From Streptomyces populi (GTDB lineage Bacteria > Actinomycetota > Actinomycetes > Streptomycetales > Streptomycetaceae): 64,000 bases of DNA. Below are positions 1-64,000 of the stretch, piece by piece (within the stretch, counting starts at the first letter, position 1; each line of letters starts with the position of its first letter). The translations under genes and the position numbers were made by a program. The stretch lies in the NCBI RefSeq assembly GCF_002911015.1, contig NZ_KZ626847.1, forward strand, positions 1 through 64,000, in the 5' to 3' direction. Below the pieces are notes generated by a model. It did no database searches and was not told the DNA's origin. It saw only the letters and a program-made list of their open reading frames with translations.

Positions 1-1670
1 GGCCCGGCCGGTCAGCGTCGCGTGGTCGACGCTCCCGTGGCGGTCGATCACCGCCGTCGCGTCCGGACGCCGACGCGCCTCGTCGAGCAGCGCCTGGTGC
101 AGCAGCGCGTCGCCGACCGGCCGGGCCGTGTCGTTGACCGCCGTCCGCCGCCGCGCCTGGTGTTCGGGGAGGGCGAGCGGGTCGCCGTCCCATACGTCGT
201 CCCCGTCGGCGAGCCGGTGCAGCAGGTCGCGGAACGCGGCGAACATGTCGTCGAGCACCGGGCCGGGCACGGTGTCGTCCCGCACGTCCCAGTTGACGAG
301 CAGTGCCCCTCCCGCCTCCATCGCCTGGCAGTCCACCCAGACCTGCGGCGTCTGGCTGATGCCGTTGCGGATCCGGGACCGCATCATGCCCCGCGGGGCG
401 AGACCGTCGGAGAGCCCGATGGCGCTGGTGAACACCACCGGCATCGTCGAACCCTGCCGACCCCGGCGGCGGGTGAGCTCGCGCAGCACCTCCACGCCCG
501 AGAACAGCCGGTGGTCGAGGTCCTCGAAGAGCTGCTCGCCCGCCCTGCGGGCGCGTTCGGCGAAGGTGCCGGCGCAGCCGCCGTCGACGGCCAGCAGTTC
601 GACGGAGGTGAAGTCCCCCACGATGTCGCCCACGTCCGGGTGCAGGGGCAGCCGGCTGAGCACCGTCACGTCGAGGGTGAACCGGGGGTTGCGGCTCCAG
701 CGGCCGATCACCTCGGCGTACGCGGCCATCACGGCCGTCGAGGCGGAGACCCGCCGCTCCCCGGAACGGGCCTTGAGCGCCGACCACAGCGCGGGCTCCA
801 GACGCAGCTCACGGCGGGTGAAGCCGGCCGGGCCCTGCCGGCTGGGCCGGTCGACCAACGGCAGTTCGGGGGCCGGCGGCAGGGTGTCCAGCCGCGCCGT
901 CCAGTAGTCGCGGTCACGCTCGTAGGCGGGGCCCTGGCGCACCGCGCGTTCCGCCCGCAGATAGTCACGGAACGAGATCCCGGGCGCCGCGAGGGCGGCG
1001 TCGGGGTCCTCGTAAAAGGTGCCGAACTCGTCCAGCAGCCGGTAGATGCTCACGTAGTCGGCGATCAGGAAGTCGATGGAGAAGTGCAGGACGGCCCGGT
1101 CGGCCAGCTCGGTGACCTCCAGGGAGTACAGCGGACACACGGTGACGTCCTTGGACTCGGCGGAGAGCCGGCCGCGGACCTCGCGGAGCGTCTCCTCGCC
1201 CGCCGCCTCCGGCAGTCCGGTCGCGTCGTGCCAGCCGATGACCGGGGCGGGCGGGTCCTTCAGCACCCGCTGGTAGCCGTCGTGGTCGATGACCACGCGC
1301 AGCATCTCGTGCCGGTCGACCACCCGCCGCCAGGCCCGCAGCAGCCGGTCGCGGTCGAGCGCGGGGAACTCCAGCTCGCCGTAGGCGTGACAGGGCACCG
1401 AGCCGTACTCGAAGGCGCCCCGGCGGCCCAGCAGGTAGGCCGACTGGACCTCGGTGAGCGGGAACGGCTCGTGGGCCGCGGCGGGATCAGGCCGCACCTG
1501 CTGCGGGCCGCGTTCGCGCAGGGCCCGGAGCACGTCCTCCCGGCAGTCGGCGAGCAGCTTGCGGCGCTCGGGGGTCATCGCCCCCTCCGGTCCCCGGAAA
1601 CGGATCCTGCCCTCGTCCTCCCACAGGTGCAGGCCGACCTGTTCGAGTTCGCTGATGATGCCGGCGGCGG

Positions 1671-1674
<4 letters not shown>
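1..1674 (-). CDS. NRPS with TubC docking domain, Cy domain and start of an A domain (partial)
   Basis: The GTG start at 1674 overlaps the stop of the upstream NRPS as GTGA, so the two are translationally coupled; the 3' part lies outside the window. Residues 1-50 look like a TubC N-terminal docking domain (ISELEQVGLHLW, then RIRFRGPEGAMTPE), which accepts a chain from a partner subunit. Residues 70-500 form a condensation-type domain whose active motif is D201-F-L-I-A-D206-Y-V-S209. This is DxxxxDxxS, the signature of heterocyclisation (Cy) domains rather than HHxxxDG. An adenylation domain begins near residue 525 and is cut by the edge. The protein should add and cyclise a third Cys/Ser/Thr in the assembly line. 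The substrate of its A domain cannot be read here. Confidence 0.93.
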
Positions 1675-8262
<6,588 letters not shown>

Positions 8263-8273
<11 letters not shown>

Positions 8274-9576
8274 CGTGGCCTCCCGTGCGTGGCCCGGGGC
8301 GGGCCCCGGCCTGGTCGGTGTGGGGCGCCGCGCTGCGGGCGGCGGTCGTGCAGTCGTCGACGTACGCGGCGAGCAGCGACTCGGCGAACTCCGGGTCGAA
8401 ACGGTCGGGGTTGTAGAAGAGCAGCACCCGCACCGTGTCCCGGTCGGGCACGGCGACCAGCTCCAGCTCGAAGCGGGTGGCGACGCCGTCGGGAACCAGG
8501 ACCTCGATGTCCAGTCCGCCGGCCCGGGTCGAGTACACCGGGTCCGCCATCATCTGGAAGACCACGTCGTCGAGCCGCCGGTCGGTGTCCCTGAGACTGA
8601 TCGGCAGCATCTGGAACGGCAGCGCCTGGTGGACGAACGCCGCCATCACCGTGCCGTGCGTGGCCCGCAGGTGCGAGGCGAAGCCGGTGCCGGTGAGCCG
8701 GGTCCGCAGCAGCACCATGTTGGCCAGGAACCCCACGGTGCGGCGGTGTTCGGCGCTGCGATTGGCGAACAGGGTCGCCACCGCCAGGTCCTCCGCACCG
8801 CTGACCGCCCGCAGGGCACGGTAGTAGGCGGTGAGCAGGGCCACGAACATCGTCGACCGCTCCCGCTTGGCCAGGGTGTCCAGCGCGGCCACCGTCGGCG
8901 CGTCGAGGACGTGCTGCACGAGCCTGGTGTCGCGCGGCGCGCCCACGGTGGCCTGCCGGATCGGCAGCGGGGGCAGCGTCACGTCCTTCAGACGTTCGCC
9001 CCAGAAGGCCCTCAGCCGTTTTCCGGAAGGACCGGCCAGGGCCTCGCGCTGCTCCTCGGCGAACCGGGAGTACGCCGTGGCGTCGTCGGAGGCCTTCCCC
9101 TCCAGCGCGGCACACAGGTCCTCGAAGATCACGTTGCAGGACCACGAGTCGGTCACCATGTGGTGCATGTTGAAACAGAGCACATGATGGTCCTCGGCGA
9201 GCCGCCACAGCGTGATGCGAACGGCGCTTTCGGCGGCGTCGATCCGGGTGCCCAGCTCCCTGGCGACCTCCCGGTCGGCGGACTCCCCCGGATCCGGCTC
9301 GCCGGAGAGGTCCACCTCGCGGATCTCCGGTGACGCGGCCGGGTGCACCAGAGCCTTGAGCCGGTGGCCGCCGCCGGTGAAGGTGGTGCGCAGAGCCTCG
9401 TGCCGGGACGTCACGTGGTCGACCGCCTCCCGGAGTCTGTCGCGGTCGAGCGGACCGCGCAGCCTGCACAGCACCGGGCAGTTGAGCGCGCCCTCCTCGC
9501 CCCGGTAGCGGTCGAGGAACCACAGCAGCGTCTGGCCCGCGGACGGACGGATCTCGGTGACTGTCACGTCCGGCAA
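8263..9576 (-). CDS. Free-standing NRPS condensation domain protein
   Basis: About 437 residues, the size of a single condensation domain. The catalytic motif HHMVTDSWS (HHxxxDxxS) and the later NRSAEHRRTVGFLANM block (C5-type) are intact, so it should be an active amide- or ester-forming enzyme, unlike the Cy domains downstream. There is no carrier or adenylation domain. It heads the minus-strand NRPS operon and its stop overlaps the next ATG by 11 bp. It could couple the amino acid made by the divergent MbtH-A-PCP set to the chain, or release the finished chain. The start is uncertain: TTG at 9576 and GTG at 9567 both lack a strong ribosome-binding site. Confidence 0.85.
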
Positions 9577-9760
9577 CGTAACGACGGTCGTCGCTCCCGC
9601 GGCCGCCGCTGAAAGAAAGCTGAGAGGACCTTCACGTTCCTTTCCCGCGGCTCGGGCCCGTCCCCCGTCCGGGCCAGGGTGGGGACACCTGTGTCGCGCG
9701 CGGCGCCCCCGCAGGGCGCCGGACCCCCTCCAGCGGCACCGTCACACGGGAGGTCGCCCG

Positions 9761-11746
9761 ATGCCAGCCAACCCCTTCGAAGACCCGGACGAGAGCTACC
9801 TGGTCCTGTGCAATCAGCACGGCCAGCGATCGCTGTGGCCGGCCCGGCTGCCGTCCCCCGCCGGATGGCTGGTGGAGCTGCCCGCGACCTCCCGCGCCTG
9901 CGCCCACGTGCACGTCGAACGCGTCTGGCCGGACGTGCGCGCAAAGGCCCCCGCGGAGGCCGCGCCCGCCGCCGAGACGCTTCCCGTTCTCTTCGAGCGG
10001 GTGGCGGCGGAGCACCGGGAGCTGCCGGCGGTCGAGAGCGAGAGCACCGCTCTGGCGTACGGCGAGCTGGCGGACCGCGTGAACCGGCTGGCCCGGCGGC
10101 TGCTCGCGGTCGGCATCGGCCCCGGTGGCCTCGTCGGGATATCCGTACCCCGCGGGATCGACCAGGTGGTGGCGGCACTCGCCGTGACGACCGCCGGAGC
10201 GGGCTACGTACCCCTGGACCCGAGCTATCCGACGGCGCTGCTGCGCCACATGGTGGCCGACTCGGGGGTGCGGACCCTGCTGCACACCGGTCTGCCGCCG
10301 GTGGACGTCACCGGCCTGGACACCCTCGACCTCGCCTCCCCGGACACCGTTTCCCGTCCGGCCGGGCCGGTCACCGACGAGGAGCGACGGCGGCCGCTGC
10401 GCGCCGAGGACACCGTCTACGTCATCTACACCTCGGGCTCCACCGGGACGCCCAAGGGCGTGGTGATCCCGCACGCCGGTATGGCGGCGCTGGCCGCGGC
10501 GCAGCGGCACTGGATCGGCCCGGGCCCCGGCGACCGGGTGCTGCAGTGGGCCTCGTTCAACTTCGACGCCGGATTCTGGGACCTGACGCTGGCCCTGCTG
10601 TCGGGAGCCACCCTGGTGCTCACCGACGACCGCGCGGTGCTGCCCGGTGAGGAACTGCGCCGCACGCTGATCGACCGGCGGATCAGCCATGCGGTGCTGC
10701 CCCCGGTCGCGCTCACCGCCACCGACCCGGACGGCGTCCTGCCCGGCGGGGTGGTGCTCTCCACCGGGGACGCCTGCACACAGGCGCTGGTGGCGCGGTG
10801 GGCGCCCGGTCGGCGCATGTTCAACGGGTACGGGCCCACCGAGATGACCGTGGGGGTGACCATGGCGGGTCCGGTGCGGCCGGGCGAGCCGGTCAGCATC
10901 GGGGAGCCGTGGCCGGGCAACGAGGTCCGGGTGCTCGACATCGACCTCCGGCCCTGTCTGCCGGGCGAGGAGGGAGAGCTCTACCTGGCGGGCGAGGGGG
11001 AGGCCCTCGGATACCTGAACCGGCCCGCTCTGACGGCGGAGCGCTTCGTCGCGGACCCGTACGGCGGCCCCGGGAGCCGGATGTACCGCTCCGGCGACCT
11101 CGGGTATCTGGACAAGCACGGCTCGCTCTTCTTCACCGGCCGCGCCGACCGCCAGATCAAACTGCGGGGCTTCCGGGTCGAACTGGGCGAGGTGGAGACG
11201 GCGCTGGAGTCCTGCGACGGGGTCAGGCTCGGGGCGGTGGTCGTCACCGGTGAGGTGGACTCGGCGCGCCTGGTCGCCTTCGTGGTGCCCGACGCGTACC
11301 CGGTCGACGGCCTGGCGGAGGAACTGCGCCGACGGCTCGCCGAGCGGCTGCCGGCGCACATGGTGCCCGCTCGCGTCGAGGTGGTGGCGTCCCTGCCGAT
11401 GACCGACAACGGCAAGATCGACCGGCGCGTCCTGGAACGCCGGGCCGCTTCGTCACAGTCCACCGCGGAATCCGGCGGTGCGGGCGCCACGACGGTGTCC
11501 GGCGGGTCCGCCCGGGCCTTCGACCGGTCCGACCCGGTGGCCGCGCTGTGTGAACTGGCCGCCAGGGTGCTGGAGGTGCCCGCGGTCGCGCCGGACGACA
11601 ACTTCTTCGACCGCGGCGGGCACTCGGTGCTGGCGGTGCGTCTCGCCAAGGCGGTACGGGACGACTGGGGGATGAGCCTGCCGGTACGGGCCATCTTCGA
11701 GCGGCCCACCATGGCGGAGCTGGGCGGCCTGCTGACCGCGAACTGA
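9761..11746 (+). CDS. MbtH-adenylation-PCP fusion, amino acid loading protein
   Basis: 661 residues. ATG at 9761 follows a GGGAGG site; an upstream in-frame extension to 9557 is not needed. Residues 1-60 are an MbtH-like domain (NPFEDPDESYLVL, then SLWP and PAGW). An adenylation domain with TSGSTGTPKG, NGYGPTE and NGKIDRR follows, and a PCP (FFDRGGHSVLA) ends it. The same architecture is known in NikP1 of nikkomycin and in the loading proteins that present tryptophan to a P450 for beta-hydroxylation in quinoxaline/quinoline peptides. My reading of the A code is D-A-W-V-L-T-G-V-G-K, which matches no specificity I can recall. Tryptophan is inferred only from the neighbouring dioxygenase. The gene is divergent from the NRPS operon. 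Confidence 0.93.
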   Translation: MPANPFEDPDESYLVLCNQHGQRSLWPARLPSPAGWLVELPATSRACAHVHVERVWPDVRAKAPAEAAPAAETLPVLFERVAAEHRELPAVESESTALAYGELADRVNRLARRLLAVGIGPGGLVGISVPRGIDQVVAALAVTTAGAGYVPLDPSYPTALLRHMVADSGVRTLLHTGLPPVDVTGLDTLDLASPDTVSRPAGPVTDEERRRPLRAEDTVYVIYTSGSTGTPKGVVIPHAGMAALAAAQRHWIGPGPGDRVLQWASFNFDAGFWDLTLALLSGATLVLTDDRAVLPGEELRRTLIDRRISHAVLPPVALTATDPDGVLPGGVVLSTGDACTQALVARWAPGRRMFNGYGPTEMTVGVTMAGPVRPGEPVSIGEPWPGNEVRVLDIDLRPCLPGEEGELYLAGEGEALGYLNRPALTAERFVADPYGGPGSRMYRSGDLGYLDKHGSLFFTGRADRQIKLRGFRVELGEVETALESCDGVRLGAVVVTGEVDSARLVAFVVPDAYPVDGLAEELRRRLAERLPAHMVPARVEVVASLPMTDNGKIDRRVLERRAASSQSTAESGGAGATTVSGGSARAFDRSDPVAALCELAARVLEVPAVAPDDNFFDRGGHSVLAVRLAKAVRDDWGMSLPVRAIFERPTMAELGGLLTAN

Positions 11747-11782
11747 GGCGGCGCGGACCACGGGGATCCGCGTCGGCCGGGC

Positions 11783-11816
11783 GGCCCCTTCCCGGTGAGC
11801 GGTACCGGGAGGGGCC
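11783..11816. terminator. Bidirectional hairpin between convergent genes
   Basis: GGCCCCTTCCCGGT pairs with ACCGGGAGGGGCC with one bulged base. It lies in the 80-bp gap between the ends of the MbtH-A-PCP gene and the P450 gene, where a shared terminator is expected. There is no T-run, as is usual in Streptomyces. Confidence 0.6.
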
Positions 11817-11826
11817 CGGCCGCGGC

Positions 11827-13068
11827 TCAGTCGAGCCGCAGGTGCAGGGCGCTGTGCCCGAACAGGAAGTTGGAGTAGACGCGGGGCGGTTCCCGGAGGA
11901 TCTCGATCCGGTGCACCCGGCGGACCAGGGAGTCCAGAACGGCGGAGAGTTCCAGCCGGCCGAGGAAGGCCCCCAGACAGAAGTGGGGGCCGTGCCCGAG
12001 GGCGAGGTGGGGGTTGTGCTCCCTGCCGACGTCGAAGCGGCGGGGCCGAGCGAAGACGGCCGGGTCGTTGTTGGCGGAGATGTTCCACAGGGTGACGATG
12101 TCGCCCGCCGACACCTCGGCGGGGCCGATCCGCAGGTCGGCGGTGGCCGTACGGGCGAAGTGCATGGCTGGAGTCACCCAGCGGAGCACCTCCTCCACCG
12201 CCGTCCGCACCGTCGCCCCGCCGGTGCGCAGCCGACGCCACTGCTCCTCGTGGGTGCCCAGGGCGTGCAGTGCGCCGATCGTGGTCACCCGGGTGGACTC
12301 GTCGCCCCCCAGGATCAGGCTGTAGCAGTTGAGAGCGAGATCGTCCTCCGTCATCGGCTCGTCCCCGACCCGGGCGCCGGCGATCATGCTGATCACGTCC
12401 TCGCCGGGACGGCGGCGGCGCTCGCGGACCACGTCCACGAAGTAGGACAGGATCTCGTTGCGGGCCTCCAGTGCGTCGAAGGGGTCGTCCTCGGCGCTCT
12501 CGGACGACAGCGCGCGCTTGTTCCAGTCGAGCAGCAGGGGCCGGTCGGAGGCGGGCAGTTCCAGCAGGTCGCACACGGTGTTGAGCGGCAGGTGCTCGGC
12601 GATGTCGCGTGCGGCATCGGCCTCGCCCGCACCGACCACGGCGGTCACCAGGGCGTCGGCCCGCCGCCGCACGGCGTTCTCCACGTGCCCGAGAACCCGT
12701 GGCGAGAAGGCGCGCAGCATCACCTGGCGCAGTTCGCGGTGGCGGGGCCGGTCCATCACCGCCAGCATCCGGCCGCCGGCCGAGTCGCCGCCGCGCAGCA
12801 GGACGTCCAGCACCGTGCCCCGGGCCGAACTCAGCCGGGCCGCGTCCTTGTAGCAGTTCTGGACGTCCCGGTGCCGGGCCACCGCCCAGAACCCGGGGCG
12901 GCCTCCCACAGGGGGGTGCCACCGCACCGGTTCGCTGCGGCGCATCCGGTCCCAGTACGCGTACGGGTCGTGCTCGACGAAGGCGGCCGGGTCGGCGAGG
13001 TCGGGAGCCGCACCGGAGGGGTCGTCGTACGGGCCGTCGAAGACGGCGGTGTTGCCGGAGGAGACCAC
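11827..13068 (-). CDS. Cytochrome P450, probable PCP-bound amino acid beta-hydroxylase
   Basis: 413 residues from a GTG at 13068 preceded by AAAGGAG. The P450 signatures are present: I-helix LILGGDESTR, K-helix EEVLRW (ExxR), and the heme loop GHGPHFCLGAF with the cysteine thiolate ligand. No membrane anchor is seen, as for soluble bacterial class I P450s; no ferredoxin gene is adjacent. A P450 next to an MbtH-A-PCP protein and a small thioesterase is the NikQ/NovI-type arrangement, in which the P450 hydroxylates the beta-carbon of an aminoacyl-PCP. I infer beta-hydroxylation of tryptophan on the carrier. Its promoter region is shared with the divergent thioesterase operon. Confidence 0.92.
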   Translation of the reverse strand: MVSSGNTAVFDGPYDDPSGAAPDLADPAAFVEHDPYAYWDRMRRSEPVRWHPPVGGRPGFWAVARHRDVQNCYKDAARLSSARGTVLDVLLRGGDSAGGRMLAVMDRPRHRELRQVMLRAFSPRVLGHVENAVRRRADALVTAVVGAGEADAARDIAEHLPLNTVCDLLELPASDRPLLLDWNKRALSSESAEDDPFDALEARNEILSYFVDVVRERRRRPGEDVISMIAGARVGDEPMTEDDLALNCYSLILGGDESTRVTTIGALHALGTHEEQWRRLRTGGATVRTAVEEVLRWVTPAMHFARTATADLRIGPAEVSAGDIVTLWNISANNDPAVFARPRRFDVGREHNPHLALGHGPHFCLGAFLGRLELSAVLDSLVRRVHRIEILREPPRVYSNFLFGHSALHLRLD

Positions 13069-13243
13069 CGGGAGACTCCTTTCGGCCCGGGCACCGGGCC
13101 TGCACGGGGGCGAACTTCTCGTCCCGATCCTCACTTCCCGCACCAGCGCCCGAGGCAGTGCTGAATGAATGCTGAAGGATTCGGCGGCGGCCCCCGGCGC
13201 GCGTGCGACTCTCAAGTCCGAGGCGGGGAAGGGGAGGTCGGCC

Positions 13244-14035
13244 ATGAGCTTGCGTCGCGGATCGGTGCGCACGGTGACGAGCGCGTCGTGCCCCGGGCTC
13301 CGGCTGCTCGCGCTGCCGCACTCCGGCGGCCGCGCGGAGAGCTTCGCCTGCTGGCGCGCCCCGCTGCCCGCGGCGTTCCCCGGGGCCGCGGTGGAGCTGT
13401 GCGCCGCGCAGTACCCCGGGCACGGCGACCGGCTGGCGGAGCCGCCGAGGGAGGAGGTCGGCGCGATCGCCGAGGAGATCGTCGCCGACCTGACCCGGCT
13501 GCCGCCGGCGGACCTGCTGCTCTTCGGCCACAGCTTCGGCTCGGCCGTCGCGTGCGAGGTGGCCCGCCGCTGTCCCGGGGCCGGCATCGACGTCGTTCTG
13601 CTCGTCGCCTCTTCCGCCTGGGCGCCCGGGGACCCGGCCCGGCCCCCTCGCGATGAACACCTGTTGCCCGACGAGGAGCTCTGGGAGCGGCTGGTCGCGC
13701 TGGGGGGCATCGACTCCGGCATCGCGGCCGAGGCCGAGATCCGTGATCTGGTGCTCCCCGCGATGCGCGCGGACATCGGCGCGCACGAGCGCTACCTCGG
13801 CTCCCCGGACCCGGTTCCGCTCACCTGCGACGTGCACGTCTGCATGGCCCGGGGGGATCCCCTCGTGCCGGTCCTGGCCGGCCGTCACTGGAGTCGGCTC
13901 ACCACCGGGAACGCGAGTGTCGACATCAGATCCGGAGCCCACTTCCACGTCTTCGACGACCCCGCGAGCCTGCTCGCGGACCTGGCACGGAGGGTTCCGG
14001 CCCATGCGAAGGGAGGTTGTACGGCGCATGAGTAG
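13244..14035 (+). CDS. Type II thioesterase (alpha/beta hydrolase)
   Basis: 263 residues, the usual size for a type II thioesterase. ATG at 13244 follows GGGGAGG. The LPHSGG start strand, the nucleophile elbow GHSFGS with its serine, a late aspartate in ARGDPLVP and the catalytic histidine in GAHFHVF are all visible. It may hydrolyse the hydroxylated amino acid from the MbtH-A-PCP carrier, as NikP2 and the echinomycin/thiocoraline thioesterases do, or clean misprimed NRPS carriers. It heads a plus-strand operon with the SDR, aminotransferase and tryptophan dioxygenase. Its last codons overlap the SDR start, which indicates coupled translation. Confidence 0.9.
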   Translation: MSLRRGSVRTVTSASCPGLRLLALPHSGGRAESFACWRAPLPAAFPGAAVELCAAQYPGHGDRLAEPPREEVGAIAEEIVADLTRLPPADLLLFGHSFGSAVACEVARRCPGAGIDVVLLVASSAWAPGDPARPPRDEHLLPDEELWERLVALGGIDSGIAAEAEIRDLVLPAMRADIGAHERYLGSPDPVPLTCDVHVCMARGDPLVPVLAGRHWSRLTTGNASVDIRSGAHFHVFDDPASLLADLARRVPAHAKGGCTAHE

Positions 14036-14786
14036 TTCTTGGGAGGGCCTGCGGCTGGTCGTCACCGGCGGCGGCTCGGGCATCGGGGCCGCCGTGGTCG
14101 CCCGCGCGGCCGGGCTGGGCGCCGACGTCCTGGCGGTCGGCAGACGTGCCGACCGGCTGGCGGAGGTGACGGCGAAGGCGGGGGCCGAGGGAGGGGGCAC
14201 CGCCGTGCCGTACGCCGTGGACGTCACGGCCCCCGACTCCGCCGCGCGGATCGCGGAGCGGGCCGGGGAAGTGCTCGGCGGCGTCGACGCGTTGGTCAAC
14301 AACGCGGGACACGCGGTCTTCGACCGCCTGGAGGACGCCACCGAGGCGGACCTGCGGGGGATGGTCGACACCAACCTGGTGGCTCCCGCCCTGCTGATCC
14401 GGGCGCTGCTGCCCATGTTGCGCAGCAGCCGGGGCTGCGTGGTCAACGTCTCCTCCGTCGGCGGCGTCCTGGCGATGCCGTCCCGGTCCTTCTACGGGGC
14501 CAGCAAGGCCGCGCTGAACTCCCTGACCAGGTCGCTGGCGGTGGAACTGGCGCCTGAGGTCCGGGTCAACGCGGTCCTGCCCGGTCCGGTCGACACGGGC
14601 CTGTGGGACCTGGCGGCCGGCGAGGGCGCGGACGCCCTGCGCGAGGGGATCGTGGCCGGCACCCCCATGGGACGGTTCGGCCTGGCCTCGGAGGTGGCGG
14701 CCTGGGTGTGCCACCTCGTCGACCCCGGGACCTCGTCCTGGATCACAGGATCCCTGGTGGCCGTGGACGGCGGACGAGCGGCGTGA
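14028..14786 (+). CDS. Short-chain dehydrogenase/reductase in the NRPS cluster
   Basis: 252 residues with the NAD(P)-binding TGGGSGIG, the NNAG motif (VNNAGHAV), serine in VNVSSVGG, and the catalytic YGASK. It starts at ATG 14028, inside the thioesterase stop (ATGAGTAG), with GGGAGG about 11 bases upstream. Nothing in the sequence fixes the substrate. Its place between the thioesterase and aminotransferase suggests a redox step on the hydroxylated amino acid, for example oxidation of the beta-hydroxyl or adjustment of a cyclised quinoline intermediate. It could also act on the peptide. Confidence 0.9.
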   Translation: MSSSWEGLRLVVTGGGSGIGAAVVARAAGLGADVLAVGRRADRLAEVTAKAGAEGGGTAVPYAVDVTAPDSAARIAERAGEVLGGVDALVNNAGHAVFDRLEDATEADLRGMVDTNLVAPALLIRALLPMLRSSRGCVVNVSSVGGVLAMPSRSFYGASKAALNSLTRSLAVELAPEVRVNAVLPGPVDTGLWDLAAGEGADALREGIVAGTPMGRFGLASEVAAWVCHLVDPGTSSWITGSLVAVDGGRAA

Positions 14787-14849
14787 GCCACACCCCAGGA
14801 GACCACCTGGCCGGCCCGACCCGGCCGGTCCTGCCACCAGCGGAAAGGC

Positions 14850-16097
14850 ATGAATCAGATGACGCAGACAGCTCCACCCTGGTTCGCCCGGGCCTCGGCG
14901 ATCCCCTCCTCCTGGCTGTACGAGTCCTTCCGGCTCGCCAACGAGCGTGAGCGGGAGCGCCCCGGTCTGATCAAGCTGCACGTGGGTGAGCCGGCCTTCG
15001 GCCCGCCGGACTCCGTCGCCAAGGAATTCGCCGCCGCCGCCGTGGAAGGCCGGGCCCGCTACATCGACGTGCAGGGGCTCATGGAGCTCCGCGAGCGTCT
15101 CGTGGACAAGCTCGACACCGTCAACCACATCGACACCGAACCCTCCCGGCTCTTCGTCAGCCCCGGGTCGTGCCAGGGGCTCAGCTCGCTGATGCGCTCT
15201 CTCGCCGACTCGGGAGCGGAGATCCTGCTGCCGGAGATCCACTGGCCCGTGCACCTGCAACAGGTCCTGCTCGCCGGATTCCGCCCGGTCTTCTACAAGC
15301 TCGACGAACACTTCGCGCCCGACCCCGAGTCGATCAGGCAGGTGGCCGGCCCCGCGACACGGGTGCTGCTGCTCAACACCCCGTCCAACCCCACCGGCGC
15401 GGTCATCGGCCTCCCGTTGCAGCGGACCCTCTACGAGATGGCCGACGAGCACGGCTGGCAGATCATCAGCGACGAGGCCTACGAGGACTTCGCCTTCTCC
15501 GGCCCCCACCTGTCGATCGCCGCCCTGGAGCGCGACCGCCCCGCACCGGAACGCATCGTCAACAGCGTCTTCACCTTCTCCAAGGGACTGGCGATGACCG
15601 GCTACCGGCTCGGTTACGTCGCGGTCTCGCGGCCCGGGACCGCCACCGCCATGCGCACGGTGCAGGAGTCCTGCATCATCGCGCCCTCCGCACCCGTCCA
15701 GTACGCCGGGCTGGCCGCCCTGGACGCGTCGGGAGCGCTCGCCGGCAATCACGACTTCGTACGGGGGAACCGGGACGCGCTGTCCCCGCTGGTCGACGAA
15801 GGACTGCTGCCCGCGCTGCCCGGCGGCGGCTGGTACGCCATGGCCGACATCTCCTCCACCGGCCTGACCGGCGAGGAGTTCAGCGCCGAACTCATGCTCC
15901 ACCACGACGTCGTGGTCGTTCCCGGCAGCGGATTCTCCGCACGGCCCGAGTTCGCCCCGGACGGCTCGATGCGACCTCTGAAGCCCGGCGGCGTCGCGTC
16001 CGGCATGGTCCGGATCGCGTTCTGCGTCGACCGCGGGCAACTCACCACCGGAGTGGAGCGCCTGATCGGCCTGGTCCGCGAGAAGAGGGAACAGTGA
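14850..16097 (+). CDS. PLP-dependent class I/II aminotransferase
   Basis: 415 residues, typical of fold-type I aminotransferases. Seen are the NPTG loop (NTPSNPTGAVI), the DEAYEDF motif that contacts the cofactor pyridine, and the PLP lysine in FTFSKGLAMTGYRLGY. The start is ATG 14850 directly after GGAAAGG; a second ATG at 14859 is possible. In 3-hydroxyquinaldate formation (thiocoraline TioG) an aminotransferase converts beta-hydroxykynurenine to its keto acid, which closes to the quinoline. The tryptophan dioxygenase gene overlaps the end of this gene, which supports the same role here. That role is inference. Confidence 0.92.
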   Translation: MNQMTQTAPPWFARASAIPSSWLYESFRLANERERERPGLIKLHVGEPAFGPPDSVAKEFAAAAVEGRARYIDVQGLMELRERLVDKLDTVNHIDTEPSRLFVSPGSCQGLSSLMRSLADSGAEILLPEIHWPVHLQQVLLAGFRPVFYKLDEHFAPDPESIRQVAGPATRVLLLNTPSNPTGAVIGLPLQRTLYEMADEHGWQIISDEAYEDFAFSGPHLSIAALERDRPAPERIVNSVFTFSKGLAMTGYRLGYVAVSRPGTATAMRTVQESCIIAPSAPVQYAGLAALDASGALAGNHDFVRGNRDALSPLVDEGLLPALPGGGWYAMADISSTGLTGEEFSAELMLHHDVVVVPGSGFSARPEFAPDGSMRPLKPGGVASGMVRIAFCVDRGQLTTGVERLIGLVREKREQ

Positions 16098-16813
16098 TGC
16101 GGACAGAGGTGACCTATGCCGCCTACCTGAAACTCGACGACCTGCTCAAACTCCAGGAGCCGCGCACACCCGACGACGCCGCGGACCTCACCACGGTGCT
16201 CTCCGAGCAGTTCTTCATCGTCAGCCACCAGACCTGCGAGCTGTGGCTGAAGCAGATCCTCGGCGACCTGGCCGCCGTGGAGGGCAACTTCCTGACGATG
16301 ACCACCACAGACCTGGAACGGTCGGTCGACCTGCTCTGCCGGGCCGGTGAACTGCTGCGCCTGCTGCACGAGCAGCTCATGGCGCTCGAGCGGCTGCCGC
16401 TGGAGGACTTCGTCCGCTTCCGGCAGTACCTCGGCACGGCCAGCGGCGCCCAGTCCAGTCAGTCCCACGAACTGGAGCGGGTGCTGGGCAGTGCCAGCCG
16501 CTCCGGGTCGCTGTTCCTGGCCTTCCGCGCCGGGCTGGAGCGCATCGGCGCCGACCTGGAGGAGATCGTCGGAGCGGGCGTGGCGGCGGGTCCGTTCCAC
16601 CGGGTCGTCGAGGCGATGCTCAGGGTCGGCAACGGCTACTTCCAGTGGAAGATCGGGCACGTGGGCCTGGTGACGAAGATGATCGGGGAGCAGTCGGGCA
16701 CCGCCGGCACCTCGGGAGTGGCGTACCTCATGGACCGTGCCACGATGCCGTTCACCGAACTTCACGAACTGCGCGGCAAGGTGCACGAGCGGCGGCGCCG
16801 GCAGGTGGGCTGA
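16097..16813 (+). CDS. Tryptophan 2,3-dioxygenase family heme enzyme
   Basis: 238 residues, shorter than housekeeping enzymes. The ATG shares one base with the aminotransferase TGA. Family motifs are clear: the distal histidine in FIVSHQTCELWLKQIL, the carboxylate-binding arginine region FRQYLGTASGAQS, the heme-ligand histidine region WKIGHVGLVTKMIG, and GTAGTSGVAYL. The enzyme opens the indole ring of tryptophan to N-formylkynurenine. In echinomycin and thiocoraline clusters the homologue acts on released beta-hydroxytryptophan. With the MbtH-A-PCP, P450, thioesterase and aminotransferase, it points to a quinoline acid such as 3-hydroxyquinaldic acid. No formamidase is seen nearby. Confidence 0.92.
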   Translation: MRTEVTYAAYLKLDDLLKLQEPRTPDDAADLTTVLSEQFFIVSHQTCELWLKQILGDLAAVEGNFLTMTTTDLERSVDLLCRAGELLRLLHEQLMALERLPLEDFVRFRQYLGTASGAQSSQSHELERVLGSASRSGSLFLAFRAGLERIGADLEEIVGAGVAAGPFHRVVEAMLRVGNGYFQWKIGHVGLVTKMIGEQSGTAGTSGVAYLMDRATMPFTELHELRGKVHERRRRQVG

Positions 16814-16867
16814 CCGCCGCGGAAGCGGCCCTCCGGCCCGCGCACGCGGGAGGACCCGCGACGCCGC

Positions 16868-16913
16868 ACGCGAAGTGTCCGGCCCCTTCGAGGAGGGGCC
16901 GGACACTTCGCGT
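16868..16913. terminator. Strong bidirectional hairpin
   Basis: A perfect 19-bp inverted repeat (left arm 16868-16886, right arm 16895-16913, 8-base loop) sits between the convergent dioxygenase and winged-helix regulator genes. It should terminate transcription from both sides. Confidence 0.85.
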
Positions 16914-16929
16914 TCCGGGGCCGGTCGGT

Positions 16930-17439
16930 TCAGCCGGCGGCCTCCAGGATGTAGCCCCGGCCCCATACCGTGCGCAGGCTCAGACGGACGCCGTACAGCC
17001 GCTGGCGCAGCCGCATGATGTGCAGGTCTATCGCGTTGCTGGTGACCGCCTCGTTGTTGATGCGGCTCAGGGCCTTCTTCAGCCTGTCCCGGCGGACGAG
17101 ATGGCCGAAGTCGGCCAGGAAACAGCGCATCATCTCGCTCTGCGCATCGGACATGGGCACCGACTGCCCGCCGTAGTAGAGCACCCCGGTCGGATCCAGC
17201 GCGGGCATGAAGTCCGTCCCGGTGCGCCGCTGCAAGGTGTGGACGCGCGCCGCCAGGTCGAGGCGGGCCACCGGCGGGCGCACCCAGTCCTCGGTGGGCG
17301 AGATGTCGTTCGGCGGTGCCGTCTGGCCCTCCAGGACCAGCAGGCACGGCAGCCCCGCCTCGCGCAGCTGGTCCCGTTCGTGGCTCTGTACCGGCCAGCG
17401 GAGAAACTTGACTTCGTGCTTGTGAACGAGCGTGGCCAT
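16930..17439 (-). CDS. Winged-helix regulator with pseudo-receiver N-terminus (OmpR/PhoB-type DNA-binding domain)
   Basis: 169 residues from ATG 17439, preceded by GGGGG; a TTG at 17466 is a weaker choice. The C-terminal 95 residues form a winged helix (SNAIDLHIMRLRQRL, then VWGRGYIL) like response-regulator output domains. The N-terminal 70 residues (CLLVLEG, EDWVRPP) resemble the end of a receiver domain but lack a phospho-acceptor aspartate pocket. It is therefore probably an atypical, phosphorylation-independent pathway regulator. It sits between the tryptophan-derived precursor operon and the flavin monooxygenase and is a likely cluster-situated regulator. No partner kinase is nearby. 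Confidence 0.8.
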   Translation of the reverse strand: MATLVHKHEVKFLRWPVQSHERDQLREAGLPCLLVLEGQTAPPNDISPTEDWVRPPVARLDLAARVHTLQRRTGTDFMPALDPTGVLYYGGQSVPMSDAQSEMMRCFLADFGHLVRRDRLKKALSRINNEAVTSNAIDLHIMRLRQRLYGVRLSLRTVWGRGYILEAAG

Positions 17440-17857
17440 GGTCGTGACCCCCGTTTCCCGTGACAAGTGGACGCTGGTGTGCGGGGCCGGTGACGTCGCC
17501 GGGGCATGCGCGCGTCCGTCCGGGCCGCCGTCGGAGTGTCGGCCGACGGTGCTGCCGGAGCTGGTCCGGGACGCGAGCGAATCGTTCCGCTGCTGCCTGG
17601 CTTCGACGCCGGTTCCCCAGGTGATGTCGTCACCGGCCCGTGACGGTGATCCTGCCGGGTCTCGATTCCAGGCCGGTTCCGGGTGGATTCCGCTTCGACG
17701 GGGGCTCGATTCCGGCCCGAGCCAGGGGCCGGCCCGCGGCGGGACGGCGAAAGGAGCACGACATGGTCGCGTGGGAGCACCGGGTGATCGGCAAGAGACC
17801 TCGTACAGAGGCCGACCGTCCGAAGCCTCTGAACGCGGTCATGATCAGGAGCACGCG
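17440..17857. promoter_or_regulatory. 418-bp divergent control region with CTCGATTCC direct repeats
   Basis: No convincing gene lies here. The segment separates the minus-strand winged-helix regulator from the plus-strand monooxygenase. CTCGATTCC occurs at 17661-17669 and again at 17705-17713, 44 bp apart on the same face. OmpR-type proteins bind direct repeats, so these are candidate sites for the adjacent regulator. This is inferred from spacing only. Confidence 0.35.
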
Positions 17858-19054
17858 ATGAAGAACGAGAACAGCACTCCGCGCCGACGGGTCGCCGTCG
17901 TCGGCGCCGGCATCACCGGACCCCTGCTGTCCCTGTGCCTGGTGAGACTGGGCTTCGAGGTGGACCTGTACGAGGCGTACATGCGCCGGGCCCAGGACGT
18001 CGGCTCGTTCCTCAACCTCGCTCCGAACGGGCGCGCCGTGCTGGAGCGCCTGGGCCTGGCCGACCGGGTCCTCGAGCAGGGCACCGTGGCGGACTCCATC
18101 GGCTTCGCCAACCACAAGGGCCGGGAACTCGCGCAGAACCCGGAGACCACCACCAACATCATGCGCGGCGAACTCAGCGGTGCCCTGCGCGATGCGGCGA
18201 CCGACGCCGGGGCGAAACTGCACACCGCCAAGCGCCTCGTCGCACTGGACGCGACCGGCGACGGCTGCTGGCGGATCGGCTTCGAGGACGGCACGAGGGC
18301 CGAGGCCGACCTCGTGCTCGGCTGCGACGGGGTGCACTCCACCACACGTCGGCTGCTGTTCCCCGACGCGCCCCGGGCCGCCTACACCGAGGTGGTCGGT
18401 TCCGGGGGCAGGTCGGAGATCGGCGCCGCGGACCTTCCCGTGGACGGGCGGTTCCACATGATCTTCGGCCTGCGCGGCTTCTTCGGCTACCAGGTGACGT
18501 CGCCCGGTGTCGTGTGGTGGTTCGAGAACCACCAGGAGACCCGCGAACGCAGCTTCGCCGAACTGGCCGAGGTCGACGATGCGCAGTGGGTGTCCCTGCT
18601 GGCCGACCGGCACCGCCCCGACCCCGCGGTGGTCCGGCGGATCCTGACCGCCTCCACCGGACCGGTCGGCCGGTGGCCGGTCCACGAGGTGCCGCCCCTG
18701 GAGACCTGGCACCGGGGGAGCGCTGCGGTGCTGGGGGACGCCGCGCACGCGGTGGCCCCGCACCTGGGGGCGGGCGCCGCGCTCGGTATGGAGGATGCCT
18801 ACGAACTCGCCCTGGCACTGCACGAACACCCCACCGCGCCGCAGGCGTTCACCGTGTTCGAGGAGTCACGGCGGGACCGGGTCGCCGCGATGGCGAAACA
18901 GGCCCGGCAGACGGGTGCGGTGATGACCCCCGACCGATGGATCACCCGGGTGATACGCGACCTGATGCTGCCGATGGCCATCAAACAGGGGGTGCGCAAG
19001 GGCACCGAGGCGTACTCCTACCGGCCTTCGCCGTGGCCCGTGCGGGGCGACTGA
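17858..19054 (+). CDS. FAD-dependent aromatic monooxygenase (PHBH fold)
   Basis: 398 residues. ATG at 17858 follows AGGAG. It has the Rossmann motif VVGAGITGPLLSL (GxGxxG), the DG motif LVLGCDGVHSTTRRLL, and the second FAD motif GDAAHAVAPHLGAGAALGMEDA. These place it in the p-hydroxybenzoate hydroxylase/kynurenine 3-monooxygenase group, which hydroxylates aromatic rings with NAD(P)H and O2. Next to a tryptophan-to-quinoline gene set, a kynurenine, quinoline or aryl ring is a plausible substrate. It could also belong to a separate pathway. A hairpin after the stop marks the right end of the transcription unit and probably of the cluster. Confidence 0.88.
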   Translation: MKNENSTPRRRVAVVGAGITGPLLSLCLVRLGFEVDLYEAYMRRAQDVGSFLNLAPNGRAVLERLGLADRVLEQGTVADSIGFANHKGRELAQNPETTTNIMRGELSGALRDAATDAGAKLHTAKRLVALDATGDGCWRIGFEDGTRAEADLVLGCDGVHSTTRRLLFPDAPRAAYTEVVGSGGRSEIGAADLPVDGRFHMIFGLRGFFGYQVTSPGVVWWFENHQETRERSFAELAEVDDAQWVSLLADRHRPDPAVVRRILTASTGPVGRWPVHEVPPLETWHRGSAAVLGDAAHAVAPHLGAGAALGMEDAYELALALHEHPTAPQAFTVFEESRRDRVAAMAKQARQTGAVMTPDRWITRVIRDLMLPMAIKQGVRKGTEAYSYRPSPWPVRGD

Positions 19055-19076
19055 GCCGGGGGCGGGCCACGGCGGA

Positions 19077-19140
19077 CCTCGGGGCCTCCCGCCGCCGCTC
19101 CGCCGGGATCGCCCGGCGGGCGGTACGGGAGGCCCCGAGG
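19077..19140. terminator. Long-loop hairpin between convergent genes
   Basis: CCTCGGGGCCTCCCG (19077-19091) is perfectly complementary to CGGGAGGCCCCGAGG (19126-19140), with a GC-rich 34-base loop. It lies between the monooxygenase and VOC genes. Confidence 0.7.
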
Positions 19141-19175
19141 GGCCGTCGGCGGTCATCGGCCGCCGGGACGGTGGT

Positions 19176-19556
19176 TCAGCGCAGCTCGCCGGTGACGATC
19201 CAGAGGTGACCGAACGGGTCGCGGAGGCGTCCCTCCCGTTTGCCGTACGGGCGGTTCTCCACCGGTACGACCACGGTGCCGCCTCCGGCGACCATCCGCT
19301 CGGCGACGGCGTCCTGGTCCGTGAACTCCGCTTCCAGGAGGACCGGGGAGCCGCCGACGTCGTCGGGCGAGAGCCAGCCCCACTCGGGCACTGCCGGGGA
19401 CAGGGAGAGCGGTGAGCCGCCGATCCGCAGGACGACGACCATCACGCGGCCGTTGTCGTCCTGGGCGCGGAAGACCTCCTCGGCGTCCATGGCCTTCTGG
19501 TAGTAGGCCGCTGCGGTGTCGGGGTTCGGGACGATTAATCGTGGCGTCAGACTCAT
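19176..19556 (-). CDS. VOC (glyoxalase/bleomycin resistance-like) family protein
   Basis: 126 residues. A single PhnB-like VOC unit: it begins SLTPRLIVPNPDTAAAYY and ends with the conserved RDPFGHLWIV strand. VOC proteins bind metal ions or sequester small molecules; no substrate can be named. Codon 7 is TTA (plus-strand 19536-19538), the rare leucine codon read by bldA tRNA in Streptomyces, so translation may be developmentally controlled. It is convergent with the NRPS-associated monooxygenase and not obviously part of an operon. Confidence 0.88.
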   Translation of the reverse strand: MSLTPRLIVPNPDTAAAYYQKAMDAEEVFRAQDDNGRVMVVVLRIGGSPLSLSPAVPEWGWLSPDDVGGSPVLLEAEFTDQDAVAERMVAGGGTVVVPVENRPYGKREGRLRDPFGHLWIVTGELR

Positions 19557-19559
19557 GAG

Positions 19560-19742
19560 TTGACCTTAGAGGACGTCCGAAAAGTCTGTCAGCGGGTCGG
19601 CCTCGCCGGCCCCGCCTTCACCCGCGCGGACGGCCCCGCCTTCACCGCATACCGCGAAGCCCTCCATGCCTGCCTGAAGGGCGCCGAGCCTGAAGCGGCC
19701 GCGCTGCGGGCGTCGTGGGAGGCCGAGAAGGCCGAGGGGTGA
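19560..19742 (+). CDS. Short coding-like fragment, possible gene remnant
   Basis: A 60-codon frame with Streptomyces-like GC3 almost throughout, especially after codon 10 (for example FTRADGPAFTAYREAL and LRASWEAEKAEG). It would begin at TTG 19560 with no ribosome-binding site, and it starts only 4 bp from the divergent VOC gene. The first codons (TTA, CGA, AAA, TGT) look less coding. I do not recognise it. It may be the C-terminal end of a gene truncated by rearrangement, or a chance frame. Confidence 0.3.
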   Translation: MTLEDVRKVCQRVGLAGPAFTRADGPAFTAYREALHACLKGAEPEAAALRASWEAEKAEG

Positions 19743-19885
19743 GGGCTGATCCGTTGTGAGTGGAGACGTTCGCCGGGCTGCGGACGGGCCGGAGAAGGTG
19801 TGCACGACGGAACCCGGTAGAACGGCCGCTGCCTGGGAAGACGCGGATTGATCTTCGTTGACGTCCCAGGGGAGGAAACACCACC

Positions 19886-20713
19886 ATGGCCGTTCCCGCA
19901 CGCGCCCGGCGTACCGCGCGCCGCTCCCGCCGGTTCGATCTCCGGGCGACGGCCCTCTACTTCGCCCTCCTCGCCGTCATCCTCGCTCTGATGGGCGCGG
20001 CCGTCCGTACCGCGGCCGCGGCCGCGGTGCACCGTCCCGTCTGGGCCGCGGCGCTCGTCCTCATGGGCGTCGGCGCCTTCATGGCCGGCTGCCGCGGGAA
20101 GCGCCGCATATCGGCGGCCAGGATCGCGCGCCGCTCGGCCGAAGCCCTGGACGAAGCCACACGGACGGCGGTCGAAGCGCTCGACGCGGCGTCACCGGCT
20201 CCCGCCGTCGGCCTGGTCCCCGCCGGGGCCGGCACCCGCAGCGGCCGCCTCGGCGCGGAACCCGCCGTGCTGCTTCCCGAGACCATGCCCGAGGTGCCCG
20301 CGGACACGGTGGAGATCGCCTACGAGGCCCTGGACCCGGACGAGTTCGAACAGGCGGTGGCCGAACTGTGCCGACGCGACGGCTGTCTCGACGTGGACGT
20401 CGTGGGCGGGGCCGGCGACCTGGGCGCCGACGTCGTGGCGAGGACGCCTGACGGGCGCTCGGTCGTCATCCAGTGCAAGCGGTACTGCGACGGCAACCGG
20501 GTCGGCTCACAGGACTTGCAGCGCTTCGGCGGCACCTGCTTCACCGTTCACGGCGCCGATGTCGCCGTCGTGGTCACCACCAGCGACTTCACCGCCCCCG
20601 CGCTCGACTACGCGGAGCAGTGCGGCATCGTGTGCGTCGACGGTCCGCAACTGCGGGGCTGGCAGGAGGGTGCGGGACCGCGGCCCTGGGAGGCGCAGTC
20701 GTCTGCGGACTGA
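19886..20713 (+). CDS. Membrane-anchored Mrr-type restriction endonuclease-like protein
   Basis: 275 residues. After a basic N-terminus, two hydrophobic segments (about 24-45 and 50-70) should anchor it in the membrane. An acidic/alanine-rich linker follows, then a C-terminal Mrr_cat domain (about 150-260). Its core is FEQAVAELCRRDGC, GDLGADVVART and VVIQCKRY, which supply the D...QxK catalytic residues of the PD-(D/E)XK nuclease fold. Such proteins are common in actinomycetes and may cleave modified or incoming DNA at the membrane. No methylase is adjacent. ATG 19886 follows GGGGAGG. Confidence 0.85.
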   Translation: MAVPARARRTARRSRRFDLRATALYFALLAVILALMGAAVRTAAAAAVHRPVWAAALVLMGVGAFMAGCRGKRRISAARIARRSAEALDEATRTAVEALDAASPAPAVGLVPAGAGTRSGRLGAEPAVLLPETMPEVPADTVEIAYEALDPDEFEQAVAELCRRDGCLDVDVVGGAGDLGADVVARTPDGRSVVIQCKRYCDGNRVGSQDLQRFGGTCFTVHGADVAVVVTTSDFTAPALDYAEQCGIVCVDGPQLRGWQEGAGPRPWEAQSSAD

Positions 20714-20856
20714 GGCGGGTCGTGGGCGGCGCGCCGGACGCCACGGCGCCGGACCCCTGTCCCGACGAGAAGTCGGAGAGGGGGACCGGCTCCGTCTCAC
20801 CGGCACCGACAGCCTTGCCGGCCCAGGGCGTCACGGGCCGTCCGTCCCGGTCCCGT

Positions 20857-21621
20857 TCACGGATGCGTCGGCAGTGCGGGGTTGAGGGTCGCGACGACCT
20901 GGTCGTAGTCGCCACGAGCCTCGCCGTAGCGCAGGAACTTCACCCGTTCGACCTGGATCTCCTTGGCGTCGGGCCGGGATTCGATCAGGCTCATCACCTC
21001 GGCGACGAACTCGTCGAGCGGCATGGCGTGTTCGTTCTCCTCGTGACCGGGCATCAGCGCCGTTCGCACCGCCGGCGGTTCGAGCTCCACGACGCTCACC
21101 GAGGTACCGGCGAGTTGCAGCCGGACGGACTCGCTGAGCATGTGGATCGCGGCCTTCGACGCGTTGTAGCTCGGTGTGATCATCAGCGGGGTGAACGCCA
21201 GGCCCGAGGACACGGTCATGATCGTGGCGGCCGGCCGGGTCTGGAGGTGCTCGACGAACGCGGCGATGAGCCGGATCGGACCGAGCAGGTTCGTCGTCAC
21301 GGTCGCCTCGGCACCGGCGAGGAACGACTCGGGCTTGCGCCAGTCCTCGGCCTGCATGATTCCGGCCATCGTCACCAGGACGTCGAGGTCCGGATGGGCG
21401 GTCAGCACCTGCCGTGCGGCGGCGGTGATGCTCGCCGCGTCCGAGGTGTCGATGCGTACGGTGTCGATGCCGGGGTGCTCGGCCGCGATCCGTTCCAGCA
21501 GGTCGGCACGCCTGCCGCCGACGATGACGGTATTGCCCCTCGCCTTCAGCGCGAGGGCGAGAGCGAGGCCGATACCGCTGGTGGCCCCGGGGATGAAGAC
21601 GGTGTTTCCGGAGATGTTCAT
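20857..21621 (-). CDS. Short-chain dehydrogenase/reductase (DltE-like)
   Basis: 254 residues from ATG 21621; an upstream extension to 21723 is unlikely because it runs into the divergent gene's promoter. It shows the cofactor motif IPGATSGIGLALALAL, the TMAG variant of NNAG, serine in MTVSSGLAF and catalytic YNASK. The substrate is unknown. It is divergent from an XRE-family regulator 100 bp away, an arrangement seen repeatedly in Streptomyces where the regulator controls the adjacent SDR. Confidence 0.9.
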   Translation of the reverse strand: MNISGNTVFIPGATSGIGLALALALKARGNTVIVGGRRADLLERIAAEHPGIDTVRIDTSDAASITAAARQVLTAHPDLDVLVTMAGIMQAEDWRKPESFLAGAEATVTTNLLGPIRLIAAFVEHLQTRPAATIMTVSSGLAFTPLMITPSYNASKAAIHMLSESVRLQLAGTSVSVVELEPPAVRTALMPGHEENEHAMPLDEFVAEVMSLIESRPDAKEIQVERVKFLRYGEARGDYDQVVATLNPALPTHP

Positions 21622-21721
21622 GCTCCGATCCTCACCGTCCCGTCGGCGCGGGTGCAGAGACCGGTTATCGGGGGATCGGCGATCCCTGGTTCGTCCTCGG
21701 GGAGCGGACGACAATGGCCCC

Positions 21722-22576
21722 ATGGACCGAGCAGCACTGGCTGAATTCCTGCGCCGCCACCGCGAGGCGCTCCAGCCGGAGGACGTCGCCCTTCCTCCGG
21801 GCGCACGACGACGGGCCCCGGGCCTGCGGCGCGAGGAGGTGGCCTCCCTCGCGGTGATGTCGACCGACTACTACACCCGGCTGGAACAGCGGCGCGGCCC
21901 GCAGCCCAGTGACCAGATGCTGGCCTCGCTCGCCCGTGCCCTGCGGCTGACCGATGACGAGCGCGCCTACCTGTACCGGATCGCCGGACGCAACGCACCG
22001 GCCAGGCTGTCCGCCCACACGCATGTCGCCCCCGCACTGCTGCGCGTGCTGGACCACCTCGACGACACGCCCGCGATGATCCTGACCGACCTCAACGAAA
22101 CGCTGGTGCAGAACCGGATGGCCGTCGCCCTGTTCGGTGACGCCTCACGGCACACGGGGCTCGCCCGCAGCGCGGTCCACCGTTGGTTCACCGATCCGTC
22201 GGAACGCACCCTCTACCCCGAGGAGGACCACGAACGGCAGAGCCGCGCCCAGGTCGCCGGTCTGCGGGCGGCCCACGGGCTGCGCGGACCGGAGTCGCGT
22301 GCCGGGACACTCGTACGGACTCTCCGGAGGACGAGCGTGGAGTTCGCCGAGCTGTGGGACCGGCACGAGGTCGCGCAGCGCTTCGAGGACCACAAGACGC
22401 TCCTGCATCCCGAACTGGGCCCGATCGAGCTGGACTGCCAGGCGCTCTTCACCGAGGACCAGTCCCAGACCCTCCTCGTCCTCACCGCCCCACCCCGCAC
22501 CGAGGGCCACGAGAAGCTGGGCCTGCTCGCCGTGCTGGGCCTGAACCGCTTCACAGAGGCGCAGCCCGATGTCTGA
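21722..22576 (+). CDS. XRE-family regulator with MmyB-like ligand domain
   Basis: 284 residues. The N-terminal helix-turn-helix (about 8-80) contains the signature GLRREEVASLAVMSTDYYTRLEQ, here split by one linker, common to this Streptomyces family. The C-terminal 190 residues match MmyB-like ligand-binding domains (ILTDLNETLVQNR, later TAPPRTEGHEKL). MmyB of methylenomycin regulation is the named relative; fatty-acid-like ligands are reported for the fold. It probably controls the divergent SDR and itself. There is no clear Shine-Dalgarno before ATG 21722. Confidence 0.9.
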   Translation: MDRAALAEFLRRHREALQPEDVALPPGARRRAPGLRREEVASLAVMSTDYYTRLEQRRGPQPSDQMLASLARALRLTDDERAYLYRIAGRNAPARLSAHTHVAPALLRVLDHLDDTPAMILTDLNETLVQNRMAVALFGDASRHTGLARSAVHRWFTDPSERTLYPEEDHERQSRAQVAGLRAAHGLRGPESRAGTLVRTLRRTSVEFAELWDRHEVAQRFEDHKTLLHPELGPIELDCQALFTEDQSQTLLVLTAPPRTEGHEKLGLLAVLGLNRFTEAQPDV

Positions 22577-22644
22577 AGCCGCTGCGGGCGCCGCACATGG
22601 TGCCGGCGATCCGTCGCGGGCGGGCCCCGGCAAGGGGAGCCCTT

Positions 22645-24252
22645 TCAGCGCAGGGGGTCGATCACGACGCCGGGATTGAGGATCCCGGACGGGTCCAGCA
22701 CGGCCTTGCCCGCCCGCAGGGCGGCGGCGAAGAGGTCCGGGCGCTGCCGGTCGTACCACGGCCGGTGGTCCCGGCCCACCGCGTGATGATGGGTGATGGT
22801 GGCACCGTGCGCGATCAGCGCCTCGGAGACCGCCTGCTTGATCTCGTCCCACTGCTCGACGGTCCTGCCCCACGCGCCCGCGGCGTATATCCCGAAGTAC
22901 GGGGCGGGGCCGTCGGGATAGACATGGGTGAACCGGCAGGTCACGACACCCGTGGCGCCGACCTGGCGCATGGCGTCGCGGGCCGCCGCGTCGACGGCCG
23001 CGCGGAGGCCGGCGAACCGGTCCCAGGTGCAGGCCGTCTCGAACGTCTCCACGATCATGCCCTGGGCGGCGAGGGCGTCCCGCTGATAGGGCATCCGCAG
23101 GAAGGAGGAGCGCCAGGTGTCGGCGGCCGAGGTCCGGGCGGCCGTGTCCGCGGGGCCGGTGTACCGCGGTGGCTCCGGAAGCGTGCCCCCGTGGTCGAGG
23201 CAGAGCTCCAGCGCGCGTTCCGTCCACGCGTCGACGGGGTGGTCGGCGGACTCGAAGCCCAGCACCAGGACCGCGGTCGGGCTGCCCGCGTTGATGAACG
23301 CCTCCATCGGGTCCAGCAGCCGGCAGTTCGCCGGGTCGAGCCCGGACTGCGCCAGGGCCCGTACGGCCCGGACCCCCGCCTCGTGGTCCTGGAAGGCGAC
23401 GGAGGCCCCGGCCCGCCACCGCGGTCGGTCCTGGAGGCGTACCCAGGCCTGGGTGATGACACCGAGCGTTCCCTCGGAACCGAGGAACATCCGGTCGGGC
23501 GAGGGACCGGCGCCCGAACCGGGCAGACGGCGGCTCTCGACGACGCCGGCGGGGGTGACCACCCGCAGCGACTCGGTGAGGTCGTCGATGTGGGTGAGGC
23601 GGGTCGCGAAGTGACCGCCGGCCCGGGTCGCCAACCAGCCGCCGAGAGAGGAGAACTCGAAGGACTGGGGGAAGAACCGGAGCGTGTATCCGTGGGGTCT
23701 GAGCTGATCCTCCAGGTGCGGGCCGAGGACGCCGGCCTGGACGAGCGCGGCCCGGCTGGTCCCGTCGACCTCCAGAACCCGGTCCAGGGAGCCGAGATCC
23801 AGGCTGACCACTCCCGCGTACTCCGCACCCGTACGGGCTTCGACGCCTCCCACCACGGAGGTGCCGCCGCCGAACGGGACGACCGCCGCGCCGGCGCCGT
23901 CGCACCATTCCAGGATCCGCACCACCTCGGCCTCCGACGTGGGGCGCATGACGAGGTCCGGCACGTGGGGCAGCTTTCCGAGCAGCGCGCGCACGACGTC
24001 GCGGAACGCCTGGCCGTGGCTGTGCGCCAGCCGGTCGCGGAGGTCGTGCGAGGCCGACCGGGCCAGCGAGGGCGGAGGCGAGAGCCTGCTCGGGGCCACC
24101 TCGAACGATTCGACCGGGGGAGCGGAGTGCACGGTCAGGTCCGCGTCGGGGAGCAGCTCGGCGGTGCGCCGGGTGAGTTCCGCCCGCTCCGCGCCGGTCA
24201 CGGCGTCCTCGACGTTTCCCCAACCCCACCACGAACGCGTCCTGCGGCTCAT
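22645..24252 (-). CDS. FAD-binding oxidase, alkyldihydroxyacetonephosphate synthase-like
   Basis: 535 residues. ATG 24252 follows GGAGGGG, which is preferred over ATG 24267. The PCMH-type FAD domain is visible as VVPFGGGTSVVGGVE (pyrophosphate loop) and MFLGSEGTLGVITQAWVRL. The C-terminal FAD-linked oxidase cap ends with THHHAVGRDHRPWY, the histidine-rich active-site loop of the AGPS/D-lactate dehydrogenase group. It probably oxidises a 2-hydroxy acid or makes an ether lipid-type bond; the true substrate is not known. It is divergent from a TetR gene that likely represses it. Confidence 0.88.
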   Translation of the reverse strand: MSRRTRSWWGWGNVEDAVTGAERAELTRRTAELLPDADLTVHSAPPVESFEVAPSRLSPPPSLARSASHDLRDRLAHSHGQAFRDVVRALLGKLPHVPDLVMRPTSEAEVVRILEWCDGAGAAVVPFGGGTSVVGGVEARTGAEYAGVVSLDLGSLDRVLEVDGTSRAALVQAGVLGPHLEDQLRPHGYTLRFFPQSFEFSSLGGWLATRAGGHFATRLTHIDDLTESLRVVTPAGVVESRRLPGSGAGPSPDRMFLGSEGTLGVITQAWVRLQDRPRWRAGASVAFQDHEAGVRAVRALAQSGLDPANCRLLDPMEAFINAGSPTAVLVLGFESADHPVDAWTERALELCLDHGGTLPEPPRYTGPADTAARTSAADTWRSSFLRMPYQRDALAAQGMIVETFETACTWDRFAGLRAAVDAAARDAMRQVGATGVVTCRFTHVYPDGPAPYFGIYAAGAWGRTVEQWDEIKQAVSEALIAHGATITHHHAVGRDHRPWYDRQRPDLFAAALRAGKAVLDPSGILNPGVVIDPLR

Positions 24253-24287
24253 CGCCCCTCCAGTCATCCGAACTGAACGCCGGGTAA

Positions 24288-24316
24288 TTTACTGGTCGGT
24301 CACTTTGGCATAGGGT
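24288..24316 (+). promoter_or_regulatory. Promoter for the TetR gene, probably leaderless, with possible operator
   Basis: -35 TTTACT (24288-24293), a 17-bp spacer and -10 TAGGGT (24311-24316) place transcription start at about 24323, the A of the TetR ATG, so the mRNA may be leaderless. The overlapping TTACTGGTCGGTCA (24289-24302) is an imperfect palindrome and a candidate autorepressor site. Confidence 0.45.
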
Positions 24317-24322
24317 GGCGGC

Positions 24323-24991
24323 ATGAGCAACCAGGAGAAGGCGACGCGGAGCGTGGGCACCAAGGGGATGCCCCGCAAGGACCGGGAGCGGCTGATCCTG
24401 GAGGCGGCCGCCGGGGAGTTCGGCGCGAAGGGCTACGCGTGCGGGTCGACCGCGCAGGTGGCGGCACGGGCCGGCATCACCAAACCCATGATCTACGAGT
24501 ACTTCGGGTCCAAGGACAGCCTCTATCTGACCTGCCTCGACCAGGCCGGCACCCGCCTGGTCGAAGCCGTCGCGTCCGCCCAGCAGGGGCCCTCCGACCT
24601 CTCGCGCGCCGTACGCACCCTGGGGGCCGTCTTCCGCGCGCTCGAATCGCGCCCGCACGACTGGGAACTCGTCTACGACGGGACCCTTCCGGCCGAGGGT
24701 CCGCTGTACGAGGCGGCGACCGGATACCGGCGGGAACTCAACCGGATGGGCGCGGTGGGCGTGGCCGAATTCCTGCACGCCTCCCCGGCCGTGGAACCCC
24801 TCGACGCCGACCTCGGCACCCACCTCTGGTACGGGACCGTGAGCGCCGCCGTCGCCTGGTGGCGGCACCACCCCGAGCAGACCGCCGACGCGATGGCCGC
24901 GCGCTTCGAACGCATCGTCGCGGTGCTCTGCCCGGACCTGTGGGCGGCACCCGGAGCGGACGGAGGACCGTCCGGGGTTCGCTCGGCGTAG
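24323..24991 (+). CDS. TetR-family repressor
   Basis: 222 residues. The N-terminal helix-turn-helix (about 20-65) has AAAGEFGAKGYACGSTAQVA and GITKPMIYEYFGSKDSLY, the TetR signature. The C-terminal all-helical domain (WRHHPEQTADAMAARFERIV) should bind an unknown ligand. It is divergent from the AGPS-like oxidase with a 70-bp gap and is its probable repressor. Confidence 0.92.
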   Translation: MSNQEKATRSVGTKGMPRKDRERLILEAAAGEFGAKGYACGSTAQVAARAGITKPMIYEYFGSKDSLYLTCLDQAGTRLVEAVASAQQGPSDLSRAVRTLGAVFRALESRPHDWELVYDGTLPAEGPLYEAATGYRRELNRMGAVGVAEFLHASPAVEPLDADLGTHLWYGTVSAAVAWWRHHPEQTADAMAARFERIVAVLCPDLWAAPGADGGPSGVRSA

Positions 24992-25176
24992 CAGAGCGGG
25001 CGGCGCTCCCGCAATCCGTGCGATGACGACTGCCATGCGCACGGTTGTGGTGGCGGACGCCATGTCACGGCGGTCACAGGCGGTCGACCCTGGGGTTCCG
25101 CAACGCCCCGCTCGTCCGATGGCCAGGGACGGCCCAGGACGGGCGGGGCCGGACACCCCCAGAGAGGGAGCCGCGC

Positions 25177-26658
25177 ATGCACCGCCCTTCCCCACCACGA
25201 CGGCCCCGGAACCGGCCGGCCCGCCTGTCGGTCCGCCTCCTCACGGTCGTGGCCCTGGTCCTGGGGGCCGCCCTGACCGGCCCCGTACCCATTGCCCGGG
25301 CCGCCGTGCCGGTCACCCGGGTCACCGGCTTCGGCTCGAACCCCGGCGGGCTGAACATGTACGTGTACCGCCCGGCGTCCCTGCCCGCGCACCCGCCCGT
25401 GGTCGTGGCGCTGCACGGCTGCACGCAGAACGCCCAGGTCTACGCCGACAACTCCGGACTGCCCCGGCTCGCCGACCGGGACGGGTTCGTCCTCGTGCTC
25501 GCGGAGACGACCTCCTCGAACAACATCCAGAAGTGCTTCAACTGGTTCCAGGCGACGGACAACCGGCGCGGTCAGGGCGAGGCCCTCTCCGTCCGGCAGA
25601 TGGTGAGCCACGCCGTCTCCGCCTACGGGGCCGACCCCGGGCGCGTGTACGTCACCGGTCTGTCCGCCGGCGGCGCCATGACCTCGGTCATGCTGGCCAC
25701 CTACCCCGACGTCTTCGCCGCCGGCGCGGTCGTCGCCGGTCTGCCCTACGACTGCACCCGGGACAACAGTCCGTACACCTGCATGAACCCCGGAGTCGAC
25801 CTCGCCCCGAGCGCCTGGGCCCAGCGGGTGCGCGACGCCTACCCGTCGTACGACGGTCCCTGGCCCCGTACGGCCATCTGGTACGGCGACCAGGACACCA
25901 CGGTGGTCCCGCTGAGCGCCGCCGAACTGCGTGACCAGTGGACGGCGGTGCGGGGACTGTCCCAGACCCCCACCCGCAGTTCCGTGATCGGCCCCGACTC
26001 CACCCGGCGCGACGAATACCTGGCGGCGGACGGCACGGTCGCCGTCGAGGTCGACGCGGTACCCGGCATCGGGCACGGCACGCCGGTCGAACCGGGCGGC
26101 GGTGACCGGCAGTGCGGTGCCACCGGCGCCCCGTACTTCCTCGGCTCGATCTGCTCCAGCTACTGGATCGCCCGCTTCTTCGGCCTCGAAGGCCCGTCGT
26201 CCGGCGGGGGCTCGCTGCCCGCACCCACCGGACTGGCCACGACAGCGGTCACCGACACCGGCGTCGGTCTGCGCTGGGACGCGGTGGGCGGCGCCGCCGA
26301 CTACGCCGTGTTCCGCGACGGCGACCCGGTCGGGACGACGAGCGGTACGTCGTACACGGACACCGGACTGACGGCGGGCACCACGCACACGTACGCGGTC
26401 GCCGCGCGCGACGACGCCGGTACGGCGGGCCCCCGTTCGGGGACGGTCACCGCCACGACCACCGGCGGCGGCACCGCGGCCTGCTGGACGAGCAGCAACT
26501 ACGCCCACGTCCAGGCCGGCCGGGCCGTCACCGGCGGCGGTTACACCTACGCCAAGGGCACGAACCAGAACATGGGGCTGTACAACACCTTCGTCACCCA
26601 CACCCTCAAGGAATCACCCGTCGGCACCTACACCATCGCCGACGGCGGCTGCCCCTGA
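25177..26658 (+). CDS. Secreted PHB depolymerase-type esterase with fibronectin III domain
   Basis: 493 residues from ATG 25177 (AGGGAG upstream). A Sec signal peptide is clear: arginine-rich start, hydrophobic VRLLTVVALVLGAALTG, cleavage after ARA. The catalytic domain (about 45-330) has the oxyanion strand VVVALHGCTQNA, the lipase box GLSAGGA (nucleophile serine), aspartate in GDQDTTV and histidine in GIGHGTPV. This is the type 1 (PHB depolymerase/feruloyl esterase) family. A fibronectin III linker (about 350-430) and a C-terminal 55-residue module (CWTSSNYAHVQAGRA) follow, probably for substrate binding. Its likely role is extracellular hydrolysis of polyhydroxyalkanoate or an ester. Confidence 0.9.
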   Translation: MHRPSPPRRPRNRPARLSVRLLTVVALVLGAALTGPVPIARAAVPVTRVTGFGSNPGGLNMYVYRPASLPAHPPVVVALHGCTQNAQVYADNSGLPRLADRDGFVLVLAETTSSNNIQKCFNWFQATDNRRGQGEALSVRQMVSHAVSAYGADPGRVYVTGLSAGGAMTSVMLATYPDVFAAGAVVAGLPYDCTRDNSPYTCMNPGVDLAPSAWAQRVRDAYPSYDGPWPRTAIWYGDQDTTVVPLSAAELRDQWTAVRGLSQTPTRSSVIGPDSTRRDEYLAADGTVAVEVDAVPGIGHGTPVEPGGGDRQCGATGAPYFLGSICSSYWIARFFGLEGPSSGGGSLPAPTGLATTAVTDTGVGLRWDAVGGAADYAVFRDGDPVGTTSGTSYTDTGLTAGTTHTYAVAARDDAGTAGPRSGTVTATTTGGGTAACWTSSNYAHVQAGRAVTGGGYTYAKGTNQNMGLYNTFVTHTLKESPVGTYTIADGGCP

Positions 26659-26691
26659 CCGGACCTCAGGTCCCGTCCGCACACGGGAACA

Positions 26692-26744
26692 CGGACCGCC
26701 ATGGTGGCCGACGCTGCTCCCACCCCCGCCATCATGGCGGTCCG
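26692..26744 (+). terminator. Hairpin after the esterase gene
   Basis: CGGACCGCCAT (26692-26702) and ATGGCGGTCCG (26734-26744) are perfect complements around a 31-base loop, 34 bp after the stop. It may terminate the depolymerase transcript ahead of the second esterase gene. Confidence 0.5.
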
Positions 26745-26821
26745 GCACATGTTCCCACCGGTCCCCCTGTCACTAGCCTCCGGCGCGTCCCCACCGTCCC
26801 CACTCGGATTCGAGGTCCCGG

Positions 26822-28267
26822 ATGCCCCACCCCAGTACGGACGCCACCCCACCCGGCGGACGGCGGCCCCGATGGCGCGCCGCGCTGTGCGCGCTGGCGC
26901 TCGCGACCGCCGGTCCGGGCGTCCTCGCGTCGGCCGCACCCTCGTCCGCGGCCGGTCTCCACGGCCCGCGCACCGGGGCCTGCGCCGCGGGCGATCCGCC
27001 GCGGGTACCCGGCGCCGCCCACCAACAGGCAGCCTGTCTCGACGAGTTGACCACCGCCGGGACCGTGGCCTCCGGCCACACCGACCCCGCCGACTACGCG
27101 GGGCTGACGCCCAAGAACCTGCCGACGCCCAGCGGGGTGCCCGGGACCCAGATCGACGGTTACTTCCCCGACACGTCCACCACCAACACCAACCACGGCT
27201 GGAACCACGACGCGCAGTTCGTCATCCGGCTGCCCGACCACTGGAACGGCGGGCTCGTCGTCGCCGGAACACCGGGCAACCGCGAGCAGTACGCCAACGA
27301 CCGCGCGATCTCCGACTGGGTGCTCTCACGCGGCTACGCCTACGCCGCCACCGACAAGGGCAACACCGGCCTCGCCTTCCACCGGGACGGCCGCCGCCCC
27401 GGCGACGCCATCGCCGAGTGGAACACACGGCTCACCCAGCTCACCCGGGCCGCCCGAGCCGTGGTCAAGGAGCGCTACGGGAAGTCCCCCTCCCGCACCG
27501 TCGCCACCGGCATCTCCAACGGCGGCTACCTGGTCCGCTGGCAACTGGAGAACCATCCCGAGCTCTACGACGGGGGAGTCGACTGGGAGGGCACGCTCTG
27601 GAACTCCGACGGCGGCCCGCTCGCCTTCCTGCCGACCGCGCTGCGCGAATACCCGGCCTACGCGGCGGGCGGACCCGGCGCCGACGCGGCTCGGGACGCC
27701 CTGCACGCGGCCGGCTATCCGGCCGGGTCGGAGTTCCTGTGGCCGTACCACTACAAGACCTACTGGGATCTGACCCAGCGCCTCTACCGTGAGGAACTGG
27801 ACCCCGGTTACGACGGGGAGACCGAGGCGGGAACCCCGTTCTGCGCCTCCGGCACCCCCGGCTGCGACGCCGACTACGACTACGGCGCGAGACCCCGTGC
27901 CGTGCACCGCGCCGTCGGCCGCATCGCGCTGACCGGACGCATCGGCAAACCGCTCGTCTCCCTCCAGGGCACGCTCGACGTGCTGCTGCCGATCAGCCGC
28001 GACGGGGACGCCTACGCCCGGATGGTGCGCGCGGCCGGGCGGGGTCCGCTGCTGCGCTACTACCGCATCGCGGACGGGACGCACACCGACGCGCTCGTCG
28101 ACGCGTTCCCCGACCGGCTCCGTCCGATGACCCCCTGCCACCGCTCGGCCTTCACGGCGCTGGAACGCTGGCTGGCCGGCGAAGGACGCCCGTCGGCCGG
28201 CCACACCGTGGCGCGCCCGGCCGACGCGGACGCTTCGGCACTGCTGGCCGAATGCCCCTTGGCTTGA
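26822..28267 (+). CDS. Secreted tannase/3-hydroxybutyrate oligomer hydrolase-like esterase
   Basis: 481 residues. The N-terminus has a twin-arginine-like GGRRPRWRAAL followed by a hydrophobic stretch ending ASAAPSSAAG, so it is exported. The alpha/beta hydrolase core shows GLVVAGTPGN, the nucleophile elbow GISNGGY (GxSxG) and a late DGTHTD histidine. The family includes tannases, feruloyl esterases and D-(-)-3-hydroxybutyrate oligomer hydrolases. Placed behind a PHB-depolymerase-type enzyme, an oligomer hydrolase role is attractive: one cuts polymer, the other the oligomers. The last codons run into a decayed IS605-type end whose TTGACGTCC supplies the TGA, so the native C-terminus may have been longer. 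Confidence 0.85.
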   Translation: MPHPSTDATPPGGRRPRWRAALCALALATAGPGVLASAAPSSAAGLHGPRTGACAAGDPPRVPGAAHQQAACLDELTTAGTVASGHTDPADYAGLTPKNLPTPSGVPGTQIDGYFPDTSTTNTNHGWNHDAQFVIRLPDHWNGGLVVAGTPGNREQYANDRAISDWVLSRGYAYAATDKGNTGLAFHRDGRRPGDAIAEWNTRLTQLTRAARAVVKERYGKSPSRTVATGISNGGYLVRWQLENHPELYDGGVDWEGTLWNSDGGPLAFLPTALREYPAYAAGGPGADAARDALHAAGYPAGSEFLWPYHYKTYWDLTQRLYREELDPGYDGETEAGTPFCASGTPGCDADYDYGARPRAVHRAVGRIALTGRIGKPLVSLQGTLDVLLPISRDGDAYARMVRAAGRGPLLRYYRIADGTHTDALVDAFPDRLRPMTPCHRSAFTALERWLAGEGRPSAGHTVARPADADASALLAECPLA

Positions 28268-28540
28268 CGTCCTCACCTGCCCGGGGGCAGGTGATTCCGG
28301 TCCGTACTGCTCCGCAGTACCACCGTGGGTTCCTGTTTCACGGGCCTCCGCCGACCGGTGAGGGTCGGTCTCACGTGGCCTCCGCAGGCCTGACTTCCCG
28401 CCCGTCCGGCGGTAGGCAGGACAACTCCGTCGTCCGGCAAGGCGATCCTGCCATGCCGCTGCGGCCTTCCGGGCCGCCATGGGCAGGATGCCCTTCATCT
28501 CCACCCTGAAGGGTGGAGCACTGGGCAGACATTCGGTAGC
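28264..28540 (-). mobile_element. Decayed IS200/IS605-type (TnpB) right end
   Basis: Read on the minus strand, this segment ends with GGAATCACCTGCC, a hairpin (28274-28293, arms CACCTGCCC and GGGCAGGTG) and GAGGACGTCAA. That layout is the usual right end of Streptomyces TnpB elements, where the omega RNA is encoded. A second hairpin, CTCCACCC/GGGTGGAG (28499-28518), lies at the other side. No TnpB catalytic domain remains. The frames across it are weakly coding and look like a degenerate C-terminal tail. The left part of the element has been lost. I call it a relic from recall of the motif rather than from a search. Confidence 0.5.
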
Positions 28541-28656
28541 GGCCGGGCCAGCCGATCCCCCTGCCGCGTCCTCGGCGGCGCGGGCCGCGGGCCGCGCCGC
28601 GACACTGCCTCGCGGCGGGCCCCGGCACCAGTACCTCCTGAGCGCACCGTCTCTCC

Positions 28657-29910
28657 TCAGGCGCGACCCGGCGCCGGTGCCGTCTCCGCCTCGGCGGTGC
28701 CGGGTGCCGCGGCCCGCCGGGGGAGCAGCAGCGGGGTCGCCAGCAGGAGGACGCCGGCCAGGGCGATGGCCGTGCGCGGGCCGAGCAGGGCGCCCAGTAC
28801 GCCCCAGAGCGCGGTCAGGAGCGCGGTCGAGGCCTTGGTCGTCACCGCCCAGGCGGTCAGCACCCGGGCGACCCGGTCGTTCGCGGTGCGTTCGAGGCGG
28901 CAGGTGGAGGAGACGGGGTTGAAGACCCCGCAGCAGAAGATGAGCCCGAGCTCCACGCCCGTCACCAGCGCCAGTCCGCCGGTGCCCGGCCCCAGGAACG
29001 CCAGGCCGAGCGGCCAGATCGCGCGCAGCGCCCCGGACGCGACCAGGACCCGGTGCTGCCCGAACCGGGTGACCAGCGGCCGGGCCAGCCGCGAACCGAG
29101 CAGCCCGCCGATCGAGGGCGCGGCGAAGGCGAGGCCGTACTGCCACGGTGTGAACCCGAGCCGGCCGAGCATCAGGACGGCCAGCAGCGGCTGGGCGGCC
29201 ATGACCAGGCCGTTGAACAGGGCCGTGTTGAAGAACAGCGGACGCAGCGTGGGGTCGGCGAGGACGTACCGCCAGCCGTCGAGCAGGTCCGGTGCCCGCA
29301 TGCGCGCGGTCTCCCGGCGTCCGGGCCCCGGCTCGTGCCCGCCCGTCGCGCGGATGCCCAGGGCGGAGAGCAGATAGCTGACCCCGTCGGCCACCACCGT
29401 CGCCACCGGGCCCAGCAGGCCGATCGCCGCACCGCCCAGCGGCGGTCCGACGATCGTCGTCGTCCACGCCGTCGACTCGAGCCGGGCGCCCGCCACGAGC
29501 AGGTCCTCGGCCGGCACCAACGTCTTCAGGTACGCGCCGGAGGCGGCGCGGAAGGCGATGTCGGCCGCCGCGACGACGACCGAGACGAGCAGGAGCTGAA
29601 GGAAGGTGAGCACGCCCAGCGCGAACGCGGCGGGGATCGTCAGCAGCGCCGCGAACCGCACCAGGTCCATCGCGATCAGCACCGGCCGCTTGCGCCGGAA
29701 CTCCACCCACGGGCCCAGCGGCACCGCCACGGCCGCGCCCACCGCGGCCCCCACGGAGGCGAGCACGGCGACCTCGGCCGGCCCCGCGTGCAGCACCCGG
29801 ACGGCGATCAGCTCGAACGAGCCGAAGGCGAGCCACGTGCCGAGCGCGCCGGCCCCGTAGGCTCCCCAGAACCACCCGAACCGCCGCCCCAGCCGGTGCC
29901 CGCTCCTCAC
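28657..29910 (-). CDS. MFS transporter (EntS-like)
   Basis: 417 residues with about 12 hydrophobic segments. It starts FGWFWGAYGAGALGTWLAF and has the loop 2-3 motif PWVEFRRKRPVL and a central cytoplasmic loop near residue 195-215. It resembles the enterobactin exporter/drug-efflux branch of MFS, so it probably exports a small molecule. The GTG start at 29910 follows a G-rich stretch. It is divergent from a LysR gene across a 148-bp region full of ACAACC half-sites, so the LysR protein is the probable controller and its ligand the probable substrate. Confidence 0.88.
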   Translation of the reverse strand: MRSGHRLGRRFGWFWGAYGAGALGTWLAFGSFELIAVRVLHAGPAEVAVLASVGAAVGAAVAVPLGPWVEFRRKRPVLIAMDLVRFAALLTIPAAFALGVLTFLQLLLVSVVVAAADIAFRAASGAYLKTLVPAEDLLVAGARLESTAWTTTIVGPPLGGAAIGLLGPVATVVADGVSYLLSALGIRATGGHEPGPGRRETARMRAPDLLDGWRYVLADPTLRPLFFNTALFNGLVMAAQPLLAVLMLGRLGFTPWQYGLAFAAPSIGGLLGSRLARPLVTRFGQHRVLVASGALRAIWPLGLAFLGPGTGGLALVTGVELGLIFCCGVFNPVSSTCRLERTANDRVARVLTAWAVTTKASTALLTALWGVLGALLGPRTAIALAGVLLLATPLLLPRRAAAPGTAEAETAPAPGRA

Positions 29911-29932
29911 GCCCGTCCCCCCACCGCTCGCC

Positions 29933-29966
29933 CGTACAACCGATCCGCGCGTACAACCGATCCGCG
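29933..29966. repeat. Perfect 17-bp tandem duplication in the MFS/LysR promoter
   Basis: CGTACAACCGATCCGCG occurs at 29933-29949 and immediately again at 29950-29966. Each copy carries the ACAACC half-site found elsewhere in the same intergenic region, so the duplication doubles a likely regulator site close to the MFS start. Confidence 0.85.
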
Positions 29967-30005
29967 TCCGATGGCATCAAAGCGGGCACTGTGACCAGGG
30001 ATCAA

Positions 30006-30041
30006 ACAACCGTGTGGCCGTACGCTACAACCATCGGTTGT
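30006..30041. promoter_or_regulatory. Probable LysR binding sites
   Basis: ACAACC-ATC-GGTTGT (30027-30041) is a perfect 6-bp inverted repeat about 20 bp before the LysR start. Another ACAACC lies at 30006-30011, and two more sit in the tandem repeat upstream of the MFS gene. The spacing fits a LysR-type regulator acting on both divergent genes. Confidence 0.6.
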
Positions 30042-30058
30042 GGAGCTAGGGTGATGAC

Positions 30059-30994
30059 GTGGACCTCGACACCGTACGGACCTTCGTCGCCGTAGCCGAC
30101 GCCGGGCAGTTCCAGGAGGCCGCCGCCGAGCTGGCGGTCACCCAGCAGGCCGTCTCCAAACGCGTCGCCGCGCTGGAGCGCACCCTCGGTGTGCGCCTGT
30201 TCGCCCGTACACCGCGAGGCGCCGAGCTGACCATCGACGGGCAGGCGTTCCTGCCCCACGCGCGCGAGCTGCTGCGGGTGTCCGAACGCGCGGTCTCGTC
30301 CGTGCGCACCGGCAGCCGTCCACTGCGCGTCGACATCATCGCCTCGCGCGGCGCGGCCTCGGGCCTGATGCGCGGCTTCCACCGTACGTACCCCGAGGTC
30401 GACCTCGACGTGGTGATGCTGTTCGACATCGAGACGGCCGTCGCCGCCATCCGGTCCGGCGCGATCGACGCGTCCTTCCGCGCCGTCGCCGTGCCCGGCC
30501 GGCCCCTCCCCGAGGACATCGAGTCCGTACGGGTGCTCGACGAACCGCTCCAGCTGCTCACCGGCCCCGCGCACGCGCTGGCGGGCGCGAGGTCGGTGAC
30601 GGTGGCCGAACTCGTCGGCCACCGGATCTGGATGCCGGGCATCGTCCCCGGGACCGAGTGGGCCGCCTACTACGACGACCTCGTCGCCGAGTTCGGCCTC
30701 ACCATCGAGGCGACCGGCCCCAACTTCGGCTCCGACGCGCTCCTCGACACCGTCGCCGACACCCCGGCGCTCGCCACCTTCATGGGCGGGCAGACCCGCC
30801 TTGTCTGGCCCACGGGCCACGGCCTGCGCCTGATCCCGGTGACCGACCCGACACCCGTCTACCCGCACTCGCTGCTGTGGCACCGCGACAACCCCCACCC
30901 GGCGCTGGGCACCCTCCGCACCCACCTCGCCGCCACGACGGCCGGCCACGACGCCGCCGGGACCTGGACCCCGGACTGGGTGCTCCCGCGCTGA
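30059..30994 (+). CDS. LysR-family transcriptional regulator
   Basis: 311 residues from GTG 30059. The N-terminal winged helix (about 1-60) has the LysR signature FQEAAAELAVTQQAVSKRVAALE. The C-terminal periplasmic-binding-like domain (about 90-290) should sense a small ligand. It is divergent from the EntS-like MFS gene and probably activates it from the ACAACC/GGTTGT sites between them. No other enzyme gene is co-oriented next to it, so the MFS gene is the likely main target. Confidence 0.93.
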   Translation: MDLDTVRTFVAVADAGQFQEAAAELAVTQQAVSKRVAALERTLGVRLFARTPRGAELTIDGQAFLPHARELLRVSERAVSSVRTGSRPLRVDIIASRGAASGLMRGFHRTYPEVDLDVVMLFDIETAVAAIRSGAIDASFRAVAVPGRPLPEDIESVRVLDEPLQLLTGPAHALAGARSVTVAELVGHRIWMPGIVPGTEWAAYYDDLVAEFGLTIEATGPNFGSDALLDTVADTPALATFMGGQTRLVWPTGHGLRLIPVTDPTPVYPHSLLWHRDNPHPALGTLRTHLAATTAGHDAAGTWTPDWVLPR

Positions 30995-31003
30995 ACGCGG
31001 CTC

Positions 31004-31261
31004 CTACGGGCGCTCTCCGTCGTCGGCGCTGTGGTCGTGGACCCAGTTCTTGTGGGCGCTCGACCCCTCACGTCCGGGGGAGATCTTCAGTACGGCCTCG
31101 TCGTCGATCTGTTCCAGGCTGGTGATCACGTAGGGGGATCCGGTCTTCACCGCGATCCGGATGCTGCCGTTGGCGTACTCCGTCACCCGCAGCGTCCGCC
31201 CGCCGGACAGGGGGACGTCCTGTTTGCCGACTTCTCGTGGTCTCTCGTCTGCCGCAGCCAT
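31004..31261 (-). CDS. Small hypothetical protein
   Basis: 85 residues. ATG 31261 is preferred because GAGGGG lies 7 bases upstream; the longer start at 31282 has no such site. Sequence such as VPLSGGRTLRVTEYANGSIRI and ITSLEQIDDEAVLKI suggests a small beta-rich fold with no membrane segment. I do not recognise a family. It converges on the LysR gene with only 9 bp between stops. Confidence 0.6.
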   Translation of the reverse strand: MAAADERPREVGKQDVPLSGGRTLRVTEYANGSIRIAVKTGSPYVITSLEQIDDEAVLKISPGREGSSAHKNWVHDHSADDGERP

Positions 31262-31338
31262 GACCGGCCCCTCGTGTCGCACGGATCGGAGGGCGTCACC
31301 TTACGCCGCCTTCGCCCGTGCCCGGCCCCCGCGGCCGG

Positions 31339-32208
31339 TCAAGGAGAAGGGGAGTCATCGGCCGCGGCGCGCAGGACCTGGTCCAGCGGTGTCGCCCGGT
31401 GTCCGGTGAGGTCCTCGACGGCGGTGGTCACGGTGGCGAGGGAGCCGTCGGCGATCGCCGCGTAGGTGGACACCCATGCGTCGAGCTGCCAGTCGGGTGC
31501 TCCGTACACCGCGCGGGAGGCGTACGCCTCTTCGGTCGTCTCCGGGACGTAGGAGACCGGCCGACCGCCGACGGCGGTGAGGATCCGGGCCACGTCGGCC
31601 AGGCCCAGCGCCTCCGGTCCCGTGAGTTCGTGGGTGCGGCCGGCGTGCGGACCCGGATCGAGCAGGACCGCCACCGCGGCGTCGGCGATGTCGTCCTGGG
31701 CGACCAGGGCCGCCCTGCCGTCCCCGGCGGGCCCGCGGATGGCGCCGTCGGTGCCCACGAGGGCGGGCATGAAGTCGGCGTAGAGGTTGTCCCGCAGGAA
31801 GGTGAAGGGGATCCCGGCGGCGCGGATGTGCTGTTCGGTGTGCCAGTGGTCCCGGGCCAGGGTGAAGGTCGCGTCCGGTGCGGCCCCGCAGAAGGAGACG
31901 TAGACCAGATGCGCGACACCGGCCCGGGCCGCGGCGTCGACGAAGGTGCGGTGGTCCCGGAGCCGTTCGGGGGACTCCGAGGCCGAGACCATCAGGACGC
32001 GGTCGGTGCCGCGCAGGGCGCGTGCGAGGGCTTCGGGGTCGTCGTAGGAGCCGGGTACCGCGATCGCGCCGGGCAGCAGCGGAGCGCGGGAAGGGGTGCG
32101 GGCCAGGAGGGTCTGCGCGATGCCGGCGGCGGCCAGCCTGCGCGCGACGCGCCCGCCCAGGCGGCCGGAGGATCCGGTGATCGCGTAGGTGACATCGGTG
32201 GGGGCCAA
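31339..32208 (-). CDS. NmrA-like NAD(P)-binding oxidoreductase
   Basis: 289 residues. It starts at TTG 32208 with a strong GGAGGAG five bases upstream, which decides this unusual start. The N-terminal YAITGSSGRLGGRVARRL is the NAD(P)-binding GxxGxxG of atypical SDRs. The rest (LVYVSFCGAAPDATF, FTFLRDNLYADFMP, YVPETTEEAY) matches the NmrA/TMR group, which act as NAD(P)H-dependent quinone reductases or redox sensors. It stands alone, with no obvious partner gene. Confidence 0.88.
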   Translation of the reverse strand: MAPTDVTYAITGSSGRLGGRVARRLAAAGIAQTLLARTPSRAPLLPGAIAVPGSYDDPEALARALRGTDRVLMVSASESPERLRDHRTFVDAAARAGVAHLVYVSFCGAAPDATFTLARDHWHTEQHIRAAGIPFTFLRDNLYADFMPALVGTDGAIRGPAGDGRAALVAQDDIADAAVAVLLDPGPHAGRTHELTGPEALGLADVARILTAVGGRPVSYVPETTEEAYASRAVYGAPDWQLDAWVSTYAAIADGSLATVTTAVEDLTGHRATPLDQVLRAAADDSPSP

Positions 32209-32367
32209 CGTTCTCCTCCTCGGGCGGGTGCCGGGTGCGGGTGCCGGTCCGCCCCGGTGGCCGTCGCGGACGGGCGGTCCGCCGGGCGGGGGCGAAGCGG
32301 TACGGGACGAGTGTGGCGGTGGACCGGGGCGTCGCGCCCGCGGCCCGCCGACAGGGGTGCTCCGGTG

Positions 32368-32898
32368 TCACGTCCCAGGGTTCGTCAGCCAGCGGCCCGG
32401 GTGGCCGGGAGGCAGCCGGAGGTCCTCGCGCACGGCCGCGTAATAGCCTTCGCGGCCCCTGCGCTGGCGCTCCAGGAGTGCCTGCCACGCCTGCGGATCG
32501 AGGGTGCCGACGCGCTGGAAGCGTTCCATCTCCATCACCACGGTCACCCACTCCCGGGCCCGGTCCACCACTTCGCGGCTGCCCAGCATGATCAGGGCCT
32601 CTCCCGCGGGATCGCGGTCGTCGGTGGCCCGGGCCAGGAACGGTTCGGCCTCGGCCAGGGGCAGGGGGTGCGGGTGCGGGTCGTTGCCCAGGTGCGCGGC
32701 GACGCGGTAGGTGAGCGTCACCGACTTCTTCAGCGACCGCGCGTACTCGGAGTACACGGCGAGGCGCCGCTCGTCCCACCGGTCCGCGCGGTCCCGTTCG
32801 AAGCGCTCGCGATCGCTGCGGACGAGGGCCAGGTACGAACCCAGGGCGCCGATCACGACGCCCACGAGAGCGGGGAGTTGCTGAAGGAAGGCGGACAT
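32368..32898 (-). CDS. Hypothetical membrane-anchored protein
   Basis: 176 residues from ATG 32898. One N-terminal hydrophobic helix (LPALVGVVIGALGSYLALV) is followed by a charged, helical cytoplasmic region (RSDRERFERDRADRWDERRL). Proteins with this layout are frequent in Streptomyces and have no assigned role. The start lies 21 bp after the acyl-CoA dehydrogenase stop, so the two are probably co-transcribed, but a functional link is not evident. Confidence 0.7.
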   Translation of the reverse strand: MSAFLQQLPALVGVVIGALGSYLALVRSDRERFERDRADRWDERRLAVYSEYARSLKKSVTLTYRVAAHLGNDPHPHPLPLAEAEPFLARATDDRDPAGEALIMLGSREVVDRAREWVTVVMEMERFQRVGTLDPQAWQALLERQRRGREGYYAAVREDLRLPPGHPGRWLTNPGT

Positions 32899-32919
32899 GT
32901 CCGCACCGTACACAGCGGA

Positions 32920-34062
32920 TCAGGCGAGCAGCGAGCGTCCGATGATCTCCTTCATGATCTCCGTCGTCCCGCCGTAGATGGTCTGGACACGGCCGTCGGT
33001 GAACGCCTTGGCGATCGGGTACTCCGTCATGTAGCCGTAGCCGCCGTGCAGTTGCAGGCACCGGTCGGCGACCCGCTTCTGCAGCTCGGTCGCCCACCAC
33101 TTCGCCATCGAGGCGTGGACGGCGTCCAGGGTGCCGCTCGCGTGCTCCTCGACGCACCGGTCCAGGAAGGCCCGGGCCACCGCGCACTCGGTCGCCATCT
33201 CCGCGATCTCGAAGCGGACGTGCTGGAGTTTCGCGAGCGGCCGTCCGAACGCCTCGCGCTCCTTCACGTACCGCGTGGTGATCTCCAGCAGGCGCTCCGC
33301 CCCGGCGACGGCGGCGACCGCGATCGTGACGCGCTCCTGCGCGAGGTTCGTCATCAGGTGCAGGAAGGCCCCGTCGAGCTCACCGAGCAGGTTCTCCTTG
33401 GGCACGCGGACGTCGTTGAAGAACAACTCGGCGGTGTCCTGCGACTTCTGGCCGATCTTGTCGAGGTTGCGGCCGCGTTCGAAGCCCGCCATGCCCCGCT
33501 CGACGACGAGCAGCGACAGTCCGCGCGCGCCGCCCTCGGGGGTGGTCCTGGCGACCACGATCACCAGGTCGGCGTTGATGCCGTTGGAGATGAAGGTCTT
33601 GGAGCCGTTCAGGACCCAGTGGTCCCCGTGGTCCTCCGCGGTGGTGCGGATGCGCTGGAGGTCGGAGCCCGCGCCGGGCTCGGTCATCGCGATCGCCGTG
33701 ACGATCGAGCCGTCGCAGAAACCGGGCAGCCAGCGCCGCTTCTGCTCCTCGGTCGCCAGCGAGGTCAGATAGGGACCGATCATGTCGTTGTGCAGGCCGA
33801 TGGCGAAGCCGGCGGCGTAGGCGCGGCCGAACTCCTCGGCGAGCACCGCGCTGTAGCGGTAGTCGGGGTTCCCGCCGCCGCCGTGCTCCTCCTCCACGGC
33901 GAGGCCGAGCAGGCCCTGCCGGCCGGCGGCCAGCCAGACCTCGCGGGAGACGATGCCGTCCTTCTCCCACTGCTCGTAGTGCGGCAGCACCTCCTTGTCC
34001 AGGAAGGTGCGGACGGTCGCCCGGAAGGTCTCGTGGTCCTCGGTGAAGATCTGGCGTCTCAT
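32920..34062 (-). CDS. Acyl-CoA dehydrogenase
   Basis: 380 residues, the typical family length. ATG 34062 follows AGGAG. The FAD/substrate motifs are present: AIAMTEPGAGSDLQRIRTTA, VLNGSKTFISNGINADLV, and the C-terminal MTEYPIAKAFTDGRVQTIYG then GTTEIM. The position that is glutamate in medium-chain enzymes (YEGT) is glycine here (YGGT), as in long-chain and isovaleryl enzymes whose catalytic glutamate sits on an earlier helix. It should introduce the alpha-beta double bond in an acyl-CoA using FAD. It follows a dienoyl-CoA-reductase-like SDR on the same strand. Confidence 0.93.
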   Translation of the reverse strand: MRRQIFTEDHETFRATVRTFLDKEVLPHYEQWEKDGIVSREVWLAAGRQGLLGLAVEEEHGGGGNPDYRYSAVLAEEFGRAYAAGFAIGLHNDMIGPYLTSLATEEQKRRWLPGFCDGSIVTAIAMTEPGAGSDLQRIRTTAEDHGDHWVLNGSKTFISNGINADLVIVVARTTPEGGARGLSLLVVERGMAGFERGRNLDKIGQKSQDTAELFFNDVRVPKENLLGELDGAFLHLMTNLAQERVTIAVAAVAGAERLLEITTRYVKEREAFGRPLAKLQHVRFEIAEMATECAVARAFLDRCVEEHASGTLDAVHASMAKWWATELQKRVADRCLQLHGGYGYMTEYPIAKAFTDGRVQTIYGGTTEIMKEIIGRSLLA

Positions 34063-34225
34063 GCGGAAGGCTCCTGACGGTCGAGGGGCAGGGTGGGTAC
34101 GGCACGATCGAGGGACGGAGCGGGTACGACGCCCCGGCCGTGGGTGATTTCCGCGGTGCGGCCGCCGGGCCGTGCGGGCACACCACCGCCCCTCGCGGTT
34201 CCGGGAGGGGCCGGCCGCGCTCCGG

Positions 34226-35038
34226 TCACCGCGGGGCCGAGGCGAGGAAGCGGCCGGCTTCCTCGATCGCGCGGAGGCTTTCGAACGAGCCCCCGCCGTC
34301 GCAGGGGATCACCGCGCCGGAGACGTAGGCGGCGGCGGAGGACGACAGGAACATCGCCAGGTCCGCGATCTCCTCCGTGGTGCCGAACCGGCCCAGCGGA
34401 ACACTCCTGACCGACCTGTCGCCGTTCGGGTCGTCTCCCGGCGAGAGGCGGGCCAGCCCCTCCGTCCCGGCGATCGGTCCCGGCGCTATCGCGTTCACGC
34501 GCACGCCCTTGCCGCCCCACTCCAGCGCGAGCACCCGGGTCAACTGGTCCACGCCGGCCTTCGCCGCGCACACATGGGCCTGATAGCGCACGGGGATCAT
34601 CGCCTGCGGCGCGGTGATGTTGATGACCGAGGCGCCGGGGGCGAGGTGCTCGAACCCGGCGCGCATCACGTGGAAGGTGCCGTTCAGGTCGATGTCCACG
34701 ACCACCTTGAAGCCGTTCGACGACAGCTCGTTCGCCTCCGCCAGGAAGTTGCCGGCCGCCCCGGAGACCAGGACGTCGACCGGCCCCCACTCCGAGCGCA
34801 CCGCTTCGAAGACCTCCGCGACCGATTCCATGTCCCGCACGTCGGCCACGAAGCCGCGCACCGGGTTCCCGTGGACACCGAGCCGCTCCACGGCCGCGTC
34901 GACGTTGGACCGCTTCCGGCTGGCCACCGCCACCGCGGCGCCCCGCGCGGCGAAAGCCTCGGCGATGGCGAGGTTGATGCCGGACGTGCCACCGAACACC
35001 ACCACCCTCCTGCCGCTGAAATCGAACTGGACGTCCAT
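34226..35038 (-). CDS. 2,4-dienoyl-CoA reductase-like SDR
   Basis: 270 residues from ATG 35038, with AGGGAGG upstream. The Rossmann motif is FGGTSGINLAIAEAF. The usual YxxxK is not present: the lysine lies in HVCAAKAGVDQLTR, without the tyrosine, and GPIAGTEGLARL follows. This is the pattern of peroxisomal/bacterial 2,4-dienoyl-CoA reductases, which remove double bonds from unsaturated acyl-CoAs with NADPH. With the acyl-CoA dehydrogenase downstream and an enoyl-CoA hydratase divergent, it belongs to a small fatty-acid or aliphatic-acid degradation block. Confidence 0.85.
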   Translation of the reverse strand: MDVQFDFSGRRVVVFGGTSGINLAIAEAFAARGAAVAVASRKRSNVDAAVERLGVHGNPVRGFVADVRDMESVAEVFEAVRSEWGPVDVLVSGAAGNFLAEANELSSNGFKVVVDIDLNGTFHVMRAGFEHLAPGASVINITAPQAMIPVRYQAHVCAAKAGVDQLTRVLALEWGGKGVRVNAIAPGPIAGTEGLARLSPGDDPNGDRSVRSVPLGRFGTTEEIADLAMFLSSSAAAYVSGAVIPCDGGGSFESLRAIEEAGRFLASAPR

Positions 35039-35124
35039 GCGTGTCCCTCCCTGGTTCCTGACGCGAACAGCCGCACCGCTCACGGGTGAGCAGGGGCTGC
35101 GATGACGGCAGCGTCGATCAAGCT

Positions 35125-35147
35125 GACAAAATAGTCAAGTCTTTGTC
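35125..35147. promoter_or_regulatory. Candidate operator/promoter of the dienoyl-CoA reductase operon
   Basis: GACAAA (35125-35130) and TTTGTC (35142-35147) form an inverted repeat about 90 bp upstream of the minus-strand SDR, in an unusually AT-rich patch. On the minus strand it also contains TTGACT, which could be a -35 box. TetR-type regulators of acyl-CoA genes bind such sites, but which regulator acts here is unknown. Confidence 0.35.
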
Positions 35148-35388
35148 GAGTCACGCCCTCGGGTCTTCGGCGCGGTGCTGATTCGATTTGGCCGTGTCGT
35201 TGCGCGTCGAGCGAATCGACGATTCAGGGGAGTGGGGCTGTGATGTGCATCTCTTTGATAAAAAAGTCAGATCCCGGATCGGGTTGGGCGGGTCGCGGGA
35301 AAGTCGCTGGTCGGGCCGCTCGTGAGGCGGCCGGGGGGCGGGTGCCGGCGTCGTCCTCGGCGGGCGGCCTGCGGGCGGGCGTCCTTGT

Positions 35389-35416
35389 CCGATTCTGCAA
35401 CGAGTTGCAGAATCGG
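35389..35416. promoter_or_regulatory. Perfect 28-bp operator palindrome upstream of the nitronate monooxygenase operon
   Basis: CCGATTCTGCAAC and GTTGCAGAATCGG are perfect inverted arms around GA. It lies 80 bp before the monooxygenase ATG, in a 457-bp non-coding gap (35039-35495) that otherwise holds AT-rich promoter-like sequence. The size and symmetry fit a TetR dimer site. The TetR gene at 37412-38095 is the nearest candidate regulator. Confidence 0.65.
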
Positions 35417-35495
35417 GGCCCCGCCCCTCGCCGAGGTCCCCTCCGCCGGCCGTCACGCCGCCGAGGGCTCGACGAAAGCCGCCGAAGGACCCGCC

Positions 35496-36494
35496 ATGCC
35501 GCTGCCCCCCGCCCTGTCACGGCCCCTCACGCTGCCCGTCGTGGGCTCGCCCCTGTTCATCGCCTCCGGACCCGAACTGGTCGTCGCCCAGTGCCAGGCC
35601 GGTGTGATCGGTTCCTTTCCGGCCCTGAACGCCCGGCCCGCGTCCCTCCTGTCCGACTGGCTGGACCGCATCACGGAGGAGAACGCCGCGTACGAGGCCG
35701 CGCACCCGGACGCCGTCGTCGCCCCGTTCGCCGTCAACCAGATCGTGCACCGCTCGAACGACCGCCTCGAGCTCGACATGGACGTGATCGTGAAGCACCG
35801 GGTGCCGATCGTGATCACCTCGCTGGGGGCGCGTCCCGAGATCAACGACGCCGTGCACGCGTACGGCGGGATCGTCCTGCACGACGTGATCAGCAATGAG
35901 TTCGCCCGCAAGGCCGTCGAGAAGGGGGCCGACGGCGTCATCGCCGTGGCCGCGGGCGCCGGTGGTCACGCGGGCACGCAGTCCCCGTTCGCCCTCGTCC
36001 AGGAGATCCGTGAGTGGTTCGACGGACCGCTGCTGATGTCCGGCGCCATCGCCCACGGCCGGTCGGTCCTGGCCGCCCTGGCCGCGGGCGCCGACCTCGC
36101 CTACGTCGGGTCGGCGTTCCTGTCCACCGCCGAGGCCAACACCCCGCCCGCCTACAAGCGGATGATCGTGGACAGCACCGCCAAGGACATCGTCTACAGC
36201 AACCTGTTCACCGGCATCCACGGCAACTATCTGCGCGGCAGCATCGCCGCCGCCGGACTCGACCCCGACGACCTCCCCGAGTCCGACCCCTCCGCGATGG
36301 ACTTCGGCTCCGGCGGCAATACGAACGCCCGGGCGTGGAAGGACATCTGGGGATCCGGCCAGGGCATCGGCGCCGTCAAGCGGAGCCGGACCGTCGCCGA
36401 ACTGGTCGCGGTGCTCAAGGAGCAGTACGACGACGCGCTGACCGGCCTCGGCGCCAGGACCTCGGTCCACAGGGCCCCGTCGAGGACCGCCTGA
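35496..36494 (+). CDS. Nitronate monooxygenase (2-nitropropane dioxygenase family)
   Basis: 332 residues from ATG 35496 (GAAGGA upstream); longer frames start in non-coding sequence. It is an FMN-dependent TIM barrel. Visible are the N-terminal LPVVGSPLFIASGPELVVAQ, the phosphate-binding AVAAGAGGHAGTQSPFALV and SGAIAHGRSVLAALAAGADL, and the end of the barrel AYVGSAFLST. The family oxidises alkyl nitronates or propionate-3-nitronate, a respiration toxin; members also include enoyl-ACP reductase relatives. It is followed 50 bp later by an enoyl-CoA hydratase, likely in the same operon. Confidence 0.9.
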   Translation: MPLPPALSRPLTLPVVGSPLFIASGPELVVAQCQAGVIGSFPALNARPASLLSDWLDRITEENAAYEAAHPDAVVAPFAVNQIVHRSNDRLELDMDVIVKHRVPIVITSLGARPEINDAVHAYGGIVLHDVISNEFARKAVEKGADGVIAVAAGAGGHAGTQSPFALVQEIREWFDGPLLMSGAIAHGRSVLAALAAGADLAYVGSAFLSTAEANTPPAYKRMIVDSTAKDIVYSNLFTGIHGNYLRGSIAAAGLDPDDLPESDPSAMDFGSGGNTNARAWKDIWGSGQGIGAVKRSRTVAELVAVLKEQYDDALTGLGARTSVHRAPSRTA

Positions 36495-36544
36495 ACCCCG
36501 TCTCCCGTCAGACGGTCCGCCAACGATCCAGGAACGGAACCACC

Positions 36545-37333
36545 ATGCCGAACACCCCTGCCGTCACCACGTCCACCCGGGGAAACGTCCGGACGGTCCG
36601 GCTCGACCGGCCGGCCCGGATGAACAGCCTGGACCTGAACGCCAAGTCCCAACTCCTGGACGCGTTGCGGGCCGCGGCCGACGACCCGGACGTCCGTGCC
36701 GTGGTGCTCACCGGAACCGGACGGGCGTTCTGCGTCGGCCAGGACCTGGGGGAAGCGCGGTCCGCGGGCTACGGGCAGGCCATGGCCGACGCCGTACGGG
36801 AGCAGTACAACCCTCTCGTGCGGACCCTCCTGACGATGCCCAAGCCCGTGGTCGCCGCGGTCAACGGGGTCGCCGCGGGCGCCGGCATGGCACTGGCGCT
36901 GGCGTGCGACATCCGGATCGCCGCTTCGTCCGCGACGTTCACCACCGCCTTCGCGGGCATCGGCCTGTCCTGCGACACCGGGATCTCCTGGACCCTGCCG
37001 CGCGTCGCCGGACGGGCGGTGGCGCTCGACCTGCTGCTGCGCCCCCGGCTCCTCGGCGCGGCAGAGGCACTCGGCCTGGGACTGCTGCACCAGGTCGTCG
37101 CCGACGAGGACTTCGAGGGCACGGTCCACCGGAGCGCGGCCGAACTGGCCGCCGGACCCACCCGTGCGTTCGCCGCCATGAAGACCGCCGTCACCTTCGC
37201 GTCCGGGCCGACGCTCGACGCCGCGCTGGAATGCGAAGCGGCCCAGATCGCGCTCACCGGCGCCACGGACGACTACCGGGCAGGCTTGGACGCCTTCCTG
37301 GCCAAGCGGGCGCCCGCGTTCACGGGACGCTGA
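36545..37333 (+). CDS. Enoyl-CoA hydratase/isomerase family protein
   Basis: 262 residues from ATG 36545. Crotonase-fold motifs are present: VRTVRLDRPARMNSLDL, the oxyanion-hole strand GRAFCVGQDLGEA, and AAVNGVAAGAGMALALACDI with the second backbone NH. The usual hydratase glutamates are not obvious and CVGQDL resembles PaaG-type isomerases, so isomerase activity is possible. It probably acts with the acyl-CoA dehydrogenase and dienoyl-CoA reductase encoded divergently. Confidence 0.9.
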   Translation: MPNTPAVTTSTRGNVRTVRLDRPARMNSLDLNAKSQLLDALRAAADDPDVRAVVLTGTGRAFCVGQDLGEARSAGYGQAMADAVREQYNPLVRTLLTMPKPVVAAVNGVAAGAGMALALACDIRIAASSATFTTAFAGIGLSCDTGISWTLPRVAGRAVALDLLLRPRLLGAAEALGLGLLHQVVADEDFEGTVHRSAAELAAGPTRAFAAMKTAVTFASGPTLDAALECEAAQIALTGATDDYRAGLDAFLAKRAPAFTGR

Positions 37334-37411
37334 TCCGTCCGCGCTCCCCGCGCTTTCGCCGTGACGGCCGACCCGCGGCGACGAACGCCGTCGCGCGGCC
37401 GCCCGCCCGCG

Positions 37412-38095
37412 TCAGCCGGAGGCCGTACCCGCGGAGGCGTCGACGCGATCGGCCCAGCCCTCGTCCGGCGCGCCCCGCAGCCCGATGGCCGCCGCCCACA
37501 GCCGTGAGAGGTGGTCGACCACCGTGTCCTCGTCGTACGGCTCGTCCATGGAGGACCGCGCGTGGGCGACCTGCTCGACCATCGACCCCAGCGCCAGGGC
37601 CGTCAGCCGGGTGTCCAGGTTCGGATTCGCCAGCCCCGCCTCCTGTAGGCGCCGGATGCCCCGCGTGGCACGGCTGACGTAGAACTCCCGGATCTCGAGG
37701 ACCATGTGACGCACGGTCTCGTCCGCGGCCGCCCCCTGGTCCACGAGCCGTAGCACCTTGGACGCCCTGTCCCAGGCGCGCAGGTAGAGGCGGTTCGCCT
37801 CCACCAGCTTGGTGTAGGGGTCGTCGGCGGTGTCCGGCGGCACCAGGCTGGACGCGAACATCTCGCCGACGACCGACCGGACGACGTGGTGCAGCAGGTC
37901 TTCCCTGGACTCGAAGTACGTGTAGAAGGTCCCGTACGAGACGCCCGCCGCCTGGGCGACCGCTTCGGGGCTGAACGCCGACCACCCCTGCTGCTCCAGG
38001 ACCTCCCGCCCGGCGAGGATCAGGCCGTCACGAGTACGCCGACCACGTGTGGTGGTCGGCGGCGTCGGAGCCGGCTTGGTCCTCTGTCGTCCCAT
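37412..38095 (-). CDS. TetR-family repressor
   Basis: 227 residues. ATG 38095 gives a normal basic N-terminus; the longer frame to 38266 is not supported. The helix-turn-helix is SPEAVAQAAGVSYGTFYTYF, the standard TetR recognition region, followed by ESREDLLHHVVRSVV. The C-terminal domain is helical with no identifiable ligand. It converges on the enoyl-CoA hydratase and is the nearest regulator to the acyl-CoA gene block, so it may bind the 35389-35416 palindrome. Confidence 0.9.
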   Translation of the reverse strand: MGRQRTKPAPTPPTTTRGRRTRDGLILAGREVLEQQGWSAFSPEAVAQAAGVSYGTFYTYFESREDLLHHVVRSVVGEMFASSLVPPDTADDPYTKLVEANRLYLRAWDRASKVLRLVDQGAAADETVRHMVLEIREFYVSRATRGIRRLQEAGLANPNLDTRLTALALGSMVEQVAHARSSMDEPYDEDTVVDHLSRLWAAAIGLRGAPDEGWADRVDASAGTASG

Positions 38096-38280
38096 GGCCC
38101 CATCATCGCACCCACCTGTGATCGCCTTGGGTCCGGCGGCGGCCCGGCGCCGGTCGTCCGCCCCCTCGCGGACACATGTGGGATTGCTGCGCATTCCGGC
38201 AACAAGTGTTTTTTCAGGGGTGGTCGGGAATATCCGGGGGCGAGCCGCAAGTCGATGGTTCAACAATCCCGGGGGGATCT

Positions 38281-38859
38281 GTGACTTTCATTCGCCGTGC
38301 CGTCACGGCCGCTGCCGCCGCCTCTGTCGTGATCGTGGTGACCTCGGCGGGCTTCGCGCTGGCAGGGGACGCGCAGCGGTCGTACATCGCCGGGGACGGC
38401 ACGATCCATGGGTGCGTGAACGCGAACGGCAGGCTGCGTCTCGTCGAGCCGGACTCCGCCTGCCGCCAGGGCGAGGACTCCGTCACCTGGAACCGGACCG
38501 GCCCCCAGGGGCCCGCCGGTCCCAAGGGGGACAAGGGAGACAAGGGGGACGCCGGCGCTCAGGGGCCCGCCGGGCCCGCCGGGGCGGACGGGGTCGCGGG
38601 GGCGCACGTCGTCACCGTCACGAAGGACGTCGCCGAGCTGGACATGGTCGACGTCGAGGCGCGGTGCCCGGCCGGTGAGACCGCCACCGGCGGCGGGTGG
38701 TACATGCCCGGCGGCACCGCGATGGCGAACGGCCCGGCGCTGCACTCCAACCCGATCGTCTCCGGCGCCACACCCGTCGGCTGGACCGCCGGCTTCCTGA
38801 ACGGCGCCGGCAACACGTACACCGCCGCCGTCTACGCGATCTGCGCCAAGACCGGCTGA
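38281..38859 (+). CDS. Secreted protein with short collagen-like repeat
   Basis: 192 residues from GTG 38281 after GGGGGATCT. A signal peptide (FIRRAVTAAAAASVVIVVTS, cleaved near ALAG) is followed by a 40-residue domain with two cysteines (IHGCVNANGRLRLVEPDSAC). Next come about 11 Gly-X-Y triplets (GPQGPAGPKGDKGDKGDAG and GPAGPAGADG) and a C-terminal domain with CPAGETATGGGWYM. This is the collagen triple-helix arrangement found in surface and secreted proteins of Streptomyces. The role is unknown, perhaps structural or adhesive. Confidence 0.88.
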   Translation: MTFIRRAVTAAAAASVVIVVTSAGFALAGDAQRSYIAGDGTIHGCVNANGRLRLVEPDSACRQGEDSVTWNRTGPQGPAGPKGDKGDKGDAGAQGPAGPAGADGVAGAHVVTVTKDVAELDMVDVEARCPAGETATGGGWYMPGGTAMANGPALHSNPIVSGATPVGWTAGFLNGAGNTYTAAVYAICAKTG

Positions 38860-38885
38860 CCGCTCACCCCGGCCGGGGAAACGGC

Positions 38886-38931
38886 CGAGGGGCCCGGTGC
38901 CTCGCCGGACCCCTCGACGCCGGGCCCCTCG
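38886..38931. terminator. Hairpin between convergent genes
   Basis: CGAGGGGCCCGG (38886-38897) pairs perfectly with CCGGGCCCCTCG (38920-38931) across a 22-base loop, between the collagen-like gene and the YbdK-type gene. Confidence 0.65.
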
Positions 38932-38977
38932 ACCGCCCCCCGCACCTCGGTGCGAGGCGGCACGGTCCTGGCGGCGT

Positions 38978-40066
38978 TCATCCCTGGCTCTGCTGGACGC
39001 ACTCGGTGACGACGTCCCGCAGGTTGCCCGTGCGCTCCCACATCCGGCGCTGCTCACGGGCGCCGGTACCCCGGCGCAGCAGTTCCGCGAGTGCCTTGTC
39101 GACGAGGTCGGTGTCGCCGGTGCGCGTCAGGGCGTCGCCCACGTGTTCCCGCAGTGTGCGCAGGACGCGTGCGGCGGGCCGGGGACGCATGGTCGTGGGG
39201 TCGAGGAGGTCCTGCTCGAGGCCGCAGCGGGCGGCTTTCCAGGCGGCGAGCCTGAGCACGTTCACGTTGTGGTCCGGTGCGGGCCGGCCGGCCCGCCAGT
39301 CACGTGCGGCCGTGTCCACCAGGGCGCGGGCCAGGGCCGCGATGAGGACGGCGGTGCCGGAGCGCAGGCACACGTCGGCCACCCGGATCTCCACGGTGGG
39401 GTAGTTCGCCGACAGGCGCGCGTCGAAGTACACCATGCCTTCGTCGAGGATGACGCCGGTCGCCACCATGTCCCTCACGCGGCGGTGGTACCGCTCGGCC
39501 GTACCGAACGGCTCCGAGGGCCCTGCCGAGGGCCAGCGGTCCCACATCCGGCTGCGGTAGCCGGCATAGCCGGTGTCCTGCCCTTGCCAGAACGGCGAGT
39601 TCGCGCTGAGCGCGGCCAGCACCGCCAGCCAGGGGCGCAGACGGTCCAGGACGGCCACGCCCTCCTCGTCGGACGCCACGGACACGTGGACGTGGCAGCC
39701 GCACACCAACTGATCGCGTGTCGCGATGCCGTACTGTTCGGCCATCCACTGGTAGCGGTCGTTCACGCTGACCGACGGGCTGACCGGCAAAGGGGAGGTC
39801 GCCAGGGCGGCGACCGCGCAGCCGATCTCACCGGCGAGGCGTGCCGCTTCCTTGCGGCACCGCACGATCTCGTTCCCGAGGTCCGCCATGTCCGACCGGG
39901 GATGCGTGGCGAACTCCAGCATCTGCCCGAACAGTTCTTTCTCGAACACGTCCTGTCCGGGGTCGTCCCGGTCGGCGTGGGCCAGGACCGCGGCCGACAA
40001 CGCCTTCGGCTCCCCGGTCACCGGATCGACCAGGAGGAGCTCCTCCTCCACCCCGACGGTACGCAA
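38978..40066 (-). CDS. YbdK-type carboxylate-amine ligase (glutamate-cysteine ligase 2 family)
   Basis: 362 residues when read from TTG 40066, which begins right at RTVGVEEELLLVDPVTGEP, the conserved N-terminus of the family; a GTG at 40105 would add 13 unlikely residues. Other motifs are EFATHPRSDM, CGCHVHVSV and VEIRVADVCLRSG, which contribute the ATP/metal site. YbdK enzymes have weak gamma-glutamylcysteine ligase activity. Streptomycetes use mycothiol rather than glutathione, so the true substrate is probably different. It lies downstream of rph on the same strand, separated by a strong palindrome. Confidence 0.9.
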   Translation of the reverse strand: MRTVGVEEELLLVDPVTGEPKALSAAVLAHADRDDPGQDVFEKELFGQMLEFATHPRSDMADLGNEIVRCRKEAARLAGEIGCAVAALATSPLPVSPSVSVNDRYQWMAEQYGIATRDQLVCGCHVHVSVASDEEGVAVLDRLRPWLAVLAALSANSPFWQGQDTGYAGYRSRMWDRWPSAGPSEPFGTAERYHRRVRDMVATGVILDEGMVYFDARLSANYPTVEIRVADVCLRSGTAVLIAALARALVDTAARDWRAGRPAPDHNVNVLRLAAWKAARCGLEQDLLDPTTMRPRPAARVLRTLREHVGDALTRTGDTDLVDKALAELLRRGTGAREQRRMWERTGNLRDVVTECVQQSQG

Positions 40067-40098
40067 CGTCGTGCCACCTTCCTGCCACAGGCATACGG

Positions 40099-40136
40099 GA
40101 CACACAGCCGTCGGCGGCCGCCGACGGCTGTGTGTC
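40099..40136 (-). terminator. 38-bp perfect palindrome after rph
   Basis: Two 19-base halves beginning GACACACAGCCGTCGGCGG are exactly complementary with no spacer. It sits 163 bp after the rph stop and just before the ligase start, so it likely ends the rph transcript. It could alternatively be an operator. Confidence 0.6.
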
Positions 40137-40298
40137 GCAAGACCCCGAATCCCCGAAAGTGCCCCCTCGGCACCTACGGCCGAGCGGTGTCGGCGTACGC
40201 CCCGGGTTCCCCGTTTGCGTACGGACGAACGTCCCCGGCCGGCCCGCCGACCGGGCGGTCTCCTCCGAGCGGTCGGCCGGGCCCCCGGGGGCCGTCGG

Positions 40299-42896
40299 TC
40301 AGGACAGGAGCTCGACGTACCCGTCGGCGCCGTGCACCCGGATCCGCTGTCCGTCCCGGATCAGCCGGGTGGCCCGCTCCACGCCCACGACGGCCGGCAG
40401 ACCGTACTCCCGGGCGATGACCGCGCCATGGGTCATCAGACCGCCCACCTCCGTCACCAGTCCCGCGACCGCGACGAACAGCGGTGACCAGCTGGGGTCG
40501 GTGAAGGGCGTGACCAGGATGTCGCCCGCTTCCAGATCGGCCTCCTCCAGGTCGAGGACGACGCGGGCCCTCCCCTCGACGGTCCCGGCGGAGACGGGCA
40601 GGCCGATCAGGGCGCCGGCCGGCACGTCGTCGCGCCGGTACGACCCGGTGACGGCCTCACCGTCCGAGGTGAGCACCCGGGGCGGCGTGAGCGCCTGGTA
40701 CGACCGGAACGCCTCCTCGCGCCGCCGGACGAGCCGGTCGTCCACCCGGTTCGTGCGCACGACGTCGTGGAACTCCTGGAACGTGAGGTGGAAGACGTCC
40801 TCCTTCTCGCGGAGCACGCCCGACCGCACGAGCCGCCCGGCCTCCTCCAGCAGGGCCCGCTTGTAGACGAAGGAGCGGCTGACGATGCCGTACTTCGGGT
40901 ACTCCCGGTACCCGGCGAAGGCTCTGACCTGGTCGATCATCCGCTTGGTCGCGTCGGCTCTCCGCTCCCCGTCCGGCAGGGCCCGCAAGCGCGACAGCAC
41001 CTCCCGCTCCTTCTCCCGGGCCTTCCGCAGCCCCTGTTCGAAGCGGCGCCCGGCGGCGCCCGGCTCGAAGTTCCTGACGTTGTCGAGGATCACGGGCACG
41101 AGCGTGGCGGGGCGCTCGCGCCACCGCGGCCTCGTGATGTCGATCTCGCCGACGCAGCGCATGCCGTACCGGTCGAGGTACGCCTCGATGGCGTCGCGGG
41201 CTTCGGTCCCGCCCGGCAGCTTCACCAGCTCGTCCAGGAAGTCCTCGTCCTCGACACCCCTCAGGAACGCCACCACCTCCGGATGCGGCCGGATCACGTC
41301 GGCGACGTCGAGCAGTTCGAGGCCCATCTCCGAGGTGATGTTGTCGGGGGCGGACAGCGTCAGCGTGTCAGCGGCGTTCTTCTCGCCCAGCCACTCCAGG
41401 AGCTTGTCGTTGAGCCACCACGTGGCCTCCATCCCCGCCATGATCGCCCGGATGTTCAGCGGATCACCGAGAACCCGCTTGTGCTCCTCGAAGGCCTCCA
41501 GCAGGAACTCGAACAGCGCCGGTCCGGTCTTCGTCCGGATGCCCTGCTCCAGGGCGGCCACGGACGCCCGGCTGCGTTCGATCAGTTCCGTGACGATGGC
41601 CGGATCGGCCTCGGCCGGAGTGGACACACCGGCCGCCGGCGGTTCGCCGGGAGCCGTGTCAGGGGGCGACGGGAGACCGTCCTCGTGGCCGAGGACGGTC
41701 TCCAGGGCGTCCCTGACCAGCGGATCGCCCCTCCCCATGACGTCCAGGAGCGCGGCGCGGCTCGCGGGCGAGGCCAGGCGCGGCGCCACGTCGACGAACA
41801 GCCTCCCGCCGGCCTCGTGCATCGGCACCATGGCCGTCAGCCGCCACATGGACAACCCCAGGGACTTCATGGGGTCGGTCATCATCTGCTGGTGGCCGAC
41901 GGAGACGTAGAGGTGCTTCTCCTGGTCGTCGCTCTCGGGGACCGGGAACAGCGTGGTGATCGGCCGGCTCTGGACGATCCGGAAACCGCCGTCGGCCAGA
42001 CACCACTCGATGTCCTGCGGGCGGCCGAAGTGCGCCTCGATCCGCCGTCCCAGCCGCACGAGTTCCACGGCCTGCTCGTCCGTCAGCGCGGGCCGCTCCC
42101 GCAGCTCCTCGTCGACCGTCACTTCCCGCGTGCCGCCGGCGGGCACGGCGTGAACGGCACGCCGCTTGGCGGAGATCGTCCTGGCGACGACCTCGCCGTC
42201 GCGCACCTTGAAGACGTCCGGGTTCACCAGGCCGGAGACGAGGGCCTCGCCGAGGCCGAAGCCGGCGTCCACGGTGGCGACCTTGCGGTTGCCCGTGACG
42301 GGGTCGGCCGTGAACAGGATCCCGGACGCGTCCGGGAAGACCATCCGCTGCACGACCACGGCCATGCGGACCGTACGGTCGTCGATGCCGTTCCGTCGTC
42401 GATAGGTCACGGCGCGCTCGGTGAACAGCGACGCCCAGCACCGGCTGATGTGCCGGAGGACCTCCGTGGGCCCCACGACGTTCAGGTAGGTGTCCTGCTG
42501 GCCGGCGAAGGACGCCGTCGGCAGGTCCTCCGCCGTCGCGCTGGAGCGGACGGCGTACGCGGAACGCTCGCCGAACCGGGTGAGCGCGCGGGTGATCGCC
42601 GCCGCGAGATCGTCCGGGACGGCGACCTCCTCGACGGCCCGGCGGATCCGCGCGCTGAGCGTCCGGACCGCCTCCCGGTCGTCCGGGTCCACGCGGGACA
42701 GCCGGTCGAGCAGATCACCGGCCGACGGCGCTTCCGCCATGACGCGCCGGAAGGCGTCCGTCGTCACACAGAAACCGTCCGGCACGCGGACGCCTTCGAT
42801 CCGCGACAGCCCGCCCAGATGGGCGCCCTTGCCGCCGACGACCGCGCCCTGCGTCTCGTCGGTCTCCTGAAGATCCAGCACGTACCGCTCGCTCAT
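40299..42896 (-). CDS. rph: Rifamycin phosphotransferase (Rph)
   Basis: 865 residues, the exact size of known Rph enzymes. The ATP-grasp domain (about 1-315) starts SERYVLDLQETDETQGAVVG and contains KGAHLGGLSRIEG and SFAGQQDTYLNVVG. A central RIF-binding domain (about 330-750) follows. A C-terminal swivelling domain carries the phospho-accepting histidine in GGLMTHGAVIAREYG. Unlike PEP synthase it lacks a C-terminal TIM barrel. The enzyme transfers the beta-phosphate of ATP to the C21 hydroxyl of rifamycins, giving resistance. ATG 42896 is internal to a longer frame. The upstream rifamycin-associated element at 43106-43128 strongly supports the call. Confidence 0.95.
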   Translation of the reverse strand: MSERYVLDLQETDETQGAVVGGKGAHLGGLSRIEGVRVPDGFCVTTDAFRRVMAEAPSAGDLLDRLSRVDPDDREAVRTLSARIRRAVEEVAVPDDLAAAITRALTRFGERSAYAVRSSATAEDLPTASFAGQQDTYLNVVGPTEVLRHISRCWASLFTERAVTYRRRNGIDDRTVRMAVVVQRMVFPDASGILFTADPVTGNRKVATVDAGFGLGEALVSGLVNPDVFKVRDGEVVARTISAKRRAVHAVPAGGTREVTVDEELRERPALTDEQAVELVRLGRRIEAHFGRPQDIEWCLADGGFRIVQSRPITTLFPVPESDDQEKHLYVSVGHQQMMTDPMKSLGLSMWRLTAMVPMHEAGGRLFVDVAPRLASPASRAALLDVMGRGDPLVRDALETVLGHEDGLPSPPDTAPGEPPAAGVSTPAEADPAIVTELIERSRASVAALEQGIRTKTGPALFEFLLEAFEEHKRVLGDPLNIRAIMAGMEATWWLNDKLLEWLGEKNAADTLTLSAPDNITSEMGLELLDVADVIRPHPEVVAFLRGVEDEDFLDELVKLPGGTEARDAIEAYLDRYGMRCVGEIDITRPRWRERPATLVPVILDNVRNFEPGAAGRRFEQGLRKAREKEREVLSRLRALPDGERRADATKRMIDQVRAFAGYREYPKYGIVSRSFVYKRALLEEAGRLVRSGVLREKEDVFHLTFQEFHDVVRTNRVDDRLVRRREEAFRSYQALTPPRVLTSDGEAVTGSYRRDDVPAGALIGLPVSAGTVEGRARVVLDLEEADLEAGDILVTPFTDPSWSPLFVAVAGLVTEVGGLMTHGAVIAREYGLPAVVGVERATRLIRDGQRIRVHGADGYVELLS

Positions 42897-43105
42897 CGCG
42901 AAGCCTCCGAGGCCGCCGTGCTCCGTCGTACCGCGGTGTCCGGTTGAGTCACCGGCGCCTCCCACTCTGTCGAACCTCTTGTCGGGCACGTCCCCATCCC
43001 TGATCGTCTTCCCGCCGGTGTGCCGCCCGGCCGCTCCGCCGGTCGGGCGGCACGCCTCCGCGCCTCCGCGGGTCGTGGCACAGGCCGACGATTGTGCGCC
43101 GTGAC

Positions 43106-43128
43106 GGGGGCCTTGCGGCAAGACCCCC
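43106..43128. promoter_or_regulatory. Rifamycin-associated element (RAE)
   Basis: GGGGGCCTTGC and GCAAGACCCCC form an inverted repeat around a central G with one mismatch. It closely matches the published RAE consensus found upstream of rifamycin-inactivating genes in actinomycetes and needed for rifampicin induction. It lies about 210 bp before the rph start in a 370-bp intergenic region. Confidence 0.85.
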
Positions 43129-43149
43129 GGTGCGCTATACGTTGAGAGA

Positions 43150-43173
43150 GGCAAGGAGAGGGCTCTCCTTGCC
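43150..43173. terminator. Hairpin between the MerR-methyltransferase gene and the RAE
   Basis: GGCAAGGAGAG and CTCTCCTTGCC are perfect 11-bp arms around GG. It lies about 95 bp past the end of the MerR-methyltransferase gene (minus strand) and would insulate the RAE/rph promoter from read-through. Confidence 0.65.
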
Positions 43174-43266
43174 TTCGCCATGTGCGGTCCGGACGGACGC
43201 ACTTTCCTCTCCCGGCCTTCTCCCGCGGCGCGATGGCGTACGGGGTGAGGGAACGCCTCGTCGGGT

Positions 43267-44382
43267 TCAGGCGACGAGCAGGCGGAGGCCGAGTTCCGCC
43301 GTGTCGAGGGCGACGATGTCGCGGTTGCGCTCGGCCCACCGGCCCGAGGACAGGTCGTCGCGGAGGCTGTCCACCGCCCGCCGCTCGGCCTCCGGCCCGA
43401 CCCTGGTCCACACCGACACCGCGCGCCGCACGGATTCCTCCAGGTAGGCCTCGGGCCGGCGCCAGTAGGCCTCGAAGAAGCCGTCGGCGCAGTCCCACGG
43501 AATCAGCACCGGCTCCGCCCGCCCCCCGATCGCGCGGGTCAGGTCGGCCAGCGAGGGCCAGCCGACGAGCAGGTCGGCGAACTCGGGCAGGTAGTCGCGC
43601 GCGAGCCAGAACCGGTCGCGCCAGTTGGCGTCGCTCGCGTCGTACGTGACCACCACCACGCGGCGGGCCACGCGCCGCATCTCGCGCAGCCCGGCGATCG
43701 GGTCCCGCCAGTGGTGGACGGTGCTGAAGGCCATCGCCGCGTCGAAGGTCCCGTCCTCGAACGGGAGGCTCTCCGCCTCGGCGGCCACGCACGGTGCCGC
43801 GCCCGCGGGACGCTGGGCCCGCATGACCGCCGACGGCTCCACCGCGGTCACGTCACGGTCCGGGGGCTCGTAGGAGCCCGTGCCGGCGCCGACGTTCAGC
43901 ACCGTGCGCGCGTCCCCGAGCGCGTCCCAGACCCGCGCGGCGATCCGCGGCTCGGTCTGCCGCGTGGCCGGGTAGGCGGATCCGATGGTGTCGTACAACT
44001 GGGCTCCGAACATGGTCAGTTGTTCCTCCGGTGTCGTCCTGATCCCCATGGCCCGTGCCTCCAGTTCCTTGTCGATCGCCGTCACCATGGCGGCGGCACG
44101 GTCGCGTTGTTCCAGCAACAGGCCGCGCAGCCGGCGCAGCCGCGCGACCGCGTCGGTGGCCGGGTCGTCGACCAGATCCGCGATCTCCCGCAGTCCGAAG
44201 CCGAGCCGCCGGTGGGCGAGCACCTCCCGCAGCCGCTCCACGTCGTCCGCCGAATAGGCCCGGTATCCGCCCGCGGTTCGCGCGGACGGCCGTACGAGGC
44301 CGATCTCGTCGTAGTGGTGCAGCGTGCGGACGCTCACGCCGGCCAGCTCGGCCACGCGGCCCACGGTCAGGTGTTCCTCCAT
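43267..44382 (-). CDS. MerR regulator fused to a SAM-dependent methyltransferase
   Basis: 371 residues from ATG 44382. Residues 1-75 are a MerR helix-turn-helix (LTVGRVAELAGVSVRTLHHY, then RTAGGYRAYSADDVERL). A coiled coil follows (about 80-120), with a TipAS-like linker GIRTTPEEQLTMFG. From about 160 to 300 there is a class I methyltransferase: VLNVGAGTGSYEP (SAM loop), VTAVEPSAVM (acidic after strand 2), and FDAAMAFSTVHHWRDP. One uninterrupted frame joins the parts, so the fusion looks real. It may couple sensing to methylation of an antibiotic or other ligand. It lies next to rph but has its own terminator. Confidence 0.88.
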   Translation of the reverse strand: MEEHLTVGRVAELAGVSVRTLHHYDEIGLVRPSARTAGGYRAYSADDVERLREVLAHRRLGFGLREIADLVDDPATDAVARLRRLRGLLLEQRDRAAAMVTAIDKELEARAMGIRTTPEEQLTMFGAQLYDTIGSAYPATRQTEPRIAARVWDALGDARTVLNVGAGTGSYEPPDRDVTAVEPSAVMRAQRPAGAAPCVAAEAESLPFEDGTFDAAMAFSTVHHWRDPIAGLREMRRVARRVVVVTYDASDANWRDRFWLARDYLPEFADLLVGWPSLADLTRAIGGRAEPVLIPWDCADGFFEAYWRRPEAYLEESVRRAVSVWTRVGPEAERRAVDSLRDDLSSGRWAERNRDIVALDTAELGLRLLVA

Positions 44383-44572
44383 GCCGCCGACGATGCGGCA
44401 TGACGCCGCGTGAGGGTCAAGGGCACGGTCCCGGGGCCGTGTGACGTCGTTACCGGGTTGTGCAACTGTTCCGCTTCCGTGCCGACTTGGCAGGGGACGG
44501 TGGGGTGAGAGGGGTGCCCTGGTAATTTGGCACGTCCGGTCGGGGCAGGACGGGTGTCGAGGGGGCAGGGAC

Positions 44573-45076
44573 ATGCGACGTGGTGGGAACGAGGCGGAAC
44601 TCGGTGCCAGACGCGGGAGTTACCCGATAGCGGGCGTCACCGGGACGCTGCTGCAGATGTTCCGGCGGTTCGCCGTACTCTTCTGTCTCATCCTGCTGGG
44701 ATTCAATATCTACAAAGGGCCCGACGGCGAGCTCTCCAAGGGACTGATCGCGGCGGCCGTGATCCTCGGTCTGGTCGGCCTGCGGGCGGCGTGGGGATGG
44801 ACGTCCGTGCGCCTCGGGGTGCGCGTGTGCCACATCCACACCGGCGGTCTCGTCGTCACCGGTCTGTTCGGCCAGGTGAAGCACGTCGTGCCGTGGGACC
44901 GGATCGCCGTCCTGAAGCACATGTCCAATCTGACGCCCCTGCTCACCTTCCACCGGTTCGATCTGGTGCGCACCGACGCCAAGCCGGTGGCGATCCTCGT
45001 CCTGAAGGCGAAACCGGAGTTCGTGCCGGCGCTGAAGAGGGCGACGGAGCTGGCCGGTATGCGCGAGGAGGGGTGA
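44573..45076 (+). CDS. Hypothetical membrane protein
   Basis: 167 residues from ATG 44573, preceded by GGGGGCAGGG; the longer frame from 44441 is not supported. Two hydrophobic helices (FAVLFCLILLGFNIY and LIAAAVILGLVGLRAAW) are followed by a cytoplasmic beta-rich domain (VCHIHTGGLVVTGLFG, VPWDRIAVLKHMS) that resembles bacterial PH-like domains. No function is known. It stands between two small hypothetical genes of the same orientation. Confidence 0.75.
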   Translation: MRRGGNEAELGARRGSYPIAGVTGTLLQMFRRFAVLFCLILLGFNIYKGPDGELSKGLIAAAVILGLVGLRAAWGWTSVRLGVRVCHIHTGGLVVTGLFGQVKHVVPWDRIAVLKHMSNLTPLLTFHRFDLVRTDAKPVAILVLKAKPEFVPALKRATELAGMREEG

Positions 45077-45170
45077 ACGGCCGCGATCCGGAGCCCAGGT
45101 GACACCCGGTCATGTCGATGAGCCATGTTCCTCTTCCCGCCCCGCGGGCCGGTGGGTCACACTCGGGCGT

Positions 45171-45674
45171 ATGGACGCCATCCCGCTGAGCCAGGGCGAC
45201 CTGCGCTGGATCTTCCCGGAGGTGCGGGACCCCGGCACGGTCCGTGGCGCTCTGTCCGAGGCGGACGCACAGGTCCGGGCCCTGGCCCGGCACCTCGGTC
45301 TGTTTCCGGGCGGGGTGGGCGGCGGCCTCGAGTTCCACCGGGTCGAGGGGATCGTGGTGGCGGGTCTCTTCGGCGCCGCCGAGGCGGAGGGACTCGCCTT
45401 CACCGCCGAGCTGTACTTTCCCCGCCGGTGTCTCTGGGACCTTCGATGGGGTCCTCCCTGGGAGGTCACTGCGGAGGTCATGGCCGTGTGCGACCAGGTG
45501 CGGGAATGCGGCGGCCACATCCTCGCCGAGAGGGCGGAGACCTTCACGACACCGCTCGAAGCGGCCGGAGGACTGGTGGAGGCGACGGCCTGGCTGCTCG
45601 AACGCGGGATCACGGAACCTCCGGCCTCGTGGCGGTCCCGGGACGGTGCCCGTTGCCGCGGCGCGACCCCGTAG
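45171..45674 (+). CDS. Hypothetical protein
   Basis: 167 residues from ATG 45171. It is soluble, with DLRWIFPEVRDPGTVRGALS, GLEFHRVEGIVVAGLFG and the tryptophan-rich CLWDLRWGPPWEVTAEVMAV. I do not recognise the family. Frame and codon use (GC3) support a real gene; it follows the membrane protein by 94 bp and may share its transcript. Confidence 0.65.
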   Translation: MDAIPLSQGDLRWIFPEVRDPGTVRGALSEADAQVRALARHLGLFPGGVGGGLEFHRVEGIVVAGLFGAAEAEGLAFTAELYFPRRCLWDLRWGPPWEVTAEVMAVCDQVRECGGHILAERAETFTTPLEAAGGLVEATAWLLERGITEPPASWRSRDGARCRGATP

Positions 45675-45784
45675 GACACGGCCTCACGCCGAGGGGCGGC
45701 CGCCCGCCGGTCCGCCGCGTGCCACGGGGCGCCGGGGCCGACGCCCGGGCGAGACGGATCCGCACGATGCCCGGCCGGGCTCGA

Positions 45785-46135
45785 TCACCCCGGCTCGGGG
45801 CGCGCGCACGAGGTGTTTCCGGAGGTGCCCGGACCGTCCGGTGACGAGACACCCGGCGCCTCGTCACCGACGAGGAAGAGCCTGAGGCGGCACTCGTCCT
45901 CCGCCTCGACACCCACCTGCCGCCCCCAGTGGGCGGTGAGACGGTGGGCGACGTCGACCAGCCGCCGGCGGTCCTCCCGGGTGTACGCGGGGTACCGCGC
46001 CCATCCCTCGTCGGCGATCCTGTTGCCGAGCTCGGTGAACAGCAGGGCCCGGAAACGCGCTTCCTCCTCGGTGGTGAGCGGTTCGGGCGCGTCCTCCGCG
46101 GGCCGCGTCCGGACGTTGTACAGGTCTCGTACCAC
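45785..46135 (-). CDS. Small hypothetical protein
   Basis: 116 residues from GTG 46135, with GAGGGCGGG upstream. A charged helical core (TTEEEARFRALLFTELGNRI, then REDRRRLVDVAHRL) precedes a proline/serine-rich tail (APGVSSPDGPGTSGNTSC). It has no signal peptide or membrane segment. The family is not recognised. It lies 40 bp after the PCD-VOC gene on the same strand and may be in its operon. Confidence 0.6.
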   Translation of the reverse strand: MVRDLYNVRTRPAEDAPEPLTTEEEARFRALLFTELGNRIADEGWARYPAYTREDRRRLVDVAHRLTAHWGRQVGVEAEDECRLRLFLVGDEAPGVSSPDGPGTSGNTSCARPEPG

Positions 46136-46175
46136 TGCTCGGCCCGCCCTCTGCTCCAGATCCGTTCGCGCGAGC

Positions 46176-46874
46176 CTACCGGCCCCCGGCGAGCGACTCG
46201 GGGGGACCGGCCACGCCGACGCAGGCCTCGTTGCCCTCGGGGTCGGCCAGTACCCAGTTCGACGGGGCGTCGGCGTCGCTCACCAGACGGCCGCCCGCCG
46301 CCAGGGCCGCGGCGATCCGTGCCTCGGCCTGGTCGTAGGGCACCCACACGTCGACGTGGACGCGGTTGCGCCGGGGCCGTGGGGCGTCCATCCGCTGGAA
46401 GGAGAACGGCGCCCCGCGGCCGCCCGGGTCGACCAGGTCCTCGTCGCTCTTCGCGCGGTCCCGGTAACCGAGCAGGGCGCGCCAGAACGGCACCACGTCG
46501 GCGCCGGAGAGCGCGTCCACGGTGATCTGGACGGTCTGGACGGCGGACGGGTCGGCCGGGATGTCCAGCGAGCGCGCGATCGCCGAGATCTGCCCGGCGA
46601 GATCGATGTGCCGCTCGGTCAGTCCGTAGTAGTCGTCCGTGAGCGTGATCAGTCGTACGGTCACACCCTCCCGGCGAAGGTCGACGTCCGGGTGGTCGTC
46701 GACCACCCCGGGCAACTCGCTGATGGCCCGGACGAGTCGGGCCCCGGCCGCGAACGATCCGGTACGGAAGTACGCGCACGCACCTTCGCCGAGCACACGC
46801 CAGTCCTCCAGACCGGCGGTCTCGTGGAAGCGGCGCGGCCTGATGTGGCCGGTTCTGTTCTTTTCCTCGATCAT
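46176..46874 (-). CDS. Pterin-4a-carbinolamine dehydratase-like/VOC fusion protein
   Basis: 232 residues from ATG 46874. The N-terminal 100 residues match pterin-4a-carbinolamine dehydratases: WRVLGEGACAYFRTGSF, then VVDDHPDVDLR and VRLITLTDDYYGLTERHIDL, with the His/Asp motif region. The C-terminal half is a VOC/glyoxalase-like_6 domain (VQITVDALSGADVVPFWRAL, NRVHVDVWVP, LADPEGNEACV). This domain pair recurs in actinomycetes but its substrate is unknown. A role in pterin chemistry is possible but unproven. Confidence 0.82.
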   Translation of the reverse strand: MIEEKNRTGHIRPRRFHETAGLEDWRVLGEGACAYFRTGSFAAGARLVRAISELPGVVDDHPDVDLRREGVTVRLITLTDDYYGLTERHIDLAGQISAIARSLDIPADPSAVQTVQITVDALSGADVVPFWRALLGYRDRAKSDEDLVDPGGRGAPFSFQRMDAPRPRRNRVHVDVWVPYDQAEARIAAALAAGGRLVSDADAPSNWVLADPEGNEACVGVAGPPESLAGGR

Positions 46875-46926
46875 GCCGCCAACTTAGCGGGCCACTCGGA
46901 CAACTTTCCCGACCTCCTGGGCCCGG

Positions 46927-47460
46927 TCACCCGCCGTCGGGAACGCGCGGACGCTCGACCCGGGAGAGCCAGGCGGTGAGCAGCGTTTCGAGCGACTCGG
47001 CCTCGGCCGGCGTCAGCAGGTCCAGCAGGCGGCGTTCGTTGCGCATGTGGTCGGTGAAGGCCCGGTCGATCAGTTCGCGCCCGGGTCCGGTGAGGGCGAC
47101 GATCCGGCCGCGCTGGTCGTCGGCGGAACGGCGGCGGGTGACGAGTCCGGCCCGCTCCAGACGGTCGATCCGCTTGGTCATCGCGCCGGTGGTGACCATG
47201 GTGTGCGCGGCGAGTTCGCCGGGTGCCCGTTCGTAGGGTTCACCGGCGCGGCGCAGCGCGCACAGGACGTCGAACTCGCCCTCGCCCAGACCGTAACGGT
47301 CGTAGACGAGGCGGAGTTCCTCGCCGAGCCGGTCGGCCAGGCGGTGCAGCCGGCCGATCACTCCTTGCGGGGCGATGTCGAGGTCGGGTCGCTCGCGACG
47401 CCACTCCGCCTGGATGCGGGCCACGCGGTCCAGAGGTTCACCGTGCTCCATGCCTGGCAT
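46927..47460 (-). CDS. MarR-family regulator
   Basis: 177 residues. The winged helix is intact: YGLGEGEFDVLCALRRAG, TMVTTGAMTKRIDRLERAGL and the wing RRSADDQRGRIVAL. The start is ATG 47460 with GGGAAG upstream; ATG 47451 is an alternative. It is divergent from an EamA exporter, and the 43-bp gap contains two related palindromes, one overlapping each gene's ribosome-binding site. It is therefore the likely repressor of both genes, released by an unknown drug-like ligand. Confidence 0.92.
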   Translation of the reverse strand: MPGMEHGEPLDRVARIQAEWRRERPDLDIAPQGVIGRLHRLADRLGEELRLVYDRYGLGEGEFDVLCALRRAGEPYERAPGELAAHTMVTTGAMTKRIDRLERAGLVTRRRSADDQRGRIVALTGPGRELIDRAFTDHMRNERRLLDLLTPAEAESLETLLTAWLSRVERPRVPDGG

Positions 47461-47463
47461 TGT

Positions 47464-47497
47464 AGCTTCCCGGGAAGTTATATTGTCTTCCATGGAA
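47464..47497. promoter_or_regulatory. Paired MarR operators
   Basis: AGCTTCCCGGGAAGTT (47464-47479, core TTCCCGGGAA) and TTCCATGGAA (47488-47497) share the half-site TTCC/GGAA, with centres 21 bp apart (two helical turns). The first overlaps the MarR leader and the second the Shine-Dalgarno of the EamA gene, so binding would block both. Confidence 0.75.
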
Positions 47498-47503
47498 GCT
47501 AAT

Positions 47504-48400
47504 ATGCGATGGGTGGCGCTGACCGCGGTCGCGCCGGTGGCCTGGGGGACCAATTACTTCGTGACGCACGAGTACCTGCCGGCCGACCGGCCGCTCTACG
47601 GGGCCGCCCTGCGGGCGCTGCCCGCCGGCCTCGTCCTGCTCGCCGTGCGCAGACGACTGCCGCGCGGTGCGTGGTGGTGGCGTTCCGCGGTGCTCGGGCT
47701 GCTCAACATGAGCGTGTTCTTCGTCCTCGTCTACGCCGCTTCCCAGCTGCTGCCGACGAGCGTGGCCTCGACCGTCATGGCGGTGGCCCCGCTGACGATG
47801 ATGCTCATCGCCTGGCCCCTGGTGTCCGAGCGGCCGCGGACCGCTCACCTGGCCGGCGCCGTGATCGGACTCGGAGGGGTCTGCCTCATGCTGCTCGGGG
47901 GCGCGGGAGGCGTGAGCGTCGCGGGGGTCCTCGCCTCGGCCGCCGCCATGCTGGTGTCGTCCTTCGGGTACATCCTGGCCAAACGGTGGAACACCGGTGC
48001 CGACGTGCTCGCCTCGACCGCCTGGCAGCTCACCGCCGGAGGCGTGTTCCTGCTTCCGGTCGCCGCGGCCGTGGAAGGCCGTCCTCCCGCGTTCTCCGGG
48101 CAGACGCTCCTGGCGTTCGGCTACGTCACCCTGATCGCCACCGCGCTGGCCTTCGCGGCGTGGTTCACCGGGCTGCGGCACCTGCCCACGGGGACCGTCG
48201 GACTGATCGGACTGCTCAACCCCGTCACCGGCGTACTGCTCGGCACGGTGGTCGCCGAAGAGGCGCTGACCGTGCAGCAGCTCGGCGGACTGGCCCTGGT
48301 CCTGGCCGGAGTCGTCCTGGGCCGGCCCGGGCGCGCGGACCGGCGGAGCGTCGCCCGGGCGGCTTCCCGCACCTGTCCGACGCCTGTGCGCAACGAGTGA
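47504..48400 (+). CDS. EamA-family (DMT) transporter
   Basis: 298 residues with about 10 membrane helices and the duplicated EamA unit: first half VALTAVAPVAWGTNYFVTHE, second half FGYILAKRWNTGADVLASTA, ending AFAAWFTGLRHLPTGTVGLI. It belongs to the drug/metabolite transporter superfamily, which exports amino acids or drugs. ATG 47504 is chosen because GGAAG lies six bases upstream; ATG 47492 lies inside the operator. It is controlled by the divergent MarR. Confidence 0.9.
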   Translation: MRWVALTAVAPVAWGTNYFVTHEYLPADRPLYGAALRALPAGLVLLAVRRRLPRGAWWWRSAVLGLLNMSVFFVLVYAASQLLPTSVASTVMAVAPLTMMLIAWPLVSERPRTAHLAGAVIGLGGVCLMLLGGAGGVSVAGVLASAAAMLVSSFGYILAKRWNTGADVLASTAWQLTAGGVFLLPVAAAVEGRPPAFSGQTLLAFGYVTLIATALAFAAWFTGLRHLPTGTVGLIGLLNPVTGVLLGTVVAEEALTVQQLGGLALVLAGVVLGRPGRADRRSVARAASRTCPTPVRNE

Positions 48401-48513
48401 TCCTGTGGCGCGCGTCCGCGGAGAGTGGTCCTCCCACGGGACGGCGCGTGCCGCCCGCCGGCCGGGCGACGACGTGGCGCCGCAGGCGTGGGGCGAACGC
48501 CTGACCGGGGGAG

Positions 48514-49233
48514 CTACCCCCGCCGCAGGGAGAACTCGTTGCCGTCGGGGTCCAGCAGCAGGACCCGGCCGCCGTGGTCCTCGCCGGTGACGGTACGCGT
48601 CGCGCCGAGCGAGACCAGACGGTCGACCTCCGCGTCCCGGTCGGCGTCGGCGGGGAGCGCCAGCTCGAAGTACAGCCTGTTCGGGCCCGTTGTCGGTGCC
48701 ACCGGGGGGCCACCCCAGGTGATCTTCGTACCACCGTTCGGCGACTGGACCGCGGTCTCCTGGCCCTGGTCCCAGACCAGTGGCCACCGCAGCGCCTCGC
48801 TCCAGAAGTAACCGACCTCCTGCGTACCGTCGCAGGCCAGGGCTCCGATGGCTCCGGTGTCGGCGAGGAACTTGTTGCCCGCCTCGATGACGCAGAACTC
48901 GTTGCCGTCCGGGTCGGCGAGCACCACGTGCTCCTCTTCGGGGAGTTGGCCCACGTCGATGTGGCTGCCGCCGAGTTCCAGGGCCCTCGCCACCGTCTGC
49001 CGCTGATCCTCGGGCGAGGCGCTCGTGAGGTCGAAGTGCCCCCGGTTCGGGCCGGTCTTCGGTTCTCCGCCCGGCAGGAAACGGATGCGGAACCCGGTGG
49101 CGTCGGGCGGCAGGACCGCGGCGTCGCCGTCGGGGCCGTCGGCCGGCTCCCAGCCCAGGACGCCGGACCAGAAGCGCGCCAGTTCCGAGGGCCGGGTCGC
49201 GTTGAAGCAGATCGCGAACAGTTGGCTGCTCAT
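48514..49233 (-). CDS. Two-domain VOC family protein
   Basis: 239 residues made of two VOC units. The first is CFNATRPSELARFWSGVLGW to LADPDGNEFCV, the second ACDGTQEVGYFWSEALRWPL to LLDPDGNEFSLRRG. Both halves keep the DPDGNEF strand. Such tandem proteins are common in Streptomyces and probably bind or modify small molecules; no ligand can be named. It is a single gene. Confidence 0.88.
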   Translation of the reverse strand: MSSQLFAICFNATRPSELARFWSGVLGWEPADGPDGDAAVLPPDATGFRIRFLPGGEPKTGPNRGHFDLTSASPEDQRQTVARALELGGSHIDVGQLPEEEHVVLADPDGNEFCVIEAGNKFLADTGAIGALACDGTQEVGYFWSEALRWPLVWDQGQETAVQSPNGGTKITWGGPPVAPTTGPNRLYFELALPADADRDAEVDRLVSLGATRTVTGEDHGGRVLLLDPDGNEFSLRRG

Positions 49234-49414
49234 ACCCCAGGCATCTCCGATCCGCTGACGGTCGATTCGACGTCTTGCCCTGTGCGCGCGTGCAGCCTAG
49301 GGGCGGTCGTGCGGTGTCCGCATCCGAGTTTCCGCCGGAAGGAGGCCGGGGCACGGGCGGGGCGCGGATCTGTCCGGTGGGGCTGCCGACGGCAGGTCTG
49401 AGCGGGTGGCCGGG

Positions 49415-49678
49415 TCAGAGGGGCAGGTCGTGGTCGATGAGCGGGTGTCCGCAGGTGCTCCTCCTGCACGTGCCGAGCGGGCCGCCGTGCTGGAAGTCGG
49501 GGCACGGGCAGGACAGGCAGGGGATGTGTTCCTCGAGGCCCGGCTCCCAGCCGTGAGCCGTCAATCGTGCTCGGGCGGCTTCCTGAATGCTGCGTCTGTG
49601 CTCGTCGAGTTCGCGGAAGGCGGCCTTGTTCTCTTCGAAGGCCTTCTTCTGGGCCTCTGTCAGCTCGTCCTTCTTCAT
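49415..49678 (-). CDS. Small cysteine-rich protein, possible zinc binder
   Basis: 87 residues from ATG 49678 (GGAGG upstream). The N-terminal half is a charged helix (MKKDELTEAQKKAFEENKAA). The C-terminal half has five cysteines and several histidines (CLSCPCPDF, CRRSTCGHPLIDH), a spacing that suggests a small metal-binding knuckle. The family is not recognised and the gene stands alone. Confidence 0.65.
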   Translation of the reverse strand: MKKDELTEAQKKAFEENKAAFRELDEHRRSIQEAARARLTAHGWEPGLEEHIPCLSCPCPDFQHGGPLGTCRRSTCGHPLIDHDLPL

Positions 49679-49880
49679 GGTGCCTCCGGAGGGGGAGATG
49701 GCGGCGAGAGGGCTGCTTGATCCCTACGATCACGATGGCCCGGTGGACGCCCGCTCGCACGTCGGGCGCGAGGACCCCGTCGCCGGAGGCACCGGGGGCC
49801 GTTCCGGTCCGTCCGGCAGGGGGCCGCCCGTACCGCCGCGACGGGCGGGCGCGGCCTTCCCCGCCCGCAGGGGTTCCCGT

Positions 49881-50741
49881 TCACCGGCGCACGGCCGTGA
49901 CCAGCCACGCCCCCGTCCGCATGAGGACACCCGGCCCCTGTTCGTACGGCGTGAGGGCGGCGGAGAGCGCGGCCCTCGCACGGCTCGCCCCGTCCCCGTG
50001 GTCCGCGGAGTCGAGCAGCTCCACCAGATGTCGCCCGGGCCCGGACCCCAGCAGGTGCTCGGCGGCGTCGTCGGCGTCCCGTCCGAAGTTCCCGAGCGCG
50101 TCGACGGCTTCCGTGCGTACGCCGTCGAAGCCGGCCCTCGTCAGAACCTCTCGTACGACGACCGGGTCGGCCAGCGAGAACATGCCGGGGCCTGCGGAGT
50201 CGCCGGACGCCTGCGGCGGGGAGGTCGGCGTCGCGCTCACGGCGTCGTACACCAGGGCCCACTCGCTGCGGGCGGGGTCCGCCGTGCACACGAAGGCGAG
50301 CCGTCCGCCGGGGCGCAGCGCGCGGGCGATGTTGCCGAACGCGGCGACCGGATCCGCGAAGAACATGATCCCGAAGCGGCTCACGGCCACGTCGAAAACG
50401 GCCTCGGGCAGGGGATGGACCTGGGCGTCACCCCGCTCGAAGCCGATGTTGGCCAAGCCCTCCTCCGAGGCCAGCCCGCGCGCCCGGTCGAGCATGGGGC
50501 CCGACAGGTCAAGGCCCAGTGCCGATCCCCGGGCGGCGGTACGGGCGGCCAGCCGCGTGGTCGAGCCGGTCCCGCAGCCGACGTCGAGCACACGGTCCTC
50601 CGGGCCGACCCCGGCCGCGGCGAGGAGGGGCTCGTCGAAGCCCTCGTTGATGGCGTTCCAGCGGTCGTGGTGGTCGCTCCAGTGCCGGCCCTCGTCGCCG
50701 TTCCAGGCCTGGGACTGTGCGGTGTTGACGAGCTCGCGCAT
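49881..50741 (-). CDS. Class I SAM-dependent methyltransferase
   Basis: 286 residues from ATG 50741 with AGGAGG upstream. The SAM-binding loop is VLDVGCGTGSTTRL, with the acidic residue after strand 2 in GLDLSGPML and the post-core VSRFGIMFFADPVAAF. It belongs to the UbiE/Coq5-like small-molecule methyltransferases; the substrate is unknown. It is divergent from a TetR regulator, with two tandem palindromes between them, so expression is probably induced by a ligand of that TetR. Confidence 0.9.
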   Translation of the reverse strand: MRELVNTAQSQAWNGDEGRHWSDHHDRWNAINEGFDEPLLAAAGVGPEDRVLDVGCGTGSTTRLAARTAARGSALGLDLSGPMLDRARGLASEEGLANIGFERGDAQVHPLPEAVFDVAVSRFGIMFFADPVAAFGNIARALRPGGRLAFVCTADPARSEWALVYDAVSATPTSPPQASGDSAGPGMFSLADPVVVREVLTRAGFDGVRTEAVDALGNFGRDADDAAEHLLGSGPGRHLVELLDSADHGDGASRARAALSAALTPYEQGPGVLMRTGAWLVTAVRR

Positions 50742-50765
50742 GGGACTCCTCCTGCCGGGGAGCTA

Positions 50766-50809
50766 GTATGGGCGTCTGCCCATACCAAGGTATGAGCGTT
50801 TGCCCATAC
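50766..50809. promoter_or_regulatory. Tandem TetR operators
   Basis: GTATGGGCGTCTGCCCATAC (50766-50785) is a perfect inverted repeat (8-bp arms). GTATGAGCGTTTGCCCATAC (50790-50809) repeats it with one change in the left arm, 24 bp away. They lie 24 bp from the methyltransferase start and 26 bp from the TetR start and should control both. Confidence 0.8.
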
Positions 50810-50835
50810 TTGCAAGCGTCGCCCGGGAGGACCCG

Positions 50836-51444
50836 ATGTCACCACGCGGAGTAGCGATCCCCGATGTCAGGGAGCGGCTCTTCGCCGCGGCGGAGCGGGT
50901 CCTGGCCCGGGAGGGCACGGCCGGACTGACCAACCGATCCGTCACGGAGGAGGCGGGCTGTGCGAAGGGGCTGCTCTACAACCACTTCGCGGACCTGGAC
51001 GACTTCGTGACGCAGCTCGTCCTGGACCGGTTCGCCCGGATCGCCGCGGAGGTCGGCCCGCTGCCCGGCCGGGCGGGCAGCGGTACCGTGCACGAGAACC
51101 TCGCCGCCGCCGCACTCGCGATGCTCGGCACGAGCGGCCCCGCGATCGCCGCGGCCGCCCTCTCCCGCCACGAGGTCGCCCAGAGGGTGGCCCGGTCCTG
51201 GGCTGACGGCGCTCCCGGACCGGGCGCGGTCGAGGGCGCGGTGACCCGCTACCTCGAGGCCGAACAGCGGCTGGGCCGAGTGACCCCGGACGCCGACTGC
51301 CCCATGCTGGCCCTCGCCCTGGCCGGCACGGTCCACCACCTCCTGATGCACCCGGGTCCGCAACCGCAGGACAGTGCCCCGCTGATCCGCCGTCTGGTGG
51401 CGGCCCTGGTGCCCGCGCCGCCCGGGTCCGTGGCGGCACTCTGA
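50836..51444 (+). CDS. TetR-family repressor
   Basis: 202 residues. ATG 50836 follows GGGAGG. Its helix-turn-helix is AERVLAREGTAGLTNRSV then AGCAKGLLYNHFADLDDF, a TetR signature. The C-terminal ligand domain is alanine-rich and helical. The two GTATGNGC palindromes directly upstream are the probable autoregulatory sites, and the divergent methyltransferase is the probable target. Confidence 0.92.
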   Translation: MSPRGVAIPDVRERLFAAAERVLAREGTAGLTNRSVTEEAGCAKGLLYNHFADLDDFVTQLVLDRFARIAAEVGPLPGRAGSGTVHENLAAAALAMLGTSGPAIAAAALSRHEVAQRVARSWADGAPGPGAVEGAVTRYLEAEQRLGRVTPDADCPMLALALAGTVHHLLMHPGPQPQDSAPLIRRLVAALVPAPPGSVAAL

Positions 51445-51502
51445 GCGGACCGCTCTCCCCGGTCCTCGCGCGGCTCGCGGCGCACGGTCCGGCGGTGACG
51501 GA

Positions 51503-52231
51503 TCAGGGGTAGTACGGGGTGTACGTGATCGAGGAGACCTTGAGGTAGCGGGCGCCGTCCGCGGTGGCCCAGGTCGAGGAGTCCGGGTTCCCCGGCCAGT
51601 CCCCGCCGACCGCGGTGTTGACGATGAAGTGCATGCCGACGCCGGGTGCGGTGGTGTACCACTTCGTCCCCTGGAAGGCGCCGTCCACCCAGAAGTCGAT
51701 GTGATCGGGCCACCAGCTGAACGCGTAGACGTGGAAGCTGTTGGTCCAGCCGGACGCGTTGTTCGCGGACCACTGGGTCTGGGCGTTGTCGGTGTCGTGG
51801 AAGGTCTGGTACACGGTGTCGGGGTTCGAGCCGACGATCTCGGCGGCGTCGAACTCGGGGAGCCAGGGGTTCAGGTAGGCCGCCCACACCGCGGGGAGCA
51901 GACCCTGCCCGTTGGGCATGTTCGCGGTGAAGCTGTAGGTGCCGTAGCCGTAGAGGGCCTTCGATTCCACGCGGCCGGAGTAGTAGACCCCGCCACCCGC
52001 GTCGTAGGTCTTGATCATCAGGGTGTCGCCGTCGTACCAGACGCAGTTCGGCGTGTACGTCTCCAACTCGTTGTTGGCCGTCCATCTGCCGCTGATGACG
52101 TTCCAGGAGTTGACGGTCTGCGGCGCGCCCCAGGAGCCGGCGTGCGCGGGTTGCTGGGCCGAGAGCAGCATCACGCAGGCGGCGAGCACGGTGAGCATGA
52201 ACCACTTGGGCCGTAAGGGGATCGTCGTCAT
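51503..52231 (-). CDS. Secreted glycoside hydrolase family 16
   Basis: 242 residues from ATG 52231. A signal peptide (KWFMLTVLAACVMLLSAQQ, cleaved near AHA) precedes a GH16 jelly roll. The catalytic motif is EFDAAEIVG (ExDxxE: nucleophile and acid/base glutamates); GTYSFTANMPNGQGLLPAVW and the substrate-strand FHVYAFSWWPDHIDFWVDG are typical. It should cut beta-1,3 or beta-1,3-1,4 glucans. Codon 6 is TTA (plus-strand 52214-52216), so translation may need bldA. The promoter and CebR-like box just upstream suggest induction by cello-oligosaccharides. Confidence 0.92.
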   Translation of the reverse strand: MTTIPLRPKWFMLTVLAACVMLLSAQQPAHAGSWGAPQTVNSWNVISGRWTANNELETYTPNCVWYDGDTLMIKTYDAGGGVYYSGRVESKALYGYGTYSFTANMPNGQGLLPAVWAAYLNPWLPEFDAAEIVGSNPDTVYQTFHDTDNAQTQWSANNASGWTNSFHVYAFSWWPDHIDFWVDGAFQGTKWYTTAPGVGMHFIVNTAVGGDWPGNPDSSTWATADGARYLKVSSITYTPYYP

Positions 52232-52265
52232 CGGAGCTCCGTTGCTCGATGGGGGAGACACGGCG

Positions 52266-52279
52266 TGGGAGCGGTCCCA
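52266..52279. promoter_or_regulatory. CebR-like operator
   Basis: TGGGAGCGGTCCCA matches the CebR consensus TGGGAGCGCTCCCA at 13 of 14 bases. It lies 35 bp before the GH16 start, just downstream of the predicted transcription start, where a LacI-type repressor would block transcription. CebR releases such sites in response to cellobiose-type sugars. Confidence 0.75.
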
Positions 52280-52292
52280 CGTCTTCATCCGG

Positions 52293-52321
52293 AACGTAGG
52301 ACTTTGTTTAGGACCTGACAA
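52293..52321 (-). promoter_or_regulatory. Promoter of the GH16 gene
   Basis: On the minus strand, -35 TTGTCA (52321-52316), a 17-bp spacer and -10 TACGTT (52298-52293) form a good vegetative promoter. Transcription would begin near 52286, immediately before the CebR-like box. The rest of the 312-bp gap to 52543 shows nothing clear. Confidence 0.6.
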
Positions 52322-52543
52322 TAGGAGCGGCATAGATTGCCGTTTGTGTTCTGAACGTGAACGAAAGGCCGTGCCGCCTTCGCGGCCGCCCGGCCCCACC
52401 GGGAGGACCGGCGCCGCCCGTTCCGGCACCGCCCGTTCCGGCGGCGACCGGGACCGTTGCCCGCCCGGGTGGGGTTGACCCCCCGTCGTAGACGCCGGTC
52501 CGCCGCAGTGCACAGGAACCTGCGCGCGGACGACTGTGTACGC

Positions 52544-52783
52544 ATGGCACAGGAACCCGCGGCCGTCGGACCGCATGCGCCCGCCGGACAGGCCCCGGCG
52601 CCTCCGCCCGGCCCGGTCGAACTCGCCGATCTCGCCGCGCTGGAGGTGCTCGCGCACCCGCGGCGGCAGCGGCGCGTGCTCCGGCACCTCACCCCGCACG
52701 GCCCCGCACGCACCGCGCATTCACACACCGCGAATCCGCCCGTCACGAATCCGCCCACGACGAAGAGGACCGATCCCTCATGA
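52544..52783 (+). pseudogene. Truncated ArsR-type regulator remnant
   Basis: 79 codons from ATG 52544. LADLAALEVLAHPRRQRRVLRHL matches the first helices of ArsR-family repressors when read as LADLAALEVLAHPRRQ plus RVLRHL. The helix-turn-helix and wing are missing, and the frame ends in a low-complexity tail (TANPPVTNPPTTKRTDPS). Its TGA overlaps the ATG of the following permease. A deletion probably removed most of the regulator, and perhaps an ATPase gene, and placed this stub in front of the permease. Confidence 0.5.
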
Positions 52784-55308
52784 TGCTGCGCTACGCCCTG
52801 AAGTCGGTCCGTGCCCGCAAGGCCGCGTTCTTCGGTGCCTTCCTGGCCCTGATGTGCGCGGCGGCCCTGATCACCGCCTGCGGCACCCTCCTGGAGACGG
52901 GCTTACGCGGGTCGATCCGCACCGAGCGGTACACCGCCACCCCCGTCCTGGTCTCGGCCGACCAGAACGTCCACCGGACCACGGTGAAGCACAAGAAGGG
53001 CAAGACCAAGATCAAGCACAAGGCGAAGCCCATCGCCGAGCGGGCCTGGCTCCCACAAGGTCTGGCGGACACCCTCGCGCACACCCCGGGCGTCGCCCGT
53101 GTCGTGCCCGAACTGACCTTCCTCGCCCAGCCGTTGACGGCGAACGGCACGGGCGGCCGTACCGCCTACGGGCACGCCTGGGACTCCGCCGCCCTCACGC
53201 CGTACAGGCTGACCGCGGGGAAGGCGCCGAAGAGCCCGACCGACCTCGTCGTCGACCCGTGGCTCGCCGGACGGGCCCGGCTGGAGGTCGGCGACCGGCT
53301 CACCGTCCAGTCGACGCAGGCACCGCGCACCTACCGCGTCTCCGGGATCGCCGCGCCGACCGTCGACGTACGGCACCAGACGTCGCTGTTCTTCTCCACC
53401 GAGGAAGCCCGCAGGCTGGCCGCGCACCCCGGGAAGGTCACCGCGTTCGGCCTGTTCCCCGACCGGGGCACGGACACCGGACGGCTGCGTTCCGCCGTGG
53501 CGCGGACACTGCGGGGCACCGGCGCGCAGGTCGGCAGCGGGGATTCCCGCGGGGCCGTGGAGTTCCTGGACGCCGCCGCGGCCCGCACCAAGCTGGTCAG
53601 CCTCGGTGGTGCCATGGGCGGCACCTCGCTGCTGGTGGCCGTGCTCGTGGTCGTCGGCACCTTCGCACTGACCGTGCAGCAGCGCCACCGCGAACTCGCC
53701 CTGCTCCGCGCCGTCGCCGCGGGCCCGGGACAGATCCGGGGCCTGCTGGGCCGTGAGGCGCTGATCGTCGGTGCGGTCGCCGGCCTCACGGGGGCCTTGC
53801 TCGGGCTGCCGTTGGGCGGCCTGCTGCACAGCAGGTTCGTCGCCATGGGGGCCGTCCCCGCGACGCTTCGGCTCACCGTCGGCGTCTTCCCCGTGGTCGC
53901 GGGCGTCGTCGCGACGACGGCCGGAGCCTGGGCCTCCGCCCGGGTCGCCTCCCGCCGGATCACCCGGATCCGTCCGGCCGAGGCGCTCGCCGAGTCCCGC
54001 ACCGAGCCCGCGCGGCTTCCGTGGGGACGTGTCCTCGCGGGACTCCTCCTGCTCGCCGGCGGTACGGTCCTCGTCGTCGTCCTCACCTCCCTGCGCACCG
54101 AGCCCGCGTCGACACCGGTCACCTTCCTGGCGGTCGTGGTCCTGTCCACCTCCGTCGCGCTGCTGGGGCCGCTCCTGGTCAAGGCGGCCGTGCTGCTCCT
54201 CGGCGGCCCGCTGCGGCTCATCGGGCCGGGCGGCCGGCTGGCCACGGCCAACCTGCGCGGCAACGCCGCCCGCATGGCGTCCGTCGTCACTCCTCTCACC
54301 CTGCTCGTCGGCATGACCTGCACGGTCCTGTTCGTGACACCCACCCTCGGCGACGCGGCCCGCGCCCAGGCCCGCGAGGGCGTGCGCGCCGACCAGGTCG
54401 TCGTCCCGGCCGGCCCCGGCGTCCCGGCCGAGGCCGCACGGCGGCTGCGCGCCCACCACGACGTGGCCACCGAAGTGGTGCGTACGACCGTCCGGGTCGG
54501 CCTCGACAAGTACGCCGCGCAGGGCGTCACTCCCGCCGGGCTCACCCGCACCTGGGACCCGGGCGTCACCGCGGGATCCCTCGACCGGCTCACCGACCGC
54601 ACCGTGGCCGTGAGCGAACTGGCCGCCGACCAGCTTCACTTGAAGCCCGGCAGCACACTGAAGCTCACTCTCGGCGACGGCACGCCCACCGAGCTGACCG
54701 TCGCCGCCGTCTACAGCAAGGGGCTCGGCTTCGGGGACCTCACCTTCACCCACGACCTGGTGGCACGCCACGTCGACAACCCCCTCGCCGCCGTGGTCCT
54801 CGTCAGCACGACCCGTACGCGGACGCAGATCGCGACAGCGCTCCGTGACGTCCCCGGCGCCCGCGTCGTCTCCCCGCGCACCGCCGACCACCTCCAGGCG
54901 CAGCGGCAGCAGGCGAACGCGGAGGTCAACCACCTCGCCATGGGGCTGGTCCTGGCCTTCACCGCCATCGCCGTCGTCAACACGCTCGCCATGTCGGTCT
55001 CCGAACGCGTCCGTGAGTTCGCCCTGCTCCGGCTCGCGGGGGCCACCCGCCGGCAGGTGCTGCGCATGCTGCGGACCGAGGCGCTGTCGGTGGTACTGCT
55101 CGCCACCGTGCTCGGCAGCGGCATCGCCCTCGCGGTCCTGACCGCGTTCAGTGTCGGCATGACCGGTCGCGCGGCCCCGTCCGTCGCTCCGCTGCTGTAC
55201 GTCGCCGTCGTGGCGGTCGCCGGACTCCTCGCCCTCGCCGCCACCGCCCTGCCCGGACGCGCGGCACTACGGGTGCGCGCGGTGACGGTGGCCACCGCCA
55301 AGGAGTAG
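52780..55308 (+). CDS. FtsX-family ABC transporter permease
   Basis: 842 residues. It has an N-terminal helix (KAAFFGAFLALMCAAALITA), a large extracytoplasmic region, two FtsX units (LLVAVLVVVGTFALTVQQRH with RELALLRAVAAGPGQIRGLL; later AVVNTLAMSVSERVREFALL with RLAGATRRQVLRML) and about 8-10 membrane segments. This is the MacB/SalY-like permease layout, which needs a separate ATP-binding subunit; none is adjacent. A lysine-rich insert (VKHKKGKTKIKHKAKP) near residue 70 is unusual. Codon 42 is TTA (52903-52905), suggesting bldA control. The start is ATG 52780. Confidence 0.9.
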   Translation: MMLRYALKSVRARKAAFFGAFLALMCAAALITACGTLLETGLRGSIRTERYTATPVLVSADQNVHRTTVKHKKGKTKIKHKAKPIAERAWLPQGLADTLAHTPGVARVVPELTFLAQPLTANGTGGRTAYGHAWDSAALTPYRLTAGKAPKSPTDLVVDPWLAGRARLEVGDRLTVQSTQAPRTYRVSGIAAPTVDVRHQTSLFFSTEEARRLAAHPGKVTAFGLFPDRGTDTGRLRSAVARTLRGTGAQVGSGDSRGAVEFLDAAAARTKLVSLGGAMGGTSLLVAVLVVVGTFALTVQQRHRELALLRAVAAGPGQIRGLLGREALIVGAVAGLTGALLGLPLGGLLHSRFVAMGAVPATLRLTVGVFPVVAGVVATTAGAWASARVASRRITRIRPAEALAESRTEPARLPWGRVLAGLLLLAGGTVLVVVLTSLRTEPASTPVTFLAVVVLSTSVALLGPLLVKAAVLLLGGPLRLIGPGGRLATANLRGNAARMASVVTPLTLLVGMTCTVLFVTPTLGDAARAQAREGVRADQVVVPAGPGVPAEAARRLRAHHDVATEVVRTTVRVGLDKYAAQGVTPAGLTRTWDPGVTAGSLDRLTDRTVAVSELAADQLHLKPGSTLKLTLGDGTPTELTVAAVYSKGLGFGDLTFTHDLVARHVDNPLAAVVLVSTTRTRTQIATALRDVPGARVVSPRTADHLQAQRQQANAEVNHLAMGLVLAFTAIAVVNTLAMSVSERVREFALLRLAGATRRQVLRMLRTEALSVVLLATVLGSGIALAVLTAFSVGMTGRAAPSVAPLLYVAVVAVAGLLALAATALPGRAALRVRAVTVATAKE

Positions 55309-55366
55309 CGCCGGGCTCGGGGACCGAGACCCTGCTCCTTCGGTCAGGGCCTCGCCGGGCCCTTCG

Positions 55367-55407
55367 ACGGCCGGGGCCCCGGAGAACGGCTCCGGGGCCC
55401 CGGCCGT
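55367..55407. terminator. 17-bp perfect hairpin between convergent genes
   Basis: ACGGCCGGGGCCCCGGA (55367-55383) and TCCGGGGCCCCGGCCGT (55391-55407) are exact complements around a 7-base loop. It lies between the permease and the kinase gene and should serve both. Confidence 0.85.
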
Positions 55408-55424
55408 TCTCACGGGATCCTCGG

Positions 55425-56342
55425 TCACCGGCCTGCCGTCGCGGTGAGGCGTCGCAGGGAGGCCTGGGCGGGCGGGCCCCAGCTGGGCTTGCCTCCGGGG
55501 CGGCCGTGGACGCCGGCGTCGGCGACGTGCAGACAGGCGAGAGCCCGCAGCACCGCCCAGCCGCGGGCGCGGCGAAGGGTCGCGGGGTCCGGGCTCGGCC
55601 GGTAGGCCTCGTGGAAGCGGTCGACGGCGCCGTCCGGCAGCAGGATCCACGCGGCGGCGAGGTCGAAGGCCGGATCGCCGGCGAAGAGGTCCCCGAAGTC
55701 GATCACGCCGGAGACGGTGCCGTCCGTGGTCAGGACGTTGGCGGGATGCAGGTCGCCGTGGAGCCAGAGGCGCGGGCCGGTCCGGTCGGGCGCGGCGGCC
55801 GCGTCCTCCCAGACCGCGCGGACGGCGATCGGATCCTGGACCAGCCCCAGTTCGGTGGCCGAGGCGAGCGCCCGGGTGAGGTGTTCGGCGGTGTCGGCCA
55901 ACGGGCCGCCGCGGTCCCGGCCCGCCGGTGCCGCGTCGGGGGCGGGCCGGTGAAGGGCGGTCAGGAAGGCGGCGAGGGCGTCGGCGGCCTCGGCGGGGCG
56001 TGTGGCGGGGGCGCGGTCGGCGGGCTCGCCCGGCACCCAGGTGGTGATGAGCCAGGGGCGCGGGAACCGCTCACAGGGCTCACCCAGGTACTGAGGGACG
56101 GGAATCCGCAGGGGAAGTCCCGGGGCGAGGAGGGGCACCCACTCGTGCTCTTTGCGCAGCAGCGCGTCCGCGGACCGCGTCGCCCAGGGCAACCGGACGG
56201 CGAGGTCGTCGCCGAGCCGCCACACCTGGTTGTCCCAGCCGAGCGCTCCGAGTTTCAGGGGCAGATCCGCCAGATCGGGACACTGCTCGCGCAGCAGGTC
56301 CCGGATCAGGTCCTCCGTGATGTCCGGCTCGGTGAACGTCAT
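55425..56342 (-). CDS. Aminoglycoside phosphotransferase-family kinase
   Basis: 305 residues from ATG 56342. It has the APH fold signature: LGWDNQVWRLGDDLAVRLPW (P-loop-like strand and lysine-equivalent region), the catalytic loop LWLHGDLHPANVL (HGDxxxxN), and the metal-binding VIDFGDLFAGDPAFDLA. The family includes aminoglycoside kinases, but also many small-molecule kinases in Streptomyces, so the substrate is open. It is a single gene sharing a terminator with the permease. Confidence 0.9.
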   Translation of the reverse strand: MTFTEPDITEDLIRDLLREQCPDLADLPLKLGALGWDNQVWRLGDDLAVRLPWATRSADALLRKEHEWVPLLAPGLPLRIPVPQYLGEPCERFPRPWLITTWVPGEPADRAPATRPAEAADALAAFLTALHRPAPDAAPAGRDRGGPLADTAEHLTRALASATELGLVQDPIAVRAVWEDAAAAPDRTGPRLWLHGDLHPANVLTTDGTVSGVIDFGDLFAGDPAFDLAAAWILLPDGAVDRFHEAYRPSPDPATLRRARGWAVLRALACLHVADAGVHGRPGGKPSWGPPAQASLRRLTATAGR

Positions 56343-56651
56343 GCGGGGCAAGGGTAGTTGGGCTACGGGGCGCCCGGGTTCCGATCAGATCCGTGCCGGG
56401 GACCGGGTTCCGGTCCCCGGCACGTCAGCCGTCCGTCCGGTACGGCGCGGAGCGGACCCGCCGGGCCGTGTTCGCGGCGAAGGAGACACTGTCGTCCGGG
56501 TCTCTCCCGGCCCGCTACCGGTGTCCGCCCGGTCGGCCTCGCCGTCGACCGGCCGAGGAACGGGTCGACCGACCCTCTGTGAGCCCGTCCCGCATGGCCG
56601 CGATCTACGTGTGATGTTGCCGAGAGCGGCCGCTTGTTAGTCTTTCCGATC

Positions 56652-57080
56652 ATGCGAGCCCTCTTCCCAGGATCCTTCGACCCGATCACTTCAGGGCACC
56701 AGGACGTACTCCGGCGCGCTGCCCTCCTGTTCGACGAGGTCGTCGTGTGCGTGATGTTCAATCCGAACAAGACCGGCCGCTTCCCCGTCGCGGAACGGCT
56801 GGACCGGCTCCGCGCGGCAGCGGCCGACTTGGGCAACGTGACGGTCGACTCCCACACCGGCGGCCTGCTGGTCGACTACTGCCGCCGAGCCGGAATCGAC
56901 GTCGTCGTCCGCGGGGTCCGGGGCGTCGCCGACCTGGACTACGAAATGCCGATGGCCCGCATGAACCGTGAACTGGCGGGAGTCGAAACGTTCTTCATCG
57001 CCGCGGACCCCGCCCTGGCCCACATCTCCTCCACCCTCGTCACCGCGATGAGCCGACAGGACCGTGTCCCCGAACGGTGA
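56652..57080 (+). CDS. Phosphopantetheine adenylyltransferase paralogue (CoaD-like), short C-terminus
   Basis: 142 residues from ATG 56652; housekeeping CoaD is about 160. The nucleotidyltransferase motifs are intact: PGSFDPITSGHQDVLRR (T/SxGH), MFNPNKTGRFPV with the substrate lysine, VVRGVRGVADLDYEMPMARM and HISSTLVTAM. The last helix with the usual GGDVSxLVPP sequence is absent; the protein ends SRQDRVPER. It probably still transfers AMP to phosphopantetheine or a related phosphate. A second CoaD gene beside an acyltransferase group could boost CoA supply, use a different substrate, or confer resistance to a CoaD inhibitor. All three are inference. Confidence 0.88.
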   Translation: MRALFPGSFDPITSGHQDVLRRAALLFDEVVVCVMFNPNKTGRFPVAERLDRLRAAAADLGNVTVDSHTGGLLVDYCRRAGIDVVVRGVRGVADLDYEMPMARMNRELAGVETFFIAADPALAHISSTLVTAMSRQDRVPER

Positions 57081-57461
57081 TGTGAGCGAGCCTCTTCCGG
57101 CGATGTGCGGACCGTAGGGGCGCTGACCGCTGACGGACCTCGGGAGAACTCCTCTTCGACCTCGCCCGGGCCTGTCGCGGGGCGCACGGCCCCTGCGGCC
57201 CCTGCACGACGGCCGGTCCGTGTCGAGCCCGCGAAGGCATGCTGGAGCACACAGTTGGGCAGTGTGACGTGTCACAGACAGCGCGGCGCCACTGTGGGAA
57301 CTTCAAGTGCCTTTCTTGCCGGTCGAGTTGCTGAAAAGCCGAGAGCGAGGTCCGGTCGACCGCACGGGTCATGATGCTCGTCCCGTGCGTGTGGAAGAGG
57401 TGGGACCGCGGGCCGGCGAGGGAACCTACGGGAGGGGTGGCCTCCATGCGGAAAGGATCGA
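57081..57461. promoter_or_regulatory. 381-bp gap with a TGTGAC-GT-GTCACA palindrome
   Basis: No gene is supported between the CoaD paralogue and the oxygenase. At 57263-57276, TGTGAC and GTCACA flank GT; the half-sites resemble CRP/FNR sites but with a shorter spacer. It lies 186 bp upstream of the oxygenase start and is a candidate control site for the three-gene set downstream. Confidence 0.4.
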
Positions 57462-58331
57462 ATGCGCTCTTCGGAAACTCTGACGCTTGATCAGGTGGTC
57501 GACACGGACCGCTACCCCCTGTCGGACATCACGAGCGCCCGGGGACAGGCCGTGGTTTCCCGTGCCCGGCACGACCTGGCGACTCTCGGCTGCACCGTGC
57601 TGCCGGACTTCGTCCGCCCGTCACTGCGCGATGTGCTGCGGCAGGAGTGCTCGGCCATCGCCCCCCGGGCGCACCACGACGTCGAGACGGTGAACGTCTA
57701 CAACATCGCGGTGGACTCGGAGCTGCCGGACGGCCATCCGGGACGGAAGACCTTCGAGCGGGGCAACGCGTTCGTCGCGCGGGACCGCATCCCCGCGGAC
57801 GCCCTCATCGGCCGGCTCTACTCCGACACGGTGTTCCGGGACTTCGTCGCCCGCTGCTTCGAACTGCCGGAGCTGTACGAGCTGGCGGACCCGCTCTCCG
57901 GGCTGGTTCTCAACGTCGTCGCGCCGGGCATGGAGCACCCCTGGCACTTCGACACCAACGAGTTCACCGTGAGCATGCTCACCCAACAGGCGCAGGCCGG
58001 CGGCGTCTTCGAGTACTGCCCGAACATACGGACCGCGCAGGACGAGAATTTCGACGACGTCCGGGACGTGGTGGACGGCCGGGGCGAGCGGTTGACCCGG
58101 CGCCTCCCCCTGCAACCGGGTGACCTGCAGTTGTTCAAAGGCCGCTACTCGCTGCACCGGGTGAGCCCGGTGCGTGGCGAGGTCGCGCGCCACTCCGCGA
58201 TCTTCGCCTACAGCGAGCGCCCCGGTGTCATCGGGAGCGTGGAACGGACCCGGCAGCTCTTCGGCCGGGTACTGCCCGAGCACCTGGCGGCCGAGGGCCG
58301 GGCGGTGCGCGGCGACCGGCTCCTGGACTAG
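57462..58331 (+). CDS. Fe(II)/2-oxoglutarate-dependent oxygenase (phytanoyl-CoA/HalD-like fold)
   Basis: 289 residues from ATG 57462 (GAAAGGA upstream). The facial triad is readable: H162 and D164 in HPWHFDTNEFTV, and H232 in YSLHRVSPVRGE, followed by R243 for 2-oxoglutarate. The segment GGVFEYCPNIRTAQDENFD resembles the BesD/HalD group. The aspartate is present, whereas radical halogenases have glycine there, so this should be a hydroxylase rather than a halogenase. Relatives act on free amino acids. It heads a set with a methyltransferase and a carnitine-type acyltransferase and may install the hydroxyl group that is later acylated. Confidence 0.88.
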   Translation: MRSSETLTLDQVVDTDRYPLSDITSARGQAVVSRARHDLATLGCTVLPDFVRPSLRDVLRQECSAIAPRAHHDVETVNVYNIAVDSELPDGHPGRKTFERGNAFVARDRIPADALIGRLYSDTVFRDFVARCFELPELYELADPLSGLVLNVVAPGMEHPWHFDTNEFTVSMLTQQAQAGGVFEYCPNIRTAQDENFDDVRDVVDGRGERLTRRLPLQPGDLQLFKGRYSLHRVSPVRGEVARHSAIFAYSERPGVIGSVERTRQLFGRVLPEHLAAEGRAVRGDRLLD

Positions 58332-58401
58332 CGGGCGGCGCGAGAACGCGTAGTCGCCGCAGGCCGTTTCCCTTGCGCGATCCCACGGAGGAGTAAGCCC
58401 T

Positions 58402-59247
58402 GTGCGTTTCGACGTGACCGGAAAAGTGTCACTCGACCATATCTACGACCAGCCCGATCCGCGTACCTACTTCAGGGTGCTGCGCCCCCTCGACTACGGC
58501 GTCCCGCAGCAGGCCAAACCCTACTTCGCCAAGATCATCACGGAGTACCGGGAGTCCCGGCACGTCGCGGTGCCGAAGGTGCTGGACATCGGATGCTCAT
58601 ACGGAATCAACGCCGCCCTGCTGAAGTACGACGCGACCATGGACGAGCTGTACGCGCGGTACGGCGACGAGGAGCACATGGGTGAGAGCCGCGAGGCTCT
58701 GCTGGCCCGCGACCGGGAGCTGGCCCGTTCACGCCAGCCCCCGCAGGCGATCCGCTTCACCGGCCTCGACACCTCCGGCAGCGCGCTGTCCTACGCTCGC
58801 GAGGCCGGGTTCCTCGACGACGCGGTGCACGCCGACCTGGAGGCGCACGAGCCCACACCGCGACAGCGCGCCCAGCTCTCGGGCACGGACCTGGTGATCT
58901 CGACGGGCTGCGTCGGCTACGTCACCGAGCGGACGCTCACGCGAGTCGTCCGGGCGCAGGGCGTCCACCGGCCCTGGATGGCGCACTTCGTGCTGCGGAT
59001 GTTCCCGTTCGACCCCGTCGAGCGCGCGTTGGCGGGTCTGGGCTACCGGACCGTCCGCGTCGACGAGGTGTTCAGGCAGCGGCGGTTCGCCTCCCCGCAG
59101 GAACAGGCACTCGTACTCGACAGCCTGTCGGCCGCAGGAGTGGATCCACGGGGCCTGGAGGCGGAAGGCTGGCTGTACGCACAGCTCTACATTTCCCGGC
59201 CGCACGACGTCACAAGTACCGACGATCCGAATCGAGACCAGAGTTGA
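58402..59247 (+). CDS. SAM-dependent methyltransferase
   Basis: 281 residues from GTG 58402 with GGAGGAG upstream. The SAM-binding loop is VLDIGCSYGINAALL and the ribose-binding acid is in FTGLDTSGSALSYA. The N-terminal extension (LDHIYDQPDPRTYFRVLRPL) and C-terminal beta-strand region (VDEVFRQRRFASPQEQALVL) do not point to a known substrate class. The stop overlaps the TTG start of the acyltransferase (TTGA), so the two are translationally coupled. By context I infer N- or O-methylation of the oxygenase substrate or product. Confidence 0.85.
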   Translation: MRFDVTGKVSLDHIYDQPDPRTYFRVLRPLDYGVPQQAKPYFAKIITEYRESRHVAVPKVLDIGCSYGINAALLKYDATMDELYARYGDEEHMGESREALLARDRELARSRQPPQAIRFTGLDTSGSALSYAREAGFLDDAVHADLEAHEPTPRQRAQLSGTDLVISTGCVGYVTERTLTRVVRAQGVHRPWMAHFVLRMFPFDPVERALAGLGYRTVRVDEVFRQRRFASPQEQALVLDSLSAAGVDPRGLEAEGWLYAQLYISRPHDVTSTDDPNRDQS

Positions 59248-61067
59248 AGACCAGTCAGGATGGTTCGGGCAACGCGACCTTCGCCCAGGAGGAAAGCCTC
59301 CCGCGCGTTCCGCTGCCCACGCTGGATGCCAGCTGCGAGAGGTTCCTCGCATGGTGCACGCCGCTGCTGACCGCCGACGAGCGGTCGGAGACCGAGGCGG
59401 AGGTCGCCGCCTTCCTCCGGCCCGGTGGCCCCGGCCGGGTGCTGCATGCCGCCCTGGAGGAATACGACGCCACGGAGGGTGTGCACAGCTGGCTCGACAC
59501 CTTCTGGCCGTACCGGTACCTGGGCCGCCGGGACCGGATCGCGCTCAACGCCAACTTCTTCTTCCTGTTCCAGGACTCGGACCAGGCGCAGGTGGAGCGG
59601 GCGGCCGGGCTCGTGGCCGGAGCCCTCAACCACAAGCGGCAGATCGATCAGGGGCTGATCGCACCGGTGGTGCAGCGCGGAGCACCTCAGTCGATGGTGC
59701 AGAACAAGTTCCTGTTCTCCACCACGCGCATTCCCGGCGCGCTCCAGGACACCGTCCGTGCTCCCTACACCGAGGAGTGGCCCGGTCCGTCCCAGGCCCG
59801 GCACATCGTGGTGTTCTTCCGGGGCGGCATGTTCCGGCTGGACGTGCTGGGTCCGGACGGTGTCCCGCACAGCCTGGACGACATCGAGGCGGGGCTGCGC
59901 GCCGTGATGAAGGCCGACCCGGTCGGTGCGGACGTCCCGGCGGGCCACCTCACCACCATGGCCCGCGCGGAGTGGGCGGCCGCCCGGGAGGCCCTTCTCG
60001 CCTGCCACCCCCGCAACGCCGAGGCCCTCGACGACGTCGAGACCGCGCTGTTCTGTCTCGCACTGGAGGACTTCGCCCCCGCGGACGTCCAGGACGCCTG
60101 TGACCAGCTGCTGTACGGAGACCGCGGCAACCGCTGGTTCGACAAGGCCGTGTCCTTCGTGGTCTTCGCCGACGGACGGGCGGGCATCAACGTCGAGCAC
60201 TGCGAGTTGGACGGGACCACGATCCTCAGCTTCACCGACGCCCTGCTCGACACCCCGGCCGAGGAACAGTCCCGGCAGTCCGGAGCCCGCTCCCAGGGGC
60301 TGCCGGCGCTGGAGCCGATCGTGTTCGAACTGGACGACGCGCTGCGGGACCGGGCGCGCTCCGCCGCCGACTCGTTCGCGGCGTACGGGGAGAACACCGC
60401 GACCAGCACGTTGTCGTTCGCCGACTTCGGCAGCAGCGCGGTCAAGGCGCTGGGAGTCTCGCCGGACGCCTTCGTCCAGGCCGCGTACCAGCTCGCCCAC
60501 CAGCGAGCCAAGGGGCACCTGGGCGCCACGTACGAGTCGATCGCCACCCGGCAGTACCGGCACGGGCGGACCGAGGCGATGCGCGTCGTCACCACCGAGA
60601 TGGCCGCCTTCGTGGAGGCGATGGAGGACCCGGCAGCGGACGCGGACGCCCGGCGCGACGCGTTCCGGGCGGCCACCGAGGCCCATGTGGCGCGTGCGAA
60701 GGCGTGCCAGGCCGGGCAGGTGCCGGAGCAGCACCTGTGGGAACTGGAGTTGATCCAACGCCGGCGGGGGGCCGAGCTCGGGGTGACCGAGCAGCCCGCG
60801 CTGTACCGGACGCCGGGCTGGCTGACCATGCGGGACGACTACCTGAGCACGAGTTCCGCGCCGTCCGTCAACATCCAGTACTTCGGCTTCGGGTCGACCA
60901 GCAGCCGGTGCATCGGTGTGGCCTACGTGCTGCTTCCCGATCGGTTCAATCTCTACCTGAGCACGCCGTTGCCGGTCGCCGCGCAGATGCGCACGTTCGC
61001 CGACCGGCTCCGGGAGGCGGTGGACGAACTCCGGGAGCTGCTGGCGCCCGAGCGGCCCGAGGACTGA
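59244..61067 (+). CDS. Carnitine/choline O-acyltransferase family enzyme
   Basis: 607 residues, full length for a family best known in eukaryotes. The N-terminal LPRVPLPTLDASCERFL is the first PROSITE-type signature. NHKRQIDQGLIAP, NRWFDKAVSFVVFADG and GINVEHCELDG follow, the last with the catalytic H319. YESIATRQYRHGRTEAMR and DYLSTSSAPSVNIQYFGFGS carry the arginine and STS residues that bind the carnitine carboxylate and acyl group. It should move an acyl group between CoA and the hydroxyl of carnitine, choline or a similar betaine. It starts at TTG 59244, coupled to the methyltransferase stop. No membrane segments or targeting sequence are seen. Confidence 0.93.
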   Translation: MKTSQDGSGNATFAQEESLPRVPLPTLDASCERFLAWCTPLLTADERSETEAEVAAFLRPGGPGRVLHAALEEYDATEGVHSWLDTFWPYRYLGRRDRIALNANFFFLFQDSDQAQVERAAGLVAGALNHKRQIDQGLIAPVVQRGAPQSMVQNKFLFSTTRIPGALQDTVRAPYTEEWPGPSQARHIVVFFRGGMFRLDVLGPDGVPHSLDDIEAGLRAVMKADPVGADVPAGHLTTMARAEWAAAREALLACHPRNAEALDDVETALFCLALEDFAPADVQDACDQLLYGDRGNRWFDKAVSFVVFADGRAGINVEHCELDGTTILSFTDALLDTPAEEQSRQSGARSQGLPALEPIVFELDDALRDRARSAADSFAAYGENTATSTLSFADFGSSAVKALGVSPDAFVQAAYQLAHQRAKGHLGATYESIATRQYRHGRTEAMRVVTTEMAAFVEAMEDPAADADARRDAFRAATEAHVARAKACQAGQVPEQHLWELELIQRRRGAELGVTEQPALYRTPGWLTMRDDYLSTSSAPSVNIQYFGFGSTSSRCIGVAYVLLPDRFNLYLSTPLPVAAQMRTFADRLREAVDELRELLAPERPED

Positions 61068-61076
61068 ACGGACCCC

Positions 61077-61140
61077 GCCGGACCGTGGTCCCCGACCGGG
61101 ACTCCCGGTCGGGACTCCCGGTCGGGGACCACGGTCCGGC
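61077..61140. terminator. Very strong bidirectional hairpin
   Basis: A perfect 25-bp inverted repeat (61077-61101 and 61116-61140) lies between the acyltransferase and the convergent unknown gene. The 14-base loop can itself fold (TCCCGGTCGGGA). Confidence 0.9.
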
Positions 61141-61200
61141 CCGCCTCGAAGTCCTTCTGCGAAGTCCGTCCTGCGGCAGCGCCTGCGGGGCTTTCGCGGC

Positions 61201-62343
61201 TCAGTGGCGGCGGGCCCAAGTGGCGAGCGGAGCGGCGCGGTAGCCGGGGGCCGGTGTCGCGCTGAGGCTCTGCGCCAGCGCGGCCGGCTCGACGGGCGCG
61301 GAGGCCACCTGCACGCAGGCGGTCTTGGGTTGCGTGGTGCTCTGTCCGAACCGGCAGGCCACGCCGGTCAGCCTGATGGTGATGAAGTCGGTGATCTGCG
61401 CGCCGAACCGAATGGGCTTGCCGTTGATCTTGATGTCGCCGACGGTGAAGCCCTTGTCCTGGGGCACCTCGTAGACGAACCGCACGGGGTGGGTCGCGCT
61501 GCCGCGCTGCCTGATCCAGTAGTCCTTGGGGTCCGAGCCGTCCGGGGTGGCCCAGCCGTCCGTGGCCAGACCGTCGAAGTAGAGACCGACCGGGTCGGCG
61601 AGGGAGACGTCCGCCTTCTGCCGGGCGAGGGCGTTCACGGATCCGCCGATGTGCGGGTCGCTGTTGCGCTCGGGCGCGCCGTACTTGCTGCAGTTGATGA
61701 GTTCCTGCTCGGTGGTCAGTTCGTGGCCGTCGACGACCCGCACGATGGTGGCCGCGGCCGCGAGTTCGATCTCGGCGCCCAGGGTGTTGTTGGGCTGGAT
61801 CAGATGCATGGCGCCGTCCGTCGTGGAGTCGTTCCACCGGTTACGGGGGTTGTAGGTGCCGGTGGCTCCGAAGAGGTCGCTGTGCTGGATGTCCGGGTTG
61901 ATGTGTGTCCGGTAGAGCTCGAGAACCTCGGCAGGGTTCGACTGGGCGAGCAGATGCCAGTACTCGGGGCCCTCGCAGGTGAACAAGACCTTGGTGATCT
62001 TCCCGGCGGCATCGCGGGTGACGCTCCACTCGCAGTACTCGTCCTGGACGTCCCGGCTGGCGTCGGCCCGCTGCCACCGCTGGGCGTCGGACAGAGACTG
62101 GATCTTGACCAGACGGGGGAAGGCCGTCCAGGTGACGGAGGCCTCCTGGGCGTCGGCCGCGGTGTCGGTCTTGGTGAGGTTGTAGAACTGACCGCGAGGG
62201 CTGTCGTTGAGCACCTCATGGGGGTCGGGGCCCGTGATCGAGTTGTCGACCTGGCCGCTGATGAACATGTTCCAGGCCTTCAGACCGGTCTCGTCGAGAT
62301 CGTCGAGGTGTCCGGGCGGGCCGTAGGAGGCGAGCGGGCTCAT
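61201..62343 (-). CDS. Unrecognised 380-residue protein
   Basis: 380 residues from ATG 62343 with AAGGAG upstream. There is no signal peptide or membrane segment. Notable stretches are CEWSVTRDAAGKITKVLFTC, CEGPEYWHLLAQSNPAEVLE, NRWNDSTTDGAMHLIQPNNT and LGAEIELAAAATIVRVVDGH, then DPHIGGSVNALARQKADVSL and YIRQ-like/PDGSDPKDYW. Several His, Asp and Cys residues could bind a metal, but I do not recognise a family. It lies 59 bp after an equally unrecognised gene on the same strand, so the two probably form an operon. They converge on the acyltransferase set. Confidence 0.75.
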   Translation of the reverse strand: MSPLASYGPPGHLDDLDETGLKAWNMFISGQVDNSITGPDPHEVLNDSPRGQFYNLTKTDTAADAQEASVTWTAFPRLVKIQSLSDAQRWQRADASRDVQDEYCEWSVTRDAAGKITKVLFTCEGPEYWHLLAQSNPAEVLELYRTHINPDIQHSDLFGATGTYNPRNRWNDSTTDGAMHLIQPNNTLGAEIELAAAATIVRVVDGHELTTEQELINCSKYGAPERNSDPHIGGSVNALARQKADVSLADPVGLYFDGLATDGWATPDGSDPKDYWIRQRGSATHPVRFVYEVPQDKGFTVGDIKINGKPIRFGAQITDFITIRLTGVACRFGQSTTQPKTACVQVASAPVEPAALAQSLSATPAPGYRAAPLATWARRH

Positions 62344-62402
62344 GGGGCACTCCTTCGCTGAGAGGTGGCCGGGGACGGATGAGCCACGGACGCGGGCGGC
62401 TG

Positions 62403-64000
62403 TCAGGAGGCGGGTGCGACCGTGCCGTCGTCGTTCATCCTGAGCCGTGCGGCGTCCACGGGAATGTTGGTGGTGGGCAGCGTCAGCTCGAACTCGTTGA
62501 GCCGCATCGCCTTGAAGTCGCGGCGGCGGGACTCCGCCAGCCGGACGTAGTCGTCGAAGCCGGCGGACTCGCGGATCCGTCGGCCGACGCGGCCGAGGTA
62601 GTCGTCGATCCGCTGGGCGAAGGTCTTGGGCCAGACGTCGTCCGCGAGGGCCCAGGCGGCGGCGAAACGGCCCTCGGGGCTGCTGGGCGGCAGACTCGTG
62701 GCGGCTTCCAGGATCGCCTGTACGGTGTGGTCCTGCAGCTCGGTCACAGCGGTCGGCGTGGTGGGGACATGGGCCATCAACTGCGCCCGGACGGAGCTGA
62801 AGACCGGATCGGTGAAATCGACCATGAACGCGCAAGCGGCGAACTTGTCCGTGATCAGGCCCTGTTCCACCATCTGCCGTACCACGTCGTTGTCCTCGCA
62901 GGCCGGCTCCGGTACGACGAAAGCGAAGAACGTGTCCCCCGGCTGAGAGAAACCGCTGCTCTTCTCCTCCAGGGCGAAGTCGAAAGTCGTAAGGCTCTCG
63001 ACGTAGTGGGCGGCCGGGGCCATGGGGGGAAGGGCGGCCGTGACGGGCAGTTCGAGATCGCTCAGGAGCGCGTCGCCGTTCAGCCAGAAGCCCGGGGGCA
63101 GCAGCAGGTCACCGCTGGAGGGGGTGATCGTCGAACTCTGGGTCGTCGTACTGGCCAGGTTCACCGCGGTCGTGGTGAACAGATGGCGCATCAGCTGCTC
63201 GGGATGTTCCACGATGCCGTCCTGTGCGACGGCTGCCAAGCGCGCGGCGGTCCAGCGGCCGATCAGCGCGCGGACGGTCAGCTCGAGATTCTCGGCGCCG
63301 ACGACCTGCTGATACAGCGGGTCGTCACGGAAGGGGGAGTCCGGGGCCAGGCGGATCGTCGCAGCCTGGGACTGCCAGTTGCTCCAGGGCGCTTTCAGCT
63401 CCTTCATCACGACGCTGCCGTTGATGTGGCTGTCGAAGCAGCCGTGGCCGCGGGAGCCGGGGGCGAGGGCGGACCACGAGTTGCCCGCCCACACCCACAC
63501 GGGGCTGAGCCGCATGTAGTAGTTGAAGACCTTCGCGACCGGGTCCCAGGCGGCGACCTGCAGGAACGTCGCGGCCGGATCCTCGTTCGCCCCTGTGCTC
63601 ACCAGCAGGTCCACGTCCCGGCCGGTGGCGGCGCGAGCGACGGCGAACCGCATGGCGCGCGGCGGCTCGGGGGCGGAACCGAGCGGTATCTGCCCGGCCT
63701 CGCCGATCAGGTACACGGACTGGTTCGCTTTCGTCGCCGGCTCGGGCAGCCCGGCGAGGAGATCCTGCACCGTCAACGGGAAGGCGTCCTTGCGGAAGAA
63801 CAACTCGGCCATCGGATCCCCCAGCTCCGCCAGCTCATGGGCCTCCAGCGGGCGGGCCTGCTGATCGACGCCCACCACGAAGCGGTACAGCTTCGGTGCG
63901 TTCCGGTCGTCGAAGTCCGCGTCGCCCAGGGCGGAAAGGACCGCACGGCTGGTGGGGTGTGCGATTCCGGGTGGGGAGCCGCGGGTCTCCGCGGTGCGAG
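62403..64000 (-). CDS. Unrecognised protein, 5' end beyond the window (partial)
   Basis: At least 531 codons; the frame is open through the right edge, so an apparent start at 63878 is internal (upstream residues include SRAVLSALGDADFDDRNAPK). The protein is soluble, with FYRF-like LYRFVVGVDQQARPLEAHEL at the left, YYMRLSPVWVWAGNSWSALA, GCFDSHINGSVVMKELKAPW, LLLPPGFWLNGDALLSDLEL, and a C-terminal FDDYVRLAESRRRDFKAMRL. I do not recognise the family. It is probably co-transcribed with the 61201-62343 gene. Confidence 0.75.
   Translation of the reverse strand, partial: RTAETRGSPPGIAHPTSRAVLSALGDADFDDRNAPKLYRFVVGVDQQARPLEAHELAELGDPMAELFFRKDAFPLTVQDLLAGLPEPATKANQSVYLIGEAGQIPLGSAPEPPRAMRFAVARAATGRDVDLLVSTGANEDPAATFLQVAAWDPVAKVFNYYMRLSPVWVWAGNSWSALAPGSRGHGCFDSHINGSVVMKELKAPWSNWQSQAATIRLAPDSPFRDDPLYQQVVGAENLELTVRALIGRWTAARLAAVAQDGIVEHPEQLMRHLFTTTAVNLASTTTQSSTITPSSGDLLLPPGFWLNGDALLSDLELPVTAALPPMAPAAHYVESLTTFDFALEEKSSGFSQPGDTFFAFVVPEPACEDNDVVRQMVEQGLITDKFAACAFMVDFTDPVFSSVRAQLMAHVPTTPTAVTELQDHTVQAILEAATSLPPSSPEGRFAAAWALADDVWPKTFAQRIDDYLGRVGRRIRESAGFDDYVRLAESRRRDFKAMRLNEFELTLPTTNIPVDAARLRMNDDGTVAPAS

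What the first reader, a model, noticed from the sequence alone, without database searches (positions are those of the whole stretch)
9761..16813. Tryptophan-to-quinoline precursor set next to a Cy-rich NRPS
Seen: MbtH-A-PCP, P450, small thioesterase, SDR, aminotransferase and tryptophan 2,3-dioxygenase, the last four in one tightly packed operon. Known: this set, minus the SDR, builds 3-hydroxyquinaldic acid in thiocoraline, and a related one builds quinoxaline-2-carboxylate in echinomycin. Inferred: the product starts with a 3-hydroxyquinoline acid loaded on the aryl carrier protein and extended by thiazolines. That would be a metal-binding scaffold unlike the salicylate-capped pyochelin/yersiniabactin group. 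I cannot name a known compound with this logic.
Basis: partly seen in the sequence, partly recalled or inferred. Interest (0 to 1): 0.87.

Follow-up and report, generated by a model that had tools for sequence, protein, structure and literature searches.

The report
Quinoline-capped coelibactin-like peptide gene cluster
A Streptomyces gene cluster appears to join a tryptophan-derived quinoline cap, known from DNA-binding antitumour peptides, to an assembly line of the kind that makes coelibactin-type metal binders, and its product seems not to have been described.

Summary
Window 9761-16813 encodes MbtH-A-PCP, P450, type II thioesterase, SDR, aminotransferase and tryptophan 2,3-dioxygenase (TDO). 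Gene order and strands match the 3-hydroxyquinaldic acid (HQA) genes of the sandramycin producer, whose set includes the SDR (TioH type). The TDO groups with HQA-type enzymes, apart from primary TDOs (100/97). The A-domain code is 8/9 identical to the thiocoraline-type enzyme. The contig ends inside the second NRPS gene. The rest lies on another contig of the same genome, including a TioJ-like ligase whose pocket motif fits a bicyclic acid and not salicylate. The NRPS core (ArCP-Cy-A-PCP-Cy-A-PCP / Cy-A-MT-PCP-TE, SacDH-like and Irp3-like enzymes) aligns full length at 43-45% with salicylate-capped, coelibactin-like clusters. Salicylate synthase is absent. So the salicylate starter module appears replaced by an HQA module. 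The family occurs in 10 of 54 named TDO loci. A related type keeps the assembly line but lacks the 3-hydroxylation genes. Unexpectedly, the terminal TE carries His at the nucleophile position in 9 of 9 loci (Cys in the 2 salicylate relatives). Product, metal binding and release chemistry are inferred. No iron or zinc box was found.

The parts
1..1674 (-). NRPS2, N-terminal part (TubC docking, Cy, start of A); cut by the contig end, continues on G000:C30:4-3846 (A, MT insert, PCP, TE)
   Evidence: Pfam TubC_N + Condensation; open-ended ORF; C30 continuation 87% to the plasmid relative
1671..8273 (-). NRPS1: ArCP-Cy-A-PCP-Cy-A-PCP, 2200 aa
   Evidence: Pfam: 3 PP-binding, 2 Condensation, 2 AMP-binding; Cy-type motif DMIVCDASS; A codes DLYNLGLIH and DLYNISMIW; 45% over full length to coelibactin-like NRPS1
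8263..9576 (-). standalone condensation-domain protein, first gene of the NRPS operon, overlaps NRPS1 start; role unknown
   Evidence: Pfam Condensation; conserved in type A and type C clusters
9761..11746 (+). MbtH-A-PCP, predicted to load L-Trp (TioK/TioT counterpart, fused)
   Evidence: Pfam; code DAWVLTGVG, 8 of 9 identical to the V. sioxanthis homologue; 50% identity to the K. sandramycini homologue
11827..13068 (-). P450, predicted beta-hydroxylase of PCP-bound Trp (TioI/Qui15 counterpart)
   Evidence: Best solved relative 4l0e (E 9.8e-127; known to me as P450sky); 60-61% to homologues in sandramycin/thiocoraline-type loci
13169..14035 (+). type II thioesterase, predicted release of beta-hydroxy-Trp (TioQ counterpart); start may be 13244
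   Evidence: Pfam Thioesterase; 36% to K. sandramycini homologue
14028..14786 (+). SDR, TioH/San7 counterpart (3,4-dihydroxyquinaldate to HQA)
   Evidence: Pfam; 55% to K. sandramycini and V. sioxanthis homologues; role from PMC4052310 passage
14850..16097 (+). PLP aminotransferase, TioG counterpart
   Evidence: Pfam; 53-54%; tree
16097..16813 (+). tryptophan 2,3-dioxygenase, TioF/Qui17 type
   Evidence: Pfam; tree 100/97 apart from primary TDOs; fold model
16930..17466 (-). winged-helix regulator conserved beside HQA genes
   Evidence: 46-49% homologue in K. sandramycini and V. sioxanthis loci; annotated winged helix-turn-helix in NBC_00727
17858..19054 (+). FAD-dependent monooxygenase, conserved in the cluster; role unknown
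   Evidence: Pfam FAD_binding_3; present in type A and C clusters
19176..19556 (-). VOC-family protein, conserved cluster edge
   Evidence: same reading frame start as the annotated VOC protein of NBC_00727; 92% between NBC_00727 and G005; 63% in L033

Best explanation
The genes are the starter-unit module of a roughly 45 kb hybrid cluster. Shown by sequence: a complete HQA gene set (A-PCP with MbtH, P450, TEII, TDO, AT, SDR and a TioJ-like ligase) sits with a coelibactin-like heterocyclizing NRPS core, and the salicylate synthase of the coelibactin type is absent. Inferred from the characterized bisintercalator pathways: Trp is loaded on the A-PCP, beta-hydroxylated by the P450 and released by the TEII; the TDO opens the ring, the formyl group is lost (spontaneously or by the conserved alpha/beta hydrolase), AT closes the quinoline, and the SDR removes the 4-hydroxyl to give 3-hydroxyquinaldic acid. 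The TioJ-like ligase (C30:17757-19385) adenylates HQA and loads the ArCP of NRPS1. NRPS1 and NRPS2 add three heterocyclized residues (ring 1 Cys, or Ser/Thr; rings 2 and 3 Cys), with Irp3-like reduction and methylation as in sorangibactin. Release is not by a normal Ser/Cys thioesterase, because the TE nucleophile position is His in the family. Product predicted: HQA-capped thiazoline/thiazolidine peptide, probably metal-binding.
For: Same gene order and strands from A-PCP to regulator as the K. sandramycini locus, with 36-60% identity. Trp-type code shared with bisintercalator A-PCPs. P450 nearest to 4l0e. TDO tree and AT tree place them with HQA-type enzymes. Ligase: its plasmid homologue is 50-55% identical to the ligases in L051/L049; small residue A/S after the HN motif in 15 of 15 quinoline-cluster ligases, where 4 of 4 salicylate and DHB ligases seen have F or Y (two plasmid ligases, 5wm2, 1md9). 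NRPS core: full-length homology to coelibactin-like NRPS1/2, SacDH and Irp3-like genes in the same order. No salicylate synthase in window, C30:1-40000, G005 80 kb or the NBC_00727 pieces, while 2 of 2 positive controls were found; only 33-34% relatives elsewhere in the genome. Rest of the cluster in the same genome on C30. TE elbow GAH[S/V/G]G in 9 of 9.
Against: No chemistry, expression or mutant data. The TioJ-like ligase is also 48-49% identical to salicylate ligases, and its branch relative to them is not resolved (80/83), so the bicyclic assignment rests on the pocket motif and gene context. The first A domain code is ambiguous. Roles of AMP1 + ACP-like protein, the standalone C domain, two extra P450s, BBE and FAD oxidases are unexplained, so the product may carry a further acyl unit. 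C8 and C30 are two contigs; their join is inferred from NRPS2 being split between them and from the relatives' gene order.
Confidence: 0.8

Rival explanations
1. The cluster makes an ordinary salicylate-capped coelibactin or yersiniabactin-type metallophore, and the Trp genes serve something else nearby.
For: NRPS core is 43-45% identical to salicylate-type clusters and the ligase is 48-49% identical to salicylate ligases.
Against: No salicylate synthase in the cluster or its relatives and no close relative in the genome; ligase pocket motif differs; TDO-AT-SDR genes travel with this NRPS in type A and type C clusters.
Confidence: 0.06
2. The Trp-derived unit is not the starter but an internal or terminal unit (for example beta-hydroxykynurenine or HQA joined by the standalone C domain), and AMP1/ACP supply the starter.
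For: A free C-domain protein, an extra AMP ligase without a recognised C-terminal domain and a small ACP-like protein are conserved in the cluster.
Against: A TioJ-type aryl ligase and an N-terminal carrier domain before the first Cy domain are the standard loading architecture; coelibactin-like NRPS1 has the same layout and nearly the same length.
Confidence: 0.1
3. The cluster is a bisintercalator (thiocoraline/sandramycin-like) cluster.
For: The HQA gene set and order are the same.
Against: No multi-module C-A-PCP depsipeptide NRPS in the cluster; three Cy modules, SacDH and Irp3-like reductase instead.
Confidence: 0.02

Closest known systems
Thiocoraline / sandramycin HQA pathway (Tio, San proteins)
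   Same: All starter genes, same order and strands from A-PCP to regulator as the K. sandramycini locus, same A-domain code type, TioJ-like ligase
   Different: MbtH is fused to the A-PCP; the starter feeds a Cy-type NRPS instead of a bisintercalator depsipeptide NRPS; the ligase lies about 34 kb from the TDO (inferred across the contig join) on the other side of the NRPS genes
Coelibactin / sorangibactin NRPS (salicylate-capped)
   Same: ArCP-Cy-A-PCP-Cy-A-PCP / TubC-Cy-A-MT-PCP-TE layout, SacDH-like gene, Irp3-like reductase, TEII and methyltransferase in the same order; 43-45% identity of the NRPSs
   Different: No salicylate synthase; different ligase pocket motif; TE elbow His instead of Cys; no annotated iron uptake genes beside it; many extra oxidases and a standalone C domain
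Desferrithiocin (recalled, no sequence comparison)
   Same: A hydroxy-azaaryl group next to a thiazoline would give a comparable chelating motif
   Different: Pyridine not quinoline, one ring
Pyochelin / yersiniabactin / watasemycin
   Same: Aryl starter + Cy modules + thiazolinyl imine reductase (recalled, and passages of PMC11626248)
   Different: Salicylate starter; fewer or PKS-interrupted modules (recalled)

Membership tests
HQA (3-hydroxyquinaldic acid) starter module | Trp-specific A-PCP with MbtH | tested here: met
   Domains; code DAWVLTGVG vs DAWVMTGVG; activity not assayed
HQA (3-hydroxyquinaldic acid) starter module | PCP-dependent beta-hydroxylating P450 | tested here: met
   Best solved relative 4l0e, 60-61% to homologues in HQA loci; reaction inferred
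HQA (3-hydroxyquinaldic acid) starter module | Secondary-metabolism TDO | tested here: met
   Tree 100/97, key residues invariant
HQA (3-hydroxyquinaldic acid) starter module | TioG-type aminotransferase and TioH-type oxidoreductase | tested here: met
   53-55% identity, same position; AT groups with HQA loci 100/99
HQA (3-hydroxyquinaldic acid) starter module | TioJ-type AMP ligase | tested here: met
   50-55% identity and pocket motif; on contig C30; branch relative to salicylate ligases unresolved
HQA (3-hydroxyquinaldic acid) starter module | HQA actually produced | not testable with these tools
   needs chemistry
Coelibactin-like metallophore | ArCP + three Cy modules, MT, terminal TE, SacDH, Irp3-like reductase | tested here: met
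Coelibactin-like metallophore | Salicylate starter genes | tested here: not met
   salicylate synthase absent, controls positive
Coelibactin-like metallophore | Cys nucleophile in TE | tested here: not met
   His in 9 of 9 quinoline-type loci, Cys in 2 of 2 salicylate-type loci
Coelibactin-like metallophore | Metal-responsive control | tested here: inconclusive
   no iron or Zur box in window or C30:1-20000 with recalled patterns; no Zur positive control
Bisintercalator depsipeptides | C-A-PCP depsipeptide NRPS | tested here: not met
   Cy-type NRPS instead

The most novel reading that the evidence does not exclude
An actinobacterial assembly-line family in which the aryl cap has been exchanged as a cassette on one homologous NRPS core (salicylate in coelibactin-like clusters, 3-hydroxyquinaldate in type A, a quinaldate without the 3-hydroxyl in type C), and in which the terminal TE domain works without a Ser or Cys nucleophile, with an invariant His at the elbow. 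Release would then be by direct attack on the PCP thioester, by the separate TEII or standalone C domain, or through an unusual acyl-His intermediate.
Probability: 0.35. Interest if true: 0.78.

Novelty: new variant of a known kind. Interest (0 to 1): 0.62.

Why it matters
If true, this is a metallophore-like scaffold with a 3-hydroxyquinoline cap, a chelator not in the list of NRP metallophore chelating groups given in PMC12971057 (passages), so chelator-based genome mining could miss it. It would also show natural cap exchange between salicylate and quinoline starters on one assembly line, and the His-elbow TE gives a direct test of how a carrier-bound chain can be released without a Ser/Cys nucleophile.

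Tried and rejected
Considered and rejected: bisintercalator cluster (NRPS architecture does not fit); salicylate starter (no synthase, pocket motif differs); defective TDO because of its short middle (short form is shared by the clade, key residues invariant, fold model good); iron/zinc regulation (no boxes; patterns recalled, genome positive control for the iron box only, none for Zur). I first read the NRPS2 TE motif as a Ser nucleophile (note); the alignment with relatives shows His at that position and Ser one place later, the latter not conserved, so that reading was dropped.

Tried, inconclusive: rooting the ligase tree to show a cap-cassette exchange; the place of the type C ligase and of the salicylate ligases is not resolved. 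The TDO and AT trees put type A with HQA enzymes and type C outside or with other loci, but the direction of exchange is unknown. The regular-expression codes were replaced by the alignment. The TE fold model is of a type C relative (L059), not of the window's own TE, and only one of five models was confident (82.9 against 52-63). Paper searches for a product found none; the library lacks most subscription journals and preprints, and MIBiG could not be searched.

Rows dropped: and 102 sequences outside score, coverage or length limits; none of the 62 collected rows. Of the 54 named loci, 34 went into A3; left out were L030, L044, L048, L050, L052, L055, L057, L060, L063, L064, L067, L068 and L072-L079, L057 because its translation held a stop.
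Full report
Observation. The window begins at the start of contig C8 of a 9.59 Mb genome in 277 contigs, taken as Streptomyces because named relatives at 85-91% TDO identity are Streptomyces. Pfam confirms each named gene: MbtH-A-PCP 9761-11746 (+), P450 11827-13068 (-), type II TE 13169-14035 (+), SDR 14028-14786 (+), aminotransferase 14850-16097 (+), TDO 16097-16813 (+). The last four overlap or nearly so. On the minus strand lie a standalone C domain (8263-9576), NRPS1 ArCP-Cy-A-PCP-Cy-A-PCP (1671-8273) and the start of NRPS2 (1-1674), which runs off the contig.

Rest of the cluster. An orthologous cluster at 80-89% identity sits in the complete genome G005 (11 of 11 genes tested) and, annotated, on a 209 kb linear plasmid of Streptomyces sp. 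NBC_00727. They show what the window lost: NRPS2 is TubC-Cy-A-MT-PCP-TE, followed by a saccharopine-dehydrogenase-like gene, an Irp3-like thiazolinyl imine reductase, a TEII, an O-methyltransferase, a BBE-type oxidase, a VOC protein, a SAM methyltransferase, a hydrolase, a FAD oxidoreductase, three ABC genes, a small ACP-like protein (by eye; no Pfam match), two AMP ligases, a phosphopantetheinyl transferase, two P450s and a BTAD regulator. In the window's own genome 20 of 22 plasmid queries match the first 40 kb of contig C30, at positions 4-25169, in the same order; the two that do not are the VOC protein of the other edge, which is in the window at 19176-19556, and an amidase outside the cluster.

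Starter module. The sandramycin producer Kribbella sandramycini (L051) holds AMP ligase, A-PCP, P450(-), TE, SDR, AT, TDO, regulator(-) in that order; the window has the same order and strands from A-PCP to regulator. Identities to L051 are 50, 50, 60, 36, 55, 54, 46 and 49% (the ligase query being the plasmid homologue). PMC9962454 (passages) lists san3-san9 as TioJ, TioK, TioI, TioQ, TioH, TioG, TioF homologues. PMC4052310 (passages) gives the roles of TioG and TioH. PMC3578932 (passages) reports that Qui15 acts only on Qui18-bound Trp and that TDO Qui17 converts beta-hydroxytryptophan. The A-PCP code is DAWVLTGVG against DAWVMTGVG in the V. sioxanthis and S. echinatus homologues. The P450's best solved relative is 4l0e, which I know as P450sky.

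TDO. In an IQ-TREE tree of 62 rows the window TDO lies in a 12-row clade of type A clusters (100/99), sister to type B (100/98), inside a 50-row secondary-metabolism group separated from 10 primary TDOs and two unassigned rows (100/97). 'Primary' is my label; the genome's second TDO (L001) falls there. In 35 aligned sequences H44, R109, S116, H188 and T202 are invariant. The AlphaFold model (pLDDT 89, five models 86.7-89.0) matches TDO structures.

Distribution. Of 54 named loci found with the TDO alignment, 10 are type A (HQA genes + standalone C + Cy NRPS; nine Streptomyces and Actinopolyspora alba), 3 are type B (HQA-type TDO and A-PCP with a different Cy NRPS), and 5 are type C (TDO, AT, SDR, TE with SacDH, Irp3-like and O-MT; no P450 or A-PCP in the held stretch). 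The other 36 are bisintercalator-like or unclassified. With the standalone C domain as marker, 7 of 392 genomes of the genus, the window's included, match at E <= 1e-60: five at 86-100% (type A-like) and two at 54%. In G040 (type C) nearly the whole cluster is homologous at 42-64%, but the MbtH-A-PCP and the beta-hydroxylase P450 are missing, and the best full-length P450s in that genome are 32-35% identical. This is a natural contrast: same assembly line, cap predicted without the 3-hydroxyl.

Relation to coelibactin. PMC10127202 (passages) describes sorangibactin and coelibactin-like clusters with SacDH, Irp3-like reductase, methyltransferases and a TE with active-site Cys. Two salicylate-type clusters on Streptomyces plasmids (S. 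clavifer, strain SAT1) carry salicylate synthase, an aryl ligase, two NRPS genes, SacDH, Gfo/Idh, P450, TE and methyltransferase. Against these the window NRPS1 aligns over nearly its full 2200 residues at 45-46%; for the genes outside the window the NBC_00727 homologues were used: NRPS2 43%, SacDH 41-43%, Gfo/Idh reductase 42-43%, TEII 44%. I call them coelibactin-like from gene content; S. coelicolor itself was not compared. Salicylate synthase is absent from the window, C30:1-40000, 80 kb of G005 and the two NBC_00727 pieces, with 2 of 2 positive controls found; in the genome only 33-34% relatives occur.

Ligase. The TioJ-like ligase is related to both HQA ligases (50-55%) and salicylate/DHB ligases (48-49%; best solved relatives 5wm2 and 1md9). 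Its place relative to salicylate ligases is unresolved. However, after the HN motif 15 of 15 quinoline-cluster ligases have Ala or Ser, while the two plasmid salicylate ligases and 5wm2 have Phe and 1md9 has Tyr. A smaller residue there would suit a bicyclic acid (inference). One column (C30 ligase residue 263) is Asn in 12 of 12 ligases of types A, B and the bisintercalator-type group, Thr in the one type C ligase and Leu in both salicylate ligases; that it senses the 3-hydroxyl is a guess.

Release. The terminal TE shows G-A-H-x-G in 9 of 9 quinoline-type loci (type A: G000, G005, NBC_00727; type C: G040, L059, L061, L062, L078, L079) where the two salicylate-type clusters have G-Y-C-L-G; the His near the C terminus (GDHF/GTHF/GDHY) is kept in 11 of 11. 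The alignment has no gap there, and HMMER, in weak matches, aligns the His to the elbow Ser of solved TEs. In the L059 model the strand ends at residue 79 and the helix starts at 81, so His80 occupies the elbow; Foldseek finds NRPS/PKS TEs first (E 9.1e-9). So a standard Ser/Cys acyl-enzyme is unlikely; what replaces it is unknown.

Product and role. Three Cy modules with codes DLYNLGLIH, DLYNISMIW and DLFNMSLIW suggest rings 2 and 3 from Cys (Cys code recalled; coelibactin-like DLYNLSMIW and DLYNLSLIW); ring 1 may be Cys or Ser/Thr. The best guess is an HQA-capped heterocycle chain with thiazolidine and N-methyl groups as in sorangibactin. A metal-binding role is plausible from structure but has no regulatory or transport support. 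The second AMP ligase, ACP-like protein, standalone C domain and oxidases remain unexplained.

Novelty. Seven full-text searches listed no paper joining HQA or quinaldate to a thiazoline-forming NRPS cluster. PMC12971057 (passages) does not list HQA among the chelating groups it names. The parts are known; the combination, the cap exchange and the His-elbow TE appear new. I rate it a new variant of a known kind.

Noticed in passing
L036:11933-13585: A protein whose start reads like a flavin-dependent tryptophan halogenase lies between TDO and AT in the type B cluster of S. daqingensis, suggesting a halogenated HQA cap; by eye from the translation.
   Followed up: no
L080/L081 (NZ_CP108982.1): The whole type A cluster sits on a 209 kb linear plasmid typed as mobilizable, which fits its scattered occurrence including Actinopolyspora.
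   Followed up: partly
L065-L071: A further set of loci (Embleya, Saccharothrix, Micromonospora echinofusca and others) pairs TDO, AT and SDR without this P450 and with other A domains; perhaps other quinaldate-type starters.
   Followed up: partly
L063, L064: Chloroflexota MAG loci encode TDOs (39%) that fall in the secondary-metabolism group of the tree.
   Followed up: no
L023:7895-8860: A gene between SDR and AT in the type C cluster of G040, not found between them in type A, read by eye as a SAM methyltransferase.
   Followed up: no
16857-16905: Strong inverted repeat between the convergent TDO and regulator genes, likely a bidirectional terminator (sequence printed).
   Followed up: no
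22645-28267: Beyond the cluster the window has FAD-linked oxidase-like and secreted esterase-like ORFs (by eye); the window beyond 20 kb was not analysed.
   Followed up: no

Follow-up and report, generated by a model that had tools for sequence, protein, structure and literature searches.

The window, i.e., the whole stretch of 64,000 nucleotides under analysis, lies on contig C8 of the Streptomyces-like genome G000. Three co-directional genes, coding for an oxygenase (OX), a methyltransferase (MT) and an acyltransferase (AT), span positions 57462-61067 of the forward strand in this order. The features of the locus are:

57462..58331, forward strand: OX, 289 aa, predicted Fe(II)/2-oxoglutarate hydroxylase of the BesD/HalD fold family
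58387..58401, forward strand: ribosome-binding-like ggagga 5' of the MT start, read from the sequence
58402..59247, forward strand: MT, 281 aa, class I SAM-dependent methyltransferase, an optional member of the unit
59244..61067, forward strand: AT, 607 aa, choline/carnitine O-acyltransferase family (PF00755)
61077..61142, forward strand: long GC-rich hairpin directly 3' of AT, -72.3 kcal/mol, z -6.9 versus shuffles

The open reading frames are positioned where a sequence-only reading of this DNA had called a 2-oxoglutarate oxygenase, a methyltransferase and a full-length acyltransferase. OX and MT are separated by 70 bp, and MT starts with GTG. The TTG start codon of AT overlaps the MT stop by 4 bp, which agrees with the translational coupling of MT and AT proposed in that reading. 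With a hairpin of -72 kcal/mol located 3' of AT, it is likely that the operon ends at this point.

Inspection of the surroundings yielded no further member of the unit. The upstream coaD-like gene (56634-57080, forward strand) is shortened at its end, with 132 of 155 profile positions matched. It was dismissed as a CoA-supplying partner because none of the 80 OX loci discussed below has it and because another, full coaD is present on contig C9 of the same genome. On the reverse strand, 61201-63998 holds two large adjacent open reading frames of about 544 and 531+ aa, which have no Pfam or NCBIfam match and were not found beside the trio in other fetched Streptomyces regions. About 40 trio regions were fetched and searched on both sides for conserved neighbours; synteny was limited to individual clades and involved unrelated genes.

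The three genes themselves were traced through genomes. PF00755 proteins are encoded in 44 of 393 Streptomyces genomes, and 43 of these have an AT of the type described here. OX is present in exactly the same 43 genomes, always adjacent to AT by coordinates; MT adjoins them in 32 of these loci, whereas 11 operons lack it. Thus, about one in nine Streptomyces species (~11%) carries the unit, as do many other actinomycetes. In a survey of the class, PF00755 was detected in 42 of 395 genomes. OX and AT occur together in 18 of 20 extended regions fetched, the remaining two being an OX-less second copy in G409 and one divergent AT. A wider scan for OX in about 85,000 species genomes resulted in 80 loci from Streptomyces, Actinomadura, Frankia, Amycolatopsis, Saccharopolyspora and others. 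An AT adjoins OX in 79 of them, the last one stopping at a contig edge, and MT is located between OX and AT in 74. A plasmid collection contained no AT match. Co-conservation, suggested by the sequence-only reading as a check of its proposal, is therefore evident for OX and AT. For MT it mostly is: the gene has its place in 74 of 80 loci, though at least three lineages lack it in the operon. That the three genes are coincidental neighbours and do not form a pathway has a virtually negligible probability. The flanks do vary and carry unrelated genes, as such a view would predict, but it is contradicted by the identical genome sets of OX and AT in 393 genomes, by an adjacency which extends across several families, and by fusions of MT with AT.

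The 44th Streptomyces genome, G069, contains a divergent PF00755 protein (29% identical, carnitine Arg kept) in an NRPS-type cluster (L054:175-10796; G069:C1 about 555175-565796). By eye, the other genes of this cluster were named as encoding an NRPS that ends in a reductase-like domain, a flavin-dependent oxidoreductase/halogenase-like protein, two methyltransferases and an aminotransferase; a distant MT homologue is located about 4-5 kb beyond the cluster.

AT is a full-length member of its family. In a profile search it matched PF00755 with E 2e-155 over profile positions 1-573 of 574. Among 131 AT homologues H319 is invariant and S535-T536-S537 is invariant or nearly so, in accord with the catalytic His319 and STS motif noted earlier. 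Alignments to CPT2, COT and CrAT demonstrate that AT keeps H319, D323, STS 535-537, Y92, Y430, E431, T443, D408 and F549. Of these, Y92, S537 and F549 occupy the positions of CrAT Tyr107, Ser554 and Phe566, which hold the trimethylammonium group; the residues of this ammonium pocket, their roles read by homology, are invariant in the 131 sequences. In CrAT, Arg518 binds the carnitine carboxylate, Met564 is the acyl gate and Phe566 is part of the ammonium site. The position of Arg518 is Arg in CPT2, COT and CrAT and Gln (Q496) in 131 of 131 AT orthologues, i.e., the carnitine-specific Arg has been lost from AT. This Arg is retained in two divergent PF00755 proteins encoded at other actinomycete loci, and therefore the change to Gln belongs to the AT clade. 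The Met564 position is Phe (F547) in 130 of 131 sequences. From the known role of Met564, a Phe at the acyl gate suggests that short acyl groups are favoured, which argues against a long-chain storage ester.

Residue roles in CoA binding and catalysis in this acyltransferase family were taken from PMC11852590. The CoA lysine K423 of CrAT is kept as K401 and is invariant in the 131 AT sequences, as is D408. The K419 position is occupied by S, A, Q, T or G, never by Lys. As one of the two lysines for the CoA 3'-phosphate is thus replaced, an acyl-carrier protein is a possible donor for AT.

Compared with known acyltransferases, AT shares with CrAT, COT and CPT2 the fold family, the full-length match, the catalytic His, the STS motif, the carnitine-site Tyr and Thr and the Phe566 equivalent. 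It differs by the exchanges of Arg518 for Gln and Met564 for Phe, by the lack of a VPDG turn, by the non-Lys residue at K419, and by being a bacterial protein encoded beside an oxygenase and a methyltransferase. Choline acetyltransferase (ChAT) belongs to the same family and likewise lacks the carnitine Arg; presumably it has Asn at this position. However, AT scores slightly lower to ChAT than to CPT2 and CrAT, it is part of a bacterial operon, and choline as its substrate is without support. Fungal PKS-linked carnitine-acyltransferase domains exemplify the use of PF00755 in specialised metabolism, whereas AT is free-standing in a three-gene operon without a PKS. Taken together, AT looks related to, yet not identical with, carnitine-acting enzymes.

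The assignment of OX deviates from the expectation of an oxygenase as in carnitine biosynthesis. HalD (BesD-like) was the only Pfam family reported (E 2.4e-12, profile search); the carnitine-biosynthesis hydroxylase family (TauD-like PF02668/GBBH) gave no Pfam match. The best PDB matches of an AlphaFold2 model of OX (mean pLDDT 74.5) are HalB, BesD, the lysine hydroxylase 7jsd, HalD and HalA, all from the BesD/HalD family, so profile and fold agree on membership. The triad H162-x-D164...H232, which had been read as intact, and the 2-oxoglutarate Arg R243 are invariant in 110 homologues. H162-F163-D164 is found in 110 of 110 sequences; OX thus has HxD like the hydroxylase 7jsd, and not the HxG of BesD-type halogenases in which Gly/Ala replaces Asp. 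BesD holds the lysine carboxylate via R77, H137 and W241, and the ammonium via D239, D143 and E123 (PMC13244439). According to the HalB alignment the carboxylate-binding H137 is kept as OX H159, whereas D143 and E123 correspond to T165 (110/110) and L145 (109/110), neither of which is acidic. With H159 kept and the acidic ammonium-binding residues of a BesD-type lysine oxygenase replaced, OX is predicted to be a hydroxylase of the BesD fold that binds its substrate in another manner than BesD binds free lysine. Identity to the BesD family and 7jsd is about 15-20%. The resemblance to eukaryotic carnitine biosynthesis with its trimethyllysine and gamma-butyrobetaine hydroxylases is limited to the principle that methylation, hydroxylation and acylation are combined; OX stems from another 2-oxoglutarate-oxygenase family and no further pathway genes are linked. 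As a separate observation, one genome encodes a second OX-like gene, 33% identical, away from any AT (L071, G366:C22:40055-40861).

MT by itself has no significant Pfam match, only weak ones to the Methyltransf_12/25 models. Its AlphaFold2 model matches class I Rossmann methyltransferases generically, with no specific relative, and the SAM motif D62-x-G64 is invariant in 114 homologues, so its designation as a SAM methyltransferase holds. An attempt to read the substrate from the structure failed: with generic fold matches, N-, O-, C- and S-methyltransferases were not distinguishable.

The evolution of MT is more eventful than that of its partners. On the AT tree six changes of MT state are needed, at least three of them on well-supported branches. 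By this tree MT was part of the ancestral unit but is not needed in cis, and the operon has lost it on at least three occasions while retaining OX and AT. At some loci MT is frameshifted. Conversely, MT and AT form a single open reading frame in three genomes (L170, L174, L185); the fusion linkers are alike, so these may represent one event. Three of six automatically called fusions were rejected, MT being in a different frame. Hence the claim of a three-gene unit stands with respect to the one-to-one relation of OX and AT and to the MT-AT fusions, but MT is not obligatory in cis. In G409, AT is present twice (L107/L122): OX and an MT remnant accompany one copy, whereas the second has MT but lacks a nearby OX, so that the unit looks split between them.

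A distant MT homologue (38-45%) is present elsewhere in the genome in 11 of 11 MT-less Streptomyces versus 4 of 32 trio genomes (Fisher p 2e-7), an association which comes down to 2-4 independent switches or pairs. The homologue is also encoded in 73 of 349 AT-free Streptomyces genomes. Most of the eleven MT-less genomes share one syntenic locus for it, which is present in a genome without AT as well. In MT-less strains the distant paralogue may supply the methylation, or the substrate may already be quaternary; alternatively, these lineages may simply not need methylation. Two further observations concern MT relatives. At a syntenic Streptomyces locus (L057-L063, L072, L073) a distant MT homologue (38-42%) has molybdopterin dehydrogenase genes, a PucR regulator and a FhuF-like protein as neighbours. 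An MT homologue 59% identical is located on a short contig (L070, G113:C90:1607-2422) of a genome in which neither AT nor OX was found.

We propose that OX, MT and AT constitute a stand-alone small-molecule operon, and we infer its substrate, step order, N-methylation and acyl length as follows. The substrate of OX would derive from an amino acid or amine and be hydroxylated at an unactivated carbon. MT would methylate this substrate, most plausibly on nitrogen, to generate a quaternary ammonium; N-methylation is preferred mainly because the ammonium-pocket residues of AT are invariant. AT would then take a short, probably acetyl-like acyl group from acyl-CoA and attach it to the hydroxyl introduced by OX, to give an O-acyl hydroxy-betaine or a choline-like ester, not an acyl-carnitine. 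To this reading, in which the operon product is a hydroxylated and probably N-methylated amine, other than carnitine, that bears a short-chain O-acyl group, we assign a probability of roughly 40%. Quite tentatively, one may specify it as a pathway, undescribed and widespread in actinomycetes, in which a BesD-type hydroxylase, an N-methyltransferase family and a re-specified acyltransferase lead to an acetyl-like O-acyl ester of a quaternary-ammonium alcohol which is neither choline nor carnitine.

The principal competitor dispenses with the quaternary nitrogen. OX and AT alone would make an O-acyl hydroxy amino acid or amine, its nitrogen free or non-quaternary, and MT would be a lineage-specific tailoring enzyme, e.g., for O- or C-methylation. 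The repeated loss of MT from a persisting OX-AT pair, the MT relic and the frameshifted copies point in this direction, as do the fold relatives of OX which act on free amino acids. We nevertheless regard it as somewhat unlikely: MT is ancestral, sits in 74 of 80 OX loci and is at times fused to AT, every MT-less Streptomyces checked has a distant MT, and the ammonium pocket of AT does not vary.

A carnitine-like pathway along the lines of the sequence-only reading would have MT supply a betaine, OX hydroxylate the carnitine position and AT form an acyl-carnitine or a long-chain storage or signal ester; it survives in part. The genes are linked and the trio is co-conserved, family membership of AT is solid, and the ammonium-pocket residues are kept together with Y430 and T443, which are near the carnitine carboxylate in CrAT. 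Yet the Arg for this carboxylate is uniformly Gln in AT while two other bacterial PF00755 proteins retain it, Phe at the acyl gate speaks against long chains, and OX is of a different family than the carnitine-biosynthesis oxygenases. On balance such a pathway is improbable. Quite improbable, too, is a use of acyl-carrier protein or another pantetheine thioester by AT, with the trio tailoring the product of a PKS or NRPS encoded elsewhere. The missing K419 lysine and the distant PF00755 protein in the G069 cluster would be compatible with it, but D408 and the second CoA lysine (K401) do not vary, and the scan of conserved neighbours revealed no PKS or NRPS genes.

A search of the mainly freely accessible literature on bacterial carnitine acyltransferases, on the trio and on actinomycete acylcarnitines brought up nothing relevant, in keeping with the earlier statement that a bacterial pathway with this trio is not known to have been described. 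The trio combines known enzyme families in a way that is uncharacterised, and it is not categorically new. Choline/carnitine acyltransferases have been studied almost exclusively in eukaryotes, and a conserved bacterial branch with an altered pocket suggests a separate role. Since the unit comprises just two to three genes and about 11% of Streptomyces possess it, it lends itself readily to expression, and to being linked with a metabolite by a comparison of strains that have or lack it.
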